Part shown: positions 1 through 25,677 of the stretch, in pieces
Position numbering within the stretch: the first letter of the stretch is position 1
How the letters are laid out: each line of letters starts with the position of its first letter
Virus record (IMG/VR): IMGVR_UViG_3300001533_002998
Span: 1 to 25,677 of that record
Origin: a virus
Strand: one strand, 5' to 3'
Length of the DNA: 25,677 bases
Program-made: the position numbers and the translations under genes
Notes under the pieces: generated by a model
Database searches by the model: none
Told to the model about the DNA's origin: nothing
Seen by the model: only the letters and a program-made list of their open reading frames with translations

Positions 1-35
1 CCTTCCAAAATATTAATAACTTTTTGATTTGTCAT
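1..35 (-). CDS. 5' end of a gene running off the left edge
   Basis: An ATG at 33-35 on the minus strand opens a frame reading MTNQKVINILEG before the window ends. It lies 14 bases after the stop of the previous gene and continues the leftward operon. A TATAAT box lies just upstream (42-47). Only the first twelve residues are visible, so no function can be given. The ribosome binding site is weak (GAAG close to the ATG). Confidence 0.55.
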   Translation of the reverse strand, partial: MTNQKVINILE

Positions 36-41
36 ACTTCT

Positions 42-47
42 ATTATA
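42..47 (-). promoter_or_regulatory. GTTATAAT box, left-edge copy
   Basis: The minus strand reads GTTATAAT, the same word found before several late genes (9413, 11738, 12326, 13271, 16454). No TTGACA-like -35 is visible 17 bases upstream. It lies only six bases before the ATG at 35, so if it is a -10 element the transcript would be nearly leaderless. The word match is seen; promoter activity is inferred. Confidence 0.3.
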
Positions 48-49
48 AC

Positions 50-616
50 TTACTTTGAAAATTGTTCGTAGATTTTCCAGATGTGCTTCATTTGGTCTTC
101 AGGTATAGGATGTGGAGTACCAATCTTGTCTTTAAATTTAACTGCCCAATCCAAATCTTCACAAGAAAAACCAAATTGCTCATCATACACACCAATTTCT
201 TTAAAAGTTGCCATATTAAAAATTGGATTAGCCCCATATAAATGAGGAACAAAACCTTTTTTATCTTTAGTTAATTCAACTGCTTTTTTAAATACTTTTT
301 TATCAGCTGTTTCCACATATCCAGGAGAAACACACCAATGTTTTCCACTTAAAAGAAAAGGTAAAACACTTTCTACCCAACCATCAGCAAACCACAAATC
401 ATCGTTAAAAACACCAAAGAATTGTGCTCCCCAAGCTCGAGCATCAATAATTCTTTTGTTTAAAAGTGAACTTCCATATTCTTCTCCATCTTCAATAAGA
501 AAATTCATATTCTTAAATTTAGATGTCGTAGGAAGAAAAGTTCTTTTAAATTCAGCTAGAACTTCTGGATATTTTGATTGAACAACAAAAAATAATTTAG
601 TATCGTAAATATTCAT
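50..616 (-). CDS. GT-A-fold glycosyltransferase-like protein
   Basis: About 188 aa. It resembles the GT2-type fold: N-terminal beta strand, a conserved-looking RIIDARAWGA helix, and VFNDDLWFADGW, where NDD (residues 73-75 counted from the longer start) sits where the metal-binding DxD normally lies. A later SCEDLDWAVKF segment looks like the acceptor-side acidic motif of these enzymes. Two in-frame ATGs exist, at 622 and 616. I chose 616 because it overlaps the upstream stop in an ATGA arrangement typical of coupled translation, and neither start has a clear ribosome binding site. The protein is short for a full GT2 enzyme. Donor and acceptor are unknown. It belongs to the glycan cassette. 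Confidence 0.65.
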   Translation of the reverse strand: MNIYDTKLFFVVQSKYPEVLAEFKRTFLPTTSKFKNMNFLIEDGEEYGSSLLNKRIIDARAWGAQFFGVFNDDLWFADGWVESVLPFLLSGKHWCVSPGYVETADKKVFKKAVELTKDKKGFVPHLYGANPIFNMATFKEIGVYDEQFGFSCEDLDWAVKFKDKIGTPHPIPEDQMKHIWKIYEQFSK

Positions 617-1227
617 AGCCATTTTGAATAATCATGATTACGTTCATTAACATTTTTTTTAAAGCTACCAAGATGATAAAAAAAGTTTTTAGTTCTTGGA
701 CACCTCTTTGAAGAAAGTTTTCTTCCATTAAGAGTTAAAGTTTCTCCTACTCCACTATCTTGTTTAAAAAAAGCACCTGTAAACCAAACTTGGGGAATAT
801 TCTGAAACAATCTTTTAATTAAAAATTGTTTACTACCAGTTCCTACATGATAAAAAGGAATTGAATAAATCGGATAATCTTTTTTCATTGTTTTTATCTC
901 TCTTAATAATTCATGAGTAAAAATCTCATCATCATCAACTTTGATAATCCACTCACTTTTAGTATTCTTTTTAGCTTCATTTAAAAGTTCTATTATTCTA
1001 TTAGAAACAGGAGTAATTGCTCCTAAATCCCGTTCCCCAAATTTCCCAACATCCTCATAAAAAAGTTTAATATCTTTTAAACTCTTTAAATATTCATAAG
1101 TTCCATCAGTTGAACCAGTATCATAAACAACAATTTCGTCAACAATAGGTTTCACTGCTTCAAGAGCTTCTTTAACAAAAGCTCCCAAACCATTATAAGT
1201 AATCATGTTAACAGCTAAATTAGTCAT
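613..1227 (-). CDS. GT2-family glycosyltransferase
   Basis: 204 aa. The N-terminus reads LAVNMITYNG then EIVVYDTGSTDGTYEYL, the classic nucleotide-sugar-binding start of family 2 transferases (D36 and D41 are the expected nucleotide contacts). WIIKVDDDEIF (DDD at 98-100) is the metal-binding DxD motif. The protein ends soon after the catalytic domain, with no membrane segment, so it is likely cytoplasmic. It overlaps the upstream gene by 8 bases and the downstream gene by an ATGA. The sugar it transfers cannot be told from sequence. It is one of three GT-A enzymes in a row at the left end of the operon. Confidence 0.82.
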   Translation of the reverse strand: MTNLAVNMITYNGLGAFVKEALEAVKPIVDEIVVYDTGSTDGTYEYLKSLKDIKLFYEDVGKFGERDLGAITPVSNRIIELLNEAKKNTKSEWIIKVDDDEIFTHELLREIKTMKKDYPIYSIPFYHVGTGSKQFLIKRLFQNIPQVWFTGAFFKQDSGVGETLTLNGRKLSSKRCPRTKNFFYHLGSFKKNVNERNHDYSKWL

Positions 1228-1918
1228 TAATAATTAATTTTTCTCCATTAGCAAAAACTTTAGCTAATTCTGGTTTAAATTTAAAATTGTAACCTTGACA
1301 AAATCCAATATCTTGAGCTAATGAATCTTTTTCCATAGTTGCCATAACATAACCATGATTAACAAAACTATTAGTCCATATTGAACCAGCAACTTGATGA
1401 TTTCGAAACCTACCTATTTCCTCAAAATCTTTTTTCCTAATCACCCAAGAATTAGAACCAGCCTTTAAATTAAGTAAAAAGATTTCACCATCAACTTCCA
1501 ATTCTCCTCGCCAATACTTATTATTACAATGCTGTCGGTCAGTTCTTAAAGGAGTTATCGCTAATTTCATATTGGGATAAGCTTCCAAAACTTTAAGACA
1601 CTTATCTAGCCAACCTGCTTTGTATTCAATGTCATTGTCGGAAAAAACCAAGTAATCACCACAAGATAAATCTACTCCCTTGTTTCTAGCATAACCAAAA
1701 TAAAGATTCTCTGAATTTCTTAAATAAAAATGGATATGTTTTTTATGAACTAAATCCAAGAAGAATTGAGAGTCTTCCAAACTCCCACCATTATCTACAA
1801 CAATAATTTCTACTGGTAAATGTCTAGTTGTTTCAATAATAGAAATTAAGGATTTTTGAGCAACATCAGACCTTTCTTCATTCATTGCCCAATGTGTCCA
1901 GATAACAGATATTCTCAT
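1220..1918 (-). CDS. GT2-family glycosyltransferase
   Basis: 232 aa. MRISVIWTHW starts the fold; EIIVVDNGGS (residues 37-46) binds the nucleotide; GYARNKGVDLSCGDYLVFSDNDIEY holds the conserved N-x-G helix and the DND metal site (94-96). This is a compact single-domain GT-A enzyme without membrane segments. Its ATG overlaps the stop of the tiny basic gene upstream, so the two are translationally coupled, and its own stop overlaps the next GT gene. The family assignment is strong; the donor and acceptor sugars are unknown. Confidence 0.85.
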   Translation of the reverse strand: MRISVIWTHWAMNEERSDVAQKSLISIIETTRHLPVEIIVVDNGGSLEDSQFFLDLVHKKHIHFYLRNSENLYFGYARNKGVDLSCGDYLVFSDNDIEYKAGWLDKCLKVLEAYPNMKLAITPLRTDRQHCNNKYWRGELEVDGEIFLLNLKAGSNSWVIRKKDFEEIGRFRNHQVAGSIWTNSFVNHGYVMATMEKDSLAQDIGFCQGYNFKFKPELAKVFANGEKLIIND

Positions 1919-2022
1919 CTCCTATTCCTTCCTTTTCTTACTTTAGGAATATTGGTATTCCCATAAAGTTTTTTGTGTCTAGCTCGTCTTTGGGTGTTAG
2001 TTCGAGGTTTACCCTTTGGCAT
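1915..2022 (-). CDS. 35-aa highly basic micro-protein
   Basis: Starts MPKGKPRTNTQRRARHKKLY and ends in RKGRNRR. There is a strong ribosome binding site (GAGGAGGTGA) and two adjacent ATGs (2025 or 2022); the ATGATG overlaps the stop of the asparagine-synthetase-like gene. Its TGA overlaps the ATG of the next GT gene. It is extremely rich in Lys and Arg with no acidic residues, so it probably binds nucleic acid or an acidic partner. It shares the MPK start and an ARxK...YG pattern with the 45-aa protein at 13297-13434, which hints at a paralogous pair. No known family recognised. Confidence 0.65.
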   Translation of the reverse strand: MPKGKPRTNTQRRARHKKLYGNTNIPKVRKGRNRR

Positions 2023-3035
2023 CATTCACCTCCTCTCAATATTTTTTCTTGATATTTCAAATAAGAACTTTTTCCAAATTCGCCATCTGTTTTCTCCCAA
2101 CCTTTAATTTTATTAACTGGCAAAAGTGGTCCACCCATCTTACCAACTCTCCAAGTAATTTCATCTGGCAAAAGATTTTTTGTTGGCCATTCTTGACCAC
2201 CATCTAAAATAAACTTAATTGGTTTTGAAGCAAGTTCCCTTAAAAAATACTTACCATACTTACCATTTCTACTAATTTTCATTTCAGGCGATAAATTAAA
2301 CATAAAATCATCAAGTTCTTTATTATCTTGATAAGGTCTGATATTCGTAATCCCAAAGTATTTAGCAATCCCATTACTCATATCATCCATTTCGGGTCGT
2401 TTTAAAATTATATCTACCAAACACATATTATTTATTAAACTCTTTTTGTTATCCCAAATCTTTTCAACTTCTTTATAAGGTAAACCAACAAGTTTAGAAT
2501 ATAAAACAATCGGAGATGATAAAATTTTATCTATCTTACCCTTGTAATTTTCAAAAGATTCAACTTCATAAATTTTAAAAATATAATTCATAATTAAATG
2601 ACGAGCATAACCACACATTGTTTCATCTGGTCCATCACCTAAAACAACATTCTTAACTCCTCTTTTAGCCAATTCCTCATACATACAATAAAGAGTAAAG
2701 ATGTTGAAATGCGGTATTGGCCTACCAATAGCCTTTACAGCCTTTTTCATTACATCATCGAACCTACTTTCATCAAATTCAACGATAATTTGCTCTGTTA
2801 GTCCATTGTCTAAATAGTCAAAAACTCTTTGAGCATATTTAAATTCATTAAACTTTTTACCATAAGGAATATGAACTGTAACTACAGCTTTGGGAAGTTT
2901 GGGATTTATCTCTTTAGCTAAAGCAAACAAAAGAGAACTATCAATTCCACCAGAAAGAGTATAAACCGCATCTTTCGGAATTTTCCTAATTTCTTTTTTG
3001 ATTAACTTTTCAAGTTGATTTGTTTCTTTATCCAT
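2022..3035 (-). CDS. Asparagine-synthetase-like amidotransferase, synthetase domain only
   Basis: 337 aa. The PP-loop of ATP pyrophosphatases is clear: YTLSGGIDSSLLFAL (SGGIDSS at 28-34). VVLGDGPDETMCGY (GDGPDE at 133-138) is the second hallmark of the asparagine synthetase C-terminal domain. The N-terminal glutaminase half (Cys-1 nucleophile) is missing, so the enzyme must use free ammonia or a separate ammonia source. In O-antigen clusters such proteins amidate uronic acids to uronamides. Next to a UDP-glucose dehydrogenase-family gene, that is a plausible job here, though an inference. The start has GGAG eight bases upstream and overlaps the epimerase gene by 34 bases. Confidence 0.8.
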   Translation of the reverse strand: MDKETNQLEKLIKKEIRKIPKDAVYTLSGGIDSSLLFALAKEINPKLPKAVVTVHIPYGKKFNEFKYAQRVFDYLDNGLTEQIIVEFDESRFDDVMKKAVKAIGRPIPHFNIFTLYCMYEELAKRGVKNVVLGDGPDETMCGYARHLIMNYIFKIYEVESFENYKGKIDKILSSPIVLYSKLVGLPYKEVEKIWDNKKSLINNMCLVDIILKRPEMDDMSNGIAKYFGITNIRPYQDNKELDDFMFNLSPEMKISRNGKYGKYFLRELASKPIKFILDGGQEWPTKNLLPDEITWRVGKMGGPLLPVNKIKGWEKTDGEFGKSSYLKYQEKILRGGE

Positions 3036-3958
3036 TTATAAGTCTCCTTCATTCCAACTTCTAAAGGAACTTTTTCTGTCCATTTTAATAATTCTTTAGC
3101 TTTAGTATCATCAAAATTTCTACCTCTAATTCCCTGTGGACCTTCAATATGTTTAATCCCCAATTTCTTACCAGAGATTTTAATAATCATCTTGGCAAAA
3201 TCATTAATAGAAATATGCTCATTCTTCCCTAGATTAACTGGTTCTCGCACATCTGAATTCATTAAAGTATAAATTCCTTCTAAATTATCATTAATATACA
3301 TAAAAGAACGAGTTTGTTTACCATCTCCCCAAACCTCAATATCTTCGCCATCTTTAGCTAAAATAACTTTACGACACAAAGCGGCTGGAGCTTTTTCCCG
3401 ACCACCTTCATATTCACCTTCTGGACCATAGCAGTTCTGAAATCTAGCTATCCTTGTTTCCAAGCCATATTCCTCATAATAATATTGACAGCGGATTTCA
3501 TGAATAAGTTTTTCCCAACCATAACCTTCTTGGGGAAAAGCTGGTAAAGCATCTTCTTCTTTCAATAAAGGTGGATTGATATCTTGAAGTCGATGAACTG
3601 GATAAACACAAACTGAACTAGAAAAGAAATACTTTTTAACTTTGTTTATTCTACTTGCTTCTAAAGTGTAGATATTGATTAAAGAATTATTGTGAAGAAT
3701 TCGGGCACTATTACCCATAATAAAACCCATTCCACCCATGTCAGCAGCTAAATTATAAACTTCATCTATATCTTTAGTTGCTTTCAAGCAATTTCCCCAA
3801 TATCTTAAATCCATTTTTAAAAATTCATCTGCAGGTGATTTACTCCATTTCGGATATTTTAAATCAACACCACGAACCCAATATCCCTTTTCTTTAAGGA
3901 ATTTAACCAAATGACTTCCAATGAAACCACCAGCTCCACAAACTAAAATACGCTTCAT
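3002..3958 (-). CDS. NAD-dependent sugar epimerase, GDP-mannose 3,5-epimerase-like
   Basis: 318 aa short-chain dehydrogenase/reductase. GAGGFIG (8-14) binds NAD. Several stretches match what I know of plant GDP-mannose 3,5-epimerase: NLAADMGGMGFI (69-80), SSSVCVYP with the candidate acid/base Cys117, YGWEK (Tyr146 and Lys150), GGREKAPAALCRK with Lys189 as the second acid/base, GDGKQTRSF, and GIRGRN (277-281). That enzyme converts GDP-D-mannose to GDP-L-galactose or GDP-L-gulose. The ATG overlaps the upstream dehydrogenase stop (ATGA). A generic NDP-sugar epimerase remains possible, but the paired Cys and Lys acid/base sites favour the 3,5-epimerase reaction. Confidence 0.85.
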   Translation of the reverse strand: MKRILVCGAGGFIGSHLVKFLKEKGYWVRGVDLKYPKWSKSPADEFLKMDLRYWGNCLKATKDIDEVYNLAADMGGMGFIMGNSARILHNNSLINIYTLEASRINKVKKYFFSSSVCVYPVHRLQDINPPLLKEEDALPAFPQEGYGWEKLIHEIRCQYYYEEYGLETRIARFQNCYGPEGEYEGGREKAPAALCRKVILAKDGEDIEVWGDGKQTRSFMYINDNLEGIYTLMNSDVREPVNLGKNEHISINDFAKMIIKISGKKLGIKHIEGPQGIRGRNFDDTKAKELLKWTEKVPLEVGMKETYKWIKKQINLKS

Positions 3959-4770
3959 TTTTCCTTTCTAAATCTACGATTAGATTTCCAGACTTCTTCT
4001 AAAAACTTCGGCTTATAGCCTTTATCTTTACACAATTTAATCAAAGCTTTTAAATCTTTTGGAAAACACTTTCCCCCAAAACCTCTTGCCTTTTCAAAAA
4101 CAGAAGTATGAGTTTTTTCTACTCTTGGGTCTAATGCCCAACCTTCACGCATAGCATCATAATTAACTCCTAAAGTTTTACAAATTTCAAAAAATTCATT
4201 AGCCCAAGTAACCTTAGTTGCTCCCCAAATATTCTCAGCATATTTAACTAACTCCGCAGTTTTAGCATCTGTCTGATAGTAAAAAGTTCTCGGATTAAAA
4301 ACAGGTTTAAAAACAGAAATACAATAAGCTGTATCTTTAGAGTCGCCACCAAATATCTGAAAAGGCCAAGCTCTAGGATTAGACCATTCTTCAGGTAAAA
4401 AGTATTTACTCTCACCAAAATATTCAGGCGAAACAACGATTCTTTTCTTGTATTTCTTTTTAAGGTAATTAGTAGTCCCAGGTGGTATAGCAGATTTAAT
4501 CAAAATTACAGGCGTTTTTAGCCATTTAACACTTTCCTCAACAATCGAGGTATCACAAGACCAATCCTTGTTTTCTTTAGTCATCACACAAACAATTCCT
4601 AAATCACATTTATTAACAGCTTCTTTTGAATTAGTTAAACCATTAGAAACAAAAGGGTCATAAATTGCTTTTACCCAATCACCAAAAACTTGATGCATCG
4701 CTTTACCAACATGACCATAACCAACTATTCCAATCGTAAATTCACCATGACTAATAATTTTATTTTTCAT
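3955..4770 (-). CDS. UDP-glucose/GDP-mannose dehydrogenase family, short form
   Basis: 271 aa. FTIGIVGYGHVGKAM (11-25) is the NAD-binding Rossmann start. YAENIWGATKVTWANEF (177-193) matches the conserved helix with catalytic Lys186, and GFGGKCFPKD (230-239) carries the nucleophile Cys235. These enzymes oxidise a nucleotide sugar at C6 to a uronic acid in two steps. The usual members exceed 400 aa; this one stops shortly after the Cys motif and lacks the C-terminal domain that completes the nucleotide-sugar site. All catalytic residues are present, so it may be active with a changed substrate or a partner. It lies between a GT gene and the epimerase. Confidence 0.85.
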   Translation of the reverse strand: MKNKIISHGEFTIGIVGYGHVGKAMHQVFGDWVKAIYDPFVSNGLTNSKEAVNKCDLGIVCVMTKENKDWSCDTSIVEESVKWLKTPVILIKSAIPPGTTNYLKKKYKKRIVVSPEYFGESKYFLPEEWSNPRAWPFQIFGGDSKDTAYCISVFKPVFNPRTFYYQTDAKTAELVKYAENIWGATKVTWANEFFEICKTLGVNYDAMREGWALDPRVEKTHTSVFEKARGFGGKCFPKDLKALIKLCKDKGYKPKFLEEVWKSNRRFRKEK

Positions 4771-4772
4771 TT

Positions 4773-5894
4773 TTACTGCTTTTTATAAACAAATTCTGAT
4801 AAATTTTGTCTGATAAAAACATCTAAGTCTTTCTGATATTTTGATTTCTCATAAGCTTCTTTAGCTTGTGGTGATTGTCTCATTAAATCTAGCCAAGTAT
4901 CATGATAAATTAACATTGAGCCATTACACTTTCCATGTCTCTCCATATTCTTTTTATCCCAAGGTCTTTCTGTTAAGAGTTGATTAAAAGTCATCTTTTT
5001 ATGTTTATCAACAAAAGCTCTGTCAAGAGCATATTCCTTTTCTCCCCTAGCCATAATCTTATCCAAGACTTCCTTTCTACCATTTCTAAGATAATTCAAA
5101 TAAGTTCTTTCCCGCCAGTCATCACAACTCAAGGCGTAAGTTACTCCTAAAACATTTTCAATGTAATCATCGTGATTATAGGAATAACCTCTACCTGAAG
5201 CTAAATGAAAACCAATAGCATTAGGATTAATAGCTACCGTTGAGTTAAACATCCACCATTTCATATCCAAATAAAATTCACCGCCACCATAAGTTCGATG
5301 AACTTTGGGATAACCACCAAATTTAAAAAACTGGTCTTTTAAGACAGCTATCGAACAATGTCCTTGAGCAGGAATATACCACCAATCATTTGTTAATTTA
5401 TAATTATTCCAAGTTCCCTTCCATTCTTCACCTAGTTTAATGGTATAAGAATAACCAGTTCCCTGTGCTGTTATAGGATAAGCCCCCATCCAAGCAATAC
5501 AACCATGAACCAATCCACCAGATTCGTCAACCGTTCTTAAAATCTCTTTAAAGAAACCAGGCTTATAAGCCATATGAGCATCAGAAAAAAAGAGATACTT
5601 GCCTCTGGCTATCTTTGCTCCCTTGTTTCTAGCCGAATGATTACCTGCTAAAGGGTCTCTAATAATCCTCAAAACAGCATTGTAATACATACTCCTACCT
5701 TCTAAATAAGAAGTTGTTCCCGCTGTTCCTCTTTGAGGAAATTTATCATCATCAGAACAATTATCCACCACAATAATTTCTATCTCTTTAAAATCAAAAC
5801 CATCAGCTTCCCAACAATTTAGAATTGAATAAATTGTATGAACTATATTTGGAAACTCATTTCTTGCTGGAATAATAACACTCAATTTAATCAT
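4773..5894 (-). CDS. GT-A glycosyltransferase resembling polypeptide GalNAc-transferases
   Basis: 373 aa, with no membrane segment. SVIIPARNEF (5-14) and EIIVVDNCSDD (39-49) are the GT2/GT27 nucleotide-binding start. YLFFSDAHMAYKPGFF holds DAH (105-107), the DxH metal motif typical of polypeptide N-acetylgalactosaminyltransferases rather than the usual DxD. YGGGEFYLDMKWWMF (202-216) and NPNAIGFHLASGRG (224-236) occupy the places of the GGEN...W and SRVGHxxR motifs of those enzymes. Such enzymes attach GalNAc to Ser or Thr of proteins. The likeness is by motif spacing, not a computed alignment, so an ordinary GT2 role is possible. Its ATG overlaps the upstream stop (ATGA). Confidence 0.75.
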   Translation of the reverse strand: MIKLSVIIPARNEFPNIVHTIYSILNCWEADGFDFKEIEIIVVDNCSDDDKFPQRGTAGTTSYLEGRSMYYNAVLRIIRDPLAGNHSARNKGAKIARGKYLFFSDAHMAYKPGFFKEILRTVDESGGLVHGCIAWMGAYPITAQGTGYSYTIKLGEEWKGTWNNYKLTNDWWYIPAQGHCSIAVLKDQFFKFGGYPKVHRTYGGGEFYLDMKWWMFNSTVAINPNAIGFHLASGRGYSYNHDDYIENVLGVTYALSCDDWRERTYLNYLRNGRKEVLDKIMARGEKEYALDRAFVDKHKKMTFNQLLTERPWDKKNMERHGKCNGSMLIYHDTWLDLMRQSPQAKEAYEKSKYQKDLDVFIRQNLSEFVYKKQ

Positions 5895-6058
5895 TTTACC
5901 TTTTCTTCCTTTTTAGCCTCTTGATACATTTTTCTAATTTCTCTAGCAATTAAATAATCAGTTCCCATTTTAAACCATCCTTCATCTACAAACATAGTTG
6001 ACCACTTTTCTATCGCATTTTTACCTTTTTTACCAATTCTAATAACAAATCTTTTCAT
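5891..6058 (-). CDS. Small basic hypothetical protein
   Basis: 55 aa, starting MKRFVIRIGKKGKNAIEKW and ending in a charged helix (REIRKMYQEAKKEEKVK). A longer start at 6073 exists, but the ATG at 6058 forms a TAATG junction with the methyltransferase stop and is the more likely start. Its stop overlaps the next GT gene start. No family recognised and no cysteine or membrane motifs. Its position inside the glycan cassette suggests an accessory role, but nothing in the sequence shows one. Confidence 0.6.
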   Translation of the reverse strand: MKRFVIRIGKKGKNAIEKWSTMFVDEGWFKMGTDYLIAREIRKMYQEAKKEEKVK

Positions 6059-6993
6059 TATTTTGGATTCCACACTTTCGCTAGAATAGGTGTATGAGTT
6101 GTCTCTTTAATCTCTTCATAAGGTATTTCTACTCCAATCGCATTATGAAATTTAATATTATTAAAAAATTCGCTTAAAACATTGTAGAATTCAGGAGCAT
6201 TCCACTCTCTTACATGATATTTATTATGAGGCGTATTTTTTTGAATATGTTGATTATTTCGGTTAGGAGTGCTAATAAAAAATTCAGTCGGATTAATTAA
6301 ATCATAATTACCATTTTTATCTTTTCTAGTAAACTTATTGATAATTGTTTTTAAGAATGTTTTATAATCGTTAATGTGTTCAATAATCTCAATACAAACC
6401 ACCAAATCAAACTTCATTGTTTCTCTCGTATCTTCAAAAATATCAATATGGTCAAAAGAAACTTGGGAAGAATAATAAATTTGGTTTCTAGTCCTTTCAA
6501 AACATTGTTGAGCAAACCTTATACTCTTTTCATTTTTATCAATTCCCCAAACAAAATCCGCTTCTTGAGACATAATATTTGAACCTACTCCACAACCACA
6601 ACCAATATCTACAATCTTTGGTCGCCAAATAAACTTAGGATATTGAGGATGTTCCGTAATTTTTGTTAAACAATAATCCTTAATATAGGTATATAGTTGA
6701 CGAGTTGGTTTCCAGAGAATAACTCCGTGCCTTTCAAATAATCTAACATTAGTCGCCCATTGCTCCTTATCTTCAGCTTCTGGATTTTCCACATAATTAG
6801 ATTCAGTAATACCATTTTTACCTACTTCTCCTATTTCTATCTTAGGTTTTACTATTTTACCAGCAAATAACATTTCATTTTCCTCAACTTCTACTTTTTT
6901 ATCCTTTTCTTCCAATTTTTTATAACACTCATCACAAAGACTATTAACATAATCTTCTGGTATTTCTTTACCACATCTTTCACAAGTTCTCAT
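6058..6993 (-). CDS. SAM-dependent methyltransferase with N-terminal zinc ribbon
   Basis: 311 aa from the start chosen here. A further upstream ATG at 7032 would overlap the preceding gene by 53 bases and has no ribosome binding site, whereas ATG 6993 has GAGGAGG six bases upstream. Residues 4-23 carry CERC...CDEC, a small zinc ribbon. After a linker, IVDIGCGCGVGSN (127-139) is the SAM-binding motif I, WGIDKNE (149-155) the motif II acid, and FDLVVCIEIIEHI (195-207) the post-II segment of class I methyltransferases. Sugar-modifying methyltransferases of this type are common in glycan clusters. The zinc ribbon fusion is unusual. The substrate is unknown. Confidence 0.8.
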   Translation of the reverse strand: MRTCERCGKEIPEDYVNSLCDECYKKLEEKDKKVEVEENEMLFAGKIVKPKIEIGEVGKNGITESNYVENPEAEDKEQWATNVRLFERHGVILWKPTRQLYTYIKDYCLTKITEHPQYPKFIWRPKIVDIGCGCGVGSNIMSQEADFVWGIDKNEKSIRFAQQCFERTRNQIYYSSQVSFDHIDIFEDTRETMKFDLVVCIEIIEHINDYKTFLKTIINKFTRKDKNGNYDLINPTEFFISTPNRNNQHIQKNTPHNKYHVREWNAPEFYNVLSEFFNNIKFHNAIGVEIPYEEIKETTHTPILAKVWNPK

Positions 6994-8266
6994 AAGCCTC
7001 CTCAATAGCTGGGATAAGTTGATGTTTAGCAATATAATCTACATTAAACTCTTTTCTTAACTTAGTATTAGCTTTCAAAGACTTATTCTGATTCATTTCT
7101 GAAATTATCAACTTAGCTACATCTTCCAAGTATTTATCCTGACCTAACGGATATTGAGGCCTATCAACTAAAGAACCAAATCTAAAATATAAAGCATTTT
7201 CACCTGCAAAATCCCTCATGGCTGGAAAACTGTAATTAAGAATTAAAAGACATTTAGATGCCATTGCTTCTTTTAAAATCAAAGGTGAAGCCTCACTAAC
7301 CGAAGGGAAGATAAAGAGATTAGAAAGTTGAAACAAATCTGTCACTACTTTTCTAGGAACTCCTTGTTCATACTTGGGAGCATTGTGTAATGAAGTAAAA
7401 ATCAATTCTCTTCTTTCAACACCACAATCAGCAGCAAAACGATACATTTGTTCAATTTCTTCTTTTTGCTCTTGAGCATTAGCATGAGCATTGGGAACGA
7501 TAATACGAATAGAATTCCCCATTTTTTTAATGTAACTCATAATCCAAATAACTTTACTTAATTGTTTGCCATTATCATTCATTCTAGTTGTGGAAAGCGG
7601 GTAAACATCAATATAATCAGCTGACATTAAATCGTATTGTTCAATCAATTCTCTTGTAATCGGGTCAAAATCATAAAGTTCCCTAATATCCATCATATTA
7701 AAAATAGTTCTTACATCTTTAGGAAAAATACCAAACATCTCTGCAGCTCGAACAACATCAGTGTAATTAAGATAAATTAACCTTGAATTTTTAGGTAAGG
7801 TAAAAAGATTATCGTAAGGAGAACCATCCATTGTTGGTCTCAAAGAAGGAGCTGAATGTATCCAATGAAGCCATTTGATATGAGACAATCCTTCTTCAAT
7901 TCCTCGCCTCATTGCTTCATTGTAAGGAAGATAAGAATTAATGAAGATAATATCTTGAGTTAAGCAAACATCAATATCTTTCATATTTTCTTCCATCGCT
8001 TTTTTAGCTTTATTAACATCAGCTTCAAAATTCTTTAAATCACCCTTAGTATAAGGCTCTAAAATCAACTTGGGTAAAACTTTTCTGATTTCCACTCCTT
8101 TAGGAACTTTCTCATCATCTTCAAAATTCTCTAAAACAAACAAAACAGGTTCATACCCATATTTAACCAAAGCTATTAAAAGCTGTTGAGTAACAGAACA
8201 CAACGAAAAAGCTGGACTAAAATTTGAAAAGGTAGTTAAAATTCCCGTTTTAATTTTTTTATTCAT
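6980..8266 (-). CDS. GT-B glycosyltransferase, family 4-like
   Basis: 428 aa. The N-terminal half begins IKTGILTTFSNFSPAFSLCS, the glycine-poor start of a GT-B Rossmann domain. The C-terminal half has IIVPNAHAN, then LFIFPSVSEASPLILKEAMA, in which Glu325 and Glu333 form the EX7E signature of retaining GT4 enzymes that bind the nucleotide sugar. The domain ends with a helix returning to the N-terminal half (EEAYENL). No membrane segment. It is the first gene of the glycan cassette, starting two bases after the preceding small gene. The donor is unknown. Confidence 0.82.
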   Translation of the reverse strand: MNKKIKTGILTTFSNFSPAFSLCSVTQQLLIALVKYGYEPVLFVLENFEDDEKVPKGVEIRKVLPKLILEPYTKGDLKNFEADVNKAKKAMEENMKDIDVCLTQDIIFINSYLPYNEAMRRGIEEGLSHIKWLHWIHSAPSLRPTMDGSPYDNLFTLPKNSRLIYLNYTDVVRAAEMFGIFPKDVRTIFNMMDIRELYDFDPITRELIEQYDLMSADYIDVYPLSTTRMNDNGKQLSKVIWIMSYIKKMGNSIRIIVPNAHANAQEQKEEIEQMYRFAADCGVERRELIFTSLHNAPKYEQGVPRKVVTDLFQLSNLFIFPSVSEASPLILKEAMASKCLLILNYSFPAMRDFAGENALYFRFGSLVDRPQYPLGQDKYLEDVAKLIISEMNQNKSLKANTKLRKEFNVDYIAKHQLIPAIEEAYENL

Positions 8267-8267
8267 T

Positions 8268-8603
8268 TTAAAAATCTTCCTCTAAACCTTCACCAAAAAA
8301 TAGGTCTTCACCTTTATAACTAAATCTGTCTAATTCATTATCTACCCGATGTAAATTCACTTGTTTTGGTGGAGTAAATACCTCTCTCGGTGAAATTTTC
8401 TTCTGCTTAAACCTTTCTCGATAATCAGAAACTCTAGACTCTGCTTTTTTAATACCAGTTTCGGTTTCTTCTTCAATCGAGTAATCACCTAAAACATCCT
8501 CTACTTTACCATTACTAGGTTCAAACTTTGAGACTTTTGTCTCTTTATCATCAACTGGCACTAGATAATACTCTTTGCCATCTAAAACTATTTTTTTATT
8601 CAT
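8268..8603 (-). CDS. Hypothetical acidic protein
   Basis: 111 aa. MNKKIVLDGKEYYLVP begins with a short beta hairpin, followed by a charged, probably disordered middle (SIEEETETGIKKAESRVSDY) and an acidic tail FFGEGLEEDF. No known domain recognised. It sits between the small virion-region genes and the glycan cassette, two bases before the GT4 gene. Its low-complexity, charged character would suit an adaptor, but no function can be supported. Confidence 0.7.
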   Translation of the reverse strand: MNKKIVLDGKEYYLVPVDDKETKVSKFEPSNGKVEDVLGDYSIEEETETGIKKAESRVSDYRERFKQKKISPREVFTPPKQVNLHRVDNELDRFSYKGEDLFFGEGLEEDF

Positions 8604-8608
8604 CTTTC

Positions 8609-8974
8609 TTACTCCATTATTTTCTCAGGATGACGACTTCCCATATGCATAGCCAAATTCATTGGTGTCTTAAAAGTTTGCCCACAATATTTACAAACAA
8701 TTTTACCTGTTGGTTCTTTACTTGCTTCTACTACTCCTTCTTTTTTTTCCTTAACTTCTTCTAAAAAACCATAAATACCCTTCAAATAATCAGCAACATA
8801 ATCAGGAAACTCCAAAGTTTCTCCTGCTTTAATCGACCACTCAAGAGTATTCCCAGTCCACTTAAACTTACCAGTCTTAGAATCAATTAAAGGTTTCCCG
8901 TTCTGGTCAAATTCAATTTCTTCTATCCGATAGTCAATAATATCAAGTTTTGTTGGATTTCTTAGTATCTTCAT
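8609..8974 (-). CDS. C2H2 zinc-finger protein
   Basis: 121 aa. The C-terminus carries one classical finger: CKYCGQTFKTPMNLAMHMGS followed by RH, with spacing C-x2-C-x12-H-x4-H and the aromatic and Leu core positions in place. The N-terminal 75 residues read as a small mixed fold (WTGNTLEWSIKAGETLEFPDYVADYL) joined by a Lys/Glu-rich linker. The start has GGAGGTGA eight bases upstream and overlaps the previous gene by 32 bases. Single C2H2 fingers at the end of small phage proteins are known; here it lies among presumed virion genes, so a structural role is as possible as DNA binding. Confidence 0.75.
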   Translation of the reverse strand: MKILRNPTKLDIIDYRIEEIEFDQNGKPLIDSKTGKFKWTGNTLEWSIKAGETLEFPDYVADYLKGIYGFLEEVKEKKEGVVEASKEPTGKIVCKYCGQTFKTPMNLAMHMGSRHPEKIME

Positions 8975-9167
8975 TCTTTTTCACCTCCTTACTGTAAAGA
9001 CTACTTCTATCAATAATGAAACCGTAAATACTGGTTAAGTGTTTGACCAAAGCTAAACTTTCCTCATCATCACCTAAAACCATACTCCGTTTAGGTAGAA
9101 AAACAATCCTTCTACCTCTAAAATTAGTTTCAACTCTCAGACGGCTGAGATTCTTCAATACCTTCAT
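8943..9167 (-). CDS. Small hypothetical protein
   Basis: 74 aa: MKVLKNLSRLRVETNFRGRR, then IVFLPKRSMVLGDDEESLAL and a Lys/Asp-rich tail. It starts much like the next protein (MKILRN...) and both contain a similar IYGF segment, so the pair may be diverged duplicates. It overlaps its upstream neighbour by 38 bases and the downstream one by 32. No strong ribosome binding site is visible, consistent with translational coupling. Function unknown. Confidence 0.65.
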   Translation of the reverse strand: MKVLKNLSRLRVETNFRGRRIVFLPKRSMVLGDDEESLALVKHLTSIYGFIIDRSSLYSKEVKKNEDTKKSNKT

Positions 9168-9393
9168 GAATTCTTGCCATTATCTCCCTTCTGGCATTAG
9201 CAAACTCTTTAGGATTAACTTTCAAATCACCACGCCAATACAAATCAATAATGTTTTCAATTTGTTCTGTTCTACGAAAAAGGAAATAAACTTTTTGAAG
9301 ATTATGATTATCAATACCATCAACATTAAAACCAGAACATAATAAAGAAGCTGCCAAATTAATATCCGCTGTTTTAATCAGAGGTAAATCCAT
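9130..9393 (-). CDS. DUF5659-like protein
   Basis: 87 aa. IKTADINLAASLLCSGFNVD, then VYFLFRRTEQIENIIDLYWR, GDLKVNPKEFANARREIMARIHE. This follows the pattern I associate with DUF5659: an LAA.LL..GF start, a FxF strand, and a Y..g...v.p..f....r.l...i ending. These small proteins are frequent in metagenomic phages and of unknown function. The family match is from memory and not computed. It lies just after the capsid-associated genes and has a TATAAT box 19 bases before its ATG. Confidence 0.68.
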   Translation of the reverse strand: MDLPLIKTADINLAASLLCSGFNVDGIDNHNLQKVYFLFRRTEQIENIIDLYWRGDLKVNPKEFANARREIMARIHEGIEESQPSES

Positions 9394-9412
9394 TTTAATT
9401 TATCTTATTTTA

Positions 9413-9418
9413 ATTATA
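9413..9418 (-). promoter_or_regulatory. TATAAT box before the DUF5659-like gene
   Basis: The minus strand reads AGTATAATTAAAA, a one-base-shorter version of the GTTATAAT box found in other late gaps. A TTGACA occurs upstream, but only seven bases away, which is too close to serve as a normal -35. The ATG is 19 bases downstream. Confidence 0.3.
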
Positions 9419-9427
9419 CTAAATCTG

Positions 9428-9724
9428 TCAAATATAGGCAATAGCTAATTTTGAACTTGTACCTGTTAAAGTCGCATAACAAGCAGTAGAAAAAACAATT
9501 GGTTTAACAAAAGAAATACTTACACTTCCATATTGAGGTGCTCTTAAAACCCATTTGGCTGTTCCAGAACCATCAGTAGAATTATCTAAAATCACAGTTG
9601 CCCCAGTCGCAGCCGTTCCACCATCTAAAGTAATGGAAGAAATAGCACAAGAAGCAGTTCCATTAACCTGACCACTTTCAGTTAAAACTTTCGAATTATT
9701 TTCTGTTTCTAAATGTATAATCAT
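9428..9724 (-). CDS. Small beta-rich probable virion protein
   Basis: 98 aa with alternating hydrophobic and Ser/Thr/Gly residues (ATVILDNSTDGSGTAKWVLR, GSVSISFVKPIVFST), as expected of an all-beta surface protein. No cleavable signal or membrane helix. It overlaps the stop of the preceding Ser/Thr-tailed paralogue and so is part of the same translational unit. A head decoration or fibre-associated role is inferred from position and composition only. Confidence 0.7.
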   Translation of the reverse strand: MIIHLETENNSKVLTESGQVNGTASCAISSITLDGGTAATGATVILDNSTDGSGTAKWVLRAPQYGSVSISFVKPIVFSTACYATLTGTSSKLAIAYI

Positions 9725-10062
9725 TATGCTCCTGTTGTTGTCGAACTTGAACTGGTACTAGTACTTGTTGACGAACTCGTTGAACTAGATGTACTTGAAC
9801 TTGTACTTGTTGAAGTCACCAAAGTCTCTAACAACCTTACCCAAACTGCTGTTTTTCCACTAGTTTTTGTTTGAACATAAAACATTCCCCGATAAAGCGT
9901 ACTCTTAATAAAAGCCATCTCCCCACCTCTCCATTCAATAATATCAGCATCAACATCAGTTGAACTAACATCATAATAATCATAAGGAGTTGATGGCAAA
10001 ACCGTCACGATTTTAGCGTTTGCTCCTAATGTATTTAATTCATCAAGTTTTGTAAGACCCAT
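9724..10062 (-). CDS. Ser/Thr-tailed virion-type protein, paralogue 3
   Basis: 112 aa. The globular part shares LDELNTLGANAKIVTVLPST, then WRGGEMAFIKS, RGMFYVQTKTSG and WVRLLETLVTSTS with the next two genes upstream. Residues from about 85 to the end are nearly pure Ser and Thr, ending STTTGA. This copy has the longest tail. A good ribosome binding site (GGAGAAT) precedes the ATG. The three genes are clearly tandem duplicates just downstream of the major capsid gene, so decoration protein or short fibre are the best guesses. Ser/Thr-only tails are natural targets for O-glycosylation. Confidence 0.78.
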   Translation of the reverse strand: MGLTKLDELNTLGANAKIVTVLPSTPYDYYDVSSTDVDADIIEWRGGEMAFIKSTLYRGMFYVQTKTSGKTAVWVRLLETLVTSTSTSSSTSSSTSSSTSTSTSSSSTTTGA

Positions 10063-10066
10063 ATTA

Positions 10067-10372
10067 TTATTCTCCTGTTGTCGTGCTACTTGAACTTGTA
10101 CTTGTGCTTGTAGTAGTACTAGTCGAAGTAGCTAATGTTTCTAATAATCTTGTCCAAATAGCCGTTGTACCACTAGTTGATACTTGAACATAAAGCATCC
10201 CACGATAATCACTACTACCTGTTTTCATAAAAGCCATTTCCCCGCCTCTCCACTCAGTTGAATCAACATCATTAGAAGCTACCCCGTAATATTGATACGG
10301 AGCTGTTGGTAAAGCCGTTACGATTTTCGCATTGGCACACATAGCATTTAATTCATCAAATTTTGTTACCAT
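10067..10372 (-). CDS. Ser/Thr-tailed virion-type protein, paralogue 2
   Basis: 101 aa. Same layout as its neighbours: FDELNAMCANAKIVTALPTA, WRGGEMAFMKT, RGMLYVQVSTSG, WTRLLETLATSTS, then a Ser/Thr tail of about 20 residues ending TTTGE. It differs from the other copies mainly in the loop after SNDVDS and in tail length. The ATG is preceded by GGAGAATAATA. The gene is separated from the others by only two to four bases, so the three are co-translated from one message. Confidence 0.78.
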   Translation of the reverse strand: MVTKFDELNAMCANAKIVTALPTAPYQYYGVASNDVDSTEWRGGEMAFMKTGSSDYRGMLYVQVSTSGTTAIWTRLLETLATSTSTTTSTSTSSSSTTTGE

Positions 10373-10374
10373 TA

Positions 10375-10701
10375 TTATTCTCCTGTTGTTGTTGAACTAG
10401 TACTTGTACTAGTACTAGTTGAACTACTTGTAGTAGAGCTTGTACTTGTACTTGTACTAGTAGCTAAAGTTTCTAACAATCTAGCCCAAAGAGCTGTCGT
10501 TCCACTAGTATTCAATTGTAAAAAGAATTGTCCACCATAACTTCCACTTTTAATGAAAGCTAATTCACCACCACGCCACTCTTGATTATTCGTATCATTT
10601 GAAGACACATTCCAATAAATCTCTGGCGAGGTTGGTAAAGCGGTAACAATCTTGGCGTTAGCCGTAATCGCACTAATGTTATCAAATTTTGTTGCACTCA
10701 T
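10375..10701 (-). CDS. Ser/Thr-tailed virion-type protein, paralogue 1
   Basis: 108 aa, the first of the three tandem copies after the capsid gene. FDNISAITANAKIVTALPTS, WRGGELAFIKSG, GGQFFLQLNTSG, WARLLETLATSTS, then about 27 Ser/Thr residues ending TTTGE. The globular part is well conserved among the three while the tail length varies, as expected if tails expand and shrink through the repetitive DNA that encodes them (ACTAGTACTAGTAC-type repeats). The product is presumably exposed on the particle. It follows a terminator-like hairpin at 10711-10771. Confidence 0.78.
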   Translation of the reverse strand: MSATKFDNISAITANAKIVTALPTSPEIYWNVSSNDTNNQEWRGGELAFIKSGSYGGQFFLQLNTSGTTALWARLLETLATSTSTSTSSTTSSSTSTSTSTSSTTTGE

Positions 10702-10710
10702 ATTTTTCCT

Positions 10711-10771
10711 ATAAAAAACAAAAAAGCTGGACTAACCCGAAGAGCATGGATGGCTCTTCTTGCTCTCCAGC
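10711..10771 (-). terminator. Terminator-like double hairpin after the capsid gene
   Basis: On the minus strand an outer stem GCTGGA/TCCAGC (10766-10771 with 10726-10731) encloses an inner perfect stem GAAGAGC/GCTCTTC with a 7-base loop. The outer stem is followed at once by six Ts, a G and six more Ts. Stem plus U-tract is the layout of an intrinsic terminator. Since the operon goes on, it is probably partial, lowering transcription after the abundant capsid gene. Confidence 0.7.
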
Positions 10772-10801
10772 ATGATTTATGCGTTTTACTAATTGTTAAG
10801 T

Positions 10802-11719
10802 TTAGCTAGAATACTCAGTTGCGTCTCCTTGAGACCCCCAGAAACCTCTCCAGTCTGACCAACCAGCAGAAAATCTGACTCGGACTTTGTAAAGAGCCGC
10901 ATCAGAATCAAAATTAAAGTCGTTTTTAAATTCAGGTCGAATTCTCCAGAACCAATTTAGAGCTTTATTACGAGAATCAGCTAAAAACCAAGCTGTTGAA
11001 GAAGTAATATATCTCCAGAAAATGTTTTTGAAAACACCTTCGTAAATATTGACATCATTATTAGCTGTTCCAGGTCGTAGAGAAGAACCAGTCATAATTT
11101 GAATTGTCTTACGCAAATCAATTGGAGCAATAATTGTATCAGCTTTAAAGCTAACAACCTGTCCTTTATCATTTAGAGCTTTCTCCAAAGCTAGTCGCCC
11201 TGTTTCCAAGTTAGTTTCTGAAAAAACAATACTAGTTGAAGAAGCATTAGATTGTGAACTTCCACCATCAGCTCGAGTATGGTCAGTTGAACAAAGCGGT
11301 TTACCATCACCATAACTGGTGTAAGAAGTACTAAAAGCATTATTCAAAATATCAGCAGCCACATCTTCAGTCGTATAAACAACCGATTTTGCTAATGCTT
11401 TAGGCATTGCTGCGATTACATTATTCTGGTCATCTTCTACTAATTCCTGTGAAACTTTGAAACCTTTAGTATATTTCAAATGAGCATAAGTTGTCTTGTA
11501 CATTTTAACTGGGTCTTCATAATCTAAAGCTCCCAATTCAGAAGTTTGAACCATTTTACCAAAACCAGTAGTTGCTGAATCAACCTCAGAATCCTTACTA
11601 GAAGTTAAAACATCAAAAACCATCGGCATGACCTGTGGTTCATCATCATACCTGTCAAAGAATATCTTCCTTATGGAAGGGTCTAGTTCGTCTGCGAAAT
11701 TTCCTCTTATTGCTGCCAT
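10802..11719 (-). CDS. Major capsid protein, Mu gpT-like
   Basis: 305 aa. MAAIRGNFADELDPSIRKIF, the GKPLCSTDHTRADGG segment (compare GKPLFSxxHxN in gpT-like heads), the LNDKGQVVSFKADTIIAPID region, and a C-terminal WFWRIRPEFKNDFNFDSDAA segment are what I associate with the Mu F/gpT-like major head subunit, an HK97-fold protein. Length fits the family. Its place after scaffold and head proteins and well downstream of the portal is typical. The ATG has AAGGA about seven bases upstream and a GTTATAAT box 18 bases before it. Confidence is high for the role, moderate for the exact family. Confidence 0.82.
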   Translation of the reverse strand: MAAIRGNFADELDPSIRKIFFDRYDDEPQVMPMVFDVLTSSKDSEVDSATTGFGKMVQTSELGALDYEDPVKMYKTTYAHLKYTKGFKVSQELVEDDQNNVIAAMPKALAKSVVYTTEDVAADILNNAFSTSYTSYGDGKPLCSTDHTRADGGSSQSNASSTSIVFSETNLETGRLALEKALNDKGQVVSFKADTIIAPIDLRKTIQIMTGSSLRPGTANNDVNIYEGVFKNIFWRYITSSTAWFLADSRNKALNWFWRIRPEFKNDFNFDSDAALYKVRVRFSAGWSDWRGFWGSQGDATEYSS

Positions 11720-11737
11720 GTTTTTTCCTTAGATTTA

Positions 11738-11743
11738 ATTATA
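11738..11743 (-). promoter_or_regulatory. GTTATAAT box before the capsid gene
   Basis: The minus strand reads AAGTTATAATTAAA, identical over 14 bases to the copy before the portal gene. It lies in the 38-base gap before the capsid ATG. There is no clear -35, so an extended or activator-dependent -10 would be needed if it is a late promoter. Confidence 0.4.
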
Positions 11744-11757
11744 ACTTATAAACCAAA

Positions 11758-12306
11758 TTACGCTTCGATACCTGAGGTATCAACTGTTCCGCCACAGTTC
11801 TGTGCCCAGAAAGATTCAACAATCTGGAAAAGACCCTTTGAAGCGTCTCCATCGCCATCTGGGTCTCTTTCAATTAATCGAACTGTGCTTATAATAGAAT
11901 CGCTACCGCTTCCACCATCAACATCATTCTCATCATTAACATCAAAGTATTGGAACATCATTGAGGCGGTTAAACTAGAATCAGCGTCATTGTAGAAAAG
12001 ATAATTACCCAAAGCGGGGATGTATTGAACTTCGTAATACTTAGTCGCATCTGTAGTATTGTCTGAATCAGTTGTCCAAGTGTCAGTTGTTCCAGAGTCA
12101 GGGTCAACTGGTAGACCATTCCTATCAACAACTGCCAAAACTACACCCAACACCAAATTACCAGCTGTTACTAAAGCAGCGTTACCATCAGCGTCAACAC
12201 GAATTAAATCACCTTTTTGAAACTCAGTGGAGTCATTAGCTAAAAGAGACATCACTTGATGTTCGTTAGTTCCGTCTATTTGTTTGCGAAAAGAAAATCC
12301 TGACAT
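11758..12306 (-). CDS. Head protein, probable decoration or stabilisation protein
   Basis: 182 aa. The N-terminal half (EFQKGDLIRVDADGNAALVT, then AGNLVLGVVLAVVDRNGLPV) reads as a beta barrel like the DUF2190 and decoration-type proteins often found just before phage capsid genes. The rest is rich in Asp, Ser and Gly with little helix, and there is an acidic ERDPDGDGD loop. It lies between the scaffold-like gene and the capsid gene. Role inferred from fold pattern and order. It has the best promoter of the late region just upstream (12326-12354). Confidence 0.7.
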   Translation of the reverse strand: MSGFSFRKQIDGTNEHQVMSLLANDSTEFQKGDLIRVDADGNAALVTAGNLVLGVVLAVVDRNGLPVDPDSGTTDTWTTDSDNTTDATKYYEVQYIPALGNYLFYNDADSSLTASMMFQYFDVNDENDVDGGSGSDSIISTVRLIERDPDGDGDASKGLFQIVESFWAQNCGGTVDTSGIEA

Positions 12307-12325
12307 TTTTAATTACCTGCTTTAT

Positions 12326-12354
12326 ATTATAACAGGATAAGCAAGCATTTCCAA
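12326..12354 (-). promoter_or_regulatory. Late-region promoter, extended -10
   Basis: On the minus strand TTGGAA (12349-12354), 17 bases, then TATAAT (12326-12331), preceded by TGT, giving an extended -10 (TGTTATAAT). This is the only GTTATAAT copy with a fair -35 at the correct spacing. It would start transcription a few bases before the ribosome binding site of the 182-aa head gene. Confidence 0.55.
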
Positions 12355-12379
12355 ATAAGTAATCAAAATTAGCTTCAAA

Positions 12380-13207
12380 TTACTTTTCTTCTTTTACTTT
12401 TTCCTCAGCTTTTGAAGGAGTAGTTGCTTCTTTTTCTTGAGAAAAATATTTTTCCTTAGCTTTCTCAACATCAACTCCTAACTTCTCTGCCCACTTTTTT
12501 TGACCAGTTGTCAAATCTTTGTTTTCTCCTTCACTTCTTAAACTACTGCTTCCCATTGTCGGCATAGTTGCCTGGTCATTTCCCCTAGCTTGAGTAAAAC
12601 CTTCCAACTTACCTTCTTCTCTCAACTTTTCAGCGTGAGTAGAAACAAAAGCCCTTTCCAAACTTTTACCTAACATTGGTAAGGGCACATTTTTAACTGA
12701 CTGACCAAAATCATTCAAGAAACCTTCAATTTTTTTTCTTGCCTCTTTTCTTTCCTCATCCTTCAATTTACTAATCCCGTATCTATCCTCAAAATCGTTA
12801 ATAATTCTTTCTCTTTGAGAAACTTCCACGCCACTTACTCTTGAGTCAATTTCTTTAAATTCGCCTGAAGACTGAGAAGGAGTTTTTTTCTCCTCTGGCT
12901 TTTGTTCCTGTTGCTGACCAGATTTTTGTCCTTCTCCCACCATACCATATTGTTTTTTGAGTTGTGATTGAAAGGCTTCCCGAAGTTCAGGGCTAAACGC
13001 AATGGTGTTAATAACAACTGACGCACCATCAATAAACTCCTTGTAGGAACTAACTGTTTCACCTAATTCACCTAGCTTTTTTTCAAGCTTGGCAACTTTA
13101 TCTTCAGAATCTTGATTATCTGGAGTAGTTTTTCCTTGAGTTTTTTGGCTGTCATCTTGACCACCATCATCATCCTTTTTCTTTTTTTCTTCTTTTTTTT
13201 CTGCCAC
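12380..13207 (-). CDS. Scaffold-like protein
   Basis: 275 aa, GTG start (13205-13207) with a GGGGGTGA-rich site upstream. The N-terminus is almost all Lys, Glu, Asp and Gln (AEKKEEKKKKDDDGGQDDSQ), then a predicted coiled coil (KVAKLEKKLGELGETVSSYK), a Gln/Lys-rich linker, a helical core (RIINDFEDRYGISKLKDEER) and another Lys/Glu-rich tail. High charge, coiled coils and position just before the head genes are the marks of a capsid scaffold. No protease is seen in the window, so it may leave the head uncleaved. A GTTATAAT box and a hairpin precede it. Confidence 0.68.
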   Translation of the reverse strand: MAEKKEEKKKKDDDGGQDDSQKTQGKTTPDNQDSEDKVAKLEKKLGELGETVSSYKEFIDGASVVINTIAFSPELREAFQSQLKKQYGMVGEGQKSGQQQEQKPEEKKTPSQSSGEFKEIDSRVSGVEVSQRERIINDFEDRYGISKLKDEERKEARKKIEGFLNDFGQSVKNVPLPMLGKSLERAFVSTHAEKLREEGKLEGFTQARGNDQATMPTMGSSSLRSEGENKDLTTGQKKWAEKLGVDVEKAKEKYFSQEKEATTPSKAEEKVKEEK

Positions 13208-13229
13208 TTGGGTTATTCACCCCCTCTCC

Positions 13230-13258
13230 GTTGGACACCAGCAGTGGTGCTCCCCAAC
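13230..13258 (-). promoter_or_regulatory. Hairpin in the scaffold gene leader
   Basis: On the minus strand GTTGG and CACCA pair with TGGTG and CCAAC around a CTGC loop, with a small interior bulge. The hairpin sits about 12 bases before the ribosome binding site of the GTG-started scaffold-like gene, with no T-run after it, so it is more likely to protect or tune the message than to end it. Confidence 0.5.
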
Positions 13259-13270
13259 TTGGTTTAACTA

Positions 13271-13276
13271 ATTATA
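13271..13276 (-). promoter_or_regulatory. GTTATAAT box before the scaffold-like gene
   Basis: The minus strand reads AATGTTATAATTAG, an extended -10 (TGTTATAAT) without a good -35. It stands 63 bases before the GTG start, so a transcript from it would include the hairpin at 13230-13258. Confidence 0.4.
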
Positions 13277-13296
13277 ACATTAAAAACAAATTTAAG

Positions 13297-13434
13297 CTAT
13301 TTTTTACGTTTTGGTCTCCACGATGTTTTCTTTTGCATCGTTCCATAAATATATTTTCTTGCCCTCTTACTAGTTGTTGAACCAAATTTTTTTCTTGCTT
13401 GCGATTTTAATTTTCTCTCCATCGCTTTCGGCAT
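13297..13434 (-). CDS. 45-aa basic micro-protein
   Basis: Starts MPKAMERKLKSQARKKFGST, contains RARKYIYGTM and ends WRPKRKK. A strong ribosome binding site (GGAGGTGA) overlaps the stop of the transglycosylase gene. Small proteins with an MPK start and a YGTM...W.P.. ending occur widely in metagenomic phage head regions, to my recollection, but no function is known to me. Very high Lys/Arg content suggests DNA or scaffold binding. It may be paralogous to the 35-aa protein at 1915-2022. Confidence 0.72.
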   Translation of the reverse strand: MPKAMERKLKSQARKKFGSTTSKRARKYIYGTMQKKTSWRPKRKK

Positions 13435-13440
13435 TTATTC

Positions 13441-14061
13441 TCACCTCCCTATTCTGCCTAAAACCTCTTGAGCATAAGGCTGACCACCTTGAAGATTACC
13501 TAAACCAGCATTATATCCAGACAAAGCATCTAAATAATCAGGATGTACTTCTCCTTGATTAGGATAAGGATTACCCAAATTATAAAGTAGTTCCTTCAAA
13601 ATCCTCGCTGCTTCGTGAATAGCATACTCAGGGTCATTTTCCAATCGCCAAGCATATTCTTCCAAACTTGTAGCTCCTGTTCCCGTATCCCCCCAATGAA
13701 GTTCTGGTATAATCTGGGAAATCCCTCTTTCCCCAGACGCCCCCCTTACTGGCTCATAACCATAACCACCTGTTTCCTGAGCCAATAGAGAAGCAAGAAC
13801 ACTAGGGTCTAGCCTATAATTCCTCGCTTCACTTTCAATCGTTGGTCTTAAATTTTCAGGAATTGGTGGTTTCTCACCTTGACCATATTCATAAATAGGA
13901 CTTGGTGTTGGCGTTGGCATTGGCGTTGGTGTTGGTGTTGTTGCTTGACCAATCGGAGGAGCATATTTCTGAGCCACTAAACCATTACCCCCTTTAATAA
14001 CCAAAGGCTGATTCCAACCTCTAACGTATTCACCTAATTTTCCTAAAAGGTCTTCAAACAT
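13441..14061 (-). CDS. Lytic transglycosylase (SLT/lysozyme-like fold)
   Basis: 206 aa. The C-terminal domain shows the goose-lysozyme/SLT pattern: SVLASLLAQETGG with candidate catalytic Glu96, GERGISQIIPELH (110-122) and ALSGYNAG (179-186). It would cut peptidoglycan glycan strands. The N-terminal 40 residues (LLGKLGEYVRGWNQPL) have no signal peptide, and a Thr-Pro repeat (TPTPTPMPTPTPSP) links the two parts. Placed inside the head gene cluster rather than beside a holin, it is more likely a virion-associated enzyme for DNA entry than the host-lysis enzyme. It overlaps the upstream gene by 8 bases. Confidence 0.82.
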   Translation of the reverse strand: MFEDLLGKLGEYVRGWNQPLVIKGGNGLVAQKYAPPIGQATTPTPTPMPTPTPSPIYEYGQGEKPPIPENLRPTIESEARNYRLDPSVLASLLAQETGGYGYEPVRGASGERGISQIIPELHWGDTGTGATSLEEYAWRLENDPEYAIHEAARILKELLYNLGNPYPNQGEVHPDYLDALSGYNAGLGNLQGGQPYAQEVLGRIGR

Positions 14062-14350
14062 TCTTCTTTTTTTCTTCCATCTCGTCTAATTTCTTACCTG
14101 CTTTTTCAATTGCCCTTACAAAAGTTCTCAATCCAACCGCCTGTCCAATCAATTCAGCATGACGGGAAACAAAGTTAGGTAAAGTTTCATCTAATCTGAA
14201 AGATACTTTCTGTAAATTCAAGATGTATCTGTTTATCCACCGCTTGGCAATTGCCCATTCCACCTTCTCTTTCAAATTAGCCAAAACTTCCAACTCTTCC
14301 AATGGTGTTTTAATTTTTTGAGGTTTGTCTAAATCTTTTTTTGCCATCAA
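14054..14350 (-). CDS. Small hypothetical head-region protein
   Basis: 98 aa, mostly helical: TPLEELEVLANLKEKVEWAI, AKRWINRYILNLQKVSFRLD and a Lys/Glu-rich end. It lies between portal and transglycosylase, overlapping the portal stop by 4 bases and the next gene by 8. No family recognised. A structural or chaperone role in the head is only a guess from place. Confidence 0.7.
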   Translation of the reverse strand: MMAKKDLDKPQKIKTPLEELEVLANLKEKVEWAIAKRWINRYILNLQKVSFRLDETLPNFVSRHAELIGQAVGLRTFVRAIEKAGKKLDEMEEKKKNV

Positions 14351-16443
14351 ACTATTCCTTCAGTTTCTCTAGTTGGACCTACCATTATTCCTGGCATCGC
14401 CGCTTGAGCTTCACCTGCTTCTACACCCTGAGCTGGAGTTTGAGGTTGTCCACCTGCTTGGGGAGCACCTTCAGCTTCAGCCCCTCTCAATTCCTGAGCC
14501 TTGTTTTCACCTAAAATATGATAAACAAAGTTTTCAATAACACCGCTTTTTTGACTTCCCTGCTTGAATGGTTCAGAACCCATAAAAGCCAAATGAACTT
14601 CAGTATGAGCCCGATTGGCAAAAGCCGTTGGCTCAAGTTTATCACCCTTTAACATAATCTCGTTTTCCCGATTAGCCAATTCCAACAACTCTTCTTCATC
14701 AACCAATGGCGGTTTTTCTTCAGCCATCTTAAATTCTTCTGGTTCAAAATCATTAATCTCCATCATCGCATCAGCTAATTTACCCAAGTCATAATAACCA
14801 CTCTGGATTGCTCCCTGAATAACTGGATGCTGCATAAACTCATTGGTTTTTTGCTGAAGCAGAGGTTTGGAAACAGGGAAAGTTGGTTCAGCTGAAAGTT
14901 TGTAATCGTAACCGCCATAAGCAGGCGTAATCATCTCTGGTGAAACTTCAAAAAAGTGTTCCCCTTTTTCTTTCTTTTCAACCACTTTTCCTTCTCTGGT
15001 AAATTCCAAAGCAATATCAGTTGTCCGAATAGTACGATACTTCGCCATTTTTTGTTCACCAACGATTTTTTCTACTGTTGGCGTAGAATAAAATTGAATA
15101 ATATTGGGAACTCTCAAACGAACAATACCTGTCAAAAGCTGACGTGATAAAAGCCAAATCTTCATCTGTAAACTTTTCATTGTTGACTCTTTAAAAATAG
15201 CTGATTCCGTAGCTGTGCTTGAAGGCTGTGGCGATTGGATACCTGTTACTTCCCGCCCATCCTGCCTCAATAATTCTTCTTCCCTGTAAACAGAAGGATT
15301 AATGTCCCTGTATTCCAAAGGAACGATGGAATTACGTGGGTCATCAACCTGTAAGAATCTTGAGGGAGCAATAATCGCTTCTTCTTCATCCAAAGTTTCC
15401 CGATTGGAAACCAAAAACATCTTCCACAAATCCATATGCTGTCGGTCAATTTTCATTCTTCGCAAGGTGGTTAATTCATCCTGAATGGATTCCAACAAAG
15501 CTGGTTCGCCTTTAGCGTAAAATTTATCCAAACGGGGAACATCAGAACCTTCGGCAAAAGGCAATTGCTTGTGAGAAAAAGGATTCGGTCCATCTCTAAC
15601 CACCACATCATTAGCAACAATAATCAATTTGTCTGGTCGTCTAGCCCAATAAAACAAAACCTCAACCTGATTGTCTTTATCCATCCCTTCAGGTGGAGTA
15701 TAAAACTGGTAATTGTTCAAATCACCACCGCATTTAACATATTGAACCGCATTAAGAGGATTCCAAATCGGACCTTGAAAAGTTTCCCGAAAGGTATCAA
15801 GGTTCATAATATAGCGTCTAACAGCATCGTTAGCTTTGTAACGCCCCGTATTGATGGTTCTGGCCATCGGGTCAATGTAGAAATCCCAAAGACTAACATT
15901 CTCCCCGTAAACATCATTAAAATCATCAACATCCTTGGTTTCGTATTCTTCTTCCCCTTTTTCCAAATCAAACTTTTTCAAAACCCTAACCTGACGCCTG
16001 TCCTGCCAAAAATCTTCCTGCCAAATCGTTTTTCCTAAAATCAAATTTTGTTTCAAAGCAGAATAAAGCTGTAAATCACCATCACCAATTTCCCAAGTAT
16101 AATCTTTAATATAAGTTAAAACTTGAGCCCTAGGTTTGTCTTCTGGACCTCTGGCGACAATTTTCGGTTGGACTGTCTGGTCAACCATTTCTGCCAAAGC
16201 TCTTTCAACGATAGTCGTGGTAAAAGGCGGAGTAATGTTTGACTGCCAGTCATCGGAAGAACGGGATGGCCGCCAAGCCTCATAAGCCTTCTCCCATTTA
16301 TCCCACTGCGATTCAAAGGGACTGCGAGCCATCTTCATTTCAGCGTAACGGCGATAAGCCTTCTCCCTATCAAACTGGATTTTATCCGAAGGTTTGTAAA
16401 TCTTGTTAAGGTCGGCTTTGTCGTTTTTTCTAAATTCTAGCAT
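14347..16443 (-). CDS. Portal protein, large podovirus-type
   Basis: 698 aa, close to P22 portal length. The N-terminal SPFESQWDKWEKAYEAWRPS and FTTTIVERALAEMVDQTVQP regions, WDFYIDPMARTINTGRYKAN, EVLFYWARRPDKLIIVANDV and the QDELTTLRRMKIDRQHMDLW helix are typical of portals, the dodecameric ring at the head vertex through which DNA passes. The C-terminus is Gly/Gln/Pro-rich and likely disordered. It sits directly after the large terminase, as usual. The ATG has only a weak AGAG site and a GTTATAAT box ten bases upstream. Family from overall pattern, not from alignment. Confidence 0.83.
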   Translation of the reverse strand: MLEFRKNDKADLNKIYKPSDKIQFDREKAYRRYAEMKMARSPFESQWDKWEKAYEAWRPSRSSDDWQSNITPPFTTTIVERALAEMVDQTVQPKIVARGPEDKPRAQVLTYIKDYTWEIGDGDLQLYSALKQNLILGKTIWQEDFWQDRRQVRVLKKFDLEKGEEEYETKDVDDFNDVYGENVSLWDFYIDPMARTINTGRYKANDAVRRYIMNLDTFRETFQGPIWNPLNAVQYVKCGGDLNNYQFYTPPEGMDKDNQVEVLFYWARRPDKLIIVANDVVVRDGPNPFSHKQLPFAEGSDVPRLDKFYAKGEPALLESIQDELTTLRRMKIDRQHMDLWKMFLVSNRETLDEEEAIIAPSRFLQVDDPRNSIVPLEYRDINPSVYREEELLRQDGREVTGIQSPQPSSTATESAIFKESTMKSLQMKIWLLSRQLLTGIVRLRVPNIIQFYSTPTVEKIVGEQKMAKYRTIRTTDIALEFTREGKVVEKKEKGEHFFEVSPEMITPAYGGYDYKLSAEPTFPVSKPLLQQKTNEFMQHPVIQGAIQSGYYDLGKLADAMMEINDFEPEEFKMAEEKPPLVDEEELLELANRENEIMLKGDKLEPTAFANRAHTEVHLAFMGSEPFKQGSQKSGVIENFVYHILGENKAQELRGAEAEGAPQAGGQPQTPAQGVEAGEAQAAMPGIMVGPTRETEGIV

Positions 16444-16453
16444 ATACTCTTTA

Positions 16454-16459
16454 ATTATA
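16454..16459 (-). promoter_or_regulatory. GTTATAAT box before the portal gene
   Basis: The minus strand reads AAGTTATAATTAAA, the same 14 bases as before the capsid gene. It is ten bases before the portal ATG, so a transcript from it would have a leader of only a few bases. No -35 is apparent. Confidence 0.4.
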
Positions 16460-16473
16460 ACTTAAATGACTAA

Positions 16474-18927
16474 TCAAGCAGGATAAATAGACCTTTTGAG
16501 CTTAAAGTTTCTCCTCTCTTTAAACTTTGGCGGAAAAGTCAATTCCAACTGGGAAGCCAGAGCATCAACCATGTCATCATTCTTGCCTTTGGGAAAACGC
16601 CTGATTTCGTCTTCAAGGTAATCGTTGTTAGCCACCTGCTTACAATGAAAAACCGAGCCAGTTTCGTATCTTGGTTCTAAACCTCTAATCCTCTGGTCTT
16701 TAGTTTTATCACTATGGGTCAACTCTTTCAAGGGAATAAAGTGGTTTTGCTTTTTCATCTCCTCGTAAGCAAAATATTGGAGGGTTTTCTGAAAGGCGGT
16801 TGTTTCAATGCCAACACTGATTGGTTTCCATTTGGAATCCCAGTAAAAGAGCTGGTCCAAAAGTCTTTTCGGCTGGCATTTCTCCCGCCACAAATCCAAA
16901 ATGTACCAGTTATTCATTTTATCCACTCCAACGCAAACCATGGCTGAATAGTCAGCTTCCTTCTTCTCACTGATGGCAGGGTCAACGGTAATAAACCTGT
17001 TTAAATCCACGCCTGTTAAATCCGTTTTCTCGTAATATTTAAAATCGAATTTAAAAACAGCGTCTTCAGCCAGAATCGGGTCTAACATGTACTGAGCTGC
17101 AAAGTGAGATGAACCTTGTTGTCTTTTCAATCCATCTAGAACATCCCAGCTTAGACGAGCAGGAAAGAGTAGTTTTCCTTGTCCCCATTCACCTTCGTAA
17201 GCAGGCATTTTCAAAACCTTAAAATCATCCAGGATGTTGTTTTCCTTGTCTTGTATCCAAGCGTAAAGGTCGGAATAATGCCAGGTAGTGTTATGGACAA
17301 CAAATCCTTCAGCAATAAAACTATGCTCACCTTCAACTGATAAATCATAAACTTCCTGTTCACCAATCTTCTTAATTGACCTTACAAATGTTTCTTCAAT
17401 TTCTTTAGGTTTATTTTTATCAAAATAAATGTAACAATGATGCGTATTAGACAAAATCTCATATTTTGAATGTGGAGCTTTTATGAATCTTTCTCTTGAA
17501 GAAATGTTATTTACTCTTAGTCCTGTGATAATTGCTAACCTTCTTATACCCTCAGCTAATTCTTTACTTGAAACTTCATAAGCAAACGTTCTTGTTCCAA
17601 CCCTACTTTTCCAAACATGATGTCCACTCTTCTCTTTTTTTATTTCCCAACCATCAGCATCAAGAAAACCCTGAATAAATTGTTTTCTTATTTCTGGATT
17701 CTGCTCAAAAATAAACGAAGGAACTTTTTTATTATGTGCTCCTCTTTCCAAACCATGTTCCAAAAGCCATCTACCTAATTCAGCCGAAGTCGTTACCCAA
17801 TTACCGTTCTTACATAAAAACTTACAACCAAAATTCTTCTCGAAAATATCTTTTATCTTATGGTTTCTATCATCATAAACACCCATGGCTATTCCAACAA
17901 CGTATCTTAAACTACCTTTCTGGTTAGGATGTAAAGTTACCCAACCATCACCAACCATATAACCTAAAGCCCACGATAACTCTTCACTAATCTCATTCTT
18001 ACCATCTTTTTTATAATGATAAAAAGAAATTTTATCTCCCTTTTTTAGTTCTTCCATTTTTACCCAAATGTTATTTCTTAAAAAGGGATGATTTTTAGTT
18101 CCTATTATCTTAGAATTATTTGTTCTTAATTCATAAACTTCAGAAACTCCTTGAGAAACATTAGCTGTAACTACTTTATTTCCTTTCCTTGTCTTTACCA
18201 TCTCTCCAGCGTTTATATCTTCAATGTTTTTCCAACCACCATTTGCCATTAAAACTTTAGTTCCAGAAACGAAACAACCAATGATGATGACTTGTTTATG
18301 ACCACCAGCCTTGCTGTCAACCAAGTCCAAAGTCCCTTTGTAAAAGTTAATCACCTTCTCTATCTGTTCCCGAGTGGTGATGTTTTTGTCGTTGACCATG
18401 TCATCCAAAAGAGCCATATTGTAGTGAGAACCAACAACGTTGGTGTCAGCCCCAAAAGCGGAAACAGTCGGGTCTTTCTGCTCGTAAGACTTTTCCCTAG
18501 CCACGGTAATCCTGTTTTCCCGCCAGCTGTCAGCCATTGTCGCCAAATTACCAAAAAGGTCAATGAAGGTTTCGTTCTTCTCCAGATGGTCTTTAACCTG
18601 TGATAAAAATTGACAAGCCATGGGATAAGTCGCATTGGCAATCAAAATCCTTTCGTTTGGGTTTTGAGCTATTCGCCACAAAGTATAGCCAACAGTTACG
18701 ATAGAAGATTTGAAAGAACCTCGGGGAAGAAGGATAAGCAGTTTTTTCTTGTTGACGTTGTCCTGAACAAAATTACAAACCTGGCGATGCAAAGGCTCGT
18801 AGATGTCAGGCCATTTCAAAACATCTCGGTTAAACTCGTAAAAGTGGGTTAGGTAATATTGAATCTTAGCCTGTTTAACCGCCTCTTGGGTCTTTTCTAT
18901 CTGGTCAATGATTTCTTTTTTATCCAT
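16474..18927 (-). CDS. terL: Large terminase subunit (TerL) interrupted by an intein
   Basis: 817 aa precursor; about 488 aa after removal of the 329-aa intein (residues 218-546). The ATPase half has Walker A LLPRGSFKSS (66-75) and Walker B MALLDDM (171-177). After splicing, VIIIG joins TTWHYSDL, the GTxWHxxDL motif that couples ATP use to DNA movement. The nuclease half carries FITVDPA (Asp649), VGIETTAF (Glu708) and KNDDMVDAL (Asp784/785/788). The protein packages DNA into heads with the small subunit. A weak AAGAAAG site precedes the ATG, which lies in a 17-base tandem duplication. Confidence 0.95.
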   Translation of the reverse strand: MDKKEIIDQIEKTQEAVKQAKIQYYLTHFYEFNRDVLKWPDIYEPLHRQVCNFVQDNVNKKKLLILLPRGSFKSSIVTVGYTLWRIAQNPNERILIANATYPMACQFLSQVKDHLEKNETFIDLFGNLATMADSWRENRITVAREKSYEQKDPTVSAFGADTNVVGSHYNMALLDDMVNDKNITTREQIEKVINFYKGTLDLVDSKAGGHKQVIIIGCFVSGTKVLMANGGWKNIEDINAGEMVKTRKGNKVVTANVSQGVSEVYELRTNNSKIIGTKNHPFLRNNIWVKMEELKKGDKISFYHYKKDGKNEISEELSWALGYMVGDGWVTLHPNQKGSLRYVVGIAMGVYDDRNHKIKDIFEKNFGCKFLCKNGNWVTTSAELGRWLLEHGLERGAHNKKVPSFIFEQNPEIRKQFIQGFLDADGWEIKKEKSGHHVWKSRVGTRTFAYEVSSKELAEGIRRLAIITGLRVNNISSRERFIKAPHSKYEILSNTHHCYIYFDKNKPKEIEETFVRSIKKIGEQEVYDLSVEGEHSFIAEGFVVHNTTWHYSDLYAWIQDKENNILDDFKVLKMPAYEGEWGQGKLLFPARLSWDVLDGLKRQQGSSHFAAQYMLDPILAEDAVFKFDFKYYEKTDLTGVDLNRFITVDPAISEKKEADYSAMVCVGVDKMNNWYILDLWREKCQPKRLLDQLFYWDSKWKPISVGIETTAFQKTLQYFAYEEMKKQNHFIPLKELTHSDKTKDQRIRGLEPRYETGSVFHCKQVANNDYLEDEIRRFPKGKNDDMVDALASQLELTFPPKFKERRNFKLKRSIYPA
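17290..18276 (-). mobile_element. LAGLIDADG-type intein inserted in terL
   Basis: Codes for residues 218-546 (329 aa). Splicing blocks are clear: block A starts CFVSGTKVLMANGG (Cys1); block B reads GTKNHPFL; block F reads EVYDLSVEGEHSFIAEGF; block G ends VVHN, followed by Thr as the +1 extein residue. Between them are two LAGLIDADG helices, LSWALGYMVGDGW and FIQGFLDADGW, each with an acidic residue, so the homing endonuclease looks intact. Insertion is exactly inside the GT of the GTxWH motif. The coding bases are more AT-rich than the flanking terL exteins, consistent with separate arrival. Confidence 0.95.
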
Positions 18928-18945
18928 CTTTCTTTTTTATCCATC
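18912..18945. repeat. 17-bp tandem duplication over the terL start
   Basis: The unit TTTCTTTTTTATCCATC occurs twice in direct succession on the plus strand (18912-18928 and 18929-18945). The left copy holds the terL ATG and first codons; the right copy covers the last codons and stop of the upstream gene. The unit is not a multiple of three, so the copy of the start ATG at the right is out of frame with terL. Confidence 0.85.
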
Positions 18946-19500
18946 TGGGACAACGATTCCGCCTTCAGTCTGTTTCAAACCAGTTATCGGGTCTCTTTTC
19001 TTGTCTGACAACAAAAGCCCTCTTTCGCTGTCCAAAGTGTTTTCCGCCTGTTCAACCATAACATGAACAGCCTTTAAGTCGTATTCAGGATTCATCGTTG
19101 ACAAAATGCCTCGACAAAAAACCTGACCCATCGGAGACTGAACAATGAAAAGGATGCCTTCCTGAGTCTTGAAATTCCTGCCTTTGATGGTCAAACTAGA
19201 ACCGTCAGTCGGCAGACAAAAACTTTCCCAACCCTGAGGCCAATCTATCTTGTCCAAGCCTGCCTGACCATACTCAGCCAACTTCCTGCGGTAAGTAAAC
19301 CTCTGACCTTTACGATATTCAAGCAACGTCTTTTCATCATCAGTCCGCCTCTTGGTTTTCTTCTTTTCCCTCAATCTGTCCTTATGGACAAACTTCCAGC
19401 CATCAGGTTTGTCTACCGCCTGATAATAGTCATCAAGCTCACCAAGCTCTTTTTTCTTAGCTCTTTCCTGCTCAAGCCTAGTTAAACTTTTTTTAGCCAT
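18937..19500 (-). CDS. Hypothetical protein before terL
   Basis: 187 aa. The N-terminal 75 residues are basic and helical (LEQERAKKKELGELDDYYQA, LREKKKTKRRTDDEKTLLEY), then a more folded part with IDWPQGWESFCLPTDGSSLT and GILFIVQSPMGQVFCRGILS, and a loop-rich end (KRDPITGLKQTEGGIVVPDG). No known domain recognised. Its position directly before terL and its basic N-terminus could suit a packaging accessory, but nothing in the sequence proves it. It overlaps the upstream gene by 8 bases. Confidence 0.7.
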   Translation of the reverse strand: MAKKSLTRLEQERAKKKELGELDDYYQAVDKPDGWKFVHKDRLREKKKTKRRTDDEKTLLEYRKGQRFTYRRKLAEYGQAGLDKIDWPQGWESFCLPTDGSSLTIKGRNFKTQEGILFIVQSPMGQVFCRGILSTMNPEYDLKAVHVMVEQAENTLDSERGLLLSDKKRDPITGLKQTEGGIVVPDG

Positions 19501-19738
19501 AATTCCTTTTTAAAATGCCTGCCAGCCAAGCGGCTATCTTCGTCTGCGGCAGCTCTTTTAAGCTGTATTCCCCTTCCCGATTGTAAACGCTGGTTACCAC
19601 CTTAACCTCATCCCAGCTCTCAACTATCTCCGTCAAAAAAATCCTCAGAGGCTTGTTCTTGTTTTCCTCCTCCTTTTTGGCTTTGGTTCGATTGTATTCC
19701 CGCCAGGGATGGTCGGCTTTAGGTACTTGGTAACCCAT
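19493..19738 (-). CDS. Small hypothetical protein
   Basis: 81 aa. MGYQVPKADHPWREYNRTKA is followed by a Lys/Glu/Asn-rich stretch and a folded end (EVKVVTSVYNREGEYSLKEL, TKIAAWLAGILKRNYG). The last helix is amphipathic. It starts at a TAATG junction with the zinc-ribbon gene, so it is translationally coupled. No family recognised. Confidence 0.65.
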   Translation of the reverse strand: MGYQVPKADHPWREYNRTKAKKEEENKNKPLRIFLTEIVESWDEVKVVTSVYNREGEYSLKELPQTKIAAWLAGILKRNYG

Positions 19739-19941
19739 TAATCTTCATCCTCCTCGTTTTCAAAACTATCTTCTTCAGGCCACTTCTCTTCTGGTAAATC
19801 AAAAGTCACATCCTGAAGGTTACCACAGAACTGACACTCAGCGTAAAAATGGTCTTTCGGTTTGTTAAAAACACCTTCCTCCAAGACCTCAGCCTCTTTG
19901 TTTTCGTTACCACACTCATCACAAATAAAATCGACTTCCAT
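19738..19941 (-). CDS. Zinc-ribbon protein
   Basis: 67 aa. FICDECGNENKE (C8, C11) and AECQFCGN (C37, C40 by count) form a four-Cys zinc ribbon, followed by a strongly acidic tail (EEKWPEEDSFENEEDED). Such ribbons bind nucleic acid or the transcription machinery. The ATG has GAGGGAG six bases upstream; that ribosome binding site lies inside the 3' arm of the long stem at 19943-20050, so its translation may be gated by RNA folding. It is the first gene after the structured leader. Function unknown. Confidence 0.72.
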   Translation of the reverse strand: MEVDFICDECGNENKEAEVLEEGVFNKPKDHFYAECQFCGNLQDVTFDLPEEKWPEEDSFENEEDED

Positions 19942-19942
19942 C

Positions 19943-20050
19943 TTTGCTCCCTCAAAGCTGGACAGAACCTTAGAAGACGAGTCAAACTTGTCTTTAAGTC
20001 ACAAACAAGTCTAGAAAGGAGGTGAGTCTATCCAGCTTTCAAAGAGCAAA
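19943..20050 (-). ncRNA. Structured leader with boxA-like site and 16S-3'-end-like sequence
   Basis: On the minus strand the element begins TTTGCTCTTTGAAAGCTGGA (20050-20031), which contains GCTCTTTGAAA, a good match to the boxA of many rRNA operons. This 20-mer pairs with TCCAGCTTTGAGGGAGCAAA (19962-19943) at 19 of 20 positions, counting two G-U pairs. The 68-base loop holds TCACCTCCTTTCTAGA, which together with the preceding GCTGGA equals the conserved 3' end of 16S rRNA except for five inserted bases (TAGAC). The 3' arm contains the ribosome binding site of the gene at 19941. A further hairpin (ACTTGT/ACAAGT) sits in the loop. Role as antiterminator or switch is inferred. Confidence 0.6.
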
Positions 20051-20282
20051 TACAGGTTCAAACATTTTCAAACTTGTTTCCGACTTGTTACCCTTCTCAT
20101 ATGAATTTTTTAGTTGTAGTGGTTGGGTGTATGCCCCCCCCTCTACTCTTACTTATGTCTATATACTATATATATATGTAGTGTAGTGTCTTACTCTTAC
20201 TCTAACTCTTGTTTTGTCTTGTCTTTAGAACAAAATATATCTCTCTACTTACTAACAATATCTATAGCTCTATCAAACTATA
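20051..20282. other. Non-coding gap after terS, low-complexity
   Basis: No gene is visible. It holds an eight-C run (20134-20141), an alternating TA tract around 20160-20177, and CTTAC/TCTTACTCT-type repeats. The minus strand has repeated ACAAGT words. In phages such gaps beside terminase genes often carry the packaging site (cos or pac), which is possible here but unproven. It also forms the upstream part of the leader to the boxA-like element. No convincing minus-strand -35/-10 pair was found. Confidence 0.4.
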
Positions 20283-20819
20283 TCAGGCTTCTTGTCCTTC
20301 TTGTGCCTGTTGCTTGTCTTGTTGTAACATTGTCTTTAATTTGTTTGCTTCTTCTAATGTCTTGTTGAGTATGTCTTGTAGCTCTTGATTACTCTTACTC
20401 TCAAGTTGAGCTCTTACTTCAAGTTTAGAGATTGTTTTTCTCTCTGCTGGGAACTTGTCTTTTAACCTAAAAGCCATCTCTATACCTCTAAGACCATCAC
20501 TAGGTTGAGCTTGTTTTAAACTACGTTTTGTTAGGCTTGATTGTATTATCTTTTGGAGGGATTGAGACAGATTAATATCACTTAAACCAACACTATCTAA
20601 AATTTGACTTATATATGATTGGACTATTGGGGACTTGAGATTAGTATAACCTATTTTATACGCTTGTGAGTCTATTTCTTTTTTACTCTTGTTTTGATTT
20701 TTGTTATTACCATATCTATTTTTGTTTATATCATAATTATGGAGAATAGACTTAGTTATGTTACCCGTCTTTAGGTATTCATGGATAAACTTCTTTTGTT
20801 TTAATGTTGGTTGAGCCAC
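20283..20819 (-). CDS. terS: Small terminase subunit (TerS)
   Basis: 178 aa, GTG start. TLKQKKFIHEYLKTGNITKS is the DNA-binding start typical of TerS proteins (compare TxKQxxFxxEYLxxGNxTKA). A low-complexity Asn/Lys insert (NKNRYGNNKNQNKSKK) splits the helix-turn-helix region. Then SPIVQSYISQILDSVGLSDI and a coiled C-terminus (NKTLEEANKLKTMLQQDKQQ) for ring assembly and contact with TerL. It recognises the phage DNA and starts packaging. There is no proper ribosome binding site. A TTGACA at 20852-20857 would start transcription near the GTG if used, giving a near-leaderless message. Confidence 0.82.
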   Translation of the reverse strand: MAQPTLKQKKFIHEYLKTGNITKSILHNYDINKNRYGNNKNQNKSKKEIDSQAYKIGYTNLKSPIVQSYISQILDSVGLSDINLSQSLQKIIQSSLTKRSLKQAQPSDGLRGIEMAFRLKDKFPAERKTISKLEVRAQLESKSNQELQDILNKTLEEANKLKTMLQQDKQQAQEGQEA

Positions 20820-21048
20820 CTTGATTGAGCTTAACCATTTTGTTATAGGGTTGTCAAGAGCTTCTTTAGGCTCAATTTACCAAGCGACTAGACTTTTGAA
20901 GCTGGAAAACTCTTTTTTCATTGCCACCTGCTTTTATCAGAAGCTCTAGAATAGCCCCAGAAGGCTTTTAAAACCACCCTAAGCACATAGGATACCTCTT
21001 TTGTTGAGGCTTCATTTTAAAGGCTCTAATTTATAGCTTATAGTAAAA
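20820..21048. other. Leader of terS within the divergent control region
   Basis: No convincing gene. On the minus strand it forms the leader of terS if transcription starts at 21049-21077. It holds TTGACA at 20852-20857, short stems built from GAGC/GCTC and TATAG/CTATA words, and a 14-codon frame at 20877-20921 with an AGGTGG in front that could be a leader peptide but is too short to call. Confidence 0.4.
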
Positions 21049-21077
21049 ACTATATCTGAAGCTAATTTGCTAGTAAA
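21049..21077 (-). promoter_or_regulatory. Candidate leftward promoter
   Basis: On the minus strand TTTACT (21072-21077), 17 bases, TATAGT (21049-21054): four and five of six bases match the sigma70 consensus with ideal spacing. It is back to back with the rightward promoter, the two -35 elements being seven bases apart, as in phage early control regions. It would drive terS and the late block. Confidence 0.45.
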
Positions 21078-21084
21078 TTACCCA

Positions 21085-21113
21085 TTGACAAGATATGACA
21101 AGTATGATAATAT
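21085..21113 (+). promoter_or_regulatory. Main rightward promoter
   Basis: TTGACA (21085-21090), 17 bases, TAATAT (21108-21113), with TATGA just before the -10. Perfect -35 and near-perfect -10. Its sequence resembles the promoter at 24711-24739 (shared TTGACAAG, ACAAG and TATGATAA), so both may form one phage promoter class. The expected start is near 21120, at the base of an 8-bp hairpin. Confidence 0.82.
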
Positions 21114-21365
21114 CTAAAGTAGATAGTAAGACAGAACTATCTAAGCACATTGAAAGCCAAGAGGCTAAGCCGAAGAGAGGACAAGCTATTATAAAACGCT
21201 TTGCTTCGTATTGTTTAGCCTCTTGTTAAGCAGGTTAAAACTGAAGACAACATAATAAAATGTCTAGTTGGTGAGATAATTTCAAAAGTCAGACCGCTTT
21301 GACTTGCTTAATAAGGAAAATAAAGTTATTAGCACATTTAAAAACTAGTCAGAAAGCGAGGTAAA
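21114..21365 (+). promoter_or_regulatory. Structured 5' leader of the rightward operon
   Basis: About 245 bases without a gene. It begins with a perfect 8-bp hairpin TAGATAGT/ACTATCTA (21120-21127 with 21136-21143), which would cap the 5' end of the mRNA. Next is an 11-bp stem CAAGAGGCTAA/TTAGCCTCTTG (21158-21168 with 21215-21225) that encloses nested CGAAG/CTTCG and AAGC/GCTT stems. A third hairpin AAGTCA/TGACTT follows near 21290. This is too much structure for chance. It may be a stabilising or regulatory leader; no known riboswitch was recognised. Confidence 0.6.
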
Positions 21366-21545
21366 ATGACAGAAGAAAAAAAGAAAAGAATGTTTGAAAA
21401 TATCTATGACTTAATTAAGGGTGGAAACTTTGAGGAGGAAGCAAAAAAAGAATTGAGAGGATTTATCAAAAATAAGCATATAGAATGGGATGGAGATAAT
21501 AATACTATCTCATTGGGAAAGTATTTTAAGTTTAAGTTAGTTTAA
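21366..21545 (+). CDS. Small hypothetical protein, first gene of rightward operon
   Basis: 59 aa: MTEEKKKRMFENIYDLIKGG, an acidic/basic helix (FEEEAKKELRGFIKNK), then two likely strands ending GKYFKFKLV. A GCGAGG site stands just before the ATG. No family recognised. As the first gene behind the main promoter it should be expressed early and strongly, which in phages often marks a host-takeover or anti-defence function; that is inference only. Confidence 0.7.
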   Translation: MTEEKKKRMFENIYDLIKGGNFEEEAKKELRGFIKNKHIEWDGDNNTISLGKYFKFKLV

Positions 21546-21554
21546 TTTTTTATC

Positions 21555-21585
21555 TTGCCTCTTGTTTGACTAGGACAAGGGGCAA
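21555..21585 (+). promoter_or_regulatory. Intergenic hairpin 1
   Basis: TTGCCTCTTGT (21555-21565) pairs with ACAAGGGGCAA (21575-21585) over 11 bp with one T-G wobble and a nine-base loop. No T-run follows, so it is not an intrinsic terminator. It lies between the first gene and the boxA-like site. Confidence 0.65.
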
Positions 21586-21600
21586 CATTAAGAGATTAAA

Positions 21601-21614
21601 GCTCTTTAACAATT
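21601..21614 (+). promoter_or_regulatory. boxA-like antitermination site
   Basis: GCTCTTTAACAATT is identical over 14 bases to the boxA region of the E. coli rrn leader, where NusB-S10 binds to make RNA polymerase ignore terminators. It lies in the leader of the 120-aa gene, 46 bases before its ATG. Most of it is also part of the 5' arm of a 26-bp stem (21605-21630 with 22046-22071). No phage antiterminator protein was recognised nearby, so host factors would suffice. Confidence 0.6.
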
Positions 21615-22071
21615 AAAAACTGGAGGCGGAAATCCTACTGAAAGGAGGATTAAACGCTTATGTATAACAAAAAGAAGCTAATGGAAGTTTATCAAGAAGC
21701 TAAGGGTGATAATAGTTATTATAGCTTTGATAAATTCATTAAAGACGCCAAAAGCTATTTAAAAGATATTAAAGCCGAAAAAGTCATTGCTTCAATGAAA
21801 GTCAGCCGAAGCGGTATGACAAGACGCTTTAATACTCAGCATTATAATATGCTTTTGAATATCTGTTATAACCAAAAATTTAGTTGGGACGAGGTAAAAG
21901 TTGGCGGTTGTGGAATGGATATGTGGTGGTATTTACTATTTACGACTTGCGAGAGATTGACGGATACTCAAAAAGATAGCTTTAATTACAATTCAGCTAG
22001 TAGTTATCAAACAATTCTGTAAAGTAAATTATCTTTTTATTTTAATCCGTCTTCAGTTTTTAATTGTTAAA
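21605..22071 (+). repeat. 26-bp inverted repeat flanking one gene
   Basis: Bases 21605-21630 (TTTAACAATTAAAAACTGGA and on to GGCGGA) pair with 22046-22071 (TCCGTC... to ...TTGTTAAA) without interruption: 24 Watson-Crick and two G-U pairs. The arms lie just before and just after the 120-aa gene at 21660-22022, so the RNA would loop out this whole gene, as pre-16S rRNA is looped out in rRNA operons. Both differences between the arms keep pairing as G-U, which points to selection on RNA rather than DNA. Confidence 0.8.
21660..22022 (+). CDS. Hypothetical phage protein looped out by a 26-bp stem
   Basis: 120 aa. IKAEKVIASMKVSRSGMTRR, then NQKFSWDEVKVGGCGMDMWW and LLFTTCERLT. Proteins with the ASMxVSRSGMTR and VGGCGMDM patterns are, as I recall, scattered through phages and plasmids without a known role; the conserved Cys and Met-rich loop could form a binding site. 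An AAAGGAGG site lies 11 bases before the ATG and can partly pair with AATCCT upstream (21631-21636), so translation may be damped until the RNA unfolds. The gene lies just after the boxA-like site. Confidence 0.8.
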   Translation: MYNKKKLMEVYQEAKGDNSYYSFDKFIKDAKSYLKDIKAEKVIASMKVSRSGMTRRFNTQHYNMLLNICYNQKFSWDEVKVGGCGMDMWWYLLFTTCERLTDTQKDSFNYNSASSYQTIL

Positions 22072-22086
22072 TGAAAGGAGATTAAT

Positions 22087-22218
22087 ATGAATAAATACGA
22101 AATACAATACAAAAATGGTAAAAAGATAATAGTTGAAGCGAAAACAGCTCTTGAAGTAATCAAGAGATACGACTTATGCACTAAAGAGAATATGTCAACA
22201 AAGTTAAAACAATTTTAA
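22087..22218 (+). CDS. 43-aa hypothetical protein
   Basis: MNKYEIQYKNGKKIIVEAKT then ALEVIKRYDLCTKENMSTKL and KQF. It reads as two beta strands and a helix, like a tiny ferredoxin-half or a small binding domain. AAAGGAG stands eight bases before the ATG, just after the 3' arm of the 26-bp stem. No family recognised. Confidence 0.68.
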   Translation: MNKYEIQYKNGKKIIVEAKTALEVIKRYDLCTKENMSTKLKQF

Positions 22219-22233
22219 AGAAAGGAGGAAGTT

Positions 22234-22698
22234 ATGAACCAACAAGCAAGAAATTGGAAAGCTATTAATAACAAAGCCATTGTCAACAACATTGAACAAG
22301 TTTTTAAAAGCAATGACATTAATAAATTAAATAAGCCTACTTATCAATTTGTGATGAATTTAGGCGGATTTATAGCTCATTATGACTTATACGGATTTCA
22401 AGACCATTATCAAGATTTAAGAGATTTTGCTAGAGATTTGCTTGATAGTTGTACTGAAAATGACGCTAATTATGAGCTAGACGATGATTTTATTAAATGG
22501 TATGGCTTAATTTATTGCCAAAGTAAAAAAGACGCAATAAATGGCATAAGAGAAGTAGTTTTAAAATATAAAAATGATGTTTCTTCTTCTTGTGAAAGTG
22601 AAGATGAGAAGAAATTAAATAAAATTATTGCTCTAGCCAACGAAGTTAAAAGAAGAAACGACCCAGCAACGACAAGAGAGTTTTTAAAGGCGATTTAA
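22234..22698 (+). CDS. Hypothetical protein, mostly helical
   Basis: 154 aa. WKAINNKAIVNNIEQVFKSN, VMNLGGFIAHYDLYGFQDHY, LRDFARDLLDSCTENDANYE and a Lys/Glu-rich end. The FIAHYDLYGF stretch, with its His and Tyr, is reminiscent of small phage proteins of unknown function. AAAGGAGG stands close to the ATG. No catalytic motif recognised. Codons and AT content match the neighbours. Confidence 0.78.
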   Translation: MNQQARNWKAINNKAIVNNIEQVFKSNDINKLNKPTYQFVMNLGGFIAHYDLYGFQDHYQDLRDFARDLLDSCTENDANYELDDDFIKWYGLIYCQSKKDAINGIREVVLKYKNDVSSSCESEDEKKLNKIIALANEVKRRNDPATTREFLKAI

Positions 22699-22705
22699 TT
22701 TTTTC

Positions 22706-22729
22706 TTCTGCTTCTTTATAGAGGCAGAA
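22706..22729 (+). promoter_or_regulatory. Intergenic hairpin 2
   Basis: TTCTGCTTC, loop TTTATA, GAGGCAGAA: nine pairs including one T-G wobble at the same place as in the hairpins at 23842 and 24331. It follows the stop of the 154-aa gene and precedes the next ribosome binding site, with no T-run. Confidence 0.65.
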
Positions 22730-22759
22730 ATAAGAAGTTAAGGAAAGGAGGTAAAAACT

Positions 22760-23059
22760 ATGTTAAATATCAAAGTTTATAATATGACTAGCTCAAACGG
22801 CAATAAAGTTGCTAATCAATTTATTATCCATAGTGGTAATAAAGCATATTTTCAAAGCTATGAAAGCGTAATTGCTAAGACTAGCAAGCCAGTAATAGCC
22901 AACGGAAAATATATCAAGCCTGAAATGTATCTTGATAAAAATAAATGGGATTACTCAAGGACAATAGGAAAATATCGCAATCAATTTTTAGGGGAAACAA
23001 AGAAAGAAACAGAAGCAAAGATTAAAAGCGGACAATACAAGCTAGTTAATCTTAACTAA
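22760..23059 (+). CDS. Small conserved-type phage protein (possibly DUF8033-like)
   Basis: 99 aa. LNIKVYNMTSSNGNKVANQF, FQSYESVIAKT, then WDYSRTIGKYRNQFLGETKK and a Lys-rich end. The VYNM...VANQF, FQSY..vIA and WDYS.T.gKYR..FLGE motifs form a pattern I recall from small proteins of phages and integrative elements, perhaps DUF8033; the name is uncertain. The role is unknown. AAAGGAGG stands close before the ATG. Compact beta-rich fold likely. Confidence 0.78.
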   Translation: MLNIKVYNMTSSNGNKVANQFIIHSGNKAYFQSYESVIAKTSKPVIANGKYIKPEMYLDKNKWDYSRTIGKYRNQFLGETKKETEAKIKSGQYKLVNLN

Positions 23060-23106
23060 TCTTGTTTAGAGCTTCAAACAAGGCTTTGAGGCTCTTATAG
23101 AAGATT
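23058..23106 (+). promoter_or_regulatory. Intergenic hairpin 3
   Basis: AGAGCTTCAAA (23068-23078) pairs with TTTGAGGCTCT (23085-23095), eleven pairs with one T-G wobble; an outer stem AATCTT/AAGATT (23058-23063 with 23101-23106) extends it. It begins inside the stop region of the 99-aa gene and is followed by A-rich sequence and the next ribosome binding site. Confidence 0.65.
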
Positions 23107-23132
23107 AAAAAAAAGAAAGGAGGACAAATAAA

Positions 23133-23273
23133 ATGAATAACGAAACTTATGAAGCATTAAAAAAGACTATGCACCATTGTGAATATGGCGGTGCAAATGA
23201 TAAAGAGTTTTGGGATAACTTTCACAAAGTTGAAGATTGGATTGATGAAGTTGCTAAAGAATATAAAGAATAG
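23133..23273 (+). CDS. 46-aa hypothetical protein
   Basis: MNNETYEALKKTMHHCEYGG then ANDKEFWDNFHKVEDWIDEV and AKEYKE. A helical, acidic little protein with a central HHCEYGG turn. AAAGGAGG lies ten bases before the ATG. No family recognised; too small for domain assignment. Confidence 0.7.
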   Translation: MNNETYEALKKTMHHCEYGGANDKEFWDNFHKVEDWIDEVAKEYKE

Positions 23274-23304
23274 TTAAAAGTTAAAAGAAAGGAGGTGAAA
23301 TAAA

Positions 23305-23829
23305 ATGGGACTAGATATGTATTTTTATAAGAAAACATATGTTGGTAATAAATGGAAAAGCCCAAAAGAGCTAGTTAAGATTGATGTTAAAGGTGTCAAT
23401 CAAGCGAAAGTTGTTGATATTAGCGAAGAAGTTGGCTATTTGAGAAAAGCTAATGCCATTCATCTTTGGTTAGTTGAGAAAATTCAAGATGGGAATGATA
23501 ATTGTGCCGAGTATTATTTTAGCCACGAAAAGATAAAAGAACTATTGGATTTGGTTAATAGAGTTTTGGAAGCTTCTATCCTAGTAGAAGGAAAGATTAA
23601 CAATGGGGTTCAGTATAGCAAAGATAAAGAAAAAATACTTTGGGCAAAGGGTAAAGTTATCAAGAACCCAAAAGTAGCTCAAGAGCTATTACCAACTGGC
23701 AGTGGTTTTTTCTTCGGCTCAACGGATTATGATGAGTATTACATCAAAGATTTGGAAGAAACCAAAAATATACTAGAAGAAATGCTTAGTGATGATACTG
23801 CCGACTACCATTATCAATCAAGTTGGTAA
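23305..23829 (+). CDS. Conserved-type phage protein starting MGLDMYFYKK
   Basis: 174 aa. MGLDMYFYKKTYVGNKWK, VDISEEVGYLRKANAIHLWL, VEKIQDGNDNCAEYYFSHEK, FFFGSTDYDEYYIKDLEETK. This layout (MGLDMYL start, GYLRKANAIHxWF core, FFFGSTxYDExYxxDL near the end) is one I recognise from many phage and prophage small proteins, all of unknown function. The conserved His and acidic residues might bind a ligand. A very strong AGAAAGGAGGTGA site precedes the ATG. Length is normal for the group. Confidence 0.85.
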   Translation: MGLDMYFYKKTYVGNKWKSPKELVKIDVKGVNQAKVVDISEEVGYLRKANAIHLWLVEKIQDGNDNCAEYYFSHEKIKELLDLVNRVLEASILVEGKINNGVQYSKDKEKILWAKGKVIKNPKVAQELLPTGSGFFFGSTDYDEYYIKDLEETKNILEEMLSDDTADYHYQSSW

Positions 23830-23833
23830 TTTG

Positions 23834-23869
23834 ATTGTTTCCCTTGCTTCTTTATAGAGGCAAGGATAA
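23834..23869 (+). repeat. 36-base repeat, copy A, with hairpin 4
   Basis: Identical over 36 bases to 24323-24358. It contains CCTTGCTTC, loop TTTATA, GAGGCAAGG (nine pairs, one T-G wobble). Flanking TTTGATTG (23830-23837) and CAATTAAA (23871-23878) lengthen the stem by eight more pairs. It sits between two genes, with the next ribosome binding site just after. Confidence 0.8.
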
Positions 23870-23894
23870 GCAATTAAAAGAAGGAGGTGAAAAA

Positions 23895-24323
23895 ATGACG
23901 AGGGCAAATTTAAATTTTGTCTATGATGACAAGGGGAAAGAAACCATTTTATATTACTATCAAAATGGCGACCAGTATCCAAGAGGGATAAGAGACTTTT
24001 ATCATATTCTTGATTGGCTCAATGATGAGAATAAATTTAATGCTAAAGGATTTAGAGAATGGTTAGGAGCTAATTATAAAGAGACCAAAGCTATTGCTTA
24101 TAAAAATGGCAATATGACTTTAGTTTCTAATTATGAGCCAACAGAAATCCCAGCAAAGCCAGAAAAAAAGACTTTTACAATTATGGGAGATTTGACAGAT
24201 TATAGTTATCTTTTTGACTCAATTCATAATAAGGTAAAAGTTTTAGAATGGGAAGAAACAATTTTTGAGGGCACAAGGCAAGAGTTTTGTAAGTGGTTAA
24301 AGAACTATAAAGAGGAATTTTAA
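23895..24323 (+). CDS. Hypothetical protein
   Basis: 142 aa from the ATG at 23895, chosen because AAGGAGGTGA stands directly before it; an upstream ATG at 23835 lies inside the intergenic hairpin and has no such site. MTRANLNFVYDDKGKETILY, QYPRGIRDFYHILDWLNDEN, then YKETKAIAYKNGNMTLVSNY and FTIMGDLTDYSYLFDSIHNK. Alternating strands and helices suggest a two-part alpha/beta fold. No family recognised. The stop overlaps the second copy of the 36-base repeat. Confidence 0.78.
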   Translation: MTRANLNFVYDDKGKETILYYYQNGDQYPRGIRDFYHILDWLNDENKFNAKGFREWLGANYKETKAIAYKNGNMTLVSNYEPTEIPAKPEKKTFTIMGDLTDYSYLFDSIHNKVKVLEWEETIFEGTRQEFCKWLKNYKEEF

Positions 24324-24358
24324 TTGTTTCCCTTGCTTCTTTATAGAGGCAAGGATAA
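24323..24358 (+). repeat. 36-base repeat, copy B, with hairpin 5
   Basis: Identical to 23834-23869, again placed between a stop codon and the next ribosome binding site. The hairpin CCTTGCTTC/GAGGCAAGG is extended here by TTTAATT (24319-24325) with AATTAAA (24361-24367). The outer pairs differ in base from copy A but still pair. Confidence 0.8.
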
Positions 24359-24381
24359 ATAATTAAAGAAGGGAGGAAATT

Positions 24382-24552
24382 ATGAAATTGTTAAAAGATG
24401 TTATTGAGTATCTTAAAAACAGAGAAGAGATAAACGCTAATTATGGTTATGCCTTGAAAAATGGCTATGCTAATGATGAAACTTATAATTGGCGACAACG
24501 TCTAGATTACTGGCATCAATGTTTGGCTTATGAACCAAAAGAGTTAATATAG
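24382..24552 (+). CDS. 56-aa hypothetical protein
   Basis: MKLLKDVIEYLKNREEINAN, YGYALKNGYANDETYNWRQR, LDYWHQCLAYEPKELI. Helical with many Tyr, Trp and Asn residues. AAGGGAGG stands before the ATG. The stop codon runs into the next ribosome binding site (TATAGGAGGTGA), so the following membrane peptide is translationally linked. No family recognised. Confidence 0.7.
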   Translation: MKLLKDVIEYLKNREEINANYGYALKNGYANDETYNWRQRLDYWHQCLAYEPKELI

Positions 24553-24565
24553 GAGGTGATGAATT

Positions 24566-24670
24566 ATGAAAAACTTTTTGATTGATTTAATTTTAATGAT
24601 TGGTGTTTGTCTTTTTATAGGCTGGTTTTTTATGTTTCCCTTTATTGATTGGGCGGTTAAGTTTTGGTAA
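24566..24670 (+). CDS. 34-aa single-pass membrane peptide
   Basis: MKNFLIDLILMIGVCLFIGW then FFMFPFIDWAVKFW. One strongly hydrophobic helix (about residues 4-28) with a basic N-terminus and aromatic C-terminal end. A perfect AGGAGGTGA site precedes the ATG. Such micro-proteins in phages can be holin-like, superinfection-exclusion or membrane-toxin proteins; the early-type location argues against a holin. Function cannot be told. Confidence 0.68.
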   Translation: MKNFLIDLILMIGVCLFIGWFFMFPFIDWAVKFW

Positions 24671-24710
24671 AAGTCTAGGCGGTTGGAGTTTTTAAAACTC
24701 AAATTACCTC

Positions 24711-24739
24711 TTGACAAGCATTACAAGATATGATAAAGT
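24711..24739 (+). promoter_or_regulatory. Second rightward promoter
   Basis: TTGACA (24711-24716), 17 bases, TAAAGT (24734-24739), with TATGATAA across the -10. It shares the -35, an ACAAG in the spacer and TATGATAA with the promoter at 21085. A small palindrome GAGTTTTTAAAACTC (24686-24700) lies just upstream. It would boost the zinc-ribbon gene and those after it. Confidence 0.65.
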
Positions 24740-24762
24740 TTAAAGAAAGGAGGTGAAATAAA

Positions 24763-25152
24763 ATGAAAAACAAAATACCAAGTTTTAAAGAAGCTCAAAA
24801 AATTGTCGGTTTAGATAAAAAGATAGTTTATTGCCCCATTTGTGAAAGAGGCTATCTTTTAGAAGAGGAAAAAGAAAAGATAAAAGAAGTCGGTTGTTGC
24901 TGGAGTTGTTGGGTAAAAGGAACGTTATCACAACAACTGGCTGATAAACAGCCTTATGCTACAGAAAACAAGTTTTGTTCTGAGTGTGGAACGGAGTTAG
25001 AGGAAGGATTTGACGAAGATTGGGACTTTGACGAAGAAGGTCAGCACTTTGTTGTTTTCCCTTATCTTTATTGTCCAAGATGTAAAGAAAGAGTCTTAAC
25101 TCATAAACCAGAAACTTATGTTAATGACGCAGGAGAAACCTTACCTTTTTGA
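24763..25152 (+). CDS. Double zinc-ribbon protein
   Basis: 129 aa. First Cys cluster: IVYCPICERGYL with GCCWSCWVKG; second: KFCSECGTEL with LYCPRCKERVL. Each pair of CxxC knuckles can hold one zinc ion, so two ribbons are likely, separated by an acidic stretch (EEGFDEDWDFDEEGQ). Such ribbons bind nucleic acid or act as adaptors. A strong AAAGGAGGTGA site precedes the ATG, and the second rightward promoter lies just upstream, so it may be expressed separately. The partner is unknown. Confidence 0.75.
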   Translation: MKNKIPSFKEAQKIVGLDKKIVYCPICERGYLLEEEKEKIKEVGCCWSCWVKGTLSQQLADKQPYATENKFCSECGTELEEGFDEDWDFDEEGQHFVVFPYLYCPRCKERVLTHKPETYVNDAGETLPF

Positions 25153-25197
25153 TTAGACGTGGGGAGATAGAAATTTATTTCTCTCTCCTCGCCTAAT
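25152..25197 (+). promoter_or_regulatory. Intergenic hairpin 6
   Basis: ATTAG...GGGGAGA pairs with TCTCTCC...CTAAT around an AATTTA loop; about 18 pairs with two or three mismatches. It starts right at the stop of the zinc-ribbon gene and ends 16 bases before the next ATG. No T-run follows. Confidence 0.6.
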
Positions 25198-25213
25198 TAA
25201 AGAAAGGAGAAAA

Positions 25214-25663
25214 ATGAAGAAATATAAATTAACTAAAGAAACTAAAACAGAATACGGAATTAAACTTTACCGCATTGAAGCTCTAAGGGACTTTGGTAAT
25301 GTGAAGAGAGGAGAAAAAGGTGGTTGGATAGAGAAAGAGGATAATTTAAACCAAGAAGGTGATGCGTGGGTTTATGGTAATGCGTGGGTTTTTGGTAATG
25401 CGGAGGTTTTTGGTAATGCGGAGGTTTATGGTAATGCGAGGGTTTTTGGTAATGCGGAGGTTTTTGGTAAGTTAAAACTTATCGGTGGCTATTTTTACCA
25501 TACCAAACGAAAGACCGAAGAAATAGAAAAGGTTGAATTAAGTGAAAATTACGAAATCCTTTGTAGCGAACCAAAACTGGAAGAAGAGGAAGATGATGAT
25601 TTATCAGGTGAGGAAGTAGAAGTTAAGATTAAAGGAAAAACCTATAAAGCAATTATTCAATGA
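25214..25663 (+). CDS. Hexapeptide-repeat (left-handed beta-helix type) phage protein
   Basis: 149 aa. The N-terminus YKLTKETKTEYGIKLYRIEA, LRDFGNVKRGEKGGWIEKED is a pattern I know from many phage proteins that carry these repeats. Residues about 50-85 are six repeats of G-[ND]-A-x-V-[YF], like rungs of a left-handed parallel beta-helix, encoded by six 18-bp units. A charged C-terminal part follows (EEEEDDDLSGEEVEVKIKGK). Their function is unknown; the repeat can change length by slippage. AAAGGAG precedes the ATG. Confidence 0.8.
   Translation: MKKYKLTKETKTEYGIKLYRIEALRDFGNVKRGEKGGWIEKEDNLNQEGDAWVYGNAWVFGNAEVFGNAEVYGNARVFGNAEVFGKLKLIGGYFYHTKRKTEEIEKVELSENYEILCSEPKLEEEEDDDLSGEEVEVKIKGKTYKAIIQ
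25361..25468 (+). repeat. Six tandem 18-bp repeats
   Basis: Units of the form GATGCGTGGGTTTATGGT / AATGCGGAGGTTTTTGGT follow one another exactly in frame, six times, inside the gene at 25214. The near-identity of DNA, not only protein, indicates recent expansion. Confidence 0.85.
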
Positions 25664-25673
25664 AAGGAGAAAA

Positions 25674-25677
25674 ATGA
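25674..25677 (+). CDS. Start of the next rightward gene, cut by the window edge
   Basis: An ATG at 25674-25676 follows AAAGGAG at normal distance, eleven bases after the previous stop. Only the start codon is visible, so no product can be named. Confidence 0.5.

Follow-up and report, generated by a model that had tools for sequence, protein, structure and literature searches.

Serine-rich repeat proteins of Gram-positive bacteria are glycosylated by GtfA/GtfB (GT4), and polypeptide GalNAc-transferases (GT27) carry out mucin-type O-glycosylation. Among phages, virion glycosylation has so far been described mainly for mycobacteriophages. For Che8 and Rita (Freeman et al. 2023, as cited in PMC11256854 and PMC12619734), glycans are reported at the C-termini of the capsid and tail-tube subunits, which act as a shield. 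We compare with these systems a gene run in an IMG/VR virus fragment of 25,677 bases, the whole of which is referred to here as the window; coordinates are those of the window and lie on the minus strand unless marked otherwise. The run encodes small proteins whose tails are pure Ser/Thr, together with a GT-B enzyme specific to phages (GT1), a GT-A enzyme with a DxH motif (the DxH enzyme) and further sugar-pathway proteins. We consider it probable that this region is a phage-encoded virion O-glycosylation cassette, in which GT1 and/or the DxH enzyme act on the Ser/Thr tails and the other enzymes build a modified glycan.

Phage virion glycosylation as such is thus already known; what look new are the mucin-like substrates, the GT27-fold enzyme and the GT1 partner. 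As in the mycobacteriophages, the glycosyltransferases are phage-encoded. The presumed acceptors here, on the other hand, are small proteins in their own right, each with a pure Ser/Thr tail. The enzymes differ as well: in a tblastn search of 50,697 records of isolated phages, GT1 gave no match and the DxH enzyme none apart from one remote relative, which does not come from a mycobacteriophage.

Ser/Thr-tailed proteins beside the capsid gene

The major capsid protein gene (10802-11719; phrog_371, E 9e-20) lies directly upstream of three tandem paralogues encoding proteins of 108 aa (10375-10701), 101 aa (10067-10372) and 112 aa (9724-10062), the other two being 66-70% identical to the one at 9724-10062. 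Each contains a run of nothing but Ser and Thr, of 26 residues in the first (10384-10461), 18 in the second (10076-10129) and 28 in the third (9733-9816), after which GE or GA closes the protein. The initial annotation had credited all three with such ends of 20-30 residues, which describes the first and third correctly, whereas the middle one is slightly short. Apart from the tails, no six-frame ORF of the window has a Ser/Thr run longer than six residues, and the probability of the tail runs arising by chance is negligible because Ser and Thr together make up only 11% of the called proteins.

The tails are written in mixed codons, with AGY, TCN and ACN all present. Between the tails of two close relatives we count 31 codon differences, of which 26 are synonymous and five exchange Ser and Thr, with none leading to another residue. 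The conserved property of the tails is their Ser/Thr composition and not the sequence itself. Slippage of a DNA microsatellite as the source of the tails is ruled out by the mixed codons and by the confinement of all 31 codon changes to Ser and Thr.

Pfam and PHROGs gave nothing usable when searched with the tailed proteins' N-terminal domain; searching with exact peptides found no relatives of a tailed protein, but alignment did recover them. Immediately behind the gene for this capsid, related phages carry one annotated as encoding a cement or minor capsid protein. No homology was found between the tailed proteins and these cement or minor capsid proteins, and a tailed protein gave only a marginal match (E 0.006, the database being tiny) to the gene that flanks the capsid gene on its opposite side. 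Judging from gene order, the tailed proteins are probably located at the head surface. A further small ORF of the head region (98 aa, 9428-9724) has a weak match to a head-decoration family that is not significant (E 0.07). Another (8609-8974) encodes a C2H2-like zinc finger (CKYCGQTFKTPMNLAMHMGSRHPE) and has homologues in relatives. Elsewhere in the window, the terminase large subunit (16474-18927, 817 aa) carries an apparent intein of ~330 aa (CFVSGTKVLMANGG ... HSFIAEGFVVHN), and the terminase of the close relatives L019 and L020 is intein-free at 488 aa; an ORF at 25214-25663 on the plus strand contains a run of GNAxVFGNAxVxGNA hexapeptide-like repeats.

A GT27-like enzyme and its neighbouring sugar-pathway genes

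The DxH enzyme (373 aa, 4773-5894) is assigned by Pfam to Glycos_transf_2. A DAH motif, GGGE and a distal His had been pointed out in it initially, and these are indeed present as D105-A-H107, GGGE203-206 and H230 and are kept across relatives, some of which have DGH. The AlphaFold model (pLDDT 88.9, pTM 0.89, from an input alignment of 21 sequences) was compared with the PDB, and all of the best 50 matches are polypeptide GalNAc-transferases of GT27 (E 3.5e-17 to 3e-14, TM normalized to the query 0.51-0.65). The family profile likewise reaches GT27 chains down to E 8e-13, with chondroitin synthase (9e-7) and lipid-acceptor GT2s ranking behind. A comparison with GT27 had been set beforehand as the structural check, and in both fold and profile the enzyme is nearest to the polypeptide GalNAc-transferases and not to GT2s with lipid or sugar acceptors; the initial proposal was not refuted by this check. 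The enzyme shares with mucin-type O-glycosylation the GT-A fold, DxH, the distal His, the GG(G)E region and, putatively, Ser/Thr-rich acceptors.

There are also differences from GT27. The position of the WGGEN-type motif reads YGGGE-F in the phage family, with the Glu kept and the Trp and Asn not; the C-terminal ricin-type lectin domain is absent, residues 241-364 being predicted as mostly helical; and the setting is the cytoplasm of a phage-infected cell. As it lacks both the lectin domain and the Asn of GGEN, the enzyme is termed GT27-like here and is not placed in GT27 itself. Matches in a viral structure library are to unannotated GT2s of phages and giant viruses, which carry no information on the acceptor, and PHROGs gave weak matches to GtrB-like O-antigen conversion (E 0.01-0.02).

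Tunturiibacter phage Tunturi_4, which was isolated on a cultured host, encodes in gp2 (XOB77330.1) a DxH GT2 that is related to the 373-aa enzyme (23% identity at E 2e-10; E 9e-40 with the profile) and has a DNH motif and a GEE region. Its gene, on the other hand, sits between those for terminase and portal, and the first 20 kb hold neither GT1 nor a Ser/Thr run. In L041 and L044, remote relatives of the DxH enzyme are found near long SVSTTRSSS-type repeats, which are Ser/Thr-rich but broken by Arg and Lys.

At least four further transferases had been proposed for the operon, and these can be named: GT1 (6980-8266), a methyltransferase (6058-7032), two GT2-type glycosyltransferases (1220-1918 and 613-1227) and a probable GT2-like ORF (50-622; no Pfam hit, 49% homologue in L011). 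The last three lie beyond the segment first annotated, yet are part of the same gene run. The methyltransferase is SAM-dependent, has an N-terminal zinc-ribbon-like CxxC...CxxC and forms the third member of a GT1-methyltransferase-DxH cassette. A zinc-ribbon-like N-terminus is also present on the GT2 at 12079-13146 of L263, and may be a targeting module shared within the cassette.

Three more genes follow. A UDP-sugar dehydrogenase-like protein (271 aa, 3955-4770), which keeps the catalytic GGxCxxK and in which the C-terminal UDP-binding domain was not matched, is a possible source of uronic acid; short forms of this kind, of about 250-270 aa, recur among related phages. The other two are an NAD-dependent sugar epimerase/dehydratase (SDR, YxxxK; 3002-3958) and an asparagine-synthase-like amidotransferase with an SGGxDS PP-loop and without a glutaminase domain (2022-3035). 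The combination of the dehydrogenase-like protein with its retained catalytic Cys, the epimerase, the PP-loop amidotransferase and the methyltransferase suggests a modified uronic acid as the product.

GT1 as the partner of Ser/Thr runs

GT1 (428 aa) is a GT4-like, retaining-type GT-B glycosyltransferase whose EX7E motif (E325-X7-E333) is invariant over 38 sequences. In the PDB, its structure matches GT-B enzymes of the GT4/GT5/GT20 type with poor global superposition, and the nearest solved structures are enzymes acting on small molecules or polysaccharides; the modelled structure thus gives no pointer to a protein acceptor. A retaining GT-B enzyme and long Ser-rich acceptor stretches are what GT1 would share with GtfA/GtfB. 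It differs in that its PDB profile search returned BshA-type enzymes only, with no GtfA chain among the matches, in that neither a GtfB-like partner nor an accessory secretion system was seen, and in that the acceptors would be phage proteins. With no match in the phage records above and seven in 84,980 prokaryote species genomes, GT1 is essentially a gene of uncultivated viruses. GT1 relatives in L276 and L277 come with Ser/Thr runs of 61 and 18 residues, respectively. Their contigs had been binned to MAGs, one of Pacearchaeota and the other of Deltaproteobacteria; both are probably viral contigs and may hold a clue to the host.

The association of Ser/Thr runs with these enzymes was approached from three sides. 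First, relatives of the DxH enzyme were collected without regard to tails. In window-type phages, the neighbours of the DxH enzyme match genes of the window, and nearly all records of this clade whose downstream sequence is sufficient have GT1, the methyltransferase and the DxH enzyme together as one cassette. In phages with different structural genes, the same order of GT1 (428 aa), zinc-ribbon methyltransferase and DxH enzyme recurs as a three-gene cassette, and many of these phages encode long Ser/Thr runs on unrelated proteins, either of 51-192 aa just upstream of GT1 or large and structural.

Second, 80 contigs were drawn by a 14-base anchored DNA pattern that is blind to glycosyltransferases; 46 have true Ser/Thr-run ORFs, and 34 have the pattern and no clear long Ser/Thr reading frame. 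GT1 (E<1e-70) is found in 8 of the 46 against none of the 34 (one-sided Fisher p ~0.009, calculated by hand). The DxH profile matches in five of the 46, three of them strongly; all five also carry GT1, and among the 46 contigs no DxH match was found in one lacking it. PF00535 enzymes above the cut-off occur in 16/46 Ser/Thr-run contigs versus 2/30 random contigs. GT1 is absent from 38 of the 46, many of which are fragments and many of which have T/S-rich linkers in large proteins; Ser/Thr runs therefore also occur outside the cassette. Linkers of the PTTTTTSSSSTSTS type in large structural proteins without GT1 (L061, L067, L109, L122 and others) represent a separate, widespread phenomenon.

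Third, a scan with GT1 itself yielded 80 loci, which form 63 clusters. In 41 of the 63, the examined piece contains a Ser/Thr run of 15 residues or more, against 0/30 random-word control contigs, which were examined at whole length for GT1 and for Ser/Thr runs (Fisher p 1e-10); 5 or 6 of the 13 scan seeds came from Ser/Thr-selected contigs, and the seeding itself may account for part of this enrichment. No such bias affects the phages reached through the DxH enzyme. Where a capsid gene lies in the piece, Ser/Thr runs accompany GT1 in 34/35 loci, namely 25/26 with the window-type capsid and 9/9 with a second capsid type. In 10 phages with window-family capsids and no GT1, on the other hand, no sense-strand run of 10 or more was present in the regions (25/26 versus 0/10, p ~4e-8 by hand). 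The nearest Ser/Thr gene lies upstream of GT1 in 39 of the 41 clusters; in one of the 39, L261, it is on the opposite strand and possibly spurious. In nine clusters it lies within 25 bp of GT1. The 115 Ser/Thr carriers fall into 43 groups lacking BLAST similarity outside the runs, a number that may separate some distantly homologous groups. The unrelated carriers and the two capsid types rule out that a single phage lineage has specialized in such tails.

These counts bear on the reading of the tails as unmodified, flexible hydrophilic spacers, with the glycosyltransferases acting elsewhere, for instance on host surface glycans so as to exclude other phages in the style of O-antigen conversion. 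The linker-like Ser/Thr runs common in other phage proteins without GT1 and the GtrB-like PHROG matches of the DxH enzyme would fit such a scheme. It accounts poorly for the tight coupling of Ser/Thr genes upstream of GT1 on unrelated carriers, for a co-occurrence of 34/35 that drops to 0/10 in GT1-free relatives and for a DxH fold that is GT27-like and not of the lipid-acceptor kind, and we consider it unlikely.

A second alternative is that phage DNA is what the cassette glycosylates, as happens in T-even phages and further phages with glycan-hypermodified DNA, the link to Ser/Thr proteins being incidental. GT1 does have a GT-B fold, and virus-encoded DNA-hypermodifying glycosyltransferases are known, as cited in PMC12619734. 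The DxH fold, however, matches protein-acceptor enzymes, the cassette genes come after structural genes, and the linkage to Ser/Thr runs would be left without a reason. Furthermore, a thymidylate-synthase-like hydroxymethylase, as in the hydroxymethyl-pyrimidine DNA route, was found in 0/16 GT1-bearing records, the control being positive in 9/14 genomes; on this absence DNA glycosylation was counted out, and we hold it to be highly improbable.

Within the preferred reading, virion O-glycosylation, it may be asked which enzyme is the tails' partner. Six phages (L255, L258, L263, L264, L269 and L274) have Ser/Thr tails and GT1 and no DxH GT2 within 10 kb downstream, and in the first five of these the tailed proteins are triple. 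The general partner is thus GT1, with the DxH enzyme as an accessory found in some clades, that of the window among them; these phages rule out that the tails have the DxH enzyme as their sole partner. The expectation that tails and the DxH enzyme would co-occur in related phages therefore needs to be modified: the tails do track glycosyltransferases far above controls, but the constant companion is GT1.

A putative route to a glycosylated virion

We propose that the small post-capsid proteins, probably exposed on the head, display flexible, mucin-like Ser/Thr tails, onto which GT1, and here probably also the GT27-like DxH enzyme, would place sugars in the cytoplasm of the host. Extension of the glycan would fall to the other GT2 enzymes, and the methyltransferase, UDP-sugar dehydrogenase-like protein, epimerase and asparagine-synthase-like amidotransferase would produce or cap a modified sugar, which may be a uronic acid that is methylated or amidated.

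As to initiation, our guess gives an even chance to GT1 acting alone. It is a less likely course that the DxH enzyme initiates on Ser/Thr throughout the clade and GT1 merely extends, a sub-case of the cassette reading whose weight overlaps with it. The GT27 fold, DxH, distal His and GGGE speak for this course, as does the single cassette of GT1, methyltransferase and DxH enzyme in nearly all window-clade records with sufficient downstream sequence; the six phages with GT1 and tails lacking a DxH GT2 within 10 kb downstream, and the lack of any DxH match in Ser/Thr-run contigs without GT1, speak against it. Least likely of the three is that both enzymes, or another one, initiate.

More broadly, and only tentatively, since we put it at somewhat below an even chance, phages may have evolved or preserved a mucin-type O-glycosylation of their own. 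It would combine dedicated virion proteins whose tails are purely Ser/Thr, a GT-B initiator that is specific to phages and constitutes a new family of protein O-glycosyltransferases, and a lectin-less enzyme of GT27 fold, as a cassette reused on many unrelated carriers in several structural types of phage. The evidence points to a widespread group of uncultivated phages that spends several kilobases on decorating mucin-like tails. It names the phage-restricted GT1 family as a likely protein O-glycosyltransferase, and provides a non-eukaryotic enzyme of GT27 fold whose obvious candidate substrate is encoded beside it, both points being directly testable with recombinant proteins.

Follow-up and report, generated by a model that had tools for sequence, protein, structure and literature searches.

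The window analysed here is the whole 25,677-base stretch (35% G+C) of IMG/VR virus record IMGVR_UViG_3300001533_002998, which to judge from its gene content comes from an uncultured tailed phage. The leftward-transcribed genes include the large terminase (containing an intein), the portal, the major head protein, and the terminase small subunit (terS), and a rightward early operon of small genes begins at ~21.1 kb. Relatives were identified by portal-protein alignment, giving 33 loci in viral contigs; the comparisons below use a set of 14 phages, the window plus 13 loci of related phages, the records of which are mostly fragments. Isolated phages are matched only distantly at the protein level and indicate mixed hosts, and a search for the host found neither portal relatives in genome contigs nor a match to the pattern GYTCTTTAATATAGCAAGTCAA in genomes.

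The intein in the large terminase gene (16474–18927, minus strand) is ~318 residues long and has homing-endonuclease matches (Pfam Intein_splicing and Hom_end). It is absent from most of the relatives, and gaps of 0.9–1.0 kb are present at the corresponding position of the gene in L021, L029, and L033. Downstream of the major head protein gene there are tandem, related small ORFs (9428–10701, minus strand), some with Ser/Thr-rich tails (STSTSSS), and similar small ORFs are found in L006. The left part of the window (1–8266, minus strand) is a run of glycosyltransferase-like, UDP-glucose dehydrogenase-like, epimerase-like, and amidotransferase/NAD-synthetase-like genes. Near the right end, an ORF at 25214–25663 (PHROG 5070, with relatives in many phages) has an internal 18-nt tandem repeat (25358–25465) encoding hexapeptide repeats of the type GNAxVF/Y. 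Near-identical hairpins of the TTGCTTCTTTATAGAGGCAA type are located upstream of several rightward-operon genes (22694–22751, 23830–23887, and 24319–24376), and similarly arranged hairpins are found upstream of early genes in L012 and L014. These are not terminators but perhaps processing sites.

The boxA sequences of the divergent operons

A promoter-like site of the sigma-70 type (TTGACA-17-TAATAT; 21085–21113, plus strand) is recognizable by its consensus match only at the start of the rightward operon, and the first ORF codes for 59 residues (21366–21545, plus strand) and has an SD-like GAGGT. The 5′ leader proper (~21118–21365) contains two further helices (z −3.6) together with a promoter-proximal boxA-like sequence, GCACATTGAAAGCC (GCACATTGAAA), that has one mismatch (21145–21158, plus strand). 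This is followed by a stem (21158–21170 with 21213–21225), a layout that recurs in L018. The second leader helix (21221–21239 with 21298–21316, plus strand) has a degenerate boxA, and its arms resemble those of the modules in L012, L014, and L028 described below (AAGCAGGTTAA / TTGACTTGC).

The first-pass annotation had reported an exact rRNA-operon type boxA farther downstream, and this is correct in all 14 positions: GCTCTTTAACAATT at 21601–21614 (plus strand) is identical to the leader boxA of E. coli K-12 rrnB, where the same 14 bases are 130–143 bases upstream of the 16S gene. It is the single exact copy in the window, compared to 0.0011 expected on both strands under a first-order Markov model. 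The same annotation had placed rRNA-type boxAs in untranslated leaders of both divergent operons. Both copies are indeed in non-coding RNA, but the rightward one is not in the 5′ leader; it lies in a non-coding gap (21546–21659) between the 59-residue ORF and an ORF of 120 residues (21660–22022, plus strand) with no assigned function and for which no relatives were found, 59 nt upstream of the ATG of the latter.

What had been missed is a long helix, and this is stronger evidence than the boxA word. A 26-nt inverted repeat (92%) has its 5′, or leader, strand at 21605–21630, starting inside boxA, and its 3′, or trailer, strand at 22046–22071 (both plus strand), such that the 120-residue ORF is enclosed and the trailer ends 15 nt upstream of the ATG of the next ORF, a 43-residue reading frame immediately 3′ of it (22087–22218, plus strand). 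The helix is present in the MFE fold (z −6.3), and a small hairpin, AATCCT/AGGATT (21631–21656, plus strand), covers the Shine-Dalgarno (SD) sequence of the 120-residue ORF (AAAGGAGG).

The leftward boxA, GCTCTTTGAAAGCT (20034–20047, minus strand), is in the gap between terS and an ORF of 67 residues (19738–19941, minus strand) encoding a Cys-rich, zinc-ribbon-like protein; the promoter is weak. The leftward copy mentioned in the first-pass annotation is taken here to be GCTCTTTGAAAGCTGGATAGA starting at 20047 (minus strand), which is similar to the context of the 23S boxA in E. coli, TATTTGCTCTTTAAAAATCTGGAT, and 0.05 copies of its 11-mer GCTCTTTGAAA are expected in the window. Here too there is a helix, of ~20 bp, with a 5′ strand that includes boxA (20027–20047) and a 3′ strand (19943–19966) that holds the SD (GAGGGAG) of the 67-residue ORF, the start of which is immediately 3′ of the helix; it is found within the MFE fold (z −4.4). 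The loop contains CACCTCCTTTCTA (20012–20024, minus strand), which is complementary to the Shine-Dalgarno sequence in the manner of the 16S rRNA 3′ end (anti-Shine-Dalgarno), and which is too short to claim as captured rRNA. When plasmids were searched by BLAST with the leftward leader, two matches were obtained, both at chance level.

Related modules in other phages

We refer to the rightward and leftward modules of the window as WIN+ and WIN−. It had been expected that close relatives would have boxA at the matching place, and this is borne out for the rightward operon: a module is present in the leader divergent from terS in seven of the 14 phages (the window, L006, L012, L014, L018, L028, and L036), and the divergent region of the other seven contains no module in its first 2.6 kb. 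It fails for the leftward copy, as in L012, L014, L015, and L016 almost no gap separates terS from the zinc-ribbon gene and no boxA is present there. In L014 two modules occur in tandem, TAGTTCTTTAATATAGCAGGTTAA...TTAACCTGCAATATTAGA and TAGCTCTTTAATATAGCAAGTCAA...TTGACTTGCGGTATTAGAGAATTAA, immediately 3′ of a TTGACA/TATAAT promoter-like site (leader fold z −8.3), L012 has a single 5′ strand with two possible trailers, and L028 has nearly identical words at 41% portal identity. At the matching place L018, L035/L036/L040, and L006 have GCAC(C/T)TTAAAA or GTACTTTGA. Judged by GYTCTTTAANA, the gamma-proteobacterial boxA consensus as given in the account of such sites in PMC5725501 and one that may not be that of the host, the window has one match (GCTCTTTAACA at 21601) and there are others in L012, L014 (two), and L028, whereas the words of L006, L018, and L036 and the leftward GCTCTTTGAAA deviate.

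The helices are ~17–30 bp with loops of 43–415 nt, and fold z values range from −3.6 to −8.3. In L006 boxA is just upstream of the helix, as in rRNA, whereas helix and boxA overlap in the remaining modules. The trailer ends 5–20 nt upstream of an ATG in nine of ten arms, and it contains an SD opposite boxA in WIN−, L018 (AAGG), and L036 (AAGGGA), but the SD is outside the helix in WIN+ and L028. Positions 1 (G) and 4 (C) of boxA are kept in WIN+, L018, L036, and L006; its first bases are mostly unpaired in the first three and upstream of the helix in the last, and still read G-Y-W-C.

An exact search of viral contigs with both window words gave no matches, and the ORF enclosed by the rightward helix has no relatives, so that the module sequence must change quickly between phages. 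No Rfam family was found in the window (with nothing near the gathering score) or in six relatives, and no rRNA is enclosed by a helix.

Two further hairpins are present in the leaders of relatives. One, TAAATCAGYCCGTAACTGATAAGCCTTRG, is conserved between the promoter and boxA in L018 (4840–4920) and L036 (6180–6260, minus strand), and also in L040; it has no Rfam match and is present in only four viral contigs. The other, ATCCCGC-TCTTACCG-GCGGGATTTTT in L036 (6125–6160, minus strand), resembles an intrinsic terminator and is immediately 5′ of the boxA module, which suggests an attenuator; a boxA located farther downstream could not help there.

Enrichment of boxA at helices and the strand of pairing

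The two copies in the window could by themselves be chance occurrences, and it is the relatives that settle the matter. When every [CT]TCTTT[AG]A occurrence in the window and its relatives was ranked by downstream helix, the best six of 250 were all leader copies. Conversely, among 129 strong helices collected regardless of sequence, eight open with the strict word GYTCTTTRA where 0.11 are expected, a ~70-fold enrichment, and six of the eight are independent. A relaxed word, G[CT][TA]C[TC]TT[AG]A, has 41 matches in the 14 phages; nine have helices scoring 38–63, all in operon leaders, and none of the others exceeds 26. The relaxed word has no match on the antisense strand of the divergent regions, and 60 dinucleotide-shuffled sets of the divergent leader regions gave no strong module. 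The relaxed word was chosen after L018 and L036 had been seen, such that this last comparison is not blind for those two; the strict-word enrichment is unaffected.

Over 11 helices read in the transcribed strand there are 34 G-U and five A-C oppositions, which argues that the helix forms as RNA, and the opposite strand scores lower wherever it is above the reporting threshold. Among the modules of L012, L014, and L028, two of 24 pairs are doubly compensated, in a comparison of only five sequences, and nine of 500 shuffles reach the covariation score. The L018 and L036 helices differ by one inserted pair (ACTTGG/CCAAGT versus ACTGG/CCAGT), which is suggestive, but a set of this size is too small to claim covariation.

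A possible rRNA-like leader module

In rRNA, boxA is bound by the host NusB-S10 complex. The phage modules share with bacterial rRNA leaders (rrnTAC; PMC10250234) the boxA word, the rightward copy of the window agreeing with E. coli rrnB in 14 of 14 positions, and a helix of ~17 bp or more, the leader strand of which follows directly on boxA or overlaps it and the trailer strand of which lies past the segment enclosed. The leader strand TATCAGACAATCTGTGTGGGCAC of E. coli rrnB comes directly after boxA and pairs with the trailer GTGCTCACACAGATTGTCTGATAG behind 16S in the leader-trailer helix (PMC10250234, Warner et al.), and the tandem modules of L014 recall the 16S-23S order of an rRNA operon. 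In contrast to rRNA operons, the phage modules are carried by mRNA, enclose a short ORF or 43–129 nt of RNA rather than rRNA, have trailers that precede start codons, and often have a helix that overlaps boxA. T7-type RNase III sites are local hairpins without boxA between early genes. They too are long hairpins located where genes meet in an early phage operon, whereas the helix described here closes over as much as 415 nt and comes with boxA.

We consider it moderately likely that the phage mRNA carries at this site a leader module resembling that of rRNA operons, acting in host-factor (NusB-S10) antitermination and in processing, and the early operon of this phage and several of its relatives thus probably borrows the host rRNA transcription machinery. 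Host NusB-S10 would bind boxA of the nascent phage RNA and load the Nus complex on RNA polymerase, and this complex would shield the long, structured early transcript from Rho. With boxA tethered, the enclosed segment would loop out until the trailer emerges and the helix closes, as proposed for pre-16S rRNA; in L012, L014, L028, and WIN− the finished helix buries boxA, and NusB-S10 could therefore act only before the trailer is synthesized. The closed helix may then be cut by RNase III, or modulate translation of the following gene, or both. The trailers ending 5–20 nt before an ATG suggest that this later closure serves processing or the timing of the next gene.

The first-pass annotation had proposed that long operons are protected from both Rho and hairpin termination using host factors only. 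In the window, the plus strand of the early operon showed no site resembling an intrinsic terminator, so that what would be read through here is Rho-dependent termination rather than hairpin terminators. Both this lack of a terminator needing to be overcome and the absence of modules from seven of the 14 phages count against the rRNA-like module. The data are compatible with the use of host factors only, inasmuch as Q (PF06530), Antiterm (PF03589), and NusG-like (PF02357) proteins were found in none of the 14 phage records, which are mostly incomplete. No N protein was seen among the early ORFs, although this record is a fragment and N-type proteins are too small and variable for reliable recognition, which leaves room for one.

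The main alternative is that function resides in the helix, boxA being incidental, with a pyrimidine-rich 5′ strand (CUCUUU, CCUU) pairing with the purine-rich ribosome-binding sequence of the next gene and, independently of Nus factors, controlling translation or creating a site for RNase III cleavage. The position of the trailers so close to start codons also fits plain translational control, as do the SDs found opposite boxA in WIN−, L018, and L036. We nonetheless think it rather unlikely, since pairing does not need the full GYTCTTTRA, and yet the unpaired first bases remain G-Y-W-C and the strict word is so strongly enriched at strong helices; nor does it explain the SDs outside the helix in WIN+ and L028.

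Improbable, too, is that the purpose is not antitermination but Nus-dependent translational control like that of suhB, where NusB-S10 at a boxA near a start codon would repress the next ORF. At suhB, boxA represses translation, and boxAs less than 50 bp from start codons are described as widespread in the account used here (PMC5725501). The short distance from the rightward boxA to the ATG at 21660, and the SD hairpin directly 3′ of boxA, are in keeping with this, and suhB and other non-rRNA sites are also similar in having boxA near the mRNA start with the host Nus complex as expected reader. But the leader-trailer helix does not figure in what is drawn from that source, whereas in the phages helix and boxA recur together, and the conserved long helix reaching the next gene would be left unexplained.

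A lambda-type nut site, at which boxA acts only together with a boxB hairpin and an N-like protein from the phage, is very unlikely. BoxA is common to nut sites, lambda nutL and nutR (boxA-boxB, N protein) and the sites of mEpimmI phages (PMC11893012) are likewise in leaders of divergent phage operons, and N-like proteins are also known from Nus-dependent phages that are not lambdoid (PMC11893012). Here, in contrast, the boxA is of the full rRNA type and is followed by a long-range helix of at least 17 bp rather than by a short boxB-like hairpin at the usual place, and no antiterminator was recognized, the Q, Antiterm, and NusG families included. Finally, a chance word, or inverted repeats acting as DNA (terminal repeats of a mobile unit at 21605–22071, 467 bp, or operators), is scarcely credible: the window copies alone are weak evidence, given the 0.05 copies expected of GCTCTTTGAAA, but nine leader modules in seven phages compare with none in shuffles, and the transcribed strand gives the stronger helix in every case, with G-U and not A-C pairs, a bias that rules out operators and, together with the differing contents in relatives and the lack of a target-site duplication at the arms, a mobile element.

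Returning to the rRNA-like module, the boxA words, the helices, their co-occurrence in relatives, the strand bias of pairing, and the trailers before start codons are observed, and binding, antitermination, and cleavage would follow by analogy. A broader proposal can be put forward tentatively, namely that this is a clade of phages with modular rRNA control units in its early leaders, which use the host antitermination complex without a phage antiterminator and in which the helix gates the next gene co-transcriptionally or serves as its processing site. What is known of Nus-dependent antitermination in phages comes chiefly from N and nut sites. If the proposal is true, boxA and the leader-trailer helix would be a portable unit, the users of boxA outside rRNA would extend to early phage mRNAs, and these modules would provide a small natural construct with which to ask what the helix does apart from ribosome assembly.

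Follow-up and report, generated by a model that had tools for sequence, protein, structure and literature searches.

Why the message of one small phage gene should be enclosed between two sequences that pair with each other over 26 positions, with a boxA element on the upstream side, is the question raised by this locus. The window (the whole stretch of DNA analysed here) is a virus record of 25,677 bases with a G+C content of 34.8%, and is likely a fragment. We propose, as the probable explanation, that a leader and trailer unit like that of an rRNA operon has been placed around one early phage gene.

The presumed early operon of the window

Terminase, portal-like and major head genes lie on the minus strand (Table 1), and an operon of small genes with mostly strong ribosome sites runs on the + strand from about 21085; it is presumably the early operon. 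The first promoter-like site would open this operon, on the basis of a consensus whose matches are overall no more frequent in the window than in shuffles. A family search with the 59-aa ORF upstream of the boxA-helix unit gave no match, and the structure predicted for the enclosed 120-aa protein is poor (pLDDT 42.5).

The structural half also holds a sugar-related cluster (50-8266), which encodes glycosyltransferase-like proteins together with asparagine-synthase, UDP-glucose-dehydrogenase and methyltransferase domains. Three adjacent genes of 112, 101 and 108 aa (9724-10701) look alike and have Ser/Thr-rich C-terminal tails.

Table 1. Coordinates of the features of the window.
Feature	Position	Strand	Basis or remark
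Major head protein	10802-11719	minus	
Portal-like gene	14347-16443	minus	
Terminase	16474-18927	minus	
Promoter-like site TTGACA-17-TAATAT, TG ahead of second hexamer	21085-21113	+	consensus scan, 10/12 matches
Two strong leader hairpins, overlapping edges	21158-21225, 21221-21316	+	folding, z -4.4 each
59-aa ORF, upstream of boxA-helix unit	21366-21545	+	ORF list
Hairpin h4, 25 pairs, directly abutting boxA	21541-21600	+	folds; gap z -5.9, 0/200 shuffles as stable
boxA GCTCTTTAACAATT	21601-21614	+	14/14 match to E. coli rrnB boxA
5' (leader) arm of 26-pair helix	21605-21630	+	pairing search, shuffles, equilibrium fold
Hairpin AATCCT...AGGATT, predicted to bury the Shine-Dalgarno site (21643-21648) of the 120-aa gene	21631-21652	+	fold prediction
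Enclosed 120-aa gene, phage protein of unknown function	21660-22022	+	weak match to phrog_12365 around GCGMDM
3' (trailer) arm of 26-pair helix	22046-22071	+	pairing search; ends 3 nt upstream of next gene's Shine-Dalgarno site
43-aa ORF, next after 120-aa gene	22087-22218	+	ORF list
Intergenic hairpin h5, 21 pairs in 49 nt	22694-22742	+	fold
Intergenic hairpin hA	23057-23107	+	fold
Intergenic hairpin h6, 21 pairs in 49 nt, h5 geometry	23830-23878	+	fold
Intergenic hairpin h6b, near copy of h6	24319-24367	+	fold
Second early promoter-like site TTGACA-17-TAAAGT, TG ahead of second hexamer	24711-24739	+	consensus scan
Intergenic hairpin h7	25148-25201	+	fold

A 26-pair helix encloses the 120-aa gene

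The sequence-only reading had described 26 positions of uninterrupted pairing, two of them G-U, between arms 415 nt apart that lie just outside the 120-aa gene. Recomputation gave the same helix, with 24 Watson-Crick and 2 G-U pairs, and placed the frame (21660-22022) between the two arms (21605-21630 and 22046-22071). It is the longest pairing run of the window, the runner-up being a run of 21 pairs that includes 6 G-U, and when the whole window was dinucleotide-shuffled 256 times and pairs were sought within about 1 kb, the maximum run was 22 and the mean 17.4. The minus strand of the window has no run of at least 20 pairs; both G-U pairs turn into mismatches there, which breaks the run, and the pairing therefore belongs to the transcribed RNA. 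Runs of this length were also absent from the controls: the control loci L004-L029 (445 kb, both strands counted) contain no run of 22 or more pairs with a loop of at least 100 nt, T7, HTVC021P and ANMV-1 contain none of 20 or more, and ct2G2228 has one 20-pair run in which 9 pairs are G-U. An equilibrium fold computed for 21540-22100 predicts these 26 pairs with a mean probability of 0.96.

boxA, the abutting hairpin and the likeness to rRNA operons

The overlap claimed between the 5' arm and boxA is real, 10 bases being shared (21605-21630 against 21601-21614). This boxA was scored against the E. coli rrnB form, on the assumption that the host has the same form. Only 0.05 matches with at most one mismatch are expected by chance. 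The match looks more independent than it is, because the TTTAACAATT part of boxA is similar to the AU-rich TTTAAT...ATTAAA that makes up the outer stem in this phage's other hairpins. With h4 ending at 21600 and boxA starting at 21601, the hairpin occupies the position that boxB has in rrn leaders.

The same measurement was applied to the E. coli rrnB leader, in which boxA lies at -143, a hairpin is seen in the sequence directly upstream of it and an unbroken helix of 26 pairs starts 12 nt into boxA. In the window the helix of 26 pairs runs from boxA +4 and has its partner at +445. The two thus share the order of hairpin, boxA and 26 unbroken pairs that begin inside boxA and close beyond the product; they differ in that the window helix starts 4 nt rather than 12 nt into boxA, has about 400 nt of mRNA inside it where rrnB has 16S rRNA, and is accompanied by no second boxA in the window. 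The window has no Rfam match, and the enclosed product is an open frame of 120 aa, not rRNA. The unit would work like an rrn leader and trailer, yet it is not an rRNA operon. The likeness to the pre-16S stem with its upstream boxA is stronger than had been claimed, given the hairpin, boxA and 26-pair helix of rrnB and the covarying units of Vibrio podophages described below.

Nut sites of lambdoid phages have boxA followed by the boxB hairpin and require the N protein. They resemble the window in that boxA is located in a phage early leader; unlike them, the window has its strong hairpin upstream of boxA, not downstream. No N-like gene was matched among the window proteins scanned (two scans of ten proteins each).

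For rrn operons, passages of PMC10250234 place the RNase III site in the leader-trailer helix, overlapping boxC, and state that the antitermination complex is thought to keep the leader for pairing with the trailer. Occurrence of boxA upstream of non-rRNA genes in bacteria is reported in PMC5725501, in passages that describe no leader-trailer helix there. In the titles and abstract openings of the open-access papers found, no leader-trailer helix around a phage mRNA is described.

Intergenic hairpins and a possible T7-type punctuation

The early operon has 12 gaps, nine of which exceed 50 nt. On the + strand seven of these nine are structured with z at or below -3.2, none of 200 shuffles being as stable, and in each of the seven the fold of the minus strand is weaker. 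Such a structure is missing from two of the nine, namely the second-promoter gap (z -1.6) and 22023-22086, where the 3' arm lies and the sequence does not fold locally (z -0.3). The hairpins h5, h6 and h6b share a span of 49 nt, 21 pairs and a common loop, and their differences are compensating, so that pairing is kept; these pairs were read from separate folds, a single MAFFT alignment of six hairpins being too poor for pair counts. Each of h5, h6, h6b, hA and h7 (22694-25201) lies upstream of a ribosome site, and they are likely processing sites. A role as terminators was considered and rejected, no U-run being found by eye 3' of them on the + strand. The h5/h6 loop was also used as a probe of IMG/VR; it retrieved two GC-rich loci that look integrase-like by eye and were taken as chance.

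The T7 gaps ahead of genes 0.3, 0.5, 1, 1.1 and 1.3, which we take to be RNase III cut sites, also fold as hairpins. Cutting of T7 RNA by RNase III is cited in a passage of PMC5371410. As in T7 early mRNA, the window hairpins stand in early-operon gaps a short distance upstream of ribosome sites; unlike T7, which has no run of 20 pairs or more, one of the putative sites of the window is long-range and has a whole gene in its loop. The gap that follows the 120-aa gene has the trailer arm but no local site, and the partner of this arm sits upstream of the gene.

These observations are the ground for the main rival explanation, in which the operon has T7-type punctuation only, with one RNase III hairpin for each larger gap, a split site after the 120-aa gene and a boxA that is a chance match. 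The structured gaps, with the 3'-arm gap and the second-promoter gap as the exceptions, the uniform geometry of h5, h6 and h6b, the similar folding of the T7 gaps and the end of the 3' arm, which adjoins a Shine-Dalgarno site as the hairpins do, all agree with it. The 5' half of the split site would lie upstream of the gene, and a chance boxA would derive from the common outer stem. However, punctuation of this kind predicts neither boxA nor the hairpin abutting it, and the combination of boxA and helix recurs in other phages. We consider it unlikely, at perhaps one chance in a handful.

The ribosome site of the 120-aa gene

In the predicted folds the Shine-Dalgarno site of the 120-aa gene is buried in the AATCCT...AGGATT hairpin, to which the 3' portion of the 5' arm would add further pairs until the 3' arm is transcribed. 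Neither this burial nor the processing-type hairpins of the operon figured in the sequence-only reading of the locus. The computed cost of opening the site is 8.2-8.7 kcal/mol over three fold windows, the highest among the 12 early genes; the other 11 are predicted to require at most 7.0 kcal/mol, and at most 5.7 in two larger fold windows. With the helix formed the cost is predicted to fall from 8.4 only to 6.5 kcal/mol, and to 3.7 for the loop without its arms. Helix formation and cutting would thus partly loosen the local structure over this ribosome site; passages of PMC5371410 describe the opening of a buried site by RNase III in lambda cIII and adhE.

The costly ribosome site could also point to translational control by pairing of the 5' and 3' UTRs, in which the state of the loop determines how accessible the ribosome site is, with turnover of the message by RNase III. 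A precedent is the icaR mRNA of Staphylococcus aureus, in which, according to passages of PMC3868564, pairing of the two UTRs forms an RNase III substrate, covers the Shine-Dalgarno site and depends on a short UCCCCUG motif. In both cases the two ends of the message of one gene pair with each other, and the RNase III substrate that has been shown for icaR would be expected in the window. Unlike icaR, the window has a helix of 26 pairs that ends at 21630, 12 nt upstream of the Shine-Dalgarno site, and a 3' arm that does not pair with that site; the helix is predicted to relieve the site, not to block it. Control of the icaR type is accordingly an improbable account of this locus.

Relatives of the window genes and the suggested mobile cassette

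The suggestion that the arms are the terminal inverted repeats of a mobile gene cassette gained no support. Inverted repeats of 26 bp on both sides of one gene, spaced at cassette size, are what such an element, or an invertible segment, would show. However, no recombinase or transposase was recognised in two scans of ten window proteins each (a recombinase may lie outside the window, because the window is a fragment), no copy of the gene was found elsewhere in IMG/VR or the named phages and none of the arm in IMG/VR or the GTDB genomes, and both differences between the arms are G-U pairs on the transcribed strand. A cassette is in our view very improbable.

In these searches the 120-aa protein had no relative in IMG/VR and none in named phages at E values up to 1, and none was found for the 154-aa protein. 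The terminase has one relative (32%), and the 99-aa protein has 25 (L005-L029), none of which carries another window gene by tblastn. No relative of the 120-aa gene, the terminase or their neighbours shares the helix. A 22-mer carrying the arm had no match in IMG/VR or GTDB genomes, and a 19-mer from boxA and the arm had 15 genome matches, none with a 16S motif in its locus. A chance inverted repeat without function would fit the lack of conservation in any relative, but it is refuted by the sequence statistics, since 0/256 shuffles reach 26 pairs and gene borders, boxA and hairpin coincide with the arms, and its probability is close to nil.

One of the 19-mer matches lies in Lampropedia hyalina (L045), near a contig end and with a hairpin-like repeat before it; it does not overlap the part of the start of this organism's 16S contig that was compared. 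This match may be an rrn leader, and no conclusion here is drawn from it.

boxA-helix units in other viruses

IMG/VR was scanned for two boxA words, the second scan yielding at least 80 loci. At each site 46 nt from inside boxA were tested for pairing with the stretch 90-700 nt downstream and compared with shuffles of that stretch. From 102 boxA sites, including the window and rrnB, 11 were removed for short downstream sequence and repeats were also removed, so that 57 viral sites remained. The controls were 422 anchors placed at random in these loci, scored in a run without the window and rrnB that kept 58 sites.

A helix with p≤0.05 was found, among the matches listed, at 10 of the 57 non-redundant boxA sites versus 30/422 control anchors (Fisher 0.013), and one with p≤0.005, again among the matches listed, at 4/57 versus 5/422 (Fisher 0.014). 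Scores of 33 or more were reached by at least six of the 57 sites, counted from the 25 best by p, against 7/422 controls (Fisher 0.0019). For boxA sites outside long frames the excess among the matches listed is marginal (6/30 against 11/142 controls; Fisher 0.051). Individual cases include L136, where 16 pairs (2 G-U) follow boxA and enclose two 57-aa ORFs; L070, where 16 pairs after boxA enclose 365 nt without an evident gene; and L128, Vibrio phage VEN, with a helix of 31 positions, 5 of them mismatched, that starts 4 nt into boxA like that of the window. Rfam gave no match in L070, L123 or L136.

Two further loci that rank high in the boxA test, L091 and L116, were set aside because the pairing there is of another kind, joining the start of an HNH-type gene to its own coding sequence. 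In L116 (boxA at 2923, +) and also in L091, the start region of this HNH-endonuclease-like gene, as read from its translation, pairs about 400 nt downstream, and such pairing may shut off its translation.

Tandem units of Vibrio podophages

VEN is a lytic podophage of the Autographiviridae, and a set of Vibrio phages was assembled around it (L199-L211: VEN, VP505, R25D, R24D, VP-HS15, MGD2, R15Z, Vp670, phiVP140, D530, Vc1, 15E36.1 and phi-A318). Each of these 13 phages, VEN and 12 more, has two to four boxA-like sites. The trailer that pairs with the RNA directly after boxA lies 189-366 nt downstream, in many cases shortly upstream of the next hairpin and boxA. The units stand among early promoters and small genes, and in most of them the helix covaries.

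Seventeen units (16 distinct arm pairs) were chosen by the core TAGGCT/AGCCTA, 15 of them from 37 boxA-like sites and two (D530 and MGD2) added by hand; the first VEN unit and the Vp670 unit, both with long helices, were left out, the core being absent. Across the 17 units 95.0% of cells are paired, a figure that includes the 6 columns of the core, which pair by construction, are invariant and lie outside the double changes. Double changes occur in 15 of the 26 columns and amount to 66 cells, a count that overstates independent changes, since each cell stands for a sequence rather than an event and the phages are relatives of one another. When the partner is shifted by 1 to 3 positions, pairing drops to 23-44% of cells, and double changes to at most 6 columns and 12 cells. 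In the five phages that have two units with different helices, an arm pairs with its own partner at 23-26 of 26 positions and with the partner of the other unit at 14-17. The 16S and 23S helices likewise each prefer their own partner.

By reading of the annotation tables, at least one annotated CDS is wholly enclosed in 10 of the 17 units; there is none in R24D, 15E36.1, both VP-HS15 units, one Vc1 unit, one R15Z unit (where a CDS starts within the arm) and VP505 (which has no annotation). A sigma-70-type promoter-like site (TTGACA-17-TAAGAT/TAATAC) overlaps the trailer in most units; the 3' arm of the window, unlike the Vibrio trailers, shows no such site. This overlap would account for a conserved trailer, but it would leave the leader-arm changes that match those of the trailer unexplained.

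The units of VEN, phi-A318, MGD2 and their kin thus resemble the window in having boxA, a leader arm, often a small early gene and a trailer arm. They differ from it in being tandem and in having trailers that overlap promoter-like sites, and no sequence homology to the window was seen.

A proposed route for the early message

For the rRNA-like leader and trailer unit that we favour, we infer antitermination with loading of Nus factors, cutting by RNase III and a timing of translation, in the following order. Host RNA polymerase would start at the early promoter and transcribe h4 and then boxA, where NusB/S10 would be loaded and transcription made Rho-resistant. The segment 3' of boxA would be kept until the sequence it pairs with, downstream of the gene, has been transcribed, at which point the 26-pair helix would close. 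Cutting of the helix by RNase III would then free the 120-aa message from its neighbours and give the next gene a clean 5' end beside its ribosome site. The sequence-only reading had likewise proposed that the mRNA would be excised or protected as a unit. Until the helix forms and is cut, the ribosome site of the 120-aa gene would stay buried in local structure.

The recurrence of this frame in other phages points to a shared way to express early genes. In its general form, the proposal is that early phage mRNA segments each carry boxA and a leader-trailer helix, so that the host machinery for rRNA antitermination and processing transcribes them without Rho and excises them as units; we put this forward tentatively, at somewhat less than an even chance, and within it the window would be an independent case, with one gene, of the device seen as tandem units in the Vibrio podophages. 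A leader-trailer helix is commonly regarded as an rRNA feature. If phages frame protein genes in this way, the joint role of boxA and helix can be asked about apart from ribosome assembly, and the question is opened whether RNA polymerase with NusB/S10 keeps the leader arm for a distant partner. The proposal, if true, also suggests how phages without a recognised N protein carry early transcripts past Rho. A boxA with a helix that starts within it is a search rule for further units.

Other features of the scanned loci

The 365 nt between boxA and trailer in L070 (2484-2848) contain little C (146 G, 109 T, 72 A, 38 C), a composition that would make this RNA a weak Rho target. A 13-pair helix after boxA, apparently non-coding, is common to the four loci L093, L101, L110 and L123. 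The 149-aa gene of the window has an internal 18-base tandem repeat (25358-25470) that weakly matches the YdcK beta-solenoid repeat, and repeats of similar appearance occur in an ORF that follows boxA in L093 and L123.
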